This document shows positions 1 through 64,000 of a stretch of 64,000 nt of DNA, one piece after another. The notes beneath the pieces were generated by a model that did no database searches, was not told the DNA's origin, and saw only the letters and a program-made list of their open reading frames with translations. How positions within the stretch are numbered: position 1 is the stretch's first letter; the number at the start of each line of letters is the position of its first letter. A program made the translations under genes and the position numbers. The stretch is from Prorocentrum cordatum (taxonomy: Eukaryota; Sar; Dinophyceae; Prorocentrales; Prorocentraceae): NCBI GenBank assembly GCA_963575745.1, contig CAUYUJ010007247.1, forward strand, positions 176,001 through 240,000, in the 5' to 3' direction.

Positions 1-1801
1 GTGCCGCCTGAATCGTCCATGACTGCAGCGACCCCCGACTGAGCTCTGTCCTGATTTCCTCCACATCGGCCTTCGTCACAACCGCTGCGAAACCCTCCTC
101 CGACGCATCCGTCATGTAGACCCTCTCCAGCCAGGGGGCCTCCAGGTCCGCCTCCATAAAGACGTGCAGCGCCGAGAGCGCCTGCAGCTCGCTCAGTACC
201 TGGATGTCCAGCTTCTGCCATCTCATCGCATCCTCCTCGCAGAACCCGTGCATCCAGCGGTAGGCGGCGTCCAAGATGCAGAAGGCCGCCCTGTTGGTCA
301 TGATCGCCCACGTCCACAGGCCCAGCAAACTGCTGAGAGCAGCCGGGGGTACACGACCCATGATGACCACCGCTTCGGTCGCCAGCACCATGTCTCTCAT
401 CTTGTCCTGGACGACGCGTAGCCTGTATGGCCTTGGGCCAATGGCTAGCCCAAGACCCCTCGTCAGGCCCTCCCCCCAGTCCTCCTTGTGCACTGGGAGG
501 CCCTGACCCACGAGGTGGGCCTTCACCTTCTCCCTGTCCAGCTCCAGCTCCTCCCCGTTCTCCGAACATAGCTTCAGCCCGATGTAGTCGTCGATGTACA
601 GCAATAGCATCAGCTGCACCTTCTCGAAGGACGGGGTCGGCCTCCCATATGTGATCTGCCCGAGGTTGATGTCGGGCAAACTCTCCAGGGCGTCCGACAG
701 GCAGCTGTGGGCCAAGAAGACGGCCCAGCTGGACCCCATGACGGGGGACATGGCTCCAAGTCCAATGTCGTCGGGCTCGGGCTTCGGTATAGAGATCCCC
801 TGCTTGCATGCGTAGTCGTAGATCTGCTGAGGGGTCACCTCTGGCAGCACAAAGTACTCCGCCAAGGAAGCCGGCCATCGTAGCCGGTAGAACCAGTCGG
901 GAATATCGCCCTGGAAGGAGTATAGCCGTCGCCCATGTAGGATTGACTCGTCCAGCTCCAACAGCGCCAGGGATGCGGGGGACCCCAGGGGAACCCACGG
1001 CGGGTCCTGGAACAGGAGATTGACCCGCCTGCAGTCCCAGACCAGGCGACTCTTCTCCACCCCCGTCCCCTGCTCGCTCAGGTTCTTGACCACGGTGAAC
1101 ACGCCAACCCTCTCGCGTATGTTCTTCACGTAGCCTATCATCCCCGAGCGAAGCATTCGGAGGGCGAGCTCGAGTCGATTTCTGCCCCGTCTCCAGCCCG
1201 GGTCGGTGTAGCTGCGCGTGTTCTCGTAGCGGCCCCAGTCGACCTGACCCACTTCCTTGATCATCTCGCTGCCCACATTGCTGAGGTAAGCCCCCGCCGT
1301 CTCCGAAAGCCTCTCGATGTTCAGGCCCTTCGTGTTCGGCGGCGGCACCGAGACCTCCGAGGCCACCAGCGGGCACATGTCCCCCTTGCTCAGGTGCTTC
1401 CTCGTCGTCCTCGATCTCGTCCTTGTCCGTGTACTCTGATAGTCCAGCGCTCCTTCCCCCCCCAGGCGGCTGATCACCGCCCTGCCGTCGTTGATGGTAC
1501 CCCAGCACTCGGATTGAGCGTGCCTGTCCCAAAGATCGTTGACGATGGCCGTCTGTAATGGGGTCGCAGTCCTCCACTCCCGCCAATCCCTCCGCCGCCT
1601 CAAGATCAGGGTCTCCTGACCCAGATGCCCCGCCGCCAGACCCCGAATGGCCGCCGACGCCCTCTGGACTCGAGCGAGTGTCAGCTGCAGCTGCCTCTCG
1701 TCCAAGCCCTGGGAAGTAGGCCGGGCAGAAAGCGGGCACGGCAGGATGGGAAGCGTTCGCAGCGGGTCCCGCTCCCTCTCGTCCACCATCATAAGGGACA
1801 A
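1..1801 (-). CDS. Reverse transcriptase / RNase H of element C (partial)
   Basis: One frame stays open from 1,801 to the left edge (about 600 codons). By my own translation it contains RT fingers and palm: RLVWDCRRVN (near 1,040), LYSFQGDIPDWFYRLRWP with the first catalytic Asp (near 915), a motif B-like SPVMGSSWAVFLAH (near 745), and the catalytic YIDDYIGL (near 590). About 140 codons later VYMTDASEEGFAAV (near 115) looks like the first strand of an RNase H-like domain. No ATG is expected because this is probably the 3' part of a polyprotein. It would copy element RNA into cDNA. The frame has no stop, so it is either young or under selection, although the join to gag is broken. RT identity is high confidence from the motif series; family assignment is not. 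Confidence 0.75.
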   Translation of the reverse strand, partial: MSLMMVDERERDPLRTLPILPCPLSARPTSQGLDERQLQLTLARVQRASAAIRGLAAGHLGQETLILRRRRDWREWRTATPLQTAIVNDLWDRHAQSECWGTINDGRAVISRLGGEGALDYQSTRTRTRSRTTRKHLSKGDMCPLVASEVSVPPPNTKGLNIERLSETAGAYLSNVGSEMIKEVGQVDWGRYENTRSYTDPGWRRGRNRLELALRMLRSGMIGYVKNIRERVGVFTVVKNLSEQGTGVEKSRLVWDCRRVNLLFQDPPWVPLGSPASLALLELDESILHGRRLYSFQGDIPDWFYRLRWPASLAEYFVLPEVTPQQIYDYACKQGISIPKPEPDDIGLGAMSPVMGSSWAVFLAHSCLSDALESLPDINLGQITYGRPTPSFEKVQLMLLLYIDDYIGLKLCSENGEELELDREKVKAHLVGQGLPVHKEDWGEGLTRGLGLAIGPRPYRLRVVQDKMRDMVLATEAVVIMGRVPPAALSSLLGLWTWAIMTNRAAFCILDAAYRWMHGFCEEDAMRWQKLDIQVLSELQALSALHVFMEADLEAPWLERVYMTDASEEGFAAVVTKADVEEIRTELSRGSLQSWTIQAA

Positions 1802-2087
1802 GGTCCACCAGGTGACCTGCACCCCGACGCGAGAAAAAGGTGTCGTTGAAGTAGAGGTCGGCCTCGGAGACACCGTCGTCCGACCTGAAGAAGTTGGCCG
1901 CGCCCGAGAAGCCGTGCAGCCAGGGGGACGCGACCAGGCACCAGCCCGCTACCTCGAAGGCCCGCGAGCTCCCAGGTGTCTGCAGGGCGCCAAGGCACCA
2001 CAACAGCACCCGAATCCACCTCGAGTGTGGCCTTACGCTTTGAGCGTGCACTTGGCCAGGACTTGCCACGGGAGCCCCGGCCGCAAC

Positions 2088-4112
2088 CTATTCGTGATCA
2101 GCACCCACCGCGCCGCTGTCCTTGGCGCCCTGCAGGTGCTTCGCGATGGCTGCCCTCCTCTTCAGCTTCTCCGTCACCTCGTCGTCGGCCTTCAGGTTCG
2201 CCAGCTCCGTGTCGCCGTCCACCTTGAGGTACTCGTCGGCCAAGGCCCAGTCGACCTTGGAGCGCCACTTGCTCCCGCTCTGCTGCCCCTTCGGTCGCTG
2301 CCAGTCACTGAGGCACTTCACATTCTCGTAGGCCTTCCAGATCGCGTAGAGGCGGAGGCAAGTGAGCTCCGCCGCGGGGCTGTTGATGAGCTGGTCGTAG
2401 GCGCCCTCCGCCATCATGCGGTCCAGCACCATGGCCAACATCATCACCTCCGAGCTGATGCTCGCCCGCTGCAGCTCCTTCGACCTCAACCACTCGCCCA
2501 GCTCGATCTTGGCCGTGCGCCCCGAACGGTACAGCTTGTGCAGCACCGTCGGCGCGACCCTCGTCTTCACGCCGCCCACAGGCGTCATGCGCACATGCTT
2601 GAACTTCTCGAGGGTGGCCAGCAGGCCGTCGCGCGGGTTGCGGCTCTCCTCCTTCAGCAACTGGATACGATCCTGCAGCTCCTCGTCTACACCCCCGACC
2701 TGCTCCCATGAACCCGCGCTGTCGAGAGACTTCGCCGGGGACCCAGTGCCAGCAGTCGCCCGTGTAGAATCCGTCTGCACCGTCTCCACATGCTCGTTCA
2801 ACTTCGAGATGAAGTCGTCGATCTGGGATGTGGTGGGCTGCCCCTCGCCCTCGCTCACGGACTGCCCCTCAGGGCTGGAGGGTCCTGGGTCCGACGTGCG
2901 ATCTGAACCGCTGGAACGCGGAGGCGAAGCCCTGGCACCGAGAGACTGGGTCGCAACTGCCCCCGTCAGGTCGGTCATCGCCCTCTGCAGTGCCTGCTGC
3001 TGATTGGACAACTCCGCGAACAGGCGTCGCGGGGACGGCTCATCGTCGGAGTCGGCGACCTGCGTCCCCAAGACCCTGTCCTCCTCGTCGTCACTGACCG
3101 CGGAGCCCCTGTCGGAGTCGGAGTCGCTCGCGTCACCGTAGGACCATGCCCAGAGTAGATACCCTGTCACCAGGGTCCCGCCGATGGCCACGAGGACATA
3201 CTCGAGGTCCCCGCTCTCGTAGTACTCGTAGATGGCGTCGTACACGTGCTGCACGTCCTCGACGGTCTCGTAGACGGCTCGGGCCCCATCATAGGCCGCT
3301 CGGAAGATCGAGCCCAGGCGGAAGAAACGCCACGCACGCCAGCACAAGAAGGAGATCGCACTCCACGACCCCCAGCTCCGCTTGGCCCACAGCGTCGTGA
3401 AGATGTTCCCCACTCCGCCCGTCAGCCACGCGACGAAGCCACCCCTCGCACTCTTCTTCTTCTTCGACTTCTGCGGGGGCTTGCTCACCTTCAGCTTCCC
3501 GTCCTCGGCGTCGACCTCGAGCCTGGCGATCGCCCTCTCCGCCGCGGTGATGACCGCGTCGCGGGCCCGAGCCGAGACGCCCGGGTGCTCCGTCCACTCC
3601 ACGTTCGCCGTCGGCTTCGTCAGCACCCGCTTCTTGTCCCTCACGTCGATCATCACAATGCGATGGGTGGGGTCCGCTGCTGCCCACAGGCCCGGGTGCT
3701 TCGCGCCCGCCTTCGTCACCAGCAGCATCGCCACCCCCTGTGGCTTAGAGGGGCTCTTCACATAGATCCTGTTCCACCGTGCCCACGGCGCCATCGTCCA
3801 CCTGGTGGTGGCCGTGCCCTCGATCACCTCCTCGCCGTAGGCCTCGATGGTGGCGCCGCCGAAGCCGCGCTCGAAGACCCCGCTCTCGGGGATCAGGTAG
3901 TGCAGCTCCTGCACCACCAGGAAGAACAGCACGGCGAGCACCCCGCGCGCCGTGATGGCAGCCCCCGCGCGCCCCGCAGCGGGGGCACGGAAGCAGGCTG
4001 GTGCCTCGGTCCTGCAGGCGACGGGCTCGCTGGAGCCCAAACCAGCTCGGACCGAAAAAGCTATGAGCACACACAAAGATAAGGAGAGTACAGACGGCCC
4101 ACGACCCCGCAC
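2088..4112 (-). CDS. Gag-like protein of element C with membrane segments
   Basis: A 674-codon open frame just upstream of the RT. The listed first codon is GTG at 4,112; an ATG at about 4,124 lies in another frame and begins MSQCAGSWAVCTLLIFVC, a better signal-peptide-like start, so a frameshift near 4,000 is possible. Visible features: N-terminal hydrophobic stretch; second hydrophobic segment VLAVLFFLVVQ near residue 60; third, YVLVAIGGTLVTGYLLWAW, near residue 315; a Lys-rich patch KSKKKKS; then an acidic Ser/Asp linker. The helical C-terminal region (about residues 480-660) is the best capsid candidate. No zinc knuckle was seen. The frame ends at TAG 2,088 but stays open afterwards to about 1,805; an alternative frame there contains VDSGAVVV, which could be a retropepsin-like DSGA box (weak). 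Function as Gag is inferred from position before the RT. Confidence 0.5.
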   Translation of the reverse strand: MRGRGPSVLSLSLCVLIAFSVRAGLGSSEPVACRTEAPACFRAPAAGRAGAAITARGVLAVLFFLVVQELHYLIPESGVFERGFGGATIEAYGEEVIEGTATTRWTMAPWARWNRIYVKSPSKPQGVAMLLVTKAGAKHPGLWAAADPTHRIVMIDVRDKKRVLTKPTANVEWTEHPGVSARARDAVITAAERAIARLEVDAEDGKLKVSKPPQKSKKKKSARGGFVAWLTGGVGNIFTTLWAKRSWGSWSAISFLCWRAWRFFRLGSIFRAAYDGARAVYETVEDVQHVYDAIYEYYESGDLEYVLVAIGGTLVTGYLLWAWSYGDASDSDSDRGSAVSDDEEDRVLGTQVADSDDEPSPRRLFAELSNQQQALQRAMTDLTGAVATQSLGARASPPRSSGSDRTSDPGPSSPEGQSVSEGEGQPTTSQIDDFISKLNEHVETVQTDSTRATAGTGSPAKSLDSAGSWEQVGGVDEELQDRIQLLKEESRNPRDGLLATLEKFKHVRMTPVGGVKTRVAPTVLHKLYRSGRTAKIELGEWLRSKELQRASISSEVMMLAMVLDRMMAEGAYDQLINSPAAELTCLRLYAIWKAYENVKCLSDWQRPKGQQSGSKWRSKVDWALADEYLKVDGDTELANLKADDEVTEKLKRRAAIAKHLQGAKDSGAVGADHE

Positions 4113-4308
4113 ACTGCGACATAAAAGATTGTTTGAAAACAGTTAGCCCATTCGCATTGCCGCGCCCCCACGCAGAGAACGGGTAGTCCGCCGGCCTACT
4201 GAGAGCGAGGCTCAGCCTTTTAGGTCTGGGCCCTGTATGGCGAGCGCGCCTACAGCTCGCGCTCAAAAGACTGCGCGCCCGCCAATACAGGCAACAGAAG
4301 GTCGCGTT
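4113..4308. other. Spacer between elements C and D
   Basis: About 200 bases separate the start of the element C gag frame from the end of the element D remnant. It is presumably 5' leader of C or 3' end of D. I see no repeat shared with other parts of the window and no gene. Confidence 0.3.
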
Positions 4309-4489
4309 CTATAATGCCTTGGGCGCGTCCATCAGCAGTCGTATCCCCCGCGTCGCACCGCTGCATGCTGCGTTTAACGCCCCCGTGCGCCATCTGCCCA
4401 ATCGAGTTATGGAAAGACAATAGCGCACGCTCAGCGAGCTTCTCAAGACCCTCACCAGAAAGGGGCTTTCAAACACAGACAAAGCAACA

Positions 4490-4760
4490 ATAGCAAGAGT
4501 AACCTGAAAATACGGACCACGAATTTCAAACATCGCATCGACTTGTGTTGGTGTCAGCGCTCCCGCCGTGAGTTCGCGCAGCGCGGCGATGGTCGGGTGG
4601 CGCTCTACTCGGTTGCGGGCAGCTGCCAGCGCTTCCGCAGAATAGCTTGATTTAACCAGCAGTCGGTGCGACTTGCAGTAGGCGTCTATCAGATGTGCGA
4701 CAGGTTCGCCACCGTGTGTTTTTCCGCGCCGGAGAATGCTGGCACCTCTGATGCCACATC
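4490..4760 (-). pseudogene. Copia-type RNase H fragment (element D)
   Basis: Within a longer minus frame, the segment containing GGEPVAHLIDAYCKSHRL, then KSSYSAEALAAA and ELTAGALTPTQ, resembles the copia RNase H end. In that family a Lys/Ser-rich 'SKSHR' strand is followed by a Ser-(S/T)-x-x-A-E helix start carrying the catalytic Glu. The N-terminal catalytic Asp part was not found in the same frame. It lies downstream of the RT fragment, as expected for copia order. Confidence 0.5.
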
Positions 4761-5029
4761 CTGTGGCCTCGTCTTCCGCGTCTCCAGCAAAACGTCGGAA
4801 GCCTGAGTCCCCGCGAAGATCGAGCTCTCCAGTGGGCCTCATAGCAGGTCTACTATATCCTGAGGTTGTGCTTGAAACACGCGCGGTATCGCGCTGAGCC
4901 GTCGTGCCTGTAGATTTGTCGGTTCCTGCGCCCGTTCCACTGAGACGACGTGGGCCATCAGCCAGACTTGGGCTATGGAGGCATATGCTTATTCTCCGCG
5001 GAAGCATGCAAATATGTCTGCGCTTTTCA

Positions 5030-5443
5030 TCGCAATTCCCTCGGCCTCCTCACCCGTGACTTCCGGGTGTTGGACGGGGCGAGATTGTCTGACGTGCTCG
5101 TCCGGCTCGTCCAGATCCAGAGTGGCGTCGCAGTTATCAGTTTTTGATATCTGATGGCAGAAGCGGTGTTCATGTGCTTGTTGAGCTTGCAGGTGCCGAG
5201 CTTGTGTACAAAGCACTTCACGTTGCGATCGATCGCCTCTTCCTTACCATTCATGTTTATATCGTCTACGCGCGCGGCCGTCAGCAACGCCCCCGCCGTT
5301 TCGAGCTCTTCGTCGTAAGACGTAGATCGCAGTCCGAAGCTGCGCGCGAAGTTGCGCAACTTCAAAGAGAATGCGCGCGGGGCGTCCTTGGTCCCTGCGC
5401 CCAGTTTACGGCGCCACAAGCAACGCTTACTTTCACAGTGCAT
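5030..5443 (-). pseudogene. Copia-type reverse transcriptase fragment (element D)
   Basis: The minus frame reads ARVDDINMNGKEEAIDR followed by KCFVHKLGTCKLNKH and then NTASAIRYQK. This matches the end of copia RT: the xVDD catalytic loop, a short turn with Gly, a Lys/Glu helix, and the 'GxC/kLxxh...xGIRy' strand. Fingers and motif B are not recognisable in the flanking sequence, so this is a remnant. Confidence 0.55.
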
Positions 5444-6404
5444 CTCGAATCCAGGAAAGGCCCGAAGTGCAGAAGAACGGCCGGCGGCAGGGCGGAGCGC
5501 GCGGCGCGTTCCAGCTCCCCCGCAGCTTCGGCAAACATTGGCTTTCTTTTTTCATTTTTTTTTCCCCGGAAGGCCTTGGCTATGCCCATAGAAGCAATCA
5601 AACAATCGGGACGGCGTGCCTCCTCGCATGCCGGCAGGTGCTGGCTCGCCCTTCGCGCCGTTCCTGGAAATGTTTCGACGTCGAATGCCCCCGGATCTAG
5701 GAATCCCCGAAGTACCAAGTGGAGGCAAATCGCCTTGACAATTCCCCCCAGTTCGTTCTTGGCGAACTTCAATGCATAAGCACATCGGGAAGCCATGGTG
5801 TTTGAGGCGCCAGTGAGGGAGGCCCGATTGAAACGCTTTTTCTTGAACCAAATCTTTATTTCAGTCTACTGCCTGTGTCGGATGGGCTTGGATCCCAGCT
5901 TCGGTCAGCAGGTCGTCGTCTTTCGCCGCTGCCGCGCGTTGAGAAGCAGCAGAGACGCATGCCCGCGCAGTAGCGAGGCGATCGCCGCGCAGTAAAATGC
6001 GCTGCTGTCCAATGCGCACGACGCCGGCAATGTCAGCCGTAGTCAAGCTTAGCTTTACGCACAGGCCGTGGTTGTTACTGTCGATCGCATCCTCGTCATC
6101 GTAGTGCGGGGCACAGGGGGCGTAATATACGTCTGGTGTGTGTGTGTGTGTGGTAACGCACGTCTCCGCAAGGATAGGTGCCTGGGTCGCCATTGACGAC
6201 GGTCATCATGACCGACTGGTCTGAGATCGTAGTCGTCGGTCTAGTGCGCAGCGATGCTAGGGACATAGTCTCGAGGAGCTCGCGTTCTTCGGGCAATTCT
6301 GCGCACCCGGCCTCAAGGACCTCTAGGCCGGCCTCTGATTATTCTTGAAGCGTGGGTAAGCGCGCCGTTGGTGGAGTAGGCTCTTCGGTAGGCGTCTCCG
6401 CCGG

Positions 6405-6845
6405 CTAAGAGTCTCCGCCAGAGACAGAACCGTCCGCGTTTTCCTCGAACTTCGAAAGGTCCTCATCGAAATCAGCCATAGGTTTTGCAGACTTCAGACG
6501 CTGTATCACCCGTGCGCGCGTAGACAGAATGATTGTGTAGATGTCCAGGGCGGCGCCATTCGACGCGAAATAATGGAAACCGGGCGTTGCGCCGCTGTCG
6601 TCGTAGACTAGGGTGCAGCTGCAAGAGTAGGCGACAGCTGGCAGTCGGTGGGCGCTCTTGGCAAGCCGGACTGTGACTGCGCTGTCCATCCTGAAATGAT
6701 GAAGAATCAGGTGCTGGAGTGCAAGGCGCACCTTTGGTGAGAGCTTACCAGCAGCAGTCATTAGCACGTCCCCTTGCATAGTCGGTACGCATCCAAAAGT
6801 CATCGCAGGCCCCCCTGCAGGCAGACTCGCGACCAAAGCAAGCAC
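6405..6845 (-). pseudogene. Pol linker region of element D
   Basis: A 146-codon minus frame between integrase and RT. Segments such as HHFRMDSAVTVRLAKSAHRLPAV and FHYFASNGAALDIYTII (split here by other residues) have the look of the poorly characterised spacer between integrase and RT in dinoflagellate copia-like polyproteins (from memory). It ends with an acidic stretch. No catalytic motif. Kept because its place and direction fit element D. Confidence 0.4.
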
Positions 6846-6865
6846 GGCACGAGGCGCTGCATGTT

Positions 6866-7740
6866 AGAACCAAATTCTCGGACCATCGTCACTTCAATGT
6901 ACAAGATGTAACGTGTGCCTTGATACTGAACAACTGTTTCAAGATTGCTGATCCGCGCGATAGCTAGGCCCCGTCCGGGATCATTGCGCGCGACAGGGTA
7001 TGGCCATTCCAACCTGATCAGCTATCCTTCGCTTAGAAAGTCGATGGTAGTCTACCAGGTCGCCATCGCGGTAGAGCACGTGGCCCGGTGGCGTCTCGTC
7101 ACGCAGTGACTGTTCGTTTTGGCAACTGCGGCAGCTTGAACTGTGGCTTCCAAGGGTGGCAAATCTAATAGACATGCCGGCAGTCGGCCACGCCGTAAAA
7201 CCAATAAACGCACTGGCGTTCGTCACAAAAAAATCTTCGCGCAGTAGACCAGGAAATTTAATGATGCGCTCTGTCGTTTCAAGTGCTCGTCCCCCGTGTG
7301 CATGGCATGTGTGACAATCCCGCTTCCCGACGCTGTGGTCGCGGCATGTTGGCCCCGCGATCGGATGCGTAGTTCGGTGCCTTTGTGTGTTGAGGATGTC
7401 CTTGGCTGTGTCGTTATCGAATAACCCAGTGTAGCGGTGCGCATCGAGTGCCAAATTCACAACTTTGTCGGGGGTGTCCACGCCAACCGCGAACCTGATG
7501 CGCGGGACTATCTGGCAAACAATGTGCGCCGTAATAAAGAAGGTCGCTTTAGCATTCTTCGTTGCAGCTTGCAGGTGGCGCGACCGATGGAATCAATTCG
7601 TTGCCTGGCTTGTCCGATGCGCGGCATTCGCGACAAGAGTCGCGCACGCCTTCAACGAGGTTGAGTCCGACAGCGTCAAGGCCAACCTTGGACAGCATCA
7701 ATTTCATTTTCGGCTCCTTAGCACGATACTACTGTAGGCG
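6866..7740 (-). pseudogene. Integrase remnant (element D)
   Basis: At 7,700-7,570 the minus strand reads MKLMLSKVGLDAVGLNLVEG then DSCRECRASDKPGN and PPASCNEEC followed by a stop. The C-x2-C pair plus the NEE-DLL segment looks like the end of the integrase zinc-binding domain and the first core strand. From about 7,100 the frame reads PPGHVLYRDGDLVDYHR, and in another frame GPYPVARNDPGRG-like sequence then NLETVVQYQGTRYILYIEV, matching the C-terminal integrase part. In-frame stops and at least two frame changes show it is inactive. The full DDE triad cannot be assembled. Confidence 0.5.
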
Positions 7741-8499
7741 TAGCTGTAGAAGCTCTTTCGCAACAGAACCCAGCTCGGAACTTCTCAGGCTCTGCAGGCA
7801 AGCTCGGACGCCGAAGCGGGCCAAGCCGGGCAGCTTAGGCATGCGCGTTTCCGCGGCAGCGTCAGCCGCAAGTGCTGGCGGTGGTGGCGGTTCCCCGCGT
7901 TGCGTGCGTCCGCGTCGCCACCCCCCTCGCGCGCGGTCGTCGGAGCGCCCCGCTGCTCCTGCGTCCGCATGAACCCCGGGCGTCATATCATGACTCCCAA
8001 CTCCACGGGTGGCATCGGCGCTAGGATGTGGCCCGGGGCTGGATACTCCCTGTTCGAAGGTGCAGACCGCCTGCGTGATGGACGTGTCAGCGCTGGTGCC
8101 TATGGCGGTGCCTCTCATGGTGCCGGTGGGTCAGGCGCCCCCGCCGGTTGTTGAGGCGGACTGGCAATCCGAATGGTTCTGCAAATCTGCCGTTACCCGG
8201 AGTTTTCAAGTGCCCTGCCACATTCGACCCGTAGCTCGTCTTCCTGCTCTCGCATCCCCAGTCTATAGGGTCAATATCGAGCCATCGACCGATTCGCGAT
8301 CCTTTTCTAATATTTTTCGCACGCGCAAGGCATCCAAGACCGTCCGATGGAGGTCGCATGATGGCACAAGACGGTGCGCGGGGAAGGTCTTCGGCATCCA
8401 GGTCGAATCCAGCACTGCTCATGAGACGAGCTGGGTTCGCCCCCGCTCACTAAAAGGATCGGCAGGCGACTCAAATAGTTTCTTCGCAATGCGGACCGC

Positions 8500-9130
8500 A
8501 TCGACGAATGGAAATGGCAGGGCGCGGGAGATGCATTGCTGAGTCGCGGCGAGTTCCTTGCTACATACCTGCGCAGCGCATGTCCAGGGCGACTGTGGCA
8601 TCTGACACCATGGATGGGTGCTAGGCGGTCTGGGTGATTGCCCAGAAGTCGGGTATATTTCCTGATGTACACTCCGTGCGAATCTCGCAGCCCCGTAGCG
8701 AATTGATCTGTCGCGCTTCTGACCAATCGTGGACTGTGTAGCCAGACAAATATTTCATCGATCCAGATGCCCGTCGGCTGCTCCCGCTTCCGAAACCGAT
8801 GTAGCTTATTATGTTTCTGTTGCAGCGGCAGCGCGACAAGCTACGCGTGGCAATGCTCTTTTTGGCGTTCCCTCCAGGCGCTGCAGTTGGCCACGGCGTT
8901 TTAAGTGGGATGGCAAGCCTGTGGCACGGCAGGCGGGCTGTAATATCACTAGACCTACTCTGCACGTACATGAGTAATGTGATATTACCTGCTGCACCAT
9001 TCTACCGCCAAGGTTCACGCCGGCGCGCTTGCCAATATTTCCACCCGACGAAAGACGACGCTCGAAGGCAAGCCGAGAGATGTCTCCGATTCCGCCGCAG
9101 AGCTCCAACATGCGGACACAGTTGTGTTGC
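8500..9130 (-). pseudogene. Methyltransferase-like domain of element D
   Basis: The minus strand gives MLELCGGIGDISRLAF (near 9,112; motif I-like Gly loop), RRLSSGGNIGKRAGVNLG (acidic/strand II region), then CRVGLVILQPACRATG (near 8,960-8,920; motif IV-like P-x-C). After a frame change come REQPTGIWIDEIF and TGLRDSHGV. I know this series from dinoflagellate copia-like polyproteins as a DNA-methyltransferase-like domain (family knowledge; published work reports C5 methyltransferases captured by retrotransposons in dinoflagellates). Here the reading frame is broken, so no activity is expected. It differs in sequence from both modules in element A. Confidence 0.5.
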
Positions 9131-10339
9131 CCATGGCATAATATCGAGATGGCGTTGAAAACGTCGTCATGCGCATGCGCAGCTAGCGTTTCCGTGGACA
9201 TCGCAAGGAAGATAGACTTGGCGTCGGAATCTGATTCGGCGCCACGGGGTGCGTGGGCACTGCAACGTGAGATGCAGTCCAAACCCGAGGCTTTCGACGC
9301 ACAGGTCGTTTTCCTCTTCACTGCCTTGGGATCGTCCTCGGTTTGATACCTGCTTCTTTGTCTGTCTTTTGCCTGTCGCGTCTTTGGATGCGAACTTCAA
9401 TCGGGCGCGCCGGTTCAAGATGCGAAAAAGCAGATAACAGTGGCAGCTGAAAGAGGGGAAACGGAGCAGCTCAATGACTGTTCTGTCTGTCATTAGGCGT
9501 TCCCGCTTTGATTTCCCCGCGAGTGGCGCTGGCTCTGGATCGTTCCAGTTGGAGTTGGCGAGTATGTTCGTCGTCCCGAGTAGGACTATTGAGTACCAAT
9601 CGCAACCAGGAGGCTGGCCAGTACGTATTGAAAAATATTCTTCGTGTCAAGGACGTGCGTTAGTCCACGAATAACTCAGTCCCAGTGCTTGGGGTTCCTA
9701 CCATCAAACTGTGCAGATCGTGCGAAATTAGGGAGTGTACGCGCGTGTGCATTTAATAGCGCTTCCGCTGCTTGGTTGCGGGGCTTGTTCTGCCAATCTG
9801 CTCGAGCAGATGTTGGGTGAGCGCTGCCATGACTTAATTTCGCCATGCAGCGCATTGTTCGTCAGGGCCGTGCCGATCCAGTTTCCGTCGGGTAGCGCCA
9901 GCGCAAGTGCGCCTCCGAGCTGTAGGAGGTATTCGGCTGCACGTAGCCACTACTTGCGAGTGAGAGCCTCTGCGCTGTGAGCCCCTGCCTGCGGTGATGC
10001 TTCAGTCCGCAGCGGCATAGTCGCAAACGTATGGCAAGTAAGCGCAGCTCCCCATATGATACCGCTAATATGCTGCAACTCCCACATGTAACCTGGGCGA
10101 CCCAGAATTCTGATATGCATCTTGAGCCCCTTCATCCACGGTGAGAAGATTGCGCCCCCGCCCCCAGTGCCCCCATCCGCTTCCCCGGCGCATGCGCGTG
10201 CCAATCGGCCGGGGTAGAGACCCATAGTAGAACGCAGTCTCCAACTATCATAACACCTACATGCTGCGAGCCGCCCGGCGACATAACTTCAGCATGCGCT
10301 ATTCAATCGCATGCGTAAGCCTCGGAGGCGGAGCCCGGC

Positions 10340-11849
10340 CTCTCAAGCTGAACCTCGGCCGGCGTGGCGGGCAGCCGCGAAGCGATTAGGGTGGTCCGCG
10401 TCGTTCTCCTCAACGACCCGGTCGGTCGTGAGGTGCGTGATGTGAAGGTTCAGGGAGGTCTGGGCGCAGTGAATTTTCTTGTCCGGCCCCGCGCACTCGC
10501 GTCTCCGCTCTGACTGCCATCGGCACCCATGGCGAAGCGCGGTGCCGGCTGCCAGGCATGAGCGGCCACCTCAACCTGCTCAATCACGAGGTCTTTCATG
10601 GATTCACATAGGGATCGACGTGGCTGGCCTGTCTGGCACGATGGCAGTCGAGCTGTCTGTTCGCGAAATCTATGACGGCCTCGCCGAGCTTGGCGCTTGC
10701 GCCAGGCCGTTGGGCCAGGTCAAGCAGAAGGAGGTCGGGAGACGGGCTGGCGTCTCTCAGCTGCGTGAACCTGTTGGTGCGCGCCTGCGCCTCCGCGTGT
10801 CAAACAGGACTGCGTTCCCGCGTCCGCGTAATTGCATGCGACCTCGGTCATCTTGCACTGCCCAGCCCCGGCGTCGCCGGCTTGGCTGGGGATGTTGACG
10901 CGCGACGCCTTTGGCGAAGAAGGGCCTCGGTGCGCGGCGGTTGCCGAGCCGAGAAACTCGGGGCGCGGAATGGCGAAGTGCCTGCTGATGCTCTTCTCCA
11001 GTCGGAGAATCCTGGCCCCTGGGCCCACCAGCACCTTGCACTGGGCCTCGTTTGGGGAAGGTGATCTCCTCCTCCCCATCTTCGAGCGCCAAGAAGGCGC
11101 GCTTCCGTTGGAGGCTGGCAAGCCTGGGTAGCGCTGGGACGGCGGCGCAGATGCCCTCGGCGACCTCGGCGGCGAACGTCTCCAAAGGTCGCTTCCTCAA
11201 GCAGTCGCGCGCAATCGGGAACTTGCCCGTTCGACGGCGGATCATCGACCCTACCCCCGCTCTGCTGACATATAATGCATCCTGGGGTGCGCGCCCCCGC
11301 TGTGGAAAACCGCGCTGCCCCCCCAACTCCTCGAACTCGCCGGCGACGTCCTGGCTGGCGACGTTGACGCCGGTGCCGATGCCCGCCGGGATCGAGGGCC
11401 CGCTATCCGGTAATGGACGGTAATCTAGTTTCCATGGGCCCTTTGATGAACGCGTCCTGGCCGTTCGGGCCACTGGCCCCCATGGGCTCGGCACCTGCGC
11501 GGCGTCTCTGCTTTTGTTCGACCGCCCGCGCTCCGCGCGGGGCGTGTCCAGTCGTGGCTTCCCAGTCAAAGAGCCAATCGTTGTGCTCGTCGGCAGTGGA
11601 TGGTTCCAGATCCAACGCCATCTGAACGTTGGGGTCGGCGCCTGTGAATGCATCGGGCGATGGGCCGCGAGAAGCGACTCCGCTATTGACAATGCGCACT
11701 GTTTCGCGGTTCGAACTGGCGCTGCTGCGCGCGCCCCGGGGCGAATCGACACGGCGCGGCGCCCCCTCGCGCGTCGGGCGAACCCGCCGCCGGCCAGCGC
11801 CTGCGCCTCTGTTCCTATCCTGCTGCTGTTGCTCCAACCTGTCTAGCAA
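10340..11849 (-). pseudogene. Gag-like region of element D
   Basis: Open pieces on the minus strand include LDRLEQQQQDRN (start near 11,845), DLEPSTADEHNDWLFDWEA, RPLETFAAEVAEGI with PALPRLASLQRKRAFL, then in the next frame NEAQCKVLVGPGARILRL, and finally EENDADHPNRFAAARHAG near 10,400. These give a low-complexity, charged Gag-type protein broken by frame changes. Its first codons lie directly against the left end of element A (11,868), so the upstream part of the protein is missing here and probably sits beyond the right end of A. Confidence 0.4.
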
Positions 11850-11867
11850 AGGGTTGTTGACGGGGGT

Positions 11868-11998
11868 TTAGTTGTTTGTCCTAAACGGTTGGACCCCGCC
11901 CTCCCCAGTCGGCTTGGGTTTCTCCTCTCCCTGCTCCTGCCTCTGCTTGCCCTTCCCTTTTCCTCTCTCCCGCTCAAGCCTTCGGGGCTCAAAGCCCT
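11868..11998 (+). repeat. Split direct repeat A1 (left terminus of element A)
   Basis: 131 bases beginning ttagttgtttgtcctaaacg, repeated at 27,093-27,223 with one mismatch (a/g at 11,976 versus 27,201 by eye). It contains a pyrimidine-rich stretch and ends in a short stem (agcc-ttcggg-gctc). Homology stops right after, and before its first base the sequence is unrelated to the A2 context apart from a short G-rich tail, marking the element boundary. Confidence 0.85.
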
Positions 11999-12051
11999 GG
12001 AGCCGACCTCAGGAGGTCTGGGCGCCCGCGGCGCCCGGAAGCGCGCGTGCC

Positions 12052-15000
12052 ATGGCTGCCCGGCGCCCGGCGCTGGCAGGCGCGGCCCGCGGGCTGGCCG
12101 CGCTGGTCACCAGCGCAGCCGCCTGCGACTGGCGCGGGCCCCTCAGCTCCGCTGTCGCCCGCGCCAGTTGGGGCCACCCGGCTGCGGCCCAGGAGGCCCC
12201 GTTCGGGTACACCGTGCCGTACTACGACGACTCCGAGTACGGCATGGAGATCGGCGAGCACGAGGAGGAGGGTGGGGATGCAGGCAGCCCCCAGGCGCCG
12301 CCCGACAGTGGGCCGCCGGGAGCGCCGCCCCCGCCCCCAGCCCAGGCCGCCGGAGGAGTCGACAATGGCAGCGACCCCACCAAGGACCCGGGCAGCGAGG
12401 AGTCTTGGGTGGGCGGCTGGGGTGTCTGGGCGCTGGGATTGAAGCCACTACGTGAGGGCACCTGGGCCTGGCGCCTGAGTGGCATGGGCGGGGTCGCCTA
12501 CGAGAAGCTTGGCAGCCTTGGGAGCGCCTTCTCCACCCATGCTGAGACAGGCTGGCTGACCAAGGATGGTGGATGGTTCTTCTATGCTCTCGAGAAGCTG
12601 GGCCTGACGGTTTTCGGAGCCGCTTGGCCTGCCGTGGCATGGACGTTCATCTTCTTGGCTTTCCTGGCGGTGCTGGCTTTCCTCACTCACATCTGTCGTA
12701 CCCTACTGGCCCCCTGCGCAGCCGCCCTCTGGCTGATCGGTCTACTGGCGCGGTGCACCAAGTGCCGCCGGCGAGAGCCTGGCGATGCAGCTGCCGAAAG
12801 GTACCTGCCGCCGGCTCCGCCTGCCCTTACCCAGATCAATTGGATGGGGCCAGAGACCGGACCAGCCACGACCACGGAGTACTACAGCAAGAAGGTGAAG
12901 GGTCGTGGGACTGGGAGGCGACCTAACGACGTGCTGATCAAGATCGACGACCACGTGGCCCGGTTGAAGATCGACCTTTCGGAGCCCAAGCGGATCGACC
13001 GGAAGGGCCTCTGGATAGACTACCTGGGCGTGAAGGGGGCCAGCTCACGCGCACTCCGTCAGAAGCTGGAGTCGCTCGAAGGCCGTTCCATTCACCTGTG
13101 CCGCAACCTGGTTTGTAGAGATCAGCCTGGAGAAGTTTATTGTAAAGAATACGCTGCCTTGGATTCCGAGGCGATCGTGGACATCGGCTCCCACGCCAGA
13201 TTCACCTCTTGCCGGGGCGTCTTCCTGCTCTGGCGGACCGTCGCTGACCTGGGGAGGGGCATCTGGAAAGTTATCGTGTTCCTTTACTGCATCCTCTCCT
13301 GCGGTTGCTCCTTTTGCCGCCGGCGACGCCGCCGTCGCAAGACAGGCGCTGCGGAGCCAGGCGTTGCAGGGAGCATCGCAGAAGTTTTGGATCAGGAGTC
13401 AGAGTCGGAGGTGGAGGCCGAGGACAAGCCATGTGAAGCTGTTCGGGTGGGTATCGTTCTACGTGGCGGCGCCCGCCCCTTGGCACCCGACGGTTGCAGG
13501 GGCGCCGCGGGGGCCGAGCCGACCACCCTGCTCTTCGAAGACGGGCAAGCTTCAGACCTCCCGCCACCCAGTGACGGGCGGAATTCGTTCGCCCATCTCT
13601 GCGCACATCATGCCCAGGTTTACCGAGCATCTCGGTACCGTGATAAATGTTCGCAGGTGACTTGCTACCGCCAGGCAGTTGGCAACGCAGAGGGCGTACC
13701 ACTATGTCTTCTTCATCTGGGTGGAGAAGCAGGTCGAGCAGTGCAGGCAGCCGCAGCCGTCCAGGGCCGCGGATTCCTCTCGAGCCTGGGCTCGCGGCGT
13801 CGGACGGTTCGCAGTCGCAGCCCACGGGCGCGCGAGCAGGGCATCCCAGTCAACGCAGCTCCCCCCGCAGACGGGGCACGGGGACCAGAGGGCTATCGCG
13901 GACAAGCAGCCCCTGGGCAACACCGACGGGAGGCCTCAGCTTCGCCGCGAGGTCCACCTGTTGGTGTCAGGTTTGAAGCGCCGCCTTCTCCGAGGGTGCC
14001 CCTCCCGCGAGACGCCAGCCCTGCCCCCGACGAGGAGACCGAGCAAGGTGACCCTCTCGTACTGCGCGTGCGAGTCCACTGGGCCGCCGGCCCGCAGTGG
14101 GTTATCTTCTTGGGGAAGTCCCGCCCAGGGGGAGGGCCCACCGGAGATGGCAGCACGACTGTAGTAGACGTGGAGGAGCCGCACTGCAAAGACTACTCGG
14201 CGGAAGGCCAGGAGAACGTCTGCTTCACCCTCAAGACCGCGGGGATCGAGTACGCTCCCGTCGCCAGCGACCAGGGAAGGCTCCCCGCAGGCTACCTGGA
14301 GGAGCTCTTGTACCACCCACCACTCGGGGCCGAGGAAATGGGGATCGGGGTGCACGGCGTCGTCGTGAGCAGCACCATGTGGGAGAAGCTGCGTCCTTGG
14401 AACGGGGTCCCCGTCGGCGGGAAGACCAAGCGCATCGGCCGCCCTCAGTGGGCTCAGCTTCGGGCCCGCGGGGACTTGCTCGTGCACCGGCATCCAGCGG
14501 GCACCTCAGGTGATGCCCCCGGAGTACCGCAGCCCACCTCCGACGAGCTGGACACGCAACTCAAGAAGCATTGGGCGAGGCTTGATCGCAGCAGTTCCCC
14601 CAAGCCCCCATTCGGCGTCGGGTGGGGCCTGGGCGAGGAGGGTGATCTGGCCTCCTCAGTCCCTCGGCGCTCTTCCCGCAGTCCGGCCGGGAGGGACCAC
14701 GAAGAGGAGAACACCGGGGAGGCCATGCTGGGGCTGTACCTCGCCGCTCACGAAGAAGGATCGGACGACGCCTCGGCGCTACAGAGCGTGGCGGCAGGAT
14801 ACGACGAGGACATCACCGTGGTCTTGGGGCATCTCATCAAGTACACCAGGCGTCTCATGCGCAGCAGCGGGACCGAGGAGCGGGCCAAGTACCAGGCGCA
14901 CATCGACAGGTGGGAAAGAAAGTTGGAGCGGGTTCGAGCTGAAAAAGATGAAGGGGTGAACCCTCCCCTCGCTAGTGGCCTCTTGAAGCTAGACACCGAG

Positions 15001-17526
15001 CGCAAGCCCGACGCCAGCCAAGAGCCCAGCCAACCTGGAGTTCCCCCTGGGCTGGACGCCGCCACGAGCGCTCCGCCATTGCCGCCGCCGGCTACCCCGC
15101 CTGGCGTGCGCGGACCGGGAGCGACTCGCTTGTCCCCGCCAGGTTTGATGCCCGGCCTTGTACCGAATCTCGGGCAGATGTTCACTAACCGGAGCGCTTA
15201 CGGCCACGGGAGACTGGTTAAAACCCCGGGGCAACCCGATCGTAGGTACGCCGCAGGAGCCGGAGAAGGTGAACCCTCAGCCGCTTTCTCCACCTACGCG
15301 CAAGTCCTCCAGAACGGTCAAGAACAGCAGCACCTGGACAACATGCGGCTGCTGCAGGCGGTGGACAGCCTCCGCAGGTCCGGCGAGGAAGTTAAGGTAG
15401 CGCAGCGGGGCACCCTCGGCGCCATCGGACGCGCCGAGGAGCTGGACGTGTACCTGGCGCGGGGTTGCGACACCCTCGACGTAGAGGTCTGCGGTACCCT
15501 GACCGGGCGGGAGTTGTTCCATGGCCTCAAGCGCGCCTGCGAGCACGCGAAGCACGTGATGCAGGCGGTGAACTGGCCGACGACGGTGACGAACAGGATG
15601 GCGTACGGCATCGCCGCCTTCTGTTGGGGGGGGCGGGACCACAAGGATCTGGCCGAGTGGTCGATCTCCGTGGCCGATTTTCCCCTTTGCAAAGCAGAGG
15701 TGTTCGACGCCTACACCATGTCCACCACGTGCAAGCTCGAGCCGCGCCCCCGGCACCCGGTCGTCTTCTCTCAGTGGGTGAGGCAGGCCGAGAACGCCAT
15801 CACCGTCTTCGGGCTAGTCTACGGGCGGATGCACGAGCCCGAGCGACGCCGAGCCCTGGAGACCCTGCGCCTTGCCTACGAGGAGGACGACGTGGCCTTC
15901 CCAGCTGACTATGTGTACAGCCTTTGGGAAGAGCTTGCTGCAACCTGGTGCGAGCAGCTTCGGGAGAAGCGAAGGGAGGTGTGCCGCATCCTGGGGCTCA
16001 CCAACCCGCGCCGGGAGGACATCAAAACCATCGCCCTCGCCCCTACAGGGCCGTCTGGGAGTGCGTGGCTGACCTTTCCGAACGTGTACGACCTCGACGC
16101 ACCGGACGGGTACTACCAGGTGGTGTGCGTCCCTCGCCAGGCCCGGCGGCTGCAGAGGTTCCTCCATCAGAACCTCCACGCCGGCCCCTCGAGGACCCCC
16201 AAGGCTGGGAAGGCTGACGAACACGCCCCAGCAGATCAGGAGGCGCCCGCAGGAGCTGGCCCAGGCACAGGAAAGGCAGGGGCCGCCGTCAAGAAGGCTG
16301 CTGCCAAGAAGCGGCCCGCCGCCCGGGCGTGCCCAGCAGGGAAGGCGCTGACGTCCAGCGAGATCGGGCGCTCAGTCAAGCATGCCCCCCGGGACAAGAA
16401 CGGGAAGGTCATCTGCTGGGACGCCTGCACATGGGCTGGCTGCCCCAAGGCGGCAGGGACCTGCGCCCACTCCCACGAGGCCATCAAGGGGCTTGGCAGC
16501 TTGGACTGGACCGTGCAGGCGCAGCTCATCAGGCGCGGCGGCCTGAAGTCTGGCGCTAAGGTCGACCCCGCCTCGGTCGACGGGCGGGTAGCTCAGCTCA
16601 GGGCCCAGGCCAAGGCCGAGGCGGACAGCAAAAGGGCTGGGGGAGGCGCCGGAGAAGGTCCCGGGGCCTCTGCGGGAAGCAGCCGAGCGGGAGGCTCGCC
16701 GGCTGTTTGGTCCCCCCCAGCTGCCTTCGACGAGATTCAGACCACCGCCCTCGAGGAGGAGCTCAGGCAGGCCGTCCAGGGCCCCGAGGAGGACTGGTTG
16801 CTGGACGCCCACGCCAACGCGCCCGCGGTGGAGGGGACCAGTGAGACGACTCATCCAGCTGCTCTCGAAAGATGGAACATCATCGAGAAGGTCTTGGAGA
16901 GCGGGACCATCGCGACGCTGGGCGACATCAGCGACTACCTGCATTCACACGCCCTGGCCAGGCTCGCACGCGCCAGCTCAGAGGGCATCTCCCTGAGCTT
17001 GGAGGAGGTACTGCTAGAGGCGACTCGGGACGGGGGGCCAACCCTCGCCGAGGAAGCCGGTCGGGCCCTCGACAAGCTGGGATCAAAGGCGGGGAGGAGC
17101 AGCACCCAGGACCTCAGCATTGGAGGGGCCTCCTGGGACGAGGAGGCTGGGGTTGGCCGCGGGAAGCTCACGGTGCAAGACCAAGAATGGGACTATCTCG
17201 ACTTCCAGGACGAGCTTCAGCCCGACGAGGAGATGAGAACCCGGCTCGGCCTCAAGGAAGGCGACGCAGAGCTCAGGCAGTGTCTGGTGCTCCACATCGC
17301 GGCCGCCCTGCTCTGGGAAGATAAGGAGCCTGATGCGCCGGCCGTGAAGGCCCTGGCTGCTCAGCTCCGCCGCGAGTTGTGGGATGGAGCCACCACCGCC
17401 TCCGCCGCATTGGGGGACGCACCTCCCTTCGTCTCGCCACGTGAAGCCGAGCTCCGGATGCACTGCCACGATGTCCAGCACCCGCACCACGACAAGGACT
17501 TCAGGTGCATCTCGGTCTCCCCCTGA
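12052..17526 (+). CDS. ORF1 of element A: Gag-like protein with signal peptide, membrane segments and CCCH zinc finger
   Basis: The frame is open from 11,872, inside repeat A1, but the first good ATG is at 12,052 (gtgccATGg), giving 1,824 residues and an N-terminus like a signal peptide (MAARRPALAGAARGLAALV). A long hydrophobic segment lies at about residues 184-236 (WTFIFLAFLAVLAFLTHI and ALWLIGLLARC). A second lies near 402-420 (IWKVIVFLYCILSC) and is followed by a run of seven Arg/Lys. A Cys/His cluster is at about 514-553. A Pro/Ser-rich middle leads to a helical region at about 1,130-1,370, the likely capsid domain. A CCCH finger (C1459-x4-C1464-x6-C1471-x3-H1475) follows. The order capsid then zinc finger fits Gag; the membrane segments do not and are unusual. 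The stop (TGA at 17,524) overlaps ORF2, which lies in the -1 frame, so ORF1-ORF2 fusion by frameshifting is plausible. Confidence 0.75.
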   Translation: MAARRPALAGAARGLAALVTSAAACDWRGPLSSAVARASWGHPAAAQEAPFGYTVPYYDDSEYGMEIGEHEEEGGDAGSPQAPPDSGPPGAPPPPPAQAAGGVDNGSDPTKDPGSEESWVGGWGVWALGLKPLREGTWAWRLSGMGGVAYEKLGSLGSAFSTHAETGWLTKDGGWFFYALEKLGLTVFGAAWPAVAWTFIFLAFLAVLAFLTHICRTLLAPCAAALWLIGLLARCTKCRRREPGDAAAERYLPPAPPALTQINWMGPETGPATTTEYYSKKVKGRGTGRRPNDVLIKIDDHVARLKIDLSEPKRIDRKGLWIDYLGVKGASSRALRQKLESLEGRSIHLCRNLVCRDQPGEVYCKEYAALDSEAIVDIGSHARFTSCRGVFLLWRTVADLGRGIWKVIVFLYCILSCGCSFCRRRRRRRKTGAAEPGVAGSIAEVLDQESESEVEAEDKPCEAVRVGIVLRGGARPLAPDGCRGAAGAEPTTLLFEDGQASDLPPPSDGRNSFAHLCAHHAQVYRASRYRDKCSQVTCYRQAVGNAEGVPLCLLHLGGEAGRAVQAAAAVQGRGFLSSLGSRRRTVRSRSPRAREQGIPVNAAPPADGARGPEGYRGQAAPGQHRREASASPRGPPVGVRFEAPPSPRVPLPRDASPAPDEETEQGDPLVLRVRVHWAAGPQWVIFLGKSRPGGGPTGDGSTTVVDVEEPHCKDYSAEGQENVCFTLKTAGIEYAPVASDQGRLPAGYLEELLYHPPLGAEEMGIGVHGVVVSSTMWEKLRPWNGVPVGGKTKRIGRPQWAQLRARGDLLVHRHPAGTSGDAPGVPQPTSDELDTQLKKHWARLDRSSSPKPPFGVGWGLGEEGDLASSVPRRSSRSPAGRDHEEENTGEAMLGLYLAAHEEGSDDASALQSVAAGYDEDITVVLGHLIKYTRRLMRSSGTEERAKYQAHIDRWERKLERVRAEKDEGVNPPLASGLLKLDTERKPDASQEPSQPGVPPGLDAATSAPPLPPPATPPGVRGPGATRLSPPGLMPGLVPNLGQMFTNRSAYGHGRLVKTPGQPDRRYAAGAGEGEPSAAFSTYAQVLQNGQEQQHLDNMRLLQAVDSLRRSGEEVKVAQRGTLGAIGRAEELDVYLARGCDTLDVEVCGTLTGRELFHGLKRACEHAKHVMQAVNWPTTVTNRMAYGIAAFCWGGRDHKDLAEWSISVADFPLCKAEVFDAYTMSTTCKLEPRPRHPVVFSQWVRQAENAITVFGLVYGRMHEPERRRALETLRLAYEEDDVAFPADYVYSLWEELAATWCEQLREKRREVCRILGLTNPRREDIKTIALAPTGPSGSAWLTFPNVYDLDAPDGYYQVVCVPRQARRLQRFLHQNLHAGPSRTPKAGKADEHAPADQEAPAGAGPGTGKAGAAVKKAAAKKRPAARACPAGKALTSSEIGRSVKHAPRDKNGKVICWDACTWAGCPKAAGTCAHSHEAIKGLGSLDWTVQAQLIRRGGLKSGAKVDPASVDGRVAQLRAQAKAEADSKRAGGGAGEGPGASAGSSRAGGSPAVWSPPAAFDEIQTTALEEELRQAVQGPEEDWLLDAHANAPAVEGTSETTHPAALERWNIIEKVLESGTIATLGDISDYLHSHALARLARASSEGISLSLEEVLLEATRDGGPTLAEEAGRALDKLGSKAGRSSTQDLSIGGASWDEEAGVGRGKLTVQDQEWDYLDFQDELQPDEEMRTRLGLKEGDAELRQCLVLHIAAALLWEDKEPDAPAVKALAAQLRRELWDGATTASAALGDAPPFVSPREAELRMHCHDVQHPHHDKDFRCISVSP

Positions 17527-20500
17527 GTGCCCTCAACACGACCACCGTCCGGGTCTGGAGGATCAACCACTGGAACCAGCTCGAGATCGACTCCGTCCTG
17601 CCGACGCAGACCAGCGAGAAGGAAGTCCACGTCATGATCCACCGAGGGCATATGCGGGTGCTCAGGCCACCGGTCATCGGCGGCCAGAGTCCCAACAAGC
17701 GAGGCCGGGCATTTGGGGAGATCCTCAAGACCTGGACACTAGCTGGGAAACCCGTCCGCGAGCTACTCACAGTCGGCTGGGAGATGTACCTGGAGTCAGA
17801 GGAGGTCGCGGGGCCCGTGATCCCGAGCCGGCCCCCGCCCTGCATGCACTGCAAACGTATGCAGCAGGCTCAGCTCCCAACGCGTGAGGGCGCCGTCGGG
17901 AACCAGGAGCTCGAGGAGGAGGACTTCTCCGGTCTCGCACCACTCCTGCGCAGACCCGCCTTCGCGTGGGGCATCCGCACTCGCGAGATCTTCGCAGGGA
18001 CAGAAAACTGGACCAAGGCGATGCGAGAAGCTGGACTCCAGACGGCCCCGTCCGTCGAGTATTTCCAGGACCCCCTGGCCCAGACCGGGCCCCAGGAGGA
18101 GCACGACATCCTCGATCCCCAAGTGCGAGAGAGGCTCCTCCTCGACGCTGGGGCAGCGCCAGGCCCCGACGAGGCGAACGTCTACCAGTTGGCCCCCCCG
18201 TGCACGACCCACTCAGCTTGGTGCCTCAAGAACGGCGGGGCCCGCACGTTTGAGCATCCGGACGGCGACGGGACGGTCCAGGCGGAGATCGACAGCAACA
18301 TCATGACCGATTTCGCCGCCGACCTCTGCGAGCGCCTCGACGCCAACGATCGAGAGCGGATGCTCGAGAACACGGCCAGCGACGGACGCTACCCGAAGAT
18401 CTGGGACAGGGCCAGGATCAGGCAGCTGCAGAAGCGCACAGGAGCACGGATTATCTCCGTCGCCATGTGCGAGTGGGGGCTAGGGCCCCCAGAGGAGCCT
18501 GCGAAACGGCATCGCAAGCTGACGTTCTGGATGGTCTCGAAGGGCCTTTACCCTTGGGCGCTCTCTCTGGCGAGGCGCTGCACCAACCAGCACGAACGCG
18601 TCGCCCTGGAGGGGCCTCTCCCCTACGACCTGACCCAGGCCCAGATCGACCACTACAACTCCTCCAAGCTCTCGCTCAGCCAGTCCGAGCAGAAAGACAT
18701 CCTGAGCCTGACCAATCGATTAGCCCTGGCAGGCGTGCAGGCCCAGGGTCTCGCCGCAGATACCAAGACCCTGGAAACCCCACAGCTCGGACCCGAGCTG
18801 CTGCGCCCGCTGAACGACCTCGTCGGCAAGCTGGGGCCCGTGAACTTCCACTGGAGCCGGGTTGAACCACGCACCGGGAAGGCCTTCGAAGACCTCCCGG
18901 AGGGCGCCGTGGCCTTGTACTACGGACGCGATCGAGCCGACAATTTCGTGGCCAAGATCTCACACCGGTCGCCCCCGTGCCTGCACGGCGGCGGGCGCAT
19001 CCCCAGCGGAGCTCCCCCACTGGCCAAGGCACTGCGGGAGGAGTTGAGCACCCTCGGCTTCCAGGTCGGTCAGCGTGGACTACGTCGCACCCGCTACGCC
19101 GGCCAGTACCCGACGAGGCTGTGCGCTGCCTGGGCCGAGGTCGTCAAGGCTGCGGGAGCGGGGCCCCCCCCCGCGAAGCTCCTGAAGAAGCTTGAGCCCA
19201 TCGTCACGACGAGGGCCGGAGACAAGATGGCGGCGGGAGCCGGTGACGGGGTTCACCTGGCGGACCCCCCCCCTCCTTTTGGCTTCCAGGACGTGCCAGT
19301 CACGGAGAAGGAGGCGGAGGAGGACCATCCAGCGGAGCTCAGAGGATGGCAGTGCGCGAACAGAGGCAAGAAGAGAGGAGGGTGGAAACGCAACAAGGCG
19401 AGAAAGAGGGATCCCGACCGAGGAGCGCCACCACCGGGCCCTGGAGGAGATGGCGGAGACGACGAACCTGGGGGAGACGAAGGAGAAGGAGAGGAGGAAG
19501 AGGAAGAGAAGGAGCCGCCCAGGAGGGTCAAGAAGTCCAGGCAAGCCGAGCAGCAAGCCGATGAGCCAGTCAAGGTGCTTCTTCCACAGCGTGGGGACCG
19601 ATGGATACCAATCCCGGGGGCCCCCATGTACGCGCACGAGCTCCAGAGCGTCCTCATGACCTGCAGGTGGCTGCGCGACGACGTCCTCAGCCCCGAGGAG
19701 CTTCGCCTGTTCGTCTACACCGACGAGGGGGACGCCGCAGGAGCCGAGGGACCTCCCTTAGAAGACGACGATCGTGTCGAACCCGGGGAACGCCTTATCC
19801 TGTGGATCGGGAAAGAAGACATCGGGAATTGGGCAGCCTGGGCGCCGCGCTGGATCAAGAGGGCCGCGGACGAGGAGCGTGAGGGGGCGCCGTGGCACCG
19901 CAGCGAGGCCACCCCCGCGTCCCACCGCAGTGTCGCGCTGAGGATCGCCGACCGCACCAGCTCCCAGGGCTTCGGCAGCCCCGAGCTTGGCGCTGTCTGG
20001 AACAGGCGGGCCCCCCCACCGCACTCAGGAGGGAGGCGCTTCCAGCAGGCTGCCGCCCAAGCCCTCCAGAGACAAAGCCGCGAGGCGCCCGCCGGAGGGT
20101 CCAGCAGCGGCGGCAGCTCAGCCGACAGCATCAAGCTAGAGAGCATAAGGAGGAAGCTCGAAGCCGCCAAAGCCGCCGAGGTAGGTGTCCTGGAGGAGGA
20201 GGAGAAGCGTATCAAGGAACTGCAGATACAGCTGGCAGAAGCTAAGGAGCGCCGCCGGGCCCGTCGCGCGAGGGATGCCGGCAAGCGCGAGGCAGAGCAA
20301 GCGCAAGCCGGGCATCCCCGCCGGGCCAGCTCAGAACCCCCCAGCGGGCAGGGCGCGGCCACCCCTCTCGATCCAGCCTGGGAGGACGAGACCCCGTTGC
20401 CCTCGGCCATCCTAGATGGGGAGAACAAGTGCCACGAAGCGGAGTGCATCTTGAACAACCTGCTCGGAGTTCCAGCTGACGATCCCACAGGACCTGATCG

Positions 20501-23084
20501 GAGGAGGAAAGCGCGGGAGCTCCTGATCGAGGGCATCAGCTCCATGTTCGAGGACCTACCGCGGAGCTGGACCGGCACCCCCTACGAGGAGCAAGGCGAG
20601 ATCGCGAGCGAGTACGTTGACATCCTCGAGAAGCTGACCCGCAAGATGGTGAAAGCAGGGGAGCTGGACGACACCCCCGCAAAGAAGCGCCAGAGAATCG
20701 TGTATGAGAAGGCGGAGGAGGAACCCACGAGCGACGACGCGGACTCCGCCGAGAGCTCGGAAGACGCGGTGGTGGAGAAGCCGTACGCGAGGACCGAGGA
20801 GGGAATAGACCCCCCCCTCCCAGAGGATCCAGATCCCCTGAGCCTCTGGCCCGGGCAAGCGGAGGCGGCCAGGCGGAGCAGGGAGGAAACTTTCCAGAGC
20901 TCTCCTGGGGCCAGCGGCAGCGGAGGCCCCGCCCCCGCCGCAGGCGCAGAGCCACCGCCGAGTGCACCTCCACCGCCCGAGGTACTGGAAACCCCCTCAG
21001 ACCCAGCCCAGCATCGGAGGAGCAGACCCCCCGCCACGATCCCCCAGAAGGCCGCGCCAACGAGGAGAAGCCGCTCGGCCATGACAGTCGTGGAAGCAGC
21101 CAGGCGTGCCGCAGGCAGGTCGACGACCTCCAGCGGAGACCCCCCTACTGGGGGAGCAGACGCCGGCAGCGCAGGGACGTCCGGAGAGAAGCTCACACTC
21201 AGGCCCAAGCCGAGATCACTGGGGGCCCAGCTGCGCGCCACCTCCAAGGGAGAGCCATCGCAGCCCAGACCCCGCCAAGATGATCCAGCCAGGCCGCTCG
21301 TGCCCCCAGATCACGCAGTCAGGCCCCTGGTGAGGCCTCCAGGGTGGCGCCCGCTTCTCCCTGGGCAAGTCTGCCGGCCGCCAGGGATGCCGCCGATGAT
21401 GCCGCCCCCTTGGCCGCCCCCTCCGCGGGGAGGCCGCTGTGGGGGACCCCCTTTGGGGGAGGCGCCGGCGGCACCGAGCAGTGGGAGGGCACAGGAGGAG
21501 GCGCGTGCCTACGTCAAGTGGTGCGCGGACCACCCCACCTTCCAGCCCGAGAAGGTGCCAGAGGTCGTGAAGCGGGGCAACTCACTCCTCCGCCTCGCCG
21601 GCAGCATCGAGAGGGCTGCCGAGTTGCTGAAGCACGCGCGGGGGGAGGTCCATGGGAACCCGCTGGGCGGCGTACTCCAAGAAGACGTGCAGAAGTCCTT
21701 GGACCCGCACCACGCCGCCTACCTCCGGGCCATGGCCACCGGGGGGGCACCCGTGCGACGCACGGAGGAGCGGACGCGCACACAGGCCAAGTCGCACTCC
21801 TCGGCGGTGGACCACGCGCTGGAGATGTTCGAGAAGGCCTGGAAGGACAGCCGCTACGGCGTTGTCCTCTGGGCCTCGGACGAGGTCGAGGACGTGCTCG
21901 CCGCCTCGGCGCTGGTCGAGTCGCCCAGCGGGAGGGCCCCCAAGATGTTGCCGGATCGGACCATCTCGAAAGAGGGCCGGCCGATCCACGACATGCGGGC
22001 GGCCAACGCCTTCTCCCCGAAGGAGCAGCACCCGCCAGCGAAGCAGCCCCTCCACAGGGGGCTTGCGAGGCTCAGCCTCTGGTGGGAGGCGAGGCACCCG
22101 GGCGTCCAGCAGGTGGTGGCGAAGCGCGACGTGGCCAGGGCCTTCAAGTGGCACCACCTGGAGCCAGCTGCCGTGCCAGAGTTCGGGACGACGCTCCCGG
22201 GCAAGGAGGTCGGAGTGCCAGGGCGAGTTATCCTGATCCACGGCGTGCTGGTCTTCGGCTGGGCCGGCAGCCCGGGCGAGTACATGGCGTTCGCCTGGGC
22301 GGCCAAGAGCGAGCACGAGAGGAGGAAGCCGCCGGCGCCCAGGATCAACGATACCGTCAGGTACGCCTCCAAGTGGCTCATGGACGACGGGGTCGTCCTC
22401 GAGCCGCTGGTGGGCCTCCGACCCTGGCTCTCGGCCGAGGAGCTCGACGGGGCCATGAAGCGAGTCTGGGGCCCGGACGCAGTTAACGAGGAGAAACTGG
22501 ACGTCGAGGGGGAACTCGCGGCAGAGCAGTCGATCTGGGGCCTCCACATGAACTTCGACACGAAGGTGGTTAGGCTCCCAGAACCCAAATGCATCAAAGC
22601 TCAGTGCCTGCTCGCCCTCCCGGAGCTCAGAGGATCCAGGCGGGTCCCGCTGAAGGTCGCCCAAGAGCTGCGAGGCTGTGCCCAGTTCTGGGCGTCAGCA
22701 CAGCCGGCCCTCCGCCCCGAGCTCCCCGCCCTGGACCGGCTCCTCAGCAGCGGGGCGAGCTGGGCAGAACCGAAGGGTACGCCTGAGGAAGTCGAGCTCG
22801 CCTGGGAGGAGTGGGACGCGTCGGTGGGGTTTCTGAGGATGCTCTTCGACGTCCCTGAGGCCTGGAGCACGACCTTCCAGGCCAGCTTCACGGCTTCACG
22901 CAGGCCCTGTCGGTGCGCGAACGCCTCGCCTTGCCGGGAACAGCACGTACCACACGGTGGACGGGCGGAGATGCTACAACCTCCTCGATCGGTGCCATCG
23001 ACTGGGGGAGCGCAACTGCAGGGGATGCCGCGCCGACGCCGGAGTACATGGCCACGGACGCCGGACCACTGCTCGAGGCCCTGA
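17505..23084 (+). CDS. ORF2 of element A: C5-methyltransferase-like domain plus reverse transcriptase
   Basis: An open frame of 1,859 codons overlapping ORF1 by 22 bases. Its first codon is GTG, so it is probably made as a -1 frameshift extension of ORF1. Residues about 157-350 resemble the catalytic half of a C5 cytosine methyltransferase: TREIFAGTENWTKAMREAGL (motif I), HDILDP, YQLAPPCTTHSAWC (motif IV, with the catalytic-type PPC), ENTASDG (motif VI) and KRHRKLTFW (like motif VIII). A charged, coiled-coil-rich middle follows. RT lies at about 1,490-1,790: DMRAANAF, KRDVARAFKWHHL (first Asp), LVFGWAGSPGEYMAF (motif B), and KWLMDDGVVLEP with the catalytic DD at residues 1,627-1,628, in place of the usual (Y/F)xDD. 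The thumb follows. RNase H is in the next frame (ORF3). RT identity is strong; methyltransferase activity is inferred from motifs only. Confidence 0.8.
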   Translation: MHLGLPLSALNTTTVRVWRINHWNQLEIDSVLPTQTSEKEVHVMIHRGHMRVLRPPVIGGQSPNKRGRAFGEILKTWTLAGKPVRELLTVGWEMYLESEEVAGPVIPSRPPPCMHCKRMQQAQLPTREGAVGNQELEEEDFSGLAPLLRRPAFAWGIRTREIFAGTENWTKAMREAGLQTAPSVEYFQDPLAQTGPQEEHDILDPQVRERLLLDAGAAPGPDEANVYQLAPPCTTHSAWCLKNGGARTFEHPDGDGTVQAEIDSNIMTDFAADLCERLDANDRERMLENTASDGRYPKIWDRARIRQLQKRTGARIISVAMCEWGLGPPEEPAKRHRKLTFWMVSKGLYPWALSLARRCTNQHERVALEGPLPYDLTQAQIDHYNSSKLSLSQSEQKDILSLTNRLALAGVQAQGLAADTKTLETPQLGPELLRPLNDLVGKLGPVNFHWSRVEPRTGKAFEDLPEGAVALYYGRDRADNFVAKISHRSPPCLHGGGRIPSGAPPLAKALREELSTLGFQVGQRGLRRTRYAGQYPTRLCAAWAEVVKAAGAGPPPAKLLKKLEPIVTTRAGDKMAAGAGDGVHLADPPPPFGFQDVPVTEKEAEEDHPAELRGWQCANRGKKRGGWKRNKARKRDPDRGAPPPGPGGDGGDDEPGGDEGEGEEEEEEKEPPRRVKKSRQAEQQADEPVKVLLPQRGDRWIPIPGAPMYAHELQSVLMTCRWLRDDVLSPEELRLFVYTDEGDAAGAEGPPLEDDDRVEPGERLILWIGKEDIGNWAAWAPRWIKRAADEEREGAPWHRSEATPASHRSVALRIADRTSSQGFGSPELGAVWNRRAPPPHSGGRRFQQAAAQALQRQSREAPAGGSSSGGSSADSIKLESIRRKLEAAKAAEVGVLEEEEKRIKELQIQLAEAKERRRARRARDAGKREAEQAQAGHPRRASSEPPSGQGAATPLDPAWEDETPLPSAILDGENKCHEAECILNNLLGVPADDPTGPDRRRKARELLIEGISSMFEDLPRSWTGTPYEEQGEIASEYVDILEKLTRKMVKAGELDDTPAKKRQRIVYEKAEEEPTSDDADSAESSEDAVVEKPYARTEEGIDPPLPEDPDPLSLWPGQAEAARRSREETFQSSPGASGSGGPAPAAGAEPPPSAPPPPEVLETPSDPAQHRRSRPPATIPQKAAPTRRSRSAMTVVEAARRAAGRSTTSSGDPPTGGADAGSAGTSGEKLTLRPKPRSLGAQLRATSKGEPSQPRPRQDDPARPLVPPDHAVRPLVRPPGWRPLLPGQVCRPPGMPPMMPPPWPPPPRGGRCGGPPLGEAPAAPSSGRAQEEARAYVKWCADHPTFQPEKVPEVVKRGNSLLRLAGSIERAAELLKHARGEVHGNPLGGVLQEDVQKSLDPHHAAYLRAMATGGAPVRRTEERTRTQAKSHSSAVDHALEMFEKAWKDSRYGVVLWASDEVEDVLAASALVESPSGRAPKMLPDRTISKEGRPIHDMRAANAFSPKEQHPPAKQPLHRGLARLSLWWEARHPGVQQVVAKRDVARAFKWHHLEPAAVPEFGTTLPGKEVGVPGRVILIHGVLVFGWAGSPGEYMAFAWAAKSEHERRKPPAPRINDTVRYASKWLMDDGVVLEPLVGLRPWLSAEELDGAMKRVWGPDAVNEEKLDVEGELAAEQSIWGLHMNFDTKVVRLPEPKCIKAQCLLALPELRGSRRVPLKVAQELRGCAQFWASAQPALRPELPALDRLLSSGASWAEPKGTPEEVELAWEEWDASVGFLRMLFDVPEAWSTTFQASFTASRRPCRCANASPCREQHVPHGGRAEMLQPPRSVPSTGGAQLQGMPRRRRSTWPRTPDHCSRP

Positions 23085-25969
23085 GTCACGCGGTCAGAGG
23101 CGAGAGTGGCGAGGAGGGCTGGATCATAGCAGTGGTCGAGCTGCTGGCGGTGGTCGCGTTGGCCACGAAGCAGGGCTCGAAGTGGGAAGGAGAGTTGGTG
23201 TTTTACGTCACGGACAACCAGAATGTGAAGGCCTGGCTCACCAAGAGAAGCCCCAAGAACGCCCTGGCCCGCCGCCTGATTCGTCTGGTGGAAAGGATCG
23301 AAGCCATGCACGGATGCCGCATCGTCTCGTTCTTCGTGAGGACCTACCATAATGAAGTGGCCGACTGGCTTACCCGCGAAGAGGTCAAGAAGGTTCACGA
23401 CACGCTGGCCACCTCAGGGTGGAAGCGCCTAGAGCCTCCCGCAGCCTGGGGCCAGATACTGGAGGACGCCAAGGAGCGCCTTCTCAGACTCCCTGGGGAA
23501 ACGGGCCCCGTGGCCGAGGCTGCCCTTCGACACCGAGCGCTTCAGCGAGGACATGGGCTGCCGAGAGCTCTCCCGCTCCGCGGGAAGCTGGGTCGAGAAG
23601 TGGGGAGTCTCATCAACCCGTACACGAAGGCCTTCAAGCGCCTCGGGGGATCGGAGCCCGAGGAGAACCAGAAGGTGGGATGGCTCATGGCGTCGCTGTC
23701 CCTAGACCCCAAGGGCCGAGAGATGGAGGCTTTCCTCGTCGCAGCAACTCAGGAGAGCCCTGAAGTGGTGGTCGTGGACGCCCCGACCGGGGTAGACACA
23801 GCCAGGTTCGAGAAGGCACTCAAGCAGCTGGGCTACATGGTCTCGAAGTTCGAGGTGGTCTGCACGCACCACGGGGACGCCACGACGCGGACCAGGCGGG
23901 TGCTCGTGGGCGGACGTCGGAAAGCGGGAGTGGGCCTGGCGTGCATTAACATGCCGCCGGCCTGCTCCCGAGCTGCCAGCGTCAAGCCTCTCCTGGACAA
24001 GGGAAAGGACCACCTGTGGCTCGACCAACAAGGCGAAGTGTCATGGGACCCCCGCATCCAGTCCACCAGCGACCCCCTCCTCCTCAAGCCGGTCGGGCAC
24101 CTCAAGAAGGATGGAGCGAAGCACCTGATCTACAGCGAGGAGGGGCCGGTGGGCACCATCCGCTGGCCTGGGGCGGAGCTCCAAGGACCCGGGGCGACGC
24201 TCCTCCGTGTCACCGGAGGGGGCGGAGGCACGGTCCGCGCCCTGACGCCCCAAGAGGTTTGGCGAGTGCAGGGAGGGACCAACGACGAGTGGACCCACCT
24301 GCGAGCCCAGGGCTTCACCGAGGACGAACTCCTGAAGGGCGCAGCCAGGGCGCTCCCGCCGAGGACCGCGGAGGCAGTGCTGACCGCGGTGACAGAGGCG
24401 CTCGACAGCACCAGCACGCAGCGGGCCGGGGTGCGCCATGATCCAGAGGAGCAAGCTGCGTGGGAGGCCACCAAGCGCTGGTTCCGCGCCTGGGCCCAGG
24501 CACCGGATCAGCCCGCCCTGGCGCTGGCAGCAGAGGACGAGGTGAGGGCCGGAGGAGCGCTCACCGACGAGATGCACAAGAACCGCCGGCGCGCCCAGGC
24601 AGTCCGCTTCAAGATGATCGACGAGGACACGCTCATCGGACCCCGCGAGGCCCCGGCCGCCGAGAAGGTCAAGCTAGACAAAAGTGTGACACGCTCGAAA
24701 AGCCCTCGCAAAAAGAGCCCTCGGCGTGCCAAAGAGATGCCAGCAACCAACCTGGTGAGGCCGCAAGCGCTGGGCGTAGCTCGGAAGACCAACTGCCCCG
24801 GGAAGGAGCTCGCCCCCGCCGGCCGCGCTGAGCCTGGCGGAGCCAACTACGCCGGCTGGTTCGCGCAGCAGAAGATGGAGGCCATGCTGCAGAAACTCAG
24901 TGAAGGCACAAGGGCAGGTTACGAGGGAGGATGGCGGCTCTGGGTGGCCGTGCGCCAGGCGCAAGGGCTCAGCCCTTGGCTCCCAGGACGTGATCGCGAG
25001 GAGCGCCTGGCCGACGAGGAGGCGCTCATCAACTTCGCCGTCCTCCTAGCGCGGGTCGTCGGGAGGACCGAGGGGACCATCAAGCAGAAGCTCTTCGCGG
25101 TGCGCTACGCCCACCTGGTGGCCGGCTACTCGGACCCCCTGCTCCACAGAGGCCGCCTCTGGAGCACGCTGGCAGGGCTGAAACGCTGGCAGGGGCCCGA
25201 GACCAAGCGGAAGAAGCCCGTCACGCCAGCCATGCTCGAATGGCTCCGCGGCTTTCTCCAGCAGGAGGCCAAGCTCCCCGAGGAGGATGCAGTGGTCATC
25301 TGGGCGGCCATCGTGACAGCGTTTTTCTTCCTCCTGAGGGCCTCAGAGTACCTCCTCCAGGACGGGCGCTCGTGGTCCTTCGAGCGCGTGCTGCACGGGG
25401 AGGACGTGGAGCCCAAGAAGGAGGGGAAGCGTGTGGCCAGCTTCCAGGACGCCGACGAGATGGTGATCTACATCAAGGGCAGCAAGACGGACCAGCTCAA
25501 TGTCGGGACGGTGAGGAACCACTACCGCGCCGGCACATCGCTCTGCCCGATCGCGGCGATGGAGCGGCTCCAGGCTCACCATCCTCAGCGGATAAAGGGC
25601 ACCGAGGAACGGCTGCCCCTTTTCCGCTGGGCGTCAGGTACACCGATCCGCAGGGCAGAGGTGCAGCACTTCCTGACGGTCGCGGGGCTGGCCGCCGGCC
25701 TCTCCAGGGAAGAGATCGGCAGCCATTCCCTGAGGATCGGCGGGGCAACTGCAATGTACCACGTGACCGAGGACCTCTCCCGAGTGCGCCGATTCGGGCG
25801 CTGGCAGTCGGACGCGTTCCACGGCTACCTGTGGGAGTCGCACGAGCCGATGAAGGGCATCTCCGGCAAGATGGCCAGGGACAACTCCTCGTTGACCAAC
25901 CCGGCGAAGGACAGCGCCCCCAGCAGAGCTGCCGCCGGCGCCGAGAGCGCCAGGCGTGAGAGCCCATGA
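22913..25969 (+). CDS. ORF3 of element A: RNase H, late-motif methyltransferase-like module, tyrosine recombinase
   Basis: 1,018 codons, again -1 relative to the ORF before, with a GTG as first codon; sequence homologous to element B continues upstream only in the ORF2 frame, so a shift at about 22,890-22,913 joins them. RNase H: GGDATTSSIGAIDWG (about residue 18), ELLAVVAL, FYVTDNQNVKAW (about 97) and YHNEVADWLTREE (about 145). Next, PEVVVVDAP, FEKALKQLGY, VVCTHHGDATTRTRRVLVGG (about 285-335), RALTPQEVWRVQG (about 441) and ARALPPRTAEAVLTAV (about 479) match the order of C5-methyltransferase motifs VI, VIII, IX and X, but with no PPC. A basic linker leads to the recombinase: FFLLRASEYL (about 805), HSLRIGGATA (H-x-x-R, about 937), RRFGRWQSDAFHGYLWES with the candidate nucleophile Tyr (about 972). 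The recombinase would insert circular cDNA. Confidence 0.8.
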   Translation: MRERLALPGTARTTRWTGGDATTSSIGAIDWGSATAGDAAPTPEYMATDAGPLLEALSHAVRGESGEEGWIIAVVELLAVVALATKQGSKWEGELVFYVTDNQNVKAWLTKRSPKNALARRLIRLVERIEAMHGCRIVSFFVRTYHNEVADWLTREEVKKVHDTLATSGWKRLEPPAAWGQILEDAKERLLRLPGETGPVAEAALRHRALQRGHGLPRALPLRGKLGREVGSLINPYTKAFKRLGGSEPEENQKVGWLMASLSLDPKGREMEAFLVAATQESPEVVVVDAPTGVDTARFEKALKQLGYMVSKFEVVCTHHGDATTRTRRVLVGGRRKAGVGLACINMPPACSRAASVKPLLDKGKDHLWLDQQGEVSWDPRIQSTSDPLLLKPVGHLKKDGAKHLIYSEEGPVGTIRWPGAELQGPGATLLRVTGGGGGTVRALTPQEVWRVQGGTNDEWTHLRAQGFTEDELLKGAARALPPRTAEAVLTAVTEALDSTSTQRAGVRHDPEEQAAWEATKRWFRAWAQAPDQPALALAAEDEVRAGGALTDEMHKNRRRAQAVRFKMIDEDTLIGPREAPAAEKVKLDKSVTRSKSPRKKSPRRAKEMPATNLVRPQALGVARKTNCPGKELAPAGRAEPGGANYAGWFAQQKMEAMLQKLSEGTRAGYEGGWRLWVAVRQAQGLSPWLPGRDREERLADEEALINFAVLLARVVGRTEGTIKQKLFAVRYAHLVAGYSDPLLHRGRLWSTLAGLKRWQGPETKRKKPVTPAMLEWLRGFLQQEAKLPEEDAVVIWAAIVTAFFFLLRASEYLLQDGRSWSFERVLHGEDVEPKKEGKRVASFQDADEMVIYIKGSKTDQLNVGTVRNHYRAGTSLCPIAAMERLQAHHPQRIKGTEERLPLFRWASGTPIRRAEVQHFLTVAGLAAGLSREEIGSHSLRIGGATAMYHVTEDLSRVRRFGRWQSDAFHGYLWESHEPMKGISGKMARDNSSLTNPAKDSAPSRAAAGAESARRESP

Positions 25970-26864
25970 GAGGCCGCAGCGGGCGCCGCCGGTGCTTACG
26001 CACCTGGCGTGCGCCCAACCCAAGCCGCCGGCTTCACGCCGTGCGTGCTTGGGTGCAGCCACCAGCCACCTGCCCCGCCGGCGAGTAGCCGCGCGCTCGC
26101 AGAGTACACCCGCCCGTGCCTTCAGCACTGGCTAATACCTCGCGGCAAAAGCACGCGTGCAGGCCCGTCCGTCAGGGCCCCACTAGTGCCTGGGATACTG
26201 TGGGTCCCCTTGCAGCCCTGGACGAGGACCACGCTGGAACCAGCCTGGCACGCCGGCTCTCCATGCCAAGCCTGGGCGCGCCGGGCATACTGACGCCAGC
26301 TGTGCTACAGTGGCTGGCAGTCTGACGGCACGGGTGGCCGCAGCGCTCGAATTCATGCGCAGGCACGGGCCCGCGCCCCAGCGCCGGCCCGGGGAACCCC
26401 CTCTGTCAGGGGCCGGACCCTGCCCGCCCCGTGCACTTTGGGCACCTGCGGAGGCGGGGAGCCGGGAGATCTGGAGGCCGCGGCGCAGACGGGGATGCCA
26501 AGTGCCGGCCCGTGCCAAGCGCCAGCGACGACACCCTCGGGCCTCAGCCCGAGGTCGGGCTCCGCCGGCAATCAAGGTACCGGCGCGAGCCCAAGGCCTA
26601 GCCTCACGGAGGACAGCCGCGCACGCCGGCATCAGTTGCCTGGCGGCAGTCGGCAGACAGAGGGCCAGTCGGGCCCCGCACGCACGCCGGCGCACACGCC
26701 AGGCGATGCGTGACTCAGTGCCTAGACGGTGCCGGCAACACAACGCCTGGCACCCAGTTTTGGCGACGCCCATCAGGGCGCCCACACAGCGCGCCGGCGC
26801 GTAGAACCCCCCAGGCGGCCAGTGTGCGGGGGCACTGGCAGCAGCGCCAGTATTATAGAACAAA
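25970..26864 (+). other. 3' untranslated region of element A
   Basis: About 900 bases between the ORF3 stop and repeat B1. GC-rich, with no ORF that I would support. No similarity was seen to the membrane extension that follows the recombinase in element B. Confidence 0.5.
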
Positions 26865-27092
26865 GGCGGCGAGGCCCGCTTCGCGTGGCGGAAGGAGGGA
26901 CCCGCCTGGCGTGTCATCGCCGGCGGGAGGAGCGTGCGGCCAGCGCAGCAGCAAAATGGGGGGGGCTGCGCCGCTGCCGCCATCATCGCCATCGTCTCCT
27001 GAGGGCTCGCTTCAACCGCTTCGCGGCTGGCACGTCCCGCGGCCTTAAAGCAGGCCGCGCTTTCGCTAGCGCCGCGCTGTGGGGGCGGGGTC
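26865..27092 (+). repeat. Split direct repeat B1 of element A
   Basis: 228 bases from ggcggcgaggcccgcttcgc to gggggcggggtc, repeated as B2 at 27,291-27,519 with a few substitutions and one extra G in a G run (8 versus 9). Its last base abuts the first base of A2 exactly. Confidence 0.85.
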
Positions 27093-27223
27093 TTAGTTGT
27101 TTGTCCTAAACGGTTGGACCCCGCCCTCCCCAGTCGGCTTGGGTTTCTCCTCTCCCTGCTCCTGCCTCTGCTTGCCCTTCCCTTTTCCTCTCTCCCGCTC
27201 GAGCCTTCGGGGCTCAAAGCCCT
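27093..27223 (+). repeat. Split direct repeat A2 of element A
   Basis: 131 bases identical to A1 except for one base. Sits immediately after B1 and is separated from B2 by 67 unique bases. An open frame seen through it is a copy of the A1 segment and not a gene. Confidence 0.85.
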
Positions 27224-27290
27224 CCCAGGGCCCAAAGGGGCCCTCTTTTGCCCGCCCACCCTGGGCTTTGCCTCGGTGTCCTACGGCACC

Positions 27291-27519
27291 GGCGGCGAGG
27301 CCCGCTTCGCGTGGCGGAAGGAGGGGCCCGCCTGGCGTGTCATCGCCGGCGGGAGGAGCGCGCGGCCAGCGCAGCAGCAAAATGGGGGGGGGCTGCACCG
27401 CTGCCGCCATCATCGTCATCGTCTCCTGAGGGCTCGCTTCAACCGCTTCGCGGCTGGCACGTCCCGCGGCCTTAAAGCAGGCCGCGCTTTCGCTAGCGCC
27501 GCACTGTGGGGGCGGGGTC
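27291..27519 (+). repeat. Split direct repeat B2 (right terminus of element A)
   Basis: 229 bases, copy of B1. After ggggtc at 27,519 the match to the B1/A2 context ends (cgcgcag replaces ttagttg), which places the right end of the element. The left flank ends acgggggt, so a short G-rich core (ggggt) is shared by both ends. Confidence 0.8.
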
Positions 27520-28470
27520 CGCGCAGCGCTGGCGCTGGCGCGGGCGCCGATGCTGGCGCCGGCGCATCGTCGCCAGTCGGCCCCAGAGTCGCAACAATCA
27601 CGCGCTGTGGCATGTCGTCTGGCAAGTCCCCTCGCGATTAGGCATCGCTCGGCGAGCCCCCCCGCGAATGGGAAGGCTACTGCGCGTCGCGTAGCTGGCG
27701 ACGCAAATCGGCAATCTGCGTAGGCAGCGGGAGGATTTACATTGGTTCCGCGTCTTCTCCTCCAGGGCCAGCGCAGGGGCGCGATGTCGCAACGCTGCCC
27801 GGGCCGCGGCGCACCGCGCAAGGGGCCCCCACGCCCCCCCCCCCCGCTAGTTGAGCACGCGAGCGCGGAGAATGCTCTCCTGGCGTCTGCCGCGGCGTTG
27901 GTGGCCGTGCTGAAAGCGCCGCAGGGTGTCGCGTGACTGGAGCGGCTGCAGGCATATCGAGCACTGTGTGAACTTGATGTCTGCGATGATCGGCGCCTGG
28001 GCGTTTGGCCTGAGACGCCCCTGTCGGCCCAATCTGCGCGCCCCCGCGCTCGGCCCGCTCGGCCGCTCGGGCGGTGGCGCGCCGCGCATCGTTGCGCGCC
28101 CATCGGCAGCGACAAGGCCCGGCTGTGCCGTCGCGTTAGCCTGCGTCGCGCGGCAATTGCCCCTGGCGCCTTCGGGGGCGGGGCCAGTCGGCACTGCAAT
28201 CGAAGCGCCTGCCCTGTGCACTTGCGCCTCCGCGGCCAACGGCGTCGGCTGGCGCGATGCGCGGGGCCGAAATCCAAAGCTGAAAACGCGCATGGCTGAA
28301 AACCGGTGGAACTCCTCCGCGGCCTCCCGCGTGCACCTGTTGGACGGCGTGGCGCGGCCTGCGCGTTCCCGCCCGGTCAACTCGCGGAAATGCTCGGGAT
28401 GCATCGCATCGGTGCATCCATTTGACGCGGCGCGGGCGCGCGAAGAAGAGAACCTGCCAGCCTAGCACGC
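27520..28470 (-). pseudogene. Probable 5' part of element D gag, beyond the insertion of element A
   Basis: On the minus strand, KFTQCSICLQPLQSRDTLRR then FQHGH (27,976-27,902) looks like the first half of a RING-type zinc finger (C-x2-C ... H-x-H), which I associate with N-terminal parts of dinoflagellate retroelement proteins. Further down, LPTQIADLRRQLRDAQ and MPDDMPQRVIVATLGPTGDD run up to the edge of element A. The charged, Ala/Pro-rich style continues in the Gag-like frame that starts at 11,867 on the other side of A. Frames are broken. That it is the missing 5' part of D is inference. Confidence 0.4.
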
Positions 28471-28561
28471 GCGGCCAACGCGGGCACGCAGTGGGAACGG
28501 CCCTGCAACGCTGGGGTCAGGGCTCGGGGCGGGAGGGGCTCCACGCGTAGGGAAGAGCCCA

Positions 28562-29566
28562 GTGTCCGATCCACCTCTTGACTCAAGCCTGCCCGTTACG
28601 TCAATGCCGACGGCTCGCATTTGTTGGATGCCACCTGTCTCTCATTCGTTTCACCCCTGGCCTGCCGCTGCATTCCCGCGGCGGCCGCCTGTCGTGCAGG
28701 CAGAGCTCCGTCCCTGGCGCCTCTCCTGCCCAGCTTCCACCGCTCCCCGTCCTTGGGGCTTGGGCCGTGGGCTTCGCTGGCAGCGCTGCCTCGTGGACTG
28801 CTGCTGGGGCCGCGGTCCGCTTGTCCAATGCCGGCCTCCGGCCTGCTGTAGCTGTTCTCACCCCTGGGGCGCGTCTCCCGCGCCGCCGGGCGGCCCGCCG
28901 GGTCGCCCCCCCCCCCCCCCCCGCGGTGCCTGGCTTCGGCCCTCTCGCCAGGTGGCGGCTGTTCTCCCGCCGCCCCAGCCTCTGCCATGCCGCGCAACTC
29001 GCGGTTTTCCCCTGGCCTCGTCGCGTGGTGATGTCGACCCTCCACCGCTCCGTCCCGGCATCGTCTTGTCCAGCACTCGCTGGCTCGTGCGGTTGGTTCT
29101 CGGCCCCAACTTCTGCTTGCCCGTGGTGCCCTTCCGCTTGTCACCACTTTGTGTGTCAGCCCTGCGCGTGGTGCCCATTCGGGCACGTGTTGGGTCAACC
29201 TGGCACTCTTCTCGCACTGGTACGTGGAGACCCGCGCCACATTGGCCGCGTCGCGGCTATGCCGCTTCCCGCAATCGTGCGCACTGCCGCCTCGGGGTCT
29301 CTCGGCTTCCGCCACCCTGGGAGTTGCAGCCCGACAGTGCGCTCGCCTCCTGGCGTCAATTCCTTGGCGGACGGTCCTTTGGACCACCTTGGTACTCGAG
29401 CTCACGCCGACGTCCGGGGCCTCGCCTTTGCATTTCTCATTCCTACCTCGACTGGCGGTTCGTTGGCCGCAGCCACCCTGGTGCTATTGGCGTTGCGCTC
29501 GTGATGCCAGCAAGTGGCGTCATGGGCGTCATCTCGTGCAGTGCTGCTCGTAGGTCTGTAAGCTGA
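28562..29566 (+). other. Possible coding region with a Cys-rich cluster, unassigned
   Basis: Two overlapping long plus-strand frames (334 and 308 codons) run through C/T-rich sequence with a 17-base C run near 28,906-28,922. The second frame contains CPWCPSACHHFVCQPCAWC followed by PFGH (29,117-29,188), a spacing that could bind zinc. The remainder is Pro/Arg-rich and may be open only because the DNA is GC-rich. I do not recognise it and cannot say which frame, if any, is translated. Confidence 0.2.
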
Positions 29567-29599
29567 CGTATCTGCTGGAATCGCTGCTGTAGGCGCTCC

Positions 29600-31560
29600 G
29601 ATGCAGCGGTGCAAGTGGATGCTGCCCCTGGTGCGGCCGCCAGATTACCCACCTGTCAGCCTCTTTCGTAAGGGGCTTTTCTGCCACTCCATCTGGCGCC
29701 GCCTGGTCGTCGGACGTCCAACCCGTCGCCGTCGTGGAAACCTGTCCTTGGGGGCTGTGGAGGTGCGCCGCCACCAATAGCTAGACGCACAGGGGACATT
29801 TGTTTCGGTTGTAACACTATTCCTCTGGACGGGACGTCAAATGCCTCGACTTGCGCGGCGTCTTCGGCGATGCATCAGAGAGGTCAAGACATCCAGAGGA
29901 AGCGCGGCACAAACGAAACGGGAAATTTGACCAAATATCAACACTACTGGGGAGGAACCGGGTGGCGTGTGTTCCATCAGCGCCACAAGGGGTGGCAGTG
30001 GAGGACTGTGCGCGGTTACAATTATATGTCCTACCTTGAGCGGACCCAGACTGGCAAACAAGGTAAGGGAAACGCAAAGGGGAAAGTAATCCGCGTGCAG
30101 TTCGGATATGTTGTTGAGCGAAGCTGATCTCAGTGGGTGCCGAATGTTCAAGGAGCGTCCGGCTAAGCCGCACGTTGCCTTGCACATGATCAAACATTTG
30201 ATCATGAACTGGAGTGCGTCCTTGACCATGAACGGGACATGCAGCTCCGTGGCATGTTACCTGGTGTCTGCATGTTCTTGAAGATCAGGACAAGGTTATG
30301 AGCTGGCGCACTGTAATATTTGTGGGATGCGTCAATCTGCTTCGGCCCGCTTCAAGAACTCTGCCACGAGTAGAGGCCGTCCCGCCCCGCACCGACCTGC
30401 AACCAGGCACGGCCGAGTAGCCTCCAAGGACCAGCAACGGTACGCAATGACAACGGCGGCAAGCGGGAGGCGGCGAGGATGGAGTCAGATTAACTCAGAA
30501 GCGCCACCCGTTCCCTAGAAAGAAACAAAAACATGTTCCACGTCAGGACATGTTTTCTGAGAGCGCTTTTCGCTACCCCCCCCCTCCGCCGTGTCTTGAA
30601 AATTCAACGGTGGGCCCGCAGCCCGCAGCCAAGCATGCAAGGATCACAAAGACAATCCCGGAATCCCAGCCGCGCGAGGCGGCCCAAGATGGCGGCAAGC
30701 AGCCCGCAGTCGTACCGGGAGGACTGCGAAGCAAAGCATGAAGGCAAAGCTCCAAACATGCGACAAAAAATCAAAAGTTTGGCCCTAGCATCTGAATGTG
30801 TTTTGCTGATTCCTCTCCGTCCCCACACGATATTCCAAGATGTCTTCAAGACGGCGCCCAGACACCCCGACACGGCTCTTATATCTTCCATTCCGATAGA
30901 GAGGGGGGCTGGCGGAGAGGGCGAAACCCGTACGGATACATGTGATCAAAGGAGGATGACGATGGGGAGAGCGACGACGACGAATACGACGACGACCACC
31001 TGGAGAGGTAGTGGAGGAGGCAGACGCCGATGACGACGGCCAGAGGAGCAAAGACACATAATTATGAAGATCGGGAAGGGAAGCTTGACAGGGAAACAGA
31101 CCGTGGAGGAGGAGGGACAGACATCATAAAGCTGATTGCGACATCAGCCGTACTTACCAGAGCCTCTGAAATTCACAGCCCCATACCTTGTACTTCAGAT
31201 GCCCGTTCCGATGTCAGACTGCTTTAGGGTCTTGCACCTCTGGAGCCGATTCAGTCCACCAGCTGTTATCCGTATCTTGCCAGGCCCGTCCTGGGCACAA
31301 CATCGGTGTATATGCAATCCTGGCCAACCAAGCCATCGACCCCATGTTGATCAAGAACTCTTGAACCGAGATGGATCGATCCCTGCTGGTCCCCCGGCCC
31401 AAGCCCCCAGCCTGTGCTGATCTTCATGAGGCCCTGGATCTGAAGGAGGGGGGGGAACAGGTCCCCGGAGGCCGCAGGAGATAAGTCCTCAACGGAGGTC
31501 TCTGGAGCCCCCCGGAAATCTGCAAACGCTCAAGCACCACCGATGATACCGGAGAAAAGA
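29600..31560. other. No gene seen
   Basis: Short ORFs only, no recognisable domain, no repeat shared with the rest of the window. A moderately A/G-rich stretch lies at 30,900-31,100. Confidence 0.4.
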
Positions 31561-31576
31561 CCCTATCATAATCATT

Positions 31577-31862
31577 TTAGGGCTATAGGGCTATTGGGCT
31601 ATAGGCAAATAGAGCTATATGGCTATAGAGCTATAGGCCTATAGGGTTATATGGCTATATATGGCTATAAGGCTATAGAGCTATAGAGCTATAGGGCTAT
31701 ATAGTGCTATAGGGCTATACGGCTATACAACTATAAGGCTATAGGGCTGTAAAACTATAAGGCCATAGGCCTGTACGGCTATAGGGCTGTTGGGCTATAG
31801 GGCTACAGGGCTATTGAACTATGGGGCTGTAGGGCTATAAGATTATAAGGCTTTGAGGCTAT
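31577..31862. repeat. Degenerate GGCTATA minisatellite
   Basis: About 285 bases made of variants of an 8-10 base unit (ggctatag, gctataggg, agctatag), strongly AT-rich compared with its GC-rich surroundings. No ORF. Confidence 0.8.
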
Positions 31863-31866
31863 CAAA

Positions 31867-31958
31867 CACCTGGGCACCCGGATACCCGGGAAAATTCCCG
31901 ACGCACCCCAGGCACCTGGGCACCCGGGCACCTGGGAAAATTCCCGACGCACCTCACC
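31867..31958. repeat. 46-bp tandem duplication
   Basis: Two adjacent copies, 31,867-31,912 and 31,913-31,958, each with cacctgggcacccgg and gggaaaattcccgacgcacc. The core gggaaaattccc is a perfect palindrome. Confidence 0.8.
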
Positions 31959-33035
31959 TAACCTTATGAATCCGCTGGGACCCATACAGAGGCAAGCTCT
32001 GATTGGGGAAAACCGGACAAACGAACCTGGACCCTCGATCGAGGTTCGAGGAGGATGAGAACCCATACCTCCAGTGTTTGGTTGTTTCGGCTGGACCCTG
32101 GGGCTCTCGAGCCCCCCCCCGGGCCAAGTCAAATGTTTCGACGGTCCCAGGTCTGAAAACGGAACCCCAGGAAAGCAAAAATGACGAACATGTGGGTGCG
32201 TCGGCGCGTTGGGATCTGGAACCAACGGAGAGGAGTTGCGCCGAGCGGAGGGAAACTGCGCTACTGCGGCGGCGACGAAGCGAGCGCTGGCGCGCCCGCT
32301 CGTCCCCGCGGGGGCGAGCGACTCATACGGCGCTCAAGCCGAGGCGACGTCCACAGGCCTGAAGGAGGGGGGAGGGGAGGGGCGGAAGAGATGAGGAGTG
32401 GGGTGTTTGGATTCAAGTGTGTTCTTCCTGGCTGGCGCCCCAGGGGAGGGGCCTCGTCCCCACGTCTGAAATGGTCATGAAATCCTATTCACATGCGCTC
32501 CAGGAGAACTCTGGGGAGGCGGACTCCAACTTCGCAGGCGCAAGCTTGACGTCCAGGGGCCAGAGGGGGAAACGGACGGAGGGACGGTAAGGGGATGCGT
32601 CAACCGCAGACATCCGACAAGAATCATGACGCGAGTTTTCCTGTGTCGATCTGTGCCTCTGGACGCCTGGCGAACCTGAGATTGGTCGAGCGGTCCGGGG
32701 GAGTCGGGCGGCCCGGGGACCATGTCGGAGGCTAAGGAATATTCACACGGTGTGCTTGGGCCAGGTGCCACGACCAGAGAACGACGAGAGGAGAGGCAAC
32801 CTCAGAGATAGGAAAACGAGACGGGGGAGGCTCATTGTATGCTCGCTCGGTCACTCGTTGGACGCGATAGGCGCCCCTTTCTGGCATGCCGCCACTTTCC
32901 AATCTAGAGACGAACGTGTTACGGACCATCAGCGCAACGTTTGCGCGCGCAGATGTAAAGCGAAACGCTTGGAAGCTGGGCAACTTACGGATTTGTCTGC
33001 GCACTGCGCAGCAATCGTTGGGCGTGGTTCTGCCG
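31959..33035. other. No gene seen
   Basis: Only short ORFs without recognisable features lie between the minisatellites and the right end of element B. Confidence 0.4.
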
Positions 33036-33231
33036 GATATCCCCTCAAGCAGCACTGGTAAATTAAAAACAACTTGAGCCTAGCGAGGTGAAGCTCAATG
33101 GGAGGAAGTGGCGCTCAGACGATGATGATGAACGTGCATCCTTTTTGCCAAGGAGCCGTGCTGCTCCACTGGCGCCTGGCGCCTGGCGCGCCGGCGCCTG
33201 TCTTGGGCCACGCGTCGCGGGCCACGCCGCC
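33036..33231 (-). repeat. Split direct repeat B2 of element B
   Basis: 196 bases almost identical to 33,474-33,669 (offset 438). On the minus strand it ends gcttgaggggatatc, marking the right end of the element. Confidence 0.75.
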
Positions 33232-33473
33232 GAAGCGCCCGAGCGCCTCGGTGGCGCCGAAAAAATCCAGAACAGGGCGGGAAGGGGGCCTGTAGGCCCC
33301 CGGGGTGGGCCGGCTTGGCCTTTGAAAAGGCTTGAGCCGCCAAGCGGCGGAGAGAGGGGAAGAAGCGGGGAAATGGCAAGCAAGGGGGCAAGGGCATGAG
33401 CAAGGGGGCCGCAAGTGGAAGCCCGCGCCAGTTCTGGAAACGGGGAGATCCATCAGTTTTACCAAACATCCTA
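33232..33473 (-). repeat. A2 region of element B
   Basis: Lies between the two B repeats. On the minus strand it starts taggatgtttggtaaaactg and then tggatctcccc, which aligns by eye with the start of A1/A2 of element A (ttagttgtttgtcctaaacg, ttggacccc). Like A, it goes on to a pyrimidine-rich stretch and a small hairpin (gccgcttggcggc). No A1 partner is present because the 5' end is missing. Confidence 0.55.
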
Positions 33474-33669
33474 GATATCCCCTCAAGCAGCACTGGTAAA
33501 CTAAAAACAACTTGAGCCTAGTGAGGTGAAGCTCAAGGGGAGGAAGTGGCGCTCAGACGATGATGATGAACGTGCATCCTTTTTGCCAAGGAGCCGTGCT
33601 GCTCCTCTGGCGCCTGGCGCCTGGCGCGCCGGCGCCTGTCTCGGGCCACGCGTCGCGGGCCACGCCGCC
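33474..33669 (-). repeat. Split direct repeat B1 of element B
   Basis: First copy in element orientation, about 450 bases after the recombinase ORF and directly abutting the A2-like region, exactly as B1 abuts A2 in element A. Confidence 0.75.
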
Positions 33670-34124
33670 AACCTCCTTCTGTGAATGCGCCGCCACGCCG
33701 AGCTGGCCGTAGTGGGTCACGTAGCCGCCAGTCCTCTCGGCGTGGAACTCAACAGTCCTGGCATCCGCGGCGCGCTGCCACGTCTGCCCAGCAAGGTGGG
33801 TCAGCAGGCGCAGGGCGGCACGCCGCCGGCGCCCACGGTGGTTCTTCATGCGCCCTGTGCGGCAACCCTGGCTGGGCCAGCCGCCGGCGCCCCCTCGTAG
33901 CCGCCGCCGCCGCCGCCCCCCCTTGACGGCGCTGCCGGTTGCCAGGCCGGCGCGGCGCTCTTGCCCTCAGGCGCCAGCTGCTGCCGCTCCGCGCCCAGCT
34001 GCTCGCAAGCGCAAAACTGATCGCGAGCGCCAGGCTGAACTCGCCGCGCTGCCGCTCGCACGGCGGGTGCCAGCGGCGGACCTCCGCTGTCCGCTCGGCC
34101 GTTGGCCGGCGGCAGCCTCGCACC

Positions 34125-35429
34125 TCAGTCACGATGCGGCCTCGGTTCTCCTCCTCGGGGCCATTCTGGTGGCCCGCGGTGCCCTGATGGGGCCACCTCC
34201 CGCGTCACCTCATTGGCCCGGCGGAAGCCCTGGGTCTCGTGCACGTACCTCATGCCGTTGTAATGCGCCGGGCCCATCACTCCCGCGTCGCAGTACGTCT
34301 TCTGCGGCTGCTCGGGGAGCTTGGGCGCCTTGGGCGTCGGCTGCACCACGGCCCGCTGTGCTCCATGCCCCGGCACCTTCCCGCTTTTCTTGGCCATCCA
34401 GCAGCAGCAGCAGCAAAGCACCCCGATGCCCGCTGTGAACAGCACTGCGATCACGGCCGCCACCTTCAGCGCCGTCTCCACCGGGAAGACGATCGCCACC
34501 GTGCTCATCTGCGGCTCCCAGCGAAGTATGACCCCCTGGGTCTCGTCGTTGACCGCCGCCATCTCCTGGCTCTGTGTCTCCCCCGCTGCCGTTGCGAGCG
34601 CCGTTGCCATCGGCGCTGCGCACGGCAAGCTCGCCCGGGGGTTGCGGGCCCTGCGGTTGCTGCTGCGCCCGCTGGCTGCCCGCCCACTCCTTCGCTGCCA
34701 CCTGTGCCGCCAAACAGCTCCCAGCAGCGCCGCTGCTAGCAGCGTCCCCGCTGCCACTGCCCACGTCCTCAAGCTGACCGGGAGCACGAAGATCAGTAGG
34801 TTCTGGCTCTCCGCCGGGTCGACCTTGATCACGTAGCCGCCTGCCCCGCCGGCCGTGGAGGCGAGCGTCGTCGCGGCCAGCGCAGCCCCGGGCCATCGCG
34901 GGGTCGGGCCCTTGCCCGCGCGGCACTCGCTCTCGGCCGCGTGGGCCGGCGGCGCCGTGAGCTCGGACGTGTCTGTCGCCATGTCGGTCGAGATGCCGCG
35001 CATGGGCTCGTGGCTCTCCCACAGGTACCCATGGAAGCTGTCGGAGGCCCAGCGCCCGAAGCGCTTGACGCGCTGCAGGTCGTCCACGGCATGGTGCACC
35101 GCCGTTGCGCCTCCTATGCGGAGGCTGCGTGAGCCGATCTCCTCCTTCCTCAGCCCGGCGGCCAGCCCTGCTACTGTCAAGTAGTGATGCACCTCCTCGC
35201 GGCGGATGGGTGCACCGCTCGCCCAGCGGAAGAGTGGGAGCTCCTCCTCGCTGCCTCGCAGCCTCTGCGGGTAGAGCTGCTCCAGCTGGCGGATAGCGGC
35301 CACCGGGCACAGCGGCGTGCCCGTCTCGTACTGGTTCCTCACACACCCCACATTATATTGATCCGTCTTCGAAGAGGTGATGTGGCGCACCACCTCCACT
35401 GCGTGCGCAGGGCTGGTTGTTGCTGTCAC
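34125..35429 (-). pseudogene. Tyrosine recombinase of element B with a membrane-type C-terminal extension
   Basis: Continues the 878-codon frame after a +1 change near 35,420. Recombinase residues visible: SSKTDQYNVGCVRNQYETG, then GSRSLRIGGATA where element A has GSHSLRIGG (the H of H-x-x-R is Arg here), and RFGRWASDSFHGYLWES with the Tyr kept. The first catalytic Arg (LRASEYL) is in the upstream frame. After the recombinase the frame continues about 270 codons with two hydrophobic stretches (AVAAGTLLAAALLGAVW; AAVIAVLFTAGIGVLCCCCC) and a basic tail. Element A has no such extension. Loss of the His and the frameshift suggest an inactive enzyme. Confidence 0.65.
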
Positions 35430-37989
35430 GGCCCGTGATGTCCACGCCGCGCACGACGCGCTCCTGGCTCCACGTTTTTCCAGGCTGGATCAAGTACTCG
35501 GACGCCCTCAACATGAATAAGAAAGCCACAGCCACGGCGGCCCACAGGACCGCGGTGTCCGTTGCGGGGAGGTCGGTCTGGTCCTTCAGGAAGCCGTGGA
35601 GCCACAAGAGCATGCGCGGTGTCACAGGCCGCTTCCGCCAGCTCGGCCCTTGGCCCCTCTTGAGGCCGGCGGGCGTGGACCAGAGGCGGCCGCGGTGGAG
35701 TAGAGGGTCAGGATAGCCGACTACGAGGTGGGCAAAACGCACAGCAAACAACTTCTGTTTGATCGTACCTTCTGTGCGCTTCTGCACCTTGGCCAACACA
35801 ATGACGAATCCCAGCAACGCTTCCTCGTTGGCGTAGCGCTCCTCGCGGTCGCGCCCCTCGAGCCAAGGCGACTCGCCCTGGGCTGCCCTGAAGCCCTGCC
35901 ACTGTCGCCAGCCGGACTCATAGCCGGCGCGGGCCCCCTCAGACAGCCGCAGCATCAGCGCCTCGCGCTTCTGCTCCTCGATCCACCTGCCGTAGTCCTC
36001 CCCCCCCAGGGTCGGGTGGTCCGGCAAGGCGATGGCAGCCCGAGCTTGGCCCAGCGCGATCGGCTTGACTAGCCTCTGGGTCTCCACCTTCTTGCCCCTG
36101 TTGGGGCTCCGCTTCCGCCGCCTCTTGGGCTTGTCGACGAGTACATTCAGGTCCACCTCCTTGGCGTCAGGTGGGGGCTCGGGCCCCCGCGCGAGGTCCT
36201 CCTCGATCGCTCTGAAGCGGACGCCTTGGCTCTTGCGCCTCACTGTGTGAACATCGTCGCTCAGCACTCCCGCGTGTCGGTCGTCCTCCGCGGCCTCGGC
36301 CTTCACGCGGAGCTCGCCCTGCGCCCATGCCCTGAGCCACCTCCGGGTCGTCTCCCAGGCGGCGGACTCCGCGGGGTCGCGGCAGCCGCCTGCCCGCTGG
36401 GTGGTCTGCAACGTCGCGTCCGCGATGGCGCCCGGGACAGCTCTCGCCGTCTCTGGCGGCAAGGACCTCGCAGCTTCCCGGGCTTCCCGCATCAGTGTGT
36501 CCACGGTGTCGCCCTGGGTCCGCCTCGCCACCCAAGCCGCCTCGTCGCCCCCTTGCACGATCCAGACCTCCTCGGGCGACAGCGCTCGGACGCGCCCGTC
36601 GTGGCTCCCCGGGATGTGGACCAACGTCCCTCCCGGTCCGCCCGGGCCCTCTGTAGGCCAGCGAACCGCACCGATCGGGCCACCGATCGAGCAGGCCAGG
36701 TGCTTCGTGTCAGCGAGCTTGATGTGGCCGATGCCCTTGGGCAGCATGGCGTCGGAGCCGCTCCGGGCTGCTGGGTCCCACGTGACGTTCCCCTCGTCGT
36801 CGAGCCAGTGGTGGTCGCCTTCGCTGAGCGTGTCCTTCAGCGCGTGCTTCGCCCCGTGTGGACAGCGGCGCGCCGGCGGCATGCGCATGCTCGCCAGGCT
36901 AGCGCCTGCTGGTCCTCGGCCCGCCACGAGCAGGCTTCGGGCCCGGGCCGTCATGTCGCCGTAGTGGGTGCAGACGACCTCCAGGTCACACGTGCGATAT
37001 CCCATCCTGCGCAGCGCTTTGACGACGCGGGTCAGGTCGAGCTTGCCCGGGGCGTCGACCACGACGATCTGCGGCCTTACTCGGGCGACCGCGGACACCA
37101 GCTTCGCGACCTCGAAACCCTTCGGGTCCAGGGACAAGGTGCACATGATCCAGTCCACCTCCGTTGAGTTGCTCGTCGTCAGCTCCCCACCTAGCCGTTC
37201 CCAGGCGCGCCCGCAGGTGCCCAGCGGGCTCCCGAGCTCCAGCCCTCGGCACCCCTTGAGGGCCAGGTTGCGCGGCACCGCTGTGGGGGTCCTCAGCGCC
37301 CGATGACGGAGTGCAGACTCTGCAATGGGCCCTTCCTCCCCAGGCAGCCGCAAGAGATGCTCCTTCGCCTCCGCCAGCATCTTCCCCCACGCCTCGGGCG
37401 GTTCGATACGGGCCCACCCCTTGCGCAGGAGCTCGGAGTGGACCTTCTTGGCCTCCTCTCGCGACAGCCAGTCCGCGATGTCGTTGTGGTAGGTGCGGAT
37501 GCACAGTGCGGTGGTGCTGAACCCGTGGCAGGCCTCCAAACGCTGAATGAGGCGGACGAGGTGCCTCGCAAGCGGATGCTTGGGACGTCCCTTGGAAATC
37601 CACGACCGCACGTTCATGTTGTCAGTGACGTAGAAGACAAGCTCGCCCTGCCACTCGTCGCCCCTCGCTGCGGCCAAGGCCACGAACGCGAGCAGCTCGA
37701 CGATAGCTATGGCCCAGTCCTTCTCGGCCCCCGGGTGGCTCAGCACGTCCTCCAGCTGGCGGGGGAGCGGGGCGGCATCCACGGCCATGTAGCGTGGTGG
37801 CGCCGCCCTGCTGCCTGCCACTGCGCGCCCCCAGTCTATGCTGCCGATGGTCGTCGTGGTAGCATCTCCCCCCGTCCACCTCGTCCGGGCGGCGGCGCCT
37901 GGTAATGCTGGGCGCTCGCGCGGCCCCAAACAGGAGATGAAGCTTGCTTCGAAGGTGGCGCTCGCAGCAGCTCGAGGGTCTGATCCCAC
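35353..37989 (-). pseudogene. RNase H and late-motif methyltransferase-like module of element B
   Basis: 878 codons on the minus strand. RNase H: GGDATTTTIGSIDWG, ELLAFVALAA, FYVTDNMNVRSW, YHNDIADWLSREEAKKV. Then RPQIVVVDAP, VVKALRRMGY, VVCTHYGDMTARARSLLVAG, VRALSPEEVWIVQGG and AARSLPPETARAVPGAI, the same series as in element A ORF3. A basic linker and the first part of the recombinase up to LRASEYLIQPG follow before the frame is lost near 35,420. RT lies upstream in a different frame. Conservation of this module between two divergent elements suggests it matters. Confidence 0.7.
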
Positions 37990-38170
37990 TCGTCCCAGGC
38001 GAGGGCAACCTCCCCCGCGCTCCCCTTGGACTCCGCCCAGGCTGCTCCGAGCCCGCCGCCAAGGAGGCGGTCGATGACCGGCAGCTCAGGCTTGATTGCC
38101 GGCTGTGTGGCCACCCAGAACTGCGCGGGGCCCCTCAGCTCCCGGGCGACCTTGATGGGGACCCGGCGGT
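37836..38170 (-). pseudogene. RT thumb fragment of element B
   Basis: The minus strand reads HRRVPIKVARELRGPAQFW then PAIKPELPVIDRLLGGGLG and LAWDEWDQTLELLRA, aligning with the end of the element A RT (RRVPLKVAQELRGCAQFW; EELAWEEWD-like segment). This is the 5'-most part kept; upstream of about 38,170 the sequence is unrelated. Confidence 0.6.
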
Positions 38171-38364
38171 GTTAAAACCCGCCGCCTTCACTAATTTCAG
38201 CAGATCGCTGCGAATCGGTAATTTTTGTGGCGGAAAGCTATGATATGATGATGATGGGTGAGAAACGATAATGAGAGCTTCTGAAGGTCAAGAAACGATT
38301 TTGAAAGCTAGGAAATAGTGGCTGATTGTTGAAATCTGTCCTCTGTCCTCGTAGACCTACAACC
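38171..38364. other. No gene seen
   Basis: Unique sequence between the truncated end of element B and the first MITE copy. Confidence 0.4.
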
Positions 38365-38535
38365 AGAACCCAGAACGCATAGTAAGGGCGCGAGGTGAGG
38401 GCGCAAGACCCTTCGAGGCCGAAGTGGCGATTTTTTGGGCGGCGGGCGTGCAGCGACAACGGCACTGGACGGGACGCAGAGGCAAGGGCGCAAGGATACC
38501 CTGGATGAAGGCGCGCGTCCTTACTAGGCGCGTTG
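38365..38535 (+). mobile_element. MITE-like repeat, copy 1
   Basis: About 170 bases matching copies at 48,009-48,178 (inverted) and 49,497-49,669. Shared parts include gggcgcaagaccctt, gaggccgaagtg, gcaagggcgcaagg and aaggcgcgcgtccttactag, ending gcgcgttgact. The left terminal inverted repeat is weaker in this copy. No ORF, so a non-autonomous element. Confidence 0.65.
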
Positions 38536-39025
38536 ACTGTAATCGTCGTCGTCGGCGGCGGCGGAGGGGGGCGGCGGGGGGTGGGCGGTGGGCGGTGGGC
38601 GGCGGGCGCTCTTTCGCCGCGCCCGCCTCACCGCTCACCTCTCCCGTGGCCCGCTCACCGCTCCCCTCGCGGTGTTCGCGGTGGCCTCAGGAGGGGGGCG
38701 GGAAGTGGGGGGAGGCGAAGGGAGATGAGGAGGAGGAGGAGGAGGAGGAAGAGGAGGAAGCGGAAGGAGGAGGAGTGGGACGAGGAAGACGGAGAGGGAG
38801 GAAGTGAGGAAGAGGACGAGGAAGATGGGGAGGAGGAGAGGGAGGAAGTGCGGAACAGGAGGACGAGGCTCCTCCTCCTCCTCCTCCTCCTCCTTTATCC
38901 TCCTTCTCCTCCTCCCTCCTCCTCCTCCTCCTCTTCCTCCTTTATCCCCCCGTATCCTCTCCCCCTCTCCCCCCTCCTTCATCCGCATCCTCCTCTTCCC
39001 TTCCGCCTCCTGGGGAGGCGCGGAC

Positions 39026-39070
39026 CTGCCAGTCTCGTCGCACCACATCGCGATCGGCGATGCCCAGCCC
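39026..39070 (-). CDS. Candidate small exon of the charged gene (gene 2)
   Basis: Bounded by ctctgccag| before and |gtccgc after on the minus strand. One frame reads GWASPIAMWCDETG. Phase relative to the previous exon is not resolved, so this is a suggestion only. Confidence 0.3.
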
Positions 39071-39339
39071 CTGGCAGAGGGAAGGAGGAGGAGGAGGAGA
39101 AGGAGGAAGAGAAGGAGGAGGAGGAGCGAGGAGGAGGATGCGGAGGATGGGGAAGGGAGAGGAGGAGTTAGGATGATGAGGAGGGGTAGGAGGAAGGGAA
39201 GGAGGAGGAGAAAGAAGGAGAAGCAGGATAATGAAGGGGCGCGGGGGAGCACAAGAGAAGGTGGAGGGAAACAGGACAAGGAGGAGGAGGATGGAGGAAT
39301 CGGCGGAAGAGGCCGACTGGGGGGAGAGGAGAAGGCGAC

Positions 39340-39463
39340 GTTGGCGGAGGCGCCGCCTGCGGACGTCGTCCTCCGCGAACTTTTTCTTCTCCTTCCGCCA
39401 GCGACGCTGCCTCTGAAGCAGGTCGCTCTCGCTGTCGTCGCTGATCCACTGATCAGCCTGGAG
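39340..39463 (-). CDS. Exon of gene 2 (charged protein)
   Basis: Reads LQADQWISDDSESDLLQRQR and RWRKEKKKFAEDDVRRRRLR. The acceptor is gaaaaaag| and the donor |gtcgcc. Joins in phase 0 to the exon 39,643-39,524. The intron between them is about 60 bases and contains a TA repeat (39,474-39,492). Acidic then basic, probably coiled coil. Confidence 0.5.
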
Positions 39464-39523
39464 CTTTTTTCACATATATATATATATATATATTACAATG
39501 TGGTGAGGGGGAGGGCGAGGGGC

Positions 39524-39643
39524 CTGACGCTTCGACATGATCCTGCGCTGGACCAGCTCGTCTGCTTCCTCCCACCTGCTAAACCTCCTGAGACGTGCAG
39601 CCTCTCGCTCATCGCCCCACTTCTTGCACCAGGCGCCCCACTC
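39524..39643 (-). CDS. Exon of gene 2 (charged protein)
   Basis: Forty codons, EEWGAWCKKWGDEREAARLR-like followed by FSRWEEADELVQRRIMSKRQ. The acceptor is cccacgag| and the donor is |gcccct, a GC-type 5' splice site if correct. Trp-rich helical segments. Confidence 0.5.
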
Positions 39644-39832
39644 CTCGTGGGCAGGGTGGGAGAGCGAGGCGAGGGGAGGCGGGGTGGGGGATTTGGGAAG
39701 TATGGGGAATAGGTGGAGAGGGAGCGGGAGTGGAGCGCTAGAGGAAGTGAGGAGTGGGGAAGCACGAGCGAGGAAAGGGGTCCTCCTCCTCCTCCTCCTC
39801 CTCCTCCTCCTCCTCATCCTCGTCCTCATTAC

Positions 39833-40382
39833 GTCTCTTCTTCAAGTCATTCCTTTCCTTCTTCTGTTTCTTCGCCTTCCTCTCCTGTCTTCTCCTCTCC
39901 TCCATCTCCTCAAACTCCGCCTTCTCCCTCTCCGCCTTCCTCTCCTGTCTCGTCCTCTTCTCCATCTCCTCAAACTTCGCCCTCTCATCCCGCCTCTTCT
40001 TCTCCGCCTGCCTTTCCTGTCTTCTCCTCTCCTCCATCTCCTCAAACTCCGCCTTCTCCCTCTCCGCCTTCCTCTCCTTTCTCTTCCTCTTCTCCATCTC
40101 AACAAACTTCGTCATCTCATCATGCCTCTTCTTCTTCTTCTCCTTGTTCTCCTTCCTCATCTTCTCAGCCCTCAGTGCGATAGCAACGTTGCGCTTGCAC
40201 CTGCCGGGGAGCTCCTGCACAGACAGTGGCACGCCCTCCTGCGGCCGATTCTTCCGATTTCGCCGCCGCCTGCCCCTCGCCCTCGACTCCTGCGCCGCCA
40301 CGGGAGCCCTCGCGCCCTCGTCGCCCTCCTCCTTTACCTCCTCCTCCTCCTCCTCCTCCTCTGGCGGCGGCGACCCCGCCAT
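39833..40382 (-). CDS. First exon of gene 2: highly charged coiled-coil protein
   Basis: An ATG at 40,382 (gtgggATGg) opens MAGSPPPEEEEEEEEVKEEG, a basic stretch RARGRRRRNRKNRPQEG, then ELPGRCKRNVAIALRAEKM and about four rounds of a Lys/Arg/Glu heptad-like unit (EFEEMEERRRQERKAEREKA type). The unit is visible in DNA as repeats of ctcctccatctcctcaaact. The exon probably ends near 39,833 at |gtaatg; the exact phase to the next exon does not work out, so the boundary is approximate. A long single- or double-helical protein is expected; function unknown. Much of the ORF is low complexity, but the interspersed ordinary residues and following exons argue for a real gene. Confidence 0.5.
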
Positions 40383-40851
40383 CCCACTTCCAGGGGGGGG
40401 GCGGCCCTGGAGGGGTGCGAGGGGCCACGCGGGGGTCCGAGGGGCGCGGCATCTCGGCGGCTCGCTTCCGCTGGCGAGGAGAAGGAGGGAAAGGAGGAGC
40501 GACGACGACGCCGACGACGATGTGGACGGACGGCGCCGACGAAGCCAAATACAACGGCCCAGTACAATCAGAGTTGATTCGGCATGACATCCAAGAGGGC
40601 ACAATGCACAAGACACTTCCGAGGGCAACGCGGGACCGAAAAGCGATATGATACGATGCGGGTTCCCTTGATTTGGCAAGGCCGACCTGCCAGCGAGCTC
40701 CGACTGCAAGACGGTCCAGCCCCCAGACGCCACCACCCCCATCAACGCCTAATGGTCATCGCTTTGTCTGCGCCCTGCACGCCCCCGCACGAGCGCGTGC
40801 GAGCCGCGCTCGGGAAGCACGGGGCCATCGATGGGGAGCGAGAGAACGCGT

Positions 40852-40892
40852 GAGTGCGTGTGTGTGTGTGTGTGTGTACGTGTGTGTGTGTG

Positions 40893-40991
<99 letters not shown>

Positions 40992-41160
40992 ATGCATGTG
41001 TGTGTGTGTGCGTTTGTGTGTGTTCGTGCATGTGCATGTGCGTGGGCGTGTGGGCGTGTCCGTGTGTGTGTGTGTGTGCGTGTGTGTGTGTGCGCGTGTG
41101 TGTGCGTGCGTGCGTGTGTGTGTGTGTGCGCATGTGCGCTTGCGCGCGCGTGTGCTCGCG
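40852..41160. repeat. (GT)n microsatellite
   Basis: About 300 bases of tgtgtg with cgtgcg variants. Produces long artefactual Thr-His or Cys-Val frames on both strands. Confidence 0.9.
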
Positions 41161-41189
41161 CACGCGCGAGGTGGCACAGGACACAGATG

Positions 41190-42005
41190 ACGGAGAACGA
41201 AATAAAAAGGGCAGAGCGGGCGCGGGGGCATGGTGGTACAGGGAAAGGGGACGGGGACATGTAGAAATATTGGAAACGGAGTTGACCACAACCAAACGAG
41301 TCATGATAAGCGGAGAAAGGCGAGGCCACCTTCGAGCGCGGCAAGGCGTATTCGCGGCTGCGCGCGCTTGCGCGCTGGCTGGCGCAGGCCACAGGCCTGG
41401 CGCCCGTGATTCGCCGGCGAAGTCCAGCACGCAGCGGACGCTGGGAGGAGGGCGCAAGAAACAGAGGACGGAGAACGAAATAAAGGGGGAGAGCGGACGT
41501 GGGGATATGGTGGTACAGGGAAAGGGGGACAGTGACATGTGGCAATATTGGACACGGAGTGGCACCACCAAACGAGGCATGATAAACTGAGAAAGGAGAG
41601 GCCACATTCGAGCGCGGCAAGGCGCAGTCGCGCCAGCGCGCGCTCGCGTACTGGCTGGCGCAGGCCACAGGCCTGGCGCCCTTGATTCGCTGGCGAAGTC
41701 CAGCATGCAGCGGACGCTGGGAGGAGGACACAAGACACAGAGGACGGAGATCGAAATAAAGGGGTAGAGCGGACGTGGGGATATGGTGGTACAGGGAAAG
41801 GGGGGCAGGGACATGTAGCAATATTGGACACGGAGTGGACCACCACCAAACGAGGCATGATAAACGGAGAAAGGCGAGGCCACCCTCAAGCGCGGCAAGG
41901 CGCAGTCGCGCCAGCGCGCGCTTGCGCGCTGGCTGGCGCAGGCCACGGGCCTTGCGCCCTTGCATCGCAGGCGAAGTCCAGCATGCAGCGGACGATGGGA
42001 AGAGG
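41190..42005. repeat. 277-bp satellite, three tandem units
   Basis: Units start at gaacgaaataaa (41,195), gaacgaaataaa (41,473) and gatcgaaataaa (41,749). Each carries gtggtacagggaaagggg, a caaacgag-catgataa block, and cgcgctggctggcgcaggcc. Units differ at scattered bases. Long minus-strand frames through it are by-products. Confidence 0.85.
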
Positions 42006-42567
42006 GCAGAGGACGGATGGGGGAAGGAAGGGTGAGAAGAGGGGACGCGGAGAGCAGGGAAGTGAGAGAGACGAGAGAGAACCACGGGGAAGGAGACGAC
42101 CCATGAGATGAGGGTACAGACGTAGAACAGGAGGGGGAGGAGATGAGGGTAGGAATGAGGTGCGATGGTGAATCTGACCACTCAACGTCGCGCTTTATCT
42201 TCGCACCATCGCGGAAACGCTGTGAGACAGAGATGCTTCGTGGGCCAGCGGCCCAGACCGCAGCGCGGTTGTCTTCGCGCCCCATTGCGGCGACACAGGA
42301 GATTAGTCAGCCAGTCAGCCCGCGCATATCGCACATACCAGATTTCGCCCGCGATCTGCATTCAGCTTAAAATCCGCGAGCTTGCTGTCTGCAACCCCTC
42401 GTTCTGACACCTTCCTCCCTAGCGCCCAACATCTAACACCAAATACTTGCCTAATGCTATCCCGCTCTCATCCTGATTACCCTCGTCCCTCGACTTCCAT
42501 ATTCATCGTCACCACGTTCCCCCCCATCCCGTCCATCCCTGGACTCCTGCGCGGCGCCTGCCGCTAC
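42006..42567. other. No gene seen
   Basis: Sequence between the satellite and the stop of the large minus-strand gene; presumably its 3' flank. Confidence 0.4.
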
Positions 42568-43632
42568 CTACTTACTGCCGCTGCTGCGCTTGCCGCTGCT
42601 GCCGATCTGCATGCACTGCTTGAACTTCTCAGCGTTCGCAGCTACCTGGCGATCCTCCTCTGCTTTCTTCTTGGCGGCCCTCTTCGCAGCAACAGCCTCC
42701 TGTCTTTTGCGGCGCCCAGTATCCGCCGCGATCGCAGCTAGGGACGCTGAGTCCCCATCCACCGCAGCGGCGCTGGCGACGCCTTGCCCCCCCTCGGCCT
42801 CCTTGAGGCGCTCCTGCTCCGCAGCGGCATCGGCGATCTTCGTATCCTCAGTCTCCTCCGTCGCGCGCTCCTCAGCCCCCGCGACCTCGGCGACCTGCTC
42901 ATCCTCGGCCTCCTTCCTGAGGCGCTCCTGCTCCGCAGCGGCATCGGCGATCCTCTGGTCCTCAGCCTCTTTCTCGGCGAGCTCCTCCGCCGCCGCAACG
43001 TCGGCGATCTGAGTATCCTCAGTCTCCTTCCTGAGGCGCTCCTGCTCCGCAGCGGCGTCGGCGATCCGCTTATCCCCAGCATCCGTCTTCGCGCGCTCCT
43101 CCGCTGCCGCGGCATCGGCGATCTGCTAATCCTCGGCCTCCTTCACGAGGCGCTCCTGTTCCGCAGCGGCATCGGCGATCCTCTGATCCTCAGCATCCGT
43201 CTTCGCGAGCTCCTCCGCCGCCGCGGCATCGGCGACCTGCGTGTCCTCAGCCTCCTTCACGAGGCGCTCCTGCTCCGCAGCGGCATCGGCAATCAGCTTA
43301 TCCTCAGCCTCCTTCTTCGCGCGCTCCTCCGCCGCAGCCACATCGGCGATCTGCTTATCCTCGGCGTCCTTCCTGAGGCGCTCCTGCTCCGCAGCGGCGT
43401 CGGCGATCAGCTTATCCTCGGCCTCCTTCCTGAGGCGCTCCTGCTCCGCAGCGGCATCGGCGATCCTCTGATCCTCAGCCTCCTTCTTCGCGAGCTCCGC
43501 CGTAGCAGCGGGTGCCTTCCTTTGGCGTTCCAGCTCGTCGCCCGACGCCGGCAGCGCCTCGGTGTCGCGCGCCATCTGCAGCTTGGCTTGCAGGGCCGCC
43601 CTCACGGACTGCATGCGCTGGATGTCAGGGGC
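42568..43632 (-). CDS. Gene 1 last exon: Ala/Glu coiled-coil repeats
   Basis: Begins after cgacccgcag| with APDIQRMQSVRAALQAKLQM. About a dozen repeats of roughly 20-22 residues follow, alternating ED.RIADAAAEQERLRKEA and ED.QIADVAAAEERAKKEA. The exon ends EKFKQCMQIGSSGKRSSGSK and TAG at 42,568. One repeat has TAG at 43,128-43,126 where the others have AAG or CAG-type codons, so translation would stop halfway; the frame is open again to the end. Predicted to be a long alpha-helical rod. Function unknown. Confidence 0.6.
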
Positions 43633-43985
43633 CTGCGGGTCGAATGCAGGACGAGGGAGGATGATGAGACGAAGCAGGATATGGAACAGAAGCACCAGGC
43701 AACCAAGCGAAACAGGAAGGGAAGGGGGAGGTGTTGCCGTGCTGTCGGCTGATTCCTACTTATCATCATCCTCGTCCTCATCCTTCCCCCCCTCCTCATC
43801 CTTCTCCTCCAGCTCCTCCTCCTCATCCGCATCCTCATCCTCCTCCTCCTCCTCCGTCTCCCCTTCCTCCTCCTCCTCCTCCTCATCCTTTTCCTCCCCC
43901 TCCTCATCCTCCTCCTCTTTCTCCTCCCCCTCTGGCTCCTGCTCCTCATCCCCCTCATTACTCCTTCTCCTCATCCTCCATCCAC

Positions 43986-44550
43986 GCCCTTCTCCGACGT
44001 TGCCCAGAGCACCTCCGCAATCCTGCTGATGCTGCCCAGCGCCTTGAACGCGAGCTCGCAAGCTCTCCCGATCCTGACGTTGCCGAGCGAGATCCTCACA
44101 CCAAAGCTGTCCGCAATGGCCTTCTCGCCGATGAGGTAGCCCGCAGGGGTGTACAGCAGCATGTCGTGCTTGTGGGTGCCTCCATGCACTGCGATGCCAA
44201 GGTCGATGTCGAGCGACTTCGCAGCCTTGAACGCGTTGACGAGGCTCGGGAAGCTCACGGGGGCGGCGTCATCGCCGCTGTTCTTCGCCAACAGGTTTGC
44301 CCAGCCCTCAGCTTTGACCATCGTGGCGTGGCGGGTGCCAGCGCACTGAAAGCGAATGCTCGGCAGGCGCGCCGTCTCGTTGCCACAGAAGACGTTGCCA
44401 GCACTCTGGAAGCTGAAGAACACCCTGTCAAGCTTCTGGCGGAGCGGCAACGACGCAACTGAGGCAGAGAACCGAAGGCATCCTACCCCTGCCGTTGTTA
44501 CCATGAACGTGATCGCCTCATTCCTCCCGCTCCGTCTCTTCATGCTCATC
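43986..44550 (-). CDS. Gene 1 exon
   Basis: About 188 codons between catgagcag| and |gtggat. Includes VKAEGWANLLAKNSGDDAAP, HGGTHKHDMLLYTPAGYLIG and SFGVRISLGNVRIGRACELA. Ordinary globular composition and high G/C third positions contrast with the simple-repeat introns around it. No family recognised. Confidence 0.55.
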
Positions 44551-44828
44551 CTGCTCATGCTACCCATGATCGCGTGAAGCCCCCTGGACTGTGTGCGACC
44601 GTAGATGCGGAATGTAAGCTGAGAGGGGTGGTCGATTTGGTCCCCGCTCCTCTCCCTCTGTGTCCTCATCCTCCTCATACCTCAGGTATGTCCTCCTCCT
44701 CCTCCTCCTCCTCCTCCTCATCCTCCTTCTCCTCCTCCTTCTCCTCCTCCTCCCCACCCCTCTCATCATATCCCCCTCCCCTTGAACATCCTCATGCCCT
44801 CCCCCTCCCCATTCGACCCAACGGGGAC

Positions 44829-45170
44829 CTTGTGTCCAGTCCTCGATCCATCCAACGAGCGGCGCCCGCAGCTCCATGAACGGGCCCACATGAGCAAGTG
44901 GACATTGGGATTGTTTCCGACCAGCTCCGATCGAGGGGCCTTTCTGCTGCCACTGCGTCATCAAGGTGGTCAGGGCAGCAGCGTGTCCCCGCTCCATCAC
45001 GTTGACCGCGTCCTTCACTAAGAACGGAACATTCTTGTCGAGGTAGTTCGGGACCTGAGCCGTCGAGATCACTGGGATCGTGTCAACTTTCGTGCTGTCG
45101 ACGGTGGCCCACTCCATGATCGCCTCGCCAATCGCAACGTTGCCCTTGCCACTGGCCTTGCGCAGGTCCT
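44829..45170 (-). CDS. Gene 1 exon
   Basis: Reads EDLRKASGKGNVAIGEAIME, then VISTAQVPNYLDKNVPFLVK, ALTTLMTQWQQKGPSIGAGR and FMELRAPLVGWIEDWTQ. Donor acaag|gt. The upstream intron is a CAT microsatellite (about 45,175-45,425). No family recognised. Confidence 0.55.
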
Positions 45171-45486
45171 CTCGCATCATCATCAGCATCACCATCACCA
45201 TGAAAATCATCATCAACATCTTCATCCACAGCTCATCTCACCCCATCACTATCAGCATCCTCACCATCAACAGGCTCAGCATCACCATCATCATCACAAG
45301 CATCATCATTACCACCACCATCATCATGATCATCACCAACATCAGCATCATCATCATCATCATCATCGCCATGGGGACCACCATCATCATCAACATCACC
45401 ATCACCATCGCCACTACCACCATCATTACCGTCCTCGTCGTGAGACGCGGGGGGGCGCGAGAATGATGATGAGAGGGAGGGATCTC

Positions 45487-45672
45487 CTTGACGAACGTCT
45501 TCATCTTGACCTCCTTCTCCCTCAAGACCCTCTGCGCTGCAGCCTGCTCATTGGCCCTCTGCGTCTTCACGGCCGTCTGGGCGCCCTTCGCGGCGGTCCG
45601 CAGCGACTTCATCAAGTTGTTGATGGACTCGGACTGCTGAGTCAAGGTCTTGGAAAGGTCGTCGAACGATTT
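45487..45672 (-). CDS. Gene 1 exon, helical
   Basis: Sixty-two codons in phase 0: KSFDDLSKTLTQQSESINNL, MKSLRTAAKGAQTAVKTQRA, NEQAAAQRVLREKEVKMKTF. The acceptor follows a pyrimidine tract. The best exon end is aag|gagatc, a possible GA-type donor. Amphipathic helices. The upstream intron is a large GA repeat. Confidence 0.5.
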
Positions 45673-45829
45673 CTTGTCGCAGACCGCGGGGAAGAGAGAG
45701 CAGAGAGCGAGATGCTGACATACAGGCAGACATGCAGACAGACGGACTGACGGACGGACAGACATGCAGGCAGGCAGCCAGGCAGACAGGCAGGCATAAC
45801 AGACAGCGAGATCGACAGACAGAGGGAGA

Positions 45830-45933
45830 AGAGAGAGAGAGAGATAGAGAGGAGAGGGAGGGAGAGAGAGAGAGAGAGAGAGAGTGAGAGAGAGAGAGAG
45901 AGAAGGAGAGAGAGAGAGAGAGAGGAGAGAGAG

Positions 45934-45980
<47 letters not shown>

Positions 45981-45983
45981 GTG

Positions 45984-46022
<39 letters not shown>

Positions 46023-46090
46023 GAGAGGGGGGAGAGGGGGAGAAAGAGAGAGAGGTAGAGAGAGCGAGAGAGAAAGGGAGGGGGAGGGGG
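45830..46090. repeat. (GA)n microsatellite in an intron of gene 1
   Basis: About 260 bases of gagaga with short interruptions, giving false Ser-Leu or Arg-Glu frames. Confidence 0.9.
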
Positions 46091-46177
46091 GGGGAGGGAG
46101 GGGACGAGAGGTGGAGAACAGGACAGATATACATAGATATATGCATGGACAGGGGCGGAGGGAACATCAGACCGCAC

Positions 46178-46328
46178 CAGCAAGCATCTCGGCCCTCGAC
46201 TGGAGCTCGGACCACGGGCGCAACGCATCATGCTTGTGCGGTAGCTGCCTCTTCTGGTCCGTGCACCACTGGAAGAACTCAACCAAGGACTTGTCGGCCT
46301 CCCCTGCCCGTGCGCCATGCTGCTGCCT
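46178..46328 (-). CDS. Gene 1 exon
   Basis: Reads GARAGEADKSLVEFFQWCTD and QKRQLPHKHDALRPWSELQS, then RAEMLA. Preceded by cgcgttag| and ending at gctg|gtgcgg. Found by translating the frame myself, since the stop in the intron keeps the ORF short. Confidence 0.5.
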
Positions 46329-46518
46329 CTAACGCGCTAGCTGGTCGCACTCACCGAGCGGTCTCAGAGCGAACTTGGAACCGATCGGTTTCAGATCGAG
46401 GAGGGCGAGGACGAGAACGAGGGCGAGTCGGAGTCCGAGCGCGAGGACGAGGATGAGGATGATGTTGATGACGCTGTTGCTGATGATGTTGTTGTTGATG
46501 ATGATGATGATGCCAAAC

Positions 46519-46721
46519 CGATCCTGAGATGCTTGAATGCTGACCTGCTCTAACACCCTCGCCGTGCCTTCACGCCAAACTGCATCATCTTCCGCGCTGC
46601 GTGCCATCCCCCACTGCCCCTCCGAGCGCGAAACGGGGCGCCCCTTGGGAGCAGCGTTGTCGACCGTGCACTTCTTCACGTACTCGAGGACGTCATTGGG
46701 GTTCGTGAGGCGCGTGAACTC
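46519..46721 (-). CDS. Gene 1 exon
   Basis: Starts after ctctcgccag| with EFTRLTNPNDVLEYVKKCTV, continues SRSEGQWGMARSAEDDAVWR and EGTARVLEQVSIQASQDR, and ends at gatcg|gtttgg. The following intron begins with GAT/AAC triplet repeats. Confidence 0.55.
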
Positions 46722-46785
46722 CTGGCGAGAGTGACGCGCACCATCGCAACCCCTTCTCCCTGCGCCTCCGCTTGCCCAAGGCCAC

Positions 46786-47216
46786 CCCATCTAAGACGGG
46801 CAACCACAGAACCTCGAAACGTTTCAAAAACCAGCTTGGCTGAATCGGGAATGACGCTCGACAGGCTTCCTGGAGAGTCGGCAGTGGCGTCTCAATCGAG
46901 AAGATCCGAGCCAGCGCGACGCACTTGAGCATGGCACCGTTCAGTGCCATGGCCACGCCCGGTGCGAGAGGCCATTGCTGGCATACCGCACCCTGCACCA
47001 ACTCCAGAAGCTGATCGCTCTGCTTCCTCAAATCTGGAGTTAGCCTGTCGATCCCTCGCTGCCACTTGCCACATGCAGTCGTTGCCTGGTCACCCCACTG
47101 CACCTTCGGCTCAACACCGCCCTCAGACATCTGATCATCATCCTCTGAGTCCTCGACGGTCTGGGCGCGCACCCCCTTCGACGCGGAAGCGCCGACGATG
47201 CTTGAACGGCCATGGT
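46786..47216 (-). CDS. Gene 1 exon
   Basis: Reads DHGRSSIVGASASKGVRAQT, VEDSEDDDQMSEGG, KWQRGIDRLTPDLRKQSDQL, LELVQGAVCQQWPLAPGVAM, ALNGAMLKCVALARIFSIET and CRASFPIQPSWFLKRFEVLW. Preceded by gagtgcag| and ending near gatggg|gtggcc. A coding-like stretch just upstream (47,400-47,225; GFLDRAMVE) may be a further exon in another phase. Confidence 0.55.
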
Positions 47217-47538
47217 CTGCACTCACACCTCGACCATGGCGCGATCAAGAAACCCGAGAAACAATGCGAACTCCTCATCCTCCCCCTCCTCATTCCTCGC
47301 CCTCCAGCTTCCAGCTCTGCCTTCCCCGACATGGGATGATATGTCTGGGGCCTGCCCCGAGGTTGCAATGACAGGATCCTGTGTTTTCGGCTGGCTCCTC
47401 CTCATCCTCGTCCTCATCCTCATCCCCCGCATCCCTCATCAATCCTCCCCCTCCTCCACCTCCTCCCCCTCATCATCTTCATCCTCCTCCTCCTCATCCA
47501 CATCCAGGATTTGGTGTATTTTGTGTTTCTGCGGTGAC

Positions 47539-47964
47539 CGTCTGGCGACGCAGCGGGTTGCCGCCTCCTGGCCGAACGACTGCGGGAGCGCCGACCACGC
47601 GTGCTAGTCTTCTGGTCATCCTCGGTTAGTGACTCCTTATGCTCCACCTGCGAATCCTCATCGACCTTCGGAGCGCCCTCAACGAACTTCGACGGGCCCG
47701 AGCGAGACGACCCTGCCACGCCAGCGAGAAGGTTGCTATGCCAAGACCCGCCAGCTGCGTTGACCTCATCCTCATACCGACGCAGGTCGGCCTCCTTCGG
47801 GTTTTTTCTTCTCTTTGTCTCCCATGTTGAGGTTCGCAGCAATGCGCCCCTCGTCGAAGAATGCGATAAAATCTTCAATGTTTGTCCAGACGCGCAGGCT
47901 CCCCCCAGGGCCTTTCATGTCCTTCTCCACGTGTGGGTCCACGCTGGCGGCGGCCCACTTCCCC
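47539..47964 (-). CDS. Gene 1 exon with a homopolymer frameshift
   Basis: The first part reads DPHVEKDMKGPGGSLRVWTN and IEDFIAFFDEGRIAANLNMG up to DKEKKK. After a T6 run (47,802-47,807; A6 on the coding strand) the coding-like frame changes by one base to PKEADLRRYEDEVNAAGGSW and EGAPKVDEDSQVEHKESLTE, then an Arg/Ser-rich tail. One inserted or lost A explains it. Either a sequencing or assembly error or a real lesion. Confidence 0.5.
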
Positions 47965-48008
47965 CTCGCCTCGGGCATAGGGAGTCGGGGGGCGCGGACG
48001 TGATGCAG

Positions 48009-48178
48009 TCAACGCGCCGAGTAAGGACGCGCGCCTTCACCTAGGGTGCCCTTGCGCCCTTGCGCCTGCGGCCTGCCCTGTGCTGTTTTCACTGGCGCCC
48101 GCCGCCCCAAGAGACCCCGCTTCGGCCTCCAAGGGTCTTGCGCCCTTACCACCCACCCTTAATACACGTTTTGACTGT
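48009..48178 (-). mobile_element. MITE-like repeat, copy 2 (intron of gene 1)
   Basis: Inverted copy of the repeat at 49,497-49,669. Starts agtcaacgcgccgagtaagg and ends acacgttttgact. The end at 48,009 lies about 45 bases before the acceptor of the exon 47,964-47,539. Confidence 0.7.
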
Positions 48179-48416
48179 AGTGAGGGACGGGGGGGGGAAG
48201 AAAGCACGGAGTCATAAAAAGAAAGGAGGATCGTGGGGGATGCGGTAACATGAAATGGAGGGGAAGGGGAAGAGGGAGAGGATATAAGATTAGGCAATGA
48301 CACCATGTCACCAACGGTACGCACATGCAACACCGCCGCACTCGCTTTAGCAGTCCCTCTTCCTTCTCCCTACCACATCCTCCCCCCTTCCCATCAATCA
48401 CTCTCCACCCCTCGTC

Positions 48417-48530
48417 CTCCTCCTCCTCCTCCTCCTCCTCACCTTCCTCCTCCTCCTCCTCCTCCCCCTCCTCCTCTCCTCCTCCTCCTCCTCCTCCTCC
48501 TCCTCCTCCTCCTCCTCCTCCTCCCCAGCG
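48417..48530. repeat. (CTC)n microsatellite in an intron of gene 1
   Basis: Long ctcctc runs. Similar tracts at 44,693-44,755, 51,965-52,075 and 61,040-61,105. Confidence 0.9.
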
Positions 48531-48566
48531 CCCCTCGGCTCCAGCCGCCCATCCGACAATTCACAC

Positions 48567-48693
48567 GTCGCCCCTCCCTCGTCGAAGGGGCCTCGTCGGG
48601 AGAGCACCCGTGCTCTTCTTCGTAGAACTTGATGAAGGCGCGCTCGTGCTTCATGACGCCCTTCGTGCCGCGCTGGGCCACCTCCCCTTCGGA
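48567..48693 (-). CDS. Gene 1 exon
   Basis: Starts after cacactcacag| with SEGEVAQRGTKGVMKHERAF, then IKFYEEEHGCSPDEAPSTRE, and ends at ggcgac|gtgtga. Clear exon signals. Confidence 0.55.
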
Positions 48694-48993
48694 CTGTGAG
48701 TGTGCAGCATAGTATCCTGATCCATCAATCCTCCTGCTTCTAACTCCTAACTCTGGAGCCGCACATTGCCGCGTGTGGATCACGTTTGCAGGGGTCCAGA
48801 TCCGATCCGATCTCCCCCTCCGCCTCCTATTCCCCCCCCTCCTCCTCCTGCTCCTCCTCCTTCTTCTTCCCCTCTTCGCTCCTCACTATTCACATGCGCA
48901 TCCACGCAGACTACTCCATCGAAGTCCACAGTCTCGCAGCAACATTCACCATTGCATTTCAGTCCTGAACCTCCCCATGTGCCCTCTCAGAAC

Positions 48994-49065
48994 CTTCGCC
49001 TTGGAGTAAGTCATGTAAAACTTGCACCAGTCGAAGGATCCGCGCTGCGAGCCCCTGCCACGGGC
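48994..49065 (-). CDS. Gene 1 exon (24 codons)
   Basis: ARGRGSQRGSFDWCKFYMTY then SKAK, between tctggggcag| and gcgaag|gttctg. The FDWCKFYMTYSK segment is the part I associate with a dinoflagellate-expanded family. Confidence 0.5.
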
Positions 49066-49147
49066 CTGCCCCAGAAGGCAGGCACAGCATAACATCGAGG
49101 CGACACTCAAGAATGATCGGGCGACTGGACGCAATACGCAAGGAGAG

Positions 49148-49150
49148 AGG

Positions 49151-49225
<75 letters not shown>

Positions 49226-49270
49226 GGGGAGAGGGAGAGGGAGAGGGAGAGAGGGAGAGGGAGAGAGTGG
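49148..49270. repeat. (GA)n microsatellite in an intron of gene 1
   Basis: gagaga repeat with gggaga variants; another such tract is at 62,055-62,140. Confidence 0.9.
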
Positions 49271-49496
49271 CAAGGAGAGAGGAAACGAAAGCGATAGAGA
49301 GGGGGGGGAGAGAACGGGAGCCCACCATCAAACCATCACTCTTCCCTCATTCACCCCCGCCCCCCCACCGCTGCACTACCGAGCCTCAGAGGTCGGGAGG
49401 CGGCCTCGGCATCAATTCTGTCTTGCTCTGCGGTCTCTAACTCGACCGCGCGCATCCCAGATCCCCCGCTGCAGTGCACCAAGTGCTCGTCAACTA

Positions 49497-49669
49497 CAGT
49501 CAAAACGTGTATTAAGGACGTGTGATAAGGGCGCAAGACCCTTGGAGGCCGAAGTGTTGTTTTTTAGGGCGGTGGGCGACCAGTGATAATGGCAAGGACG
49601 GGCCTCAGAGGCAAGGGCGCAAGGGTACCCCAGATGAAGGCGCGCGTCCTTACTAGGCGCGTTGACTAC
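49497..49669 (+). mobile_element. MITE-like repeat, copy 3 (intron of gene 1)
   Basis: Best-preserved copy. Its ends are imperfect inverted repeats: agtcaaaacgtgtattaagg at the left and, on the other strand, agtcaacgcgcctagtaagg at the right. The right end lies about 10 bases from the donor of the exon 49,998-49,680 (ctcg|gtgtcaac). No ORF. Confidence 0.75.
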
Positions 49670-49679
49670 ATGTTGACAC

Positions 49680-49998
49680 CGAGGTCCCCAGACCCCAGCC
49701 CCTCCTGACACTGCGCTGCGCATGCGTTCAGAGACGACTCAAACGCGGCGCCGCCTCTCTTCCTCTCATCCTGGAACGTTGTCTGCTGCTTGGCACCCTG
49801 ACGCTTCGCGTCCTCGAACGCGCACTTGACGAGACTGACGTGTTCACGGCAGAAGCGCTCTTTCTCAACTGCGGCCTTTTCGCATATAGTCAGGTTGCAA
49901 AACTTATGCTTGGCCACCTTGGCTTTGGGAGCCACGACATCATCCTTGTCTTTCTCAGACGCCTTCTTTGTCTTCCTCTTCCTCTTCTTCTTCTTCTT
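49680..49998 (-). CDS. Gene 1 exon with Cys/His cluster
   Basis: Starts after ctttgaaaag| with Lys/Arg runs (KKRKRKTKKASEKDKDD, a nuclear-localisation-like stretch), then KFCNLTICEKAAVEKERFCR and EHVSLVKC (C-x4-C-x10-C-x2-H, a possible small zinc site), then DAKRQGAKQQTTFQDERKRG and NACAAQCQ. A similar C-C-C-H spacing occurs in ORF1 of element A (about 13,590-13,710), perhaps by chance. Confidence 0.6.
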
Positions 49999-50097
49999 CT
50001 TTTCAAAGCCCTGGGGCCACCATGAATTCAAAGTCCCCCCCCCGCACCGCCCGAAGGCCTAGGGCGACACCAGCGAGCACGTAGGGCCACAGCTACA

Positions 50098-50172
50098 AAC
50101 CCTAACCCTACAGACCTTACTAGCCCTACAGATCCTACTAACCCTACAGGCCCTAACCCTACCGACCCTAGG
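50098..50172. repeat. Degenerate CCCTAA/CCCTAC stretch
   Basis: Several ccctaaccctac-type units in an intron, reminiscent of telomere repeats but too degenerate to call one. Confidence 0.4.
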
Positions 50173-50228
50173 CCGACGTACATTCCCACCCAGGAAGACT
50201 GTAACATCACAGGCCCTTCTATGCCCTA

Positions 50229-50660
50229 CACGACGACGACGACGCTCTGGGGCCGTTCTTGGGGCCCCCTTGGGAGCATCGTGGGCCCGTTTGGGGGCGT
50301 TGGGGGACTTCTTGGGGAGCTCCGTGGTCCGTGGTCACTTGGATCCGCCGTGGATCAGATCTGACGCCCCCCTGGAGGCACGCGGGAAACTGCGCGGCTC
50401 CCCGCAACAGCAAGCAAGACTCCAATAACCCGAAACGTTATCTGGATGACCTAGACGACGACGACGACGACGACGCTCTGGGGCCCTTCTTGGGGCCCCC
50501 TTGGGAGCATCGTGGGCCCGTTTGGGGTCTCTTGGGGACTTCTTGGGTTGCTCCGCGGCCACTTGGATCCGCCGTGGAGCTGAACTGCGCGGCCCCCCGC
50601 AACAGCAAGCACGACTCCAATAACCCGAAACGTTATCTGGCTGACCGAGACGACGACGAA

Positions 50661-50670
<10 letters not shown>
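50229..50670. repeat. About 210-bp tandem duplication in intron 1 of gene 1
   Basis: Two copies (from about 50,241 and 50,472) sharing gacgctctggggcc, ttgggagcatcgtgggccc and ccaataacccgaaacgtta. The second lacks about 36 bases. Flanked by GAC triplet repeats. Confidence 0.8.
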
Positions 50671-50692
<22 letters not shown>

Positions 50693-50709
50693 TTATTGCA
50701 AGCCTCCAC

Positions 50710-50848
50710 GAGCCTCAGAACTCTCATCCTCTGACGAATCGGAGCTCTCCTTCTTCGCGCGTGGTTCCTCAGGGACCATGCTCTCCTCGGCGCCCTCGCC
50801 GTCGCCCGTGATCACCGCCGCCTGGAGCAGCGCAGGCGCCGCCGCCAT
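50710..50848 (-). CDS. Gene 1 first exon
   Basis: ATG at 50,848 in the context ggtgccATGgc: MAAAPALLQAAVITGDGEGA, EESMVPEEPRAKKESSDSSE, DESSEA, ending near gaggctc|gtggag (GT) or ctgag|gctcgt (GC). Acidic N-terminus. Just upstream (50,900-51,250) is low-complexity sequence; no spliced-leader site can be identified. Confidence 0.55.
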
Positions 50849-52360
50849 GGCACCTCCGACCCGCGAGCCGCGCGCGGGAGGGCGAAGGAGAAGGATAGAG
50901 GGAGATGCGGGATGAGGGGTTAGGGGGATGAGAAGGCGCTAACTTTTTCTGAGGGGAAGGGATGGTGAGGGGTGAGGGGCGAGGGAGATCTTGGAACCCT
51001 CTTGGGGCCCGTCGTCGTCGACGTCGTCGTCGTCGGAGGGGGGAGTCGGAGTCGGAGTCGGAGTCGGAGTCGGAGTCGGAGTTGGAGTCGGAGTCGTCGT
51101 CGGAGTCGCGTTGCTTCCATGTCCAGCTCTACCCACTGACTCCACACTCCACCTAAACTTCTGATTATCCTTCGTCCTCCTCCTCCTCCTCCTCGTCCGC
51201 CCTGCCCTCATCGTGCCCCTGGCCCCCGGCGCCTGGCGCCGCCACTGCCGAGGGCAGACCCAGGGCCCAGCGGGCCCAGCGGGGGGGCATGCGCTGCGCT
51301 GATCCGAAACCGCGGAGAGCGGAGCACATCGCCTCTGTCATCCTCTCTCTCCTTGCCGTCGCTCGGACGTTCATTTCCCGTGCATGGTTCGGTTCCGTGC
51401 GTGTGTTGTTTTGCTCGATGATCCAGGATGCTCCTCCAGGGTGTTCGCCGAGAAAGAAATGCACGCGTCCGAGCGATGCGAGATGCCAGGTATCTGTCTC
51501 GCTGGTAGCCTTGGAACTTGGAACGACGATGACGACGACGACGACGACGACGCTGACCCCTCCTTCTTCTCCATCCTCCTCCTCATCCTTCCTCACCCCC
51601 CATTCCTCCTCCTCCCTCCTCCTCCCCACCCCTCCGCTGCGCTCTGCGCACCGAGAGGCGATGAGAGATGAGAGAGGCGAAGCAGAGAGGAACGGGCCCA
51701 GGAGGAGGAGGAGGAGGCGGATGAGGAAGAGGAAGGAGGAGGAGGAGGAGGAGGAGAAGGGCGGAGGATGAGAAGGAGGCGAACAGGGAGGAGGAGAATA
51801 CGATGACCTCTTGCGTCGGACACGGCCGTCATCACGGCGACGCCCCGCGCTCCGCATGCCGCGCGCGCCAGTGCCCAGTGCCACATCCCCGTCCCCCTCC
51901 TCCTTCCTCCTCCTCCTCACTCCTCGCCCTCCCCTGCGCTCTGCGCTCCTCCCTCCTCCCCCTCCCCCTCCCCCTCCCTCCTCCTCCTCCTCCTCCTCCT
52001 CCTCCTCCCTCCTCCTCCTCCTCCTCCTCCTCCTCCTCCTCCTCCTCCTCCTCCTCCTCCTCCCCCTCCTCCTCCTGTCCCCTCCTCCTCCGCGCGGCTG
52101 GCGGCTGGCGGGCAGGAGCAGCGCTCGCGGTGATCAGCGGGGCCTCCGGCGCGCGAACAGGGGGGGGTGAGCGAGTGAGCACGACAGAAAGAAGGGCCGG
52201 CATGATCAATGGAATGGTCGAACGAGGAAGAGGGGAAAGGTGGGCGGAAGGAGGGGGGCGGAGGAGGGAGGAATGGACAAGGGACAAGAGGGGGAAAGGG
52301 AGAGGAAGGGAAGAGGAGGGAGAAGGGGAAATGGGAAGTGGGAAGCGCATGTGTGTTTGT
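50849..52360. other. Low-complexity sequence, no gene supported
   Basis: Contains a GGAGTC hexamer repeat (51,040-51,110), GAC triplets (51,520-51,552), and CTC runs (51,965-52,075). Coding-like scraps on the minus strand are not convincing. Confidence 0.4.
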
Positions 52361-52369
52361 ACAGGAATG

Positions 52370-52790
52370 TAAATGTAAATATGTATGCATGTATGTGTGT
52401 ATGTATGCATGTATGTATGTATGTATGTATGCATGTATGTATGTGTATATGCATGTGTGTGTGCATTTACCCATGGGAAGGATGGAGGGATGACGGAAGG
52501 AGAAGGAGGGAGGGCGAATGGGAAATGTGAGGTAATGCGTATTGTATACCATATGTGTGTATACATATGTGTGTATGTATGTATGTATGTATGCATGCAT
52601 GTATGCATGTATGTATGTATGTATGTATATAGTTTTGTATGTATGTATGCATGCAGGTATGTATGTATTTGTGTGTATATATGTGTGTATGTATGTATGT
52701 ATGTATGTATGTGTGTATATGTGTGTATGTATGTATGTATGTGTGTATGTATGTATGTTTGTATGTATGAATGCACGGACAAGGACCGCC
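52370..52790. repeat. (TATG)n microsatellite
   Basis: About 420 bases of tatg/tgta tetramers in two blocks. Related tatgtgta sequence recurs at 58,730-58,860. Confidence 0.9.
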
Positions 52791-52799
52791 AATCATATG

Positions 52800-54840
52800 C
52801 ACCTATGTGTATATGGATGCGTGTACGCATGTACGCATGCACAAAGGTGGTGCGCACATATCTACACAGTACCACAACCGCACGTTCCTGACATCGCGGG
52901 GACCGCTCAACCTTGAACTATCGGCCTTTTGCCCAAACGGCGAATCGCTCAACGTCGACCGATTCTGGACCACTGGTGGCGCTCAACGTTGAACGCTGGC
53001 GGCGGCAGGGCCGCCGCCGCTCGATTCGACGCGAACGCGCCGTCTCATCATCGGTTTTCGCGATCGGAATCAGAGCGAAGAGGTATATTTCGATTTGTTT
53101 GGAAAGGGCGAGCTGGGGCTCTCCCACCACAGATCGTCGACGTGTGAAATTGCTGGGGCGCGGCATTTGGGTGGGCAACGTGTTCACATCCGAAATCCGC
53201 ATCCCGTTTCCCCCCTTCCATTCCCATTCCCCTCCTTCTCCTCCCTCCCCCCTCCTCCTCCTCTCCTCCTCCCCCGCCCTCCGCCTCTTCACGGAAGGCG
53301 CGCCCCCCCCCCCCTCTCTCCTTCCCACACGCCCCCCCCTTCCCCATCCGTGCACGCGCGCGCGCGCAAGCCCGCCGCCCGCGGGGCGGAGGGCAGTTCC
53401 CCCTTCCCCAGGAACCGAACGCGGCGCGGCACGTCACCCCCATCGCCATGAACACCCTCACCTCGCCACCACCACCCATCACCATCACCATTCGCGCTTC
53501 AACGCGGCATCGCAGGGCCGCCGCTGCACGGGCGGCACGCGGCGGCACGGCCGCCGCTGGCGGTTGGCGGGGCCACGCCTTCCGCTGAGGCCGTTGCCGC
53601 ATCCCCCTCGGCGATGGCATTCCGCCTCCTGCGTGCCGAGCCTTCCGCTCCTCCGCTGCGGCGGCCCGCGGCATCGCGGGGCCGCAGCTGCGGCGGGCGG
53701 CGGCGGGGGCATTGCCCTAAATGTTCCGTTGCGCCCGAAGGTCATTCTTGTCGGCGAACTTCCGCCCGTCGAGCGCGCTGCAGCCGCGGCCGCGCCAGGC
53801 TCATCATGTTTGCGCAGCGCGGGCTCTGTCAGGCCTCCAGCTTTCTGCGCTTCCTGGTTGCACCGAGCGCAACACGCAACCCTAAAATGTTCGGCGTCGC
53901 GCTCGTGCGAGCAGGCGGTCGCGTTAGGCGCTCGGGCCCCATCCGCGGGGCCTTATTCCGACCGTCGCACAAATGGCGATTCACGAGTTCACGATGGGAA
54001 TTGTCGTGCCCGAACTGGCTACGCACCCGCGAGGGCGCTCTGGCAGCGCGTCGACGATGTAGCGCCCCACCGCCGCGACGCGCGCCCCCGGCGGGCGTCT
54101 CCACGAGGGCGCCCACGGGGCCTAGCGTCGCTTATTTCTTCTTCCGCCAAGCCACCGCGAGACCCAGAGCAATTTCGCGGAGCGCATGAATTGCGCGTCG
54201 GAATCGCCGCGGCCGTGCGCCATGGCAATGTTCGTCGGCATCGCGCATTGCCGACCCCTGGGAGCTGGGGGCTTGCCCAAACTGGACCCTCCCATCACGA
54301 TGTTCGCACCCGAAGCCTCGTGGCTCCGTCGCAGGGGGCAGCCGCCGAGCATGGCGCTTCTCGTCGCGCGGCGCAGCACCTACCTGCTCCCCTTTTTGAG
54401 ACGCCTGCCAGCGCGGGGCAGAAACGCTGCGCCGCGGCGGGGGGCTTCGCACGATAATGCAACCGCTGCCCACTCGCGGCTATCGTAAACGCTGCACATC
54501 GCGGCCAGGCTCGATTCGGGCTTCGAGGGAGGGGAGGGGCGCGGGGTGGGGCAGAGGAAGGAAAGGGGCGGGAGAAGGGAGAGGGGGGGGGGGAGTGAGG
54601 GGGGATGCAGGAAGGGGGCGATGGGGGATGGAGGGAGGGAGGGGAGAGGGGGAAGGGGGGAGGGGCGTGGGAGGGAGGGGAGGAGACAGGGGGGGGGGGA
54701 GGAGGATGATGATGATGACGCGCCTTGAAAGGTCGGTTCTCCCAAAACACAAACCTGAGAAGCCACCAATACGCCAAATGCGCACGGTAGAGAAAGAGGG
54801 AAGCGGGGAAGAAGCGGGAGAGGAAGGGGCAGAACAAAGA
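52800..54840. other. No gene supported
   Basis: A 514-codon plus frame (52,913-54,457) covers this region, but its Arg/Ala/Pro-rich, pattern-free translation and GC-rich repeats (cgccgctgg-type) suggest it is open by composition only. Confidence 0.4.
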
Positions 54841-55582
54841 TGAATCCCAACCCAGGATTGAAACCCAAGATACTGAACGAAATCATGAATGGAGACTGCC
54901 TGTCCAATACTGAAAGAAATCATGATTGAAACCCATGATACTGAAAGAAATCGTGAATGATTGAAACCCATCCTAAATTGAACCCATGATACTGAATGAA
55001 ATCCACCACCAGGACCCTCTCGCTTTGAATAAAGGTGCGAGCAATGAGAAACGTAATGCAAGGTAATGGATTATGCTTAAATTGATCAAAATATCTTGAG
55101 TGACTTGAGTAACTCGAGTAACTTGAATAACTCTTGACGCCGATCTTGGGGGCATATGTTCCCACGACCTGAAGTGATTAAGAAGTGAAGAGAACTTTCT
55201 TTGAGTCCCTTGAAGCCCAATATATCTAAGTGGCAACCCATTCGAATAAATGTGGTGAAAGAAAGAAAGCCTGACATTAAACTGAATGTCCCAAGCACGC
55301 AATGACCCAGAAGATACGGAGGCATACAAAGGAAACTGTAAAGCCGAGTGAGCCCAACCGTGAGAACCCACCCCAGGTGAATCAAGGCATATGAGGTAGT
55401 TGAATTCAAACATGTATGACGCGAGAAGGCTGGGAATGTTTATGGTTTTGTATTTTGCCAACTACCGACGTTGAGGAGCATGCAAGGGAGATTGAAGGAG
55501 AACTGAGAGACCTCCAAAAGCCGCAGGCCCATGCACCGCAGATGCCAAGAGGTTCAGAATGTGGGAGTCCCAGGAGAGGTCT

Positions 55583-56140
55583 TCACGGATACTTCCAACG
55601 CCACTTTTCCACAAAGAAGTCTCCGTCCCACCAGTAGTCAGACAGGTACCAAACCACTGGGTGAGGCCAGTCAGATTCAGGGTCGAACCACGTATCATAG
55701 TACTCCGTGTACCAGACTTTGGTGTAGACTTTTTCCTCTTCACAGTAGTTCCACATTCCACCTGAGCCGTGTATCCACTTGAGACGCTTCCTGGCTGCTA
55801 GCTTGGCTGGAAGGCTGCGTTTGACCATCCCCTGAATTGTATATGGATGTTCCCAGCCGTTTCGGACAAGAGTTCCGTCAGGGTTTGAGGCGAAACGGCT
55901 ACTGACCAACAGCCAGTTCTTTCCAAGGGATTCTCCGAACCCTTTCGTCAGGTCCCCTAACGTTTACATACAGTCTATTGAAGCCGCTGTCCCGACAAGC
56001 TTTGAAGAGCGGAATTTTGCACCAGTCACATGTGAGATGTGGACCACCAAGGTCCGAAGGTATAAGGAACCGAGCAGGCAACTTGACCGCCCTTTGGAAT
56101 AGCAGCGTAGAGCAGTATGAGAGAGCAGCGTAGCAGCAGA
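55583..56140 (-). pseudogene. Unrecognised, compositionally distinct gene fragment
   Basis: On the minus strand, KLPARFLIPSDLGGPHLTCD then WCKIPLFKACRDSGFNRLYV and IPWKE lead, after a one-base frame change near 55,915, to LLVSSRFASNPDGTLVRNGW, EHPYTIQGMVKRSLPAKLAA and a Trp/Tyr-rich end (WYTEYYDTWFDPESDWPHPV, WYLSDYWWDGDFFVEKWRWK) with a stop at 55,583. The natural residue mix and lower GC of 54.8-56.1 kb set it apart from its neighbours. I do not recognise the protein. It could be an exon group or a broken transferred gene. Confidence 0.35.
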
Positions 56141-56289
56141 GCAGGGGGAGGAGGAGGGAAGGAGGGAAGGGAGGGGGGGGCGGAGGGAAGGAGAAGGAGC
56201 GAGGGAGGGGAAAGGGTGGCGGGAGGGAGGGGGGAGGGGGGTGAAGGAAGCGGGACGGGCGCGAGACCGCTCGTCCGATACCGCTCTGG

Positions 56290-56625
56290 CCAACAGCAAT
56301 GAACACATACCCCCAGAAAACCCCAAACAACCCAACCAGTAAACGCCAAAGCTACACGCATTTTTTTATATAAAAAACTTCACGCACAAAAAAACGGCAG
56401 CAAATACAGCAAAAACCACGCACAACCATAAAACACTACAAAAACACAAAAAAACATGATCAACCGACGCATAAACCCATATATATATATATATATATAT
56501 AAACGAACAAGCGCACAGAAAACACACCATAAACACAACGATCCACAAAAAAAAAAAAAAAACAAGCATGCAACCTGAAGAAAAACAGCAAACCAACAAA
56601 AAAACAAACAAACACAAGACAAACG

Positions 56626-56667
<42 letters not shown>

Positions 56668-57880
56668 GCAATACAAACAACCACACGCGCTACACCATGC
56701 CAACATCACGCAAAATCGCACAAAATCACACCCAAACCACCAAAATCACAAAATCACATCCAAATCACAGACAACCGACACCAAAATCACAAAATCACAT
56801 CCAAAACAAAAAAATACACACGCGCGCGCAAAAATCGCAGCGCCGACGCACAAAACGGAGCGCGAACGCGACGCTCGCCTACTAACGGCGACGGGCAGAC
56901 CCCGACGCGATCGCCGTCGCGCGGTGCTGCTGCAGAACTGCTGCAGAACTGCTGCAGAACTGCTGCAGAACTGCTGCAGAACTGCTGCGCCCTTCGGCGG
57001 CTGCTGCAGAAGTACTGCAGAAGTACTGCAGAAGTACTGCAGAACTGCTGCGCCGTCTGGGGGCTGCTGCAGAAGTACTGCAGAAGTACTGCAGAACTGC
57101 TGCAGAACTGCTGCGCGTCCCTGTGGGTGATCGCGCGTGGCTCGTGACCGAACGGCGCTCGGCGAGGGCACGAGCGACGCGCGCGGTGCCAAACGCGCAC
57201 GAAAAGCGCGCCGCCATGCCACGCAACGACGAAACGCACGCAACGGCATGCAAAAACGACGCGGGTCCAAAAAAAAAACACGAAAATACATAAAATGAGA
57301 CCAAAAAAAAATGAAACCAACATGATCGCACGAAAAAAAAAGGAAACCGAACCGAAAACGCAACAAAATCACCGAACTGCCACACAAAACACGAAAAACG
57401 CACAACAAAACAAAACAAAACCCAAAACGCTACGAATACGACAGAAATACATACCAAACTGTGAAAAAAACACTTAACAATACAAAAAAAAACATAAACG
57501 CACACACAAAAGCACAAAAATACACAACGCAACGCGCACGCACACAAAAAAACACAAATCAGTGCAACAAAAACGCAAAAACATACAACCACACGCCAAA
57601 GCGACAGCGCACACGACGAAACGCAATGGAAAACACACCAAAACGCAAAACCACAACGAAAACGCAAACAAACACAACAGCGGCACACAACAACGTGGAA
57701 ACGCACACACTAAAACGCACACAACGGCAGCGACGACCAGCAAACGGCGCACAACACAGAAACACAACAAAAAAACATTCACAATGCACGAACACCAAAA
57801 CACCACGCAACAATCGCAACGCTTCGGTCTGCTCTCCGCAGAAGCCCTTCGTGTGACGCCGAAAAAGAAAGAAATTCCGC
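56290..57880. repeat. A/C-rich, T-poor block with poly(A) and CTGCAG array
   Basis: The plus strand is dominated by A and C (aaaacac, acacaaaa) for about 1.6 kb, with a 41-base poly(A) at 56,626-56,666 and a TA repeat at about 56,478-56,500. In the middle (56,923-57,117) is an array of ctgctgcagaa and gtactgcagaa units. Long minus frames rich in Phe/Cys/Val are by-products. Confidence 0.7.
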
Positions 57881-57899
57881 CTCCGCGCTTCCGTCCGTA

Positions 57900-59014
57900 G
57901 CATGTAGAAGAAGATGCGGCAGTGCACTCCACGCCCGCGCCACTGGGGGCAGAGGGCAGCGGCGCCCCTTTGCTTCCGCATGCCGCGTCTGGCGCGCGGC
58001 CCCCTTCGGCGCCTCCGCGACGGCTGCCAGCGGCACAGGGCGCGCGCGCGCCCCTGTTCTTCTCGCGATGGGAAAGAAGGGCGGACACGAAGGGAAAATG
58101 AAATAGCGATGGAAGGGGGGCGGGGGAAGGGCGGGGGTGCATTGAAGTAGGTGCGACGAGAACATGTCAAGCGAATGTGCAGTTTCATCATGCTGGACGC
58201 TCGGAATGCGCCATCAGGTTGGGGATGTCGCGCGCGGGGGCCGCGCTTCGAATATGGGTTGGTAACTCACGGCTTTTACGGTGGCAGGTTGGAGATTGGT
58301 GCCGCGCCGAAGAAGGGGAACTGAATTCCACCCTTGACAGCGCCGAGCATTTCGTGGACGACTGAGGCCCCGACCGAACAGGGATTGGCCCGAACGAGTC
58401 GCCCCTTTTCACTGGCGCACGTCCGGGCTTGACCTTAAGAGGAGGGGGCATGGGGCGGGATGGTGTATATCAGCATCGCTGATGCATCCTTGGTTCTCTG
58501 TGGTCCTCCTCCTCCTCCACTTCCTCTTCCTCCTCCTGCTCCCCTCCTCCTCCTTCTCCTCCTCCTCCTCCTCCCCCCCCTGCTCTTCTTCCGATTGGCT
58601 CACCTCCGACCGAACGCTGAGGGGCCCGAACGACTCACCTCGGGGTCGGCGGAATGAGCGAAGCGACTCAATGTAAGAATGTTGAGCGTGGAAACATGTG
58701 CGCACCACACATGTATATGCATAACTTACATGTACGTATATGTGTATGTGTGTAAATGATTACGTATATGTATGTGTATATGTATGTGCATGTGTATGTA
58801 TACGTGTATGTGAATGGTTTCATATGTACGTGTATGCATGTATGAATGTGTATGAATATAATGTTGCGTAAAAGTGTCCGTATATAGTGAGGGGTGCCGA
58901 GGAGCGGGGCAACAAAGCAGAGGGATACCTAGGAAGAGGACTACGAAGAAAGGGGCGACGATCAGAGGAGAGAATATACTTATGTTCACACTGCGGTGCG
59001 TCCACAATCAGCGC

Positions 59015-59045
<31 letters not shown>

Positions 59046-59290
59046 ATTGAGCACATCGCGGTGGCCCGACAGGCCTCTCGAATCGGCCGCGGCATTCAAC
59101 ATTTTAGAACTATGATTCAAACCCGTGGACGATCATTGCCGTTTCAACGTCTGGCGGGGGGGTCGAACATGCATCATCGTCGTCATCGTCGTCGTAGCGT
59201 CGTCGTCATCGTCTCTCTGGTGGTCGTCATCGTCGTCGTAGCGTCGTCGTCGTCGCCTACTCCTCCCCCTCCCTCCTCGTCCTCGTCATC
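57900..59290. other. No gene supported
   Basis: Mixed unique and simple sequence: CTC run (58,500-58,575), TG/TA-rich stretch (58,725-58,870), TA repeat (59,018-59,044), GTC/ATC triplets (59,175-59,260). A further TA repeat lies at 59,498-59,526. Confidence 0.4.
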
Positions 59291-59749
59291 GTCCTACTCC
59301 TCCTCCTCCTCCTCCTCCTTCTCCTCCTCCTCCTCCCACCACTCCGCTGACGCGGTGCGAATGTTCGACCCCGCCGATTTGCCCGCGGGCCCGAGCCTGG
59401 CGGCGATCACAACCATTCTGCGGAACCCGCGCTCGCAATGGCCGGGCATTTCAGCATCCGAGTCGCCGAGCCAGCGCCGCGCGGGCGCTTGCGTTCCTCC
59501 TATATATATATATATATATATATATATGGGAAGCAACAACTGCAATGCTGTCCAATGCCATGATGCTATACCTGCCTGGTCAGAGGGAGAGCGGAGCAGG
59601 AGGAGCAGGGAGCAGGAGGCAGGAGGAGGAGAAGGATGAGGGATCAAGCAGACGGCGGACGGTGGACGGCCGATTGCGATCAGGAGGGGGGGCGCAGAAA
59701 CGAGCGAGGAATTGGATAATCCAGCCAGGGCCTGAGACGAGCAAACGTT

Positions 59750-60610
59750 GCATAGCACCATGACAGATAGGGCAGCGAGCTCCTCTCGCGTGGGCGTTCT
59801 TCGATACAGGCTCACAGTATACGAAGACATGTGAAACGCTACATGTTCCCGACGCCTCATTGTTTCGCCAACTTGGTAATAAAACCGACTCCTGAAAGCA
59901 GCATCTCGCTCCTCCCTCTCGCGCATTCGCATCGTGTCTTGCGAGTCGTCACCGTCAGACTCTTGGGACTGAAACTGCTGGGTCTGAGGCTGCTCGGACT
60001 GAGGGTGCTGGGATTGAGGATGCCCTTGTGGCATCACTGCTGGGACTGATACTGCTGGGGCCGAACTGCTGGGACAGAGCTGATGGAACGTCGGCGTCAC
60101 TGCTGGAACTGAGGATACCCATGTGGCGCCACTGCTGGGACTCAAATCGCTGGGGCCGAACTGCTGGGACTGACGATGCTGGAACATCTGCGTCACTGCT
60201 GGAACTGAGGATGCCCCTGTGGCGTCACTACTGGGACTGAGGGTGCTGGGGCCGAACTGCTGGGACTGACGATGCCATTGTGGCGTCACTGCTGGAACTG
60301 AGGATGCCCTTGCGGCCACGCTGCTGGGACCGAGCTGCTGGGACATATCTGCTGGGGCTGAGCTGCTAGAACTGAGCTGCTGGCACTGCTGGGACTGACT
60401 ACTGGGAGAGACTGCTGGGACTGAGGCTGCTGGGGCGGAGCTGCTGGAACTGAGCGGCTGGGACTGAGCACCGGGTGCATCGTCCTGGCAGGGGCGGGGG
60501 GCGCCAGGGCACCAGCCGCCAGCCCCCACTCCCCGCTCCCCACTCCCAATCCCTAGTCCCGAGTCGCACATACTATCCCTATCCCTAGTCCCGAGGCCCC
60601 CACTCCCCAC
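59750..60610 (-). CDS. Possible Gln/Ser/Pro-rich protein over a minisatellite
   Basis: The minus frame (438 codons, open from 60,610) first reads repeats like SSSSAPA and QSQQFGPS produced by ctgctgggactgag-type DNA units (about 59,960-60,470). It then gives ordinary sequence: QESDGDDSQDTMRMREREER, DAAFRSRFYYQVGETMRRRE, HVAFHMSSYTVSLYRRTPTR and EELAALSVMVLCNVCSSQ. The second part looks coding. Start and end are uncertain and I know no family. Confidence 0.3.
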
Positions 60611-60840
60611 CGCGCAGTGTCCAGGGTCGGCTCTATGATCACTGGAGCAGCGCCGAGGTCGCCATCGCCGAGCCCCGCGAGGACGGACGCGAAACTGACA
60701 CGAGGACGGGCGCGAGGAGGACTTTCGGGGATGTCCCGCAACCAGGAAGCTAGGCGGCGAAGGCGGCCCTCACCAGAACCAACCGACATCAATTGAGCCG
60801 ATGTTCTCACGGACGGCGCGCGCATATTGACTTTCCCGCC

Positions 60841-60978
60841 CTTCGCGCCCAGCGATGCTCGAAATGCGATTATCAACGCGCACTTCTGGGAAGCCAAGCA
60901 AGCCCCGTCCTTCGCGCCCAGCGATGCGCGAAATGCGACTATCAACGCGCAGTTCTGGGAAGCCAAGCAAGCGCCACG
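60841..60978. repeat. 69-bp tandem duplication
   Basis: cttcgcgcccagcgatg occurs at 60,841 and 60,910, followed in both by aaatgcga-tatcaacgcgca and ttctgggaagccaagcaagc. Confidence 0.85.
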
Positions 60979-61219
60979 ACTACCAGGGTGGGCGCCGACG
61001 TGTCGCGGCCCCCCGCTTCCACCTCCTTCCCCTCATTCCTCCTCCTCCCCCTCCCCCTCCTCCTCCTCCTCCTCCTCCTCTTCCTCCTCCTCCTCCTCCT
61101 CCTCTGCGCTCTGCGCTGCTAAGCGACCCTTCGGACCTGGGGCCGCGGCCTCCGCCTTCGGCGAAGCTGGAGCCCTGTCTCTCTTCAGGCGGCTCAATGC
61201 CCGAGCCTTCCCATCTCCA

Positions 61220-61280
61220 GCAACATCGTCGTCGTCGTCTTCGATTCGTATTCGTCGTCGTCGTCGTCGACGTGGTGGCG

Positions 61281-61336
<56 letters not shown>

Positions 61337-61860
61337 GATCCGTCCACCTGCTCACCAATATAAGCATCATCCTGAGTATCGGCCTGACCCCCTGACTCCT
61401 GACCCTCATCAGCAAACGCCTCATCACCATCACCACCATCATCATCACGAACACCATCACCATCACCATCATCATCATCATAACCATCCTCATCATCATC
61501 ATCGTCATCGTCGGCATCGCCATCATCATCAGCTTCATCATCATCAGTATCAGCATCATCATCATCATTATCATCATAATCACACTCAGCATCATCATCG
61601 TCGTCATCAGCATCAGCATCACCACCATCAACCATCAACACCATCAGCATCATCATCATCACAATCATCATCATACTACTAATCATCAGCATCATCATCA
61701 TCAGCAGCATCAGCCTCCATCATCATCATCAGCATCATCATAATCATCAGCATCATCATCAGCATCATCATCATCAGCAGCATCATCAGCCGCAGCATCT
61801 CCATCGTCCTCCTCACCATCATCGCCCATCGTCATCCTCACCATACTCCCCCCTCCTCCC
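61220..61860. repeat. GTC and CAT triplet microsatellites
   Basis: gtcgtc runs at 61,224-61,340 and catcat/cagcat runs at 61,430-61,850. They give false Asp- or His-rich frames. Confidence 0.9.
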
Positions 61861-62053
61861 TCATCCAACCCGCGGTGCCAGCGGCGAGCGGGCAACGTGA
61901 GCTCTTGTTGCGCGGCTGGCAGTAGCCGAAGTTGAAGCTGGCGCTGTCACTGCGGCCCTGCGGGGCAGGGGGGCATGGGGGGGAGGGCGAAGGCGGGCGG
62001 GAAGGTTAGTGGAGGGAAGAGGGAGGAAGGATGGCGGAGATAGAAGGCCAAAT

Positions 62054-62054
<1 letters not shown>

Positions 62055-62140
<86 letters not shown>
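62055..62140. repeat. (GA)n microsatellite
   Basis: Uninterrupted gagaga of about 85 bases. Confidence 0.95.
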
Positions 62141-62143
<3 letters not shown>

Positions 62144-62642
62144 ACGAGCAAATAGCAGGCGAAGGCAGTGAGGGAGATCAGCAAGATCTGCGGCAGAGTG
62201 GCACGAGCGCGCATCCGATGAGGAGAGGCCAGGTTCTGCTGTCAAGAGGGCGCCCCTTCCCACCCAGCGCCCCTCCTCATTGACCAATGGGCCCCCCACT
62301 GATAGCCAAGATGCGGGACCTGGATCAAGGAATGGAAGAGGAACACCGCACCACACGGGGACAAGTGGAAGCAGACATGAGAGGAAAAAGACACGCTGGT
62401 GGCTGGTGATGCCTTAGGGCATGATATCAATACCCTGCTCAATGAACATCGCGACCAAATAAGAACCTGCGCACTGCGCAGAGACTGAACGGGCATGAGG
62501 GAGAAGGAAGGATGAATGACGAGAGTGGATGGACATGGTAACAGTCTGTTTAGCAATCGGACGCTCATCGGTCGAAATCGGAACCTTGAAAATACCCACT
62601 GGCACCCTCGACTACTCGATTTTCCCTTGGGGGTCGGAACCG

Positions 62643-63797
62643 CTAGTCGCTGCTCGAGCTCTTCTGGGACGACCTGGAGCTGGATCCGCTGGATCCTGAA
62701 CCACTGGAACTCGATTCGTCGTCGCTGCCGCCCTCGATCTCGGCCAACTGCGCCGCCGCCTCCTGCCTCAGAGTGTCTCTGACTCTGTTTGGGGGAAGCC
62801 GCCCACTCTGCCAGTCAGCCATTGATGTGCCCTCAGGGGGCAAGGCGCCGTCCAACTCCTCGGCCGAAAACCTGCTCAACCGCGTGTCCTCGATACTTTT
62901 GTAGCCTGGATGGATCCGTCGGTTGGGTATGCCGTAGCCCGCAATCAACCAGGCCATAAGGATCAATCGGACCTCCTCGAAGTTACTGACATCAGCAGCG
63001 AGGGTTGTAGTCCTCGAACACCGAATGCTCGGTGCACCCTCGGGGTCATTGTGGCACTTGCACGTGGCTTGCCACCTTAACTTTCCAGCACTCTCCGTCG
63101 ACGACGTGAATCTGAAGAAGCCGCTCGCGCCCCAATATCCTGAGGATGGGTCGCGGCCCCTGGGCCCAGGGCGAGGGCGATGCGCCGCAGGTGGCGGAGG
63201 AGGCGGTGCCCCCGCAGCCGCGGGCTCTGCTGCTGGCGGCGGCACTGGCCCATGTGGAGAACCACTAGGCCTGGGCGTTGGGTGCGGCGACGGGGGCTGC
63301 GATCCCCGTGGAGACCCAAGGGATTTTGGGGGTGGCGGCCGTGGGGAACCCATCATTTCCTTTGGCGGCGGAGGCAGTGGCGTCGCTGGAGGCGGCGATC
63401 CCTGCGGAGACCCAGGCGACTTCGGGGCTGGCGACCTTGGGGACGCCGATGTCACCTTTGGCGGCGGAGACTGTGGCGTCCGTGGGGGCGGCGATCCCCC
63501 TGGAGACCTGGGAGACTTCGGGGGCGGCGACCTTGGAGAAGGCGATGCCCCCTTTGGCGGCGGAGACTGTGGCGCCCCTGGAGGCGGCGATCCCTGTGGA
63601 GACGGAGGCGCCCCAGTAGGTGTGGATGTCCCCCCTATCGGCTCGGGCTGTGGAAATCCAGAAGGCTGTCCAGGAGGCGGTCGCTGCTCGCTCTCGCGAT
63701 CGCCCTTTGCATATTCATCTTCTTCCTCTTGTGGCACCCCTGCATCCCGATCTTCATCATCTTCCTGCTCTGAAGCCCCCCCGAAATCGGCCCCAAC
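62643..63797 (-). CDS. Pro-rich repeat protein with a conserved-looking C-terminal domain
   Basis: Minus-strand frame of about 385 codons; the likely exon start is after gtttctcgag| near 63,797 (VGADFGGASEQEDDEDRDAG), since no in-frame ATG is well placed. An acidic start is followed by a Pro/Ser/Gly-rich region of 32-residue repeats (PPPKSPRSPGGSPPPRTPQS type) coded by a 96-bp minisatellite. The C-terminal domain reads GFFRFTSSTESAGKLRWQAT, CKCHNDPEGAPSIRCSRTTT and NFEEVRLILMAWLIAGYGIP, with paired Cys that could bind metal, and ends in a Ser-rich tail with the stop at 62,643. The C-terminal style recalls other dinoflagellate proteins of unknown function (memory only). Function unknown. Confidence 0.5.
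   Translation of the reverse strand, partial: VGADFGGASEQEDDEDRDAGVPQEEEDEYAKGDRESEQRPPPGQPSGFPQPEPIGGTSTPTGAPPSPQGSPPPGAPQSPPPKGASPSPRSPPPKSPRSPGGSPPPRTPQSPPPKVTSASPRSPAPKSPGSPQGSPPPATPLPPPPKEMMGSPRPPPPKSLGSPRGSQPPSPHPTPRPSGSPHGPVPPPAAEPAAAGAPPPPPPAAHRPRPGPRGRDPSSGYWGASGFFRFTSSTESAGKLRWQATCKCHNDPEGAPSIRCSRTTTLAADVSNFEEVRLILMAWLIAGYGIPNRRIHPGYKSIEDTRLSRFSAEELDGALPPEGTSMADWQSGRLPPNRVRDTLRQEAAAQLAEIEGGSDDESSSSGSGSSGSSSRSSQKSSSSD
63361..63620. repeat. 96-bp coding minisatellite
   Basis: tttggcggcgga recurs at 63,361, 63,457 and 63,553, exactly 96 bases apart, keeping the reading frame (32 codons per unit). Confidence 0.9.
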
Positions 63798-64000
63798 CTC
63801 GAGAAACACAAATGCATGCCGCCGGGCATGGGCAACAGACAAGCGACCCCGACGGAACCCAGGAGCCCAAGAGGCGAGATGTTACCAGTAACAGAATTGA
63901 GCATCCCCACCCCGCTCCCCAAATACTTACGACAAACAACAACGTATCGGCAGAGGGTTGCCCACGCAAGATGGCCGCATTTGCACCCTATGTCGTGCGC

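Follow-up and report, generated by a model that had tools for sequence, protein, structure and literature searches.

Organization of the locus

The window, a stretch of 64,000 nucleotides from the dinoflagellate Prorocentrum cordatum (contig CAUYUJ010007247.1, positions 176,001 to 240,000), harbours element A (11861-27519), which is a DIRS-type tyrosine-recombinase retrotransposon, and a 5'-truncated relative, element B, on the minus strand (Table 1). The family behind element A is abundant, and the window holds one of its copies. The split direct repeats, seen in this window copy only, are ordered A1-coding-B1-A2-B2. ORF1 of the window copy has no Pfam match. It contains two hydrophobic, transmembrane-like stretches (12637-12756, residues 256-295, and 13219-13314, residues 450-481), which is unusual in a gag-like protein, and Cys/His-rich stretches at 13600-13716 and 16414-16476, the latter zinc-knuckle-like (CWDACTWAGCPKAAGTCAHSH). 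Apart from the elements, the window has about 32 copies of the 8-bp unit TAGGGCTA (31578-31839), perhaps an interstitial telomere-like repeat, and a 114-bp tandem repeat of 6.1 copies (42792-43486) that overlaps a 322-aa open frame (42784-43752). Rfam gave no match, and NCBIfam only weak and implausible ones.

Table 1. Features of elements A and B, in positions of the window.
Feature	Position	Strand	Remarks
Split direct repeat A1, 5' end of element A	11861-11998	+	138 bp; 97.8% identity to 27086-27223
ORF1, window copy: gag-like polyprotein part (by position)	11872-17526	+	continuous with the rest in L009
ORF2, window copy: module 1, linker, RT	17505-23084	+	
Module 1, catalytic-looking C5-methyltransferase core: motif I, PPC, ENT, KRHRK	17961-18620	+	
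REIFAGTENW (ORF2, motif I)	17982-18011	+	in frame
QLAPPCTTH (ORF2, motif IV)	18186-18212	+	in frame
MLENTAS (ORF2, motif VI)	18360-18380	+	in frame
KRHRKLTFW (ORF2)	18504-18530	+	in frame
Insert at the usual place of a target-recognition domain, between module 1 core and motif-X-like end	18621-19091	+	~140-160 aa
Motif-X-like end of module 1, YAGQYPTRLCAAWAEVVKAA	19095-19154	+	ORF2 residues 531-550
Reverse transcriptase region (KRDVARAFKWH, LMDDG, IWGLHMNFD)	21702-22904	+	64% identity to family B
ORF3, window copy: RNase H, module 2, linker, tyrosine recombinase	22913-25969	+	
RNase H (YMATDA, VVELLA, VTDNQNV, RTYHNEVADWL)	22958-23449	+	57% identity to family B
Module 2: GSLINPY (I), LSLDPKG (IV), VDAP (VI), GDATTRTRR (VIII), LTPQEVWRVQG (IX), LPPRTAEAV (X)	23585-24412	+	
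VVVVDAP (ORF3)	23765-23785	+	in frame
GDATTRTRRVLVGGR (ORF3, module 2)	23873-23917	+	in frame
RALTPQEVWRVQGG (ORF3, module 2)	24236-24277	+	in frame
ARALPPRTAEAV (ORF3, module 2)	from 24344	+	in frame
Tyrosine recombinase (LLRASEYLL, IGSHSLRIGGATAM, FGRWQSDAFHGYLWE)	24830-25837	+	PF00589 E 0.00088, under curated cut-off
Split direct repeat B1	26865-27092	+	97.4% identity to 27291-27519 over 229 columns
Split direct repeat A2	27086-27223	+	97.8% identity to A1
Split direct repeat B2, 3' end of element A	27291-27519	+	97.4% identity to B1
Element B: end of RT region, RNase H, module 2, recombinase	34914-38168	-	5'-truncated relative
Module 2 of element B (GSPLGT, CTLSLDPKG, VVVDAP, GDMTARARS, LSPEEVWIVQG, SLPPETARAV)	36436-37242	-	

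Sister copies were sought in the 4.13-Gb assembly of 21,875 contigs; only the best candidates were scored, and the copy counts of families A and B are lower bounds. With ORF3 as query, the best 45 of 4,207 candidates were 94-100% identical; 40 of these 45 are free of stops within the match, and two belong to frames 4,692 and 4,696 aa long. One sister copy, represented by the adjacent stretches L009 and L010, reads as a single frame that spans the gag-like part, the recombinase and all that lies between. A native layout of three ORFs was rejected, this copy being open over 4,696 aa, and because it reads as one frame, the division into ORF1, ORF2 and ORF3 in the window copy is a product of decay. 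The element encodes a polyprotein of about 4,700-5,000 aa that comprises a gag-like part, module 1, RT, RNase H, module 2 and a tyrosine recombinase.

The RT (LMDDG) and RNase H (TDN, HNEVADWL) of element A are presumably what their motifs and the identity of 64% and 57%, respectively, between families A and B indicate; neither has a Pfam or PDB profile match. For the RTs of Symbiodinium DIRS elements, poor alignment with Pfam is described in the available text of PMC5890265. The recombinase contains the stretches GSHSLRIGG and WQSDAFHGY and is 66% identical to that of B over the recombinase part.

With element B of the window as query, the best 55 of 3,849 candidates were scored for family B; 46 are stop-free, and seven have frames that measure 4,950 to 6,309 aa. 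One copy with a 4,950-aa frame, L047, runs from module 1 through RT, RNase H and module 2 to the recombinase, which is the order of element A. Compared with A, its RT block is 54% identical and its module 1 block 47%. The latter (L047:3426-5207, about 600 residues) comprises module 1, the preceding stretch and the following insert, and this insert, kept within the block, may be a separate domain. The frame at the recombinase end of element B (a 434-aa ORF, 34125-35429, minus strand) extends further, with two hydrophobic stretches and a cysteine run.

Module 1, before the reverse transcriptase

Module 1 looks like a C5-cytosine methyltransferase domain that has the SAM-site and catalytic motifs and is without a recognisable target-recognition domain. 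The motifs follow the order of this family: I, IV (PPC) and VI (ENT in A, ESS in B). Motif I is altered to FAGTE in the window copy and reads FAGTG or FAGAG in all four sister A copies that were read. The first-pass annotation had proposed that two C5-methyltransferase-like modules bracket the RT and RNase H of element A, with the catalytic motifs in the first; both statements stand, the modules being recognised by profile as well as by fold, and all motif strings it quoted lie in frame at their places.

The predicted structure of module 1 (pLDDT 67, pTM 0.70) gave 36 Foldseek matches in the PDB at E<=0.001, every one a C5 methyltransferase (TM 0.30-0.42). In the BFVD, 16 matches reached the same threshold, nine named cytosine methyltransferase, one DNA methylase and six nameless. 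In the VIA list FtsJ (8.2) comes near the best C5 row (9.1), and this list alone would not settle the fold. Among sequence profiles, phrog_363 matches module 1 with E 0.0028 in the sister copy L009 and 0.15 in the family B copy L047, and the compact homologue P0012 with E 0.038. Neither phrog_363 nor phrog_116 matched the window piece 17505-19300 (598 aa), L047:3450-5207, P0006, P0009 or P0004. Pfam, including PF00145, matched none of three module 1 sequences at E up to 10, a PDB profile search gave three matches at chance level (E 0.99-2), and hhalign against M.HhaI alone gave no signal for module 1 or module 2. The C5-methyltransferase likeness of both modules, module 2 included (see below), exceeds chance; phrog_116 and phrog_363 are the two best PHROG matches of M.HhaI itself.

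A protein search with module 1 gave eight matches at E<=0.001 among the best 7,997 candidates. Scans of IMG/VR with P0002, A2, A7 and P0006 and of genome contigs with P0012 gave no relatives, and tblastn against phages with module 1, module 2 and P0012 no matches. Within the family of module 1, the outside proteins P0006 and P0009 form a branch that has VVC for PPC at motif IV, and this branch could show whether the family has catalytic activity. Across this family, departures from the C5 consensus comprise ESS for ENT in B, the lack of QxRxR, the VVC of P0006 and P0009 and FAGWA in P0006.

These departures bear on whether the modules act on DNA at all. Both could be catalytically dead scaffolds, or module 1 could serve RNA methylation, as might be suspected from the variation of the motif VI Asn, the motif IV Pro and motif I across the family; moreover, the SymbioLINE-Dnmt that was tested failed to methylate DNA in yeast, its suggested target being RNA (available text of PMC5890265). 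However, the four A copies read outside the window have the motif IV Cys, the motif VI Glu and the motif I glycines, and we regard this explanation as quite improbable.

Module 1 as a mere N-terminal half was rejected, for it has a motif-X-like end of its own, which aligns with QQYAPALCAAWGLVIKAA of P0006 and a like stretch of P0009. It could be imagined that module 1, with motifs I to X in order and the insert at the target-recognition position, is self-sufficient, the insert being its own target-recognition domain, and that module 2, a remnant C5 domain, now plays only a DNA-binding or structural role in a complex of RNase H and recombinase. The insert, however, is missing from the compact homologues P0006, P0009 and P0012, and nothing links it with DNA binding. 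Module 2 does sit between RNase H and recombinase, where DIRS elements keep a methyltransferase domain; it is mostly its C-terminal, DNA-facing end that is kept, and its constraint does not exceed that of the linker that follows. Taken together, such an arrangement seems somewhat unlikely.

Module 2, after RNase H

Module 2 looks like a dead enzyme, a C5-methyltransferase pseudoenzyme with a C5 fold in which the SAM-site and nucleophile motifs are lost and the DNA-facing end (motif VIII, target-recognition region, IX and X) is retained. There are residues at the positions of motifs I and IV (23594-23650 and 23681-23716), altered yet conserved. The catalytic PC dipeptide and ENV are absent from module 2, with LSLDPKG and VDAP in their place; the annotation had likewise seen no PPC here.

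The stretch from motif VIII to X matches phrog_116 with E 3.7e-10 in A and 0.0081 in B. PF00145 stays below its cut-off, with E 0.15, and with E 0.18 for one of three members (profile columns 272-321 of 324), and has no row for the whole ORF3. Of the two lines along which the annotation thought its C5 reading could be followed, the PF00145 profile offers no match for module 1 and a sub-threshold one for module 2, and the prediction of single-module structures yields a C5-methyltransferase fold for both. The model of module 2 is of low confidence (pLDDT 47.9, pTM 0.42); it superposes on the Rossmann core of M.HhaI between residues 8 and 181, though it is about 50 residues short.

Module 2 as a mere C-terminal half was rejected because it still has residues where motifs I and IV would stand and, in this low-confidence model, a shortened Rossmann core. 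The annotation had written of a split or duplicated enzyme whose second module supplies the C-terminal half. The split in this wording lacks support, as the modules overlap, both having the stretch from motif VI to VIII, module 2 has a Rossmann core in its low-confidence model, and module 1 has its own motif-X-like segment; a better fit is a duplication of which one copy has become a pseudoenzyme. The two modules may stem from different C5 lineages.

A strict split of the M.AquI kind, with module 1 as catalytic large domain and module 2 as target-recognition domain with motifs IX-X, would account for the complementarity of the motifs that the two modules retain. C5 enzymes of two polypeptides exist in nature, and both overlapping and non-overlapping fragments of M.SssI complement each other (PMC3404938, in its available text). 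Yet the Rossmann core of module 2, whole though shortened, would be superfluous in a pure C-terminal half, its residues are conserved, and module 1 ends in a motif-X-like segment, which makes a strict split improbable.

The late module is also kept in element B, as the annotation had stated. A protein search with ORF3 residues 230-520 gave no match at E<=0.001 among the best 7,997 candidates, and one with the module 2 pair gave a single match, P0004, among the best 7,995. This outside protein, a fragment, keeps module 2 and is a third relative besides families A and B. In the genome of the window, the best 150 of 1,340 candidates are 48-55% identical to it, and it is therefore no close copy of A or B. 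A phmmer search with ORF3 against the PDB gave no match.

Selection and CpG signals

Between A and B, dN/dS, taken as the quotient of the computed dN and dS values, is 0.40 in module 2, 0.35 in the linker after it, 0.27 in RNase H and 0.19 in the recombinase part. Within A (eight copies, that of the window included) pN/pS is 0.12 in module 2, 0.12 in RNase H, 0.04 in the linker and 0.20 in the recombinase, and within B (30 copies, likewise) 0.21, 0.08, 0.24 and 0.13, respectively. For five A copies the values are 0.15 in module 1, 0.19 in the stretch after it, 0.16 in a low-complexity stretch and 0.30 in the RT. There is an excess of synonymous changes in both modules (module 1 in five A copies, module 2 in eight A and 30 B copies). 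Purifying selection thus acts on the frame as a whole, and this argues against module 2 being free debris. The constraint on module 2 does not exceed that on its linker and, between A and B, is weaker than that on RNase H and recombinase. The ratio by itself does not make the case for a function of module 2; what does so is that its altered motif residues are nearly invariant.

CpG depletion lends little support to cDNA methylation. The observed/expected ratio of CpG in element A is weakly lowered (0.851 versus 0.88-1.03 in four other measured stretches), and the excess of C-to-T changes at CG is weak as well (1.3% versus 0.7-1.0% in eight A copies, and 6.1% versus 4.5-5.3% in 30 B copies).

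A possible partnership of the two modules

Pairs of an active methyltransferase and a catalytically dead relative exist in DNMT3A-DNMT3L and METTL3-METTL14. From the presence, order and conservation of the two modules and the motifs that each has lost or kept, we infer a partnership and a role on cDNA. The best explanation, a serious possibility though short of a probable one, is that module 1 and the pseudoenzyme module 2 form a pair that methylates the element's own new cDNA or an integration intermediate. Module 2 would assist module 1 by regulating it or by holding the DNA, much as DNMT3L assists DNMT3A or as the subunits of two-part bacterial enzymes cooperate, and the pair would find its target in the element's cDNA or integration intermediate because both modules share a polyprotein with the RT. 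In a stricter form, which is on the doubtful side, the pair would be obligate: module 1, without a target-recognition domain, and module 2, as a DNA-facing pseudoenzyme, would methylate the new cDNA on its exit from the RT, ahead of its integration by the recombinase.

Several observations weigh against a pair. About 1,500 residues separate the modules, and both their contact and their activity are presumed. With its departures from the consensus, module 1 could be inactive or an RNA methyltransferase, and with an insert at the target-recognition place it may need no partner. Furthermore, the constraint on module 2 does not surpass that on the adjoining linker (0.40 versus 0.35 between A and B), the confidence of its model is low, hhalign with M.HhaI alone gave neither module a signal, and the CpG depletion and the C-to-T excess at CG are weak.

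If it exists, a pair with a catalytically dead member, kept in families A (eight copies) and B (30) and, for module 2, in P0004, would separate catalysis from targeting. To our knowledge, a mobile element that maintains its own pseudoenzyme partner would be a rare case. Why retroelements keep C5 methyltransferases is described as an open question in the available part of PMC5890265, and such a pair would make it testable with two domains in vitro.

Relation to known systems

The presence of C5 methyltransferases in dinoflagellate retrotransposons was already known, as the annotation had stated. SymbioDIRS-Dnmt3 of Symbiodinium, as described in the accessible text of PMC5890265, is like element A a dinoflagellate DIRS-type element with RT, RNase H, tyrosine recombinase and A-coding-B-A-B repeats; it has a C5 methyltransferase in the frame of the RT, and purifying selection on the DNMT domain is reported. 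This is a Dnmt3 domain whose key positions are conserved, and that text mentions no second module, whereas element A has two C5-like modules that flank RT and RNase H. The recombinase of SymbioDIRS-Dnmt3 is a separate ORF (same source), whereas that of A belongs to the one frame of L009/L010, and for this reason element A is not filed under SymbioDIRS-Dnmt3. Retrotransposon DNMTs are described as methylating CG de novo, and methylation of cDNA has been proposed for SymbioDIRS-Dnmt3 (PMC5890265, de Mendoza et al. 2018, in the text at hand).

SymbioLINE-Dnmt, whose enzymes are called "orphan" DNMTs in the accessible part of PMC12344493, resembles A as a lineage-specific C5-like enzyme on a dinoflagellate retroelement and is possibly kin to module 1. 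It differs in its LINE architecture with the DNMT ORF upstream of the RT ORF, and no second module is mentioned in the available text (PMC5890265). DIRS elements with a Dam-like domain, cited in the same text, are likewise recombinase retroelements that carry a methyltransferase domain, but one of adenine type, structurally unrelated to cytosine DNMTs.

In C5 enzymes, according to the available text of PMC3404938, the large domain carries most of the conserved motifs, whereas it is the small domain, with motif IX, that contacts DNA specifically; two-chain enzymes and fragments can work jointly, as for M.AquI, M.EcoHK31I and M.SssI. As in M.AquI and M.EcoHK31I, the conserved C5 motifs of element A are spread over two parts. 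In those enzymes, however, the two chains make up one motif set (same source), whereas both modules of A span the core, from motif I to the motif VIII position, and overlap, one core being altered.

Among the papers listed by literature searches, no title or beginning of an abstract names a retroelement with two methyltransferase modules or with a methyltransferase pseudoenzyme; supplementary figures could show a similar layout. The feature is real: a C5 methyltransferase in a dinoflagellate DIRS element is known, the paired layout is the new part, and the mechanism is interesting and unproven. DNMT3A-DNMT3L and METTL3-METTL14, parallels to the pair that we favour, differ in that they are encoded by separate host genes, and a mechanism shared with element A is a proposal only.
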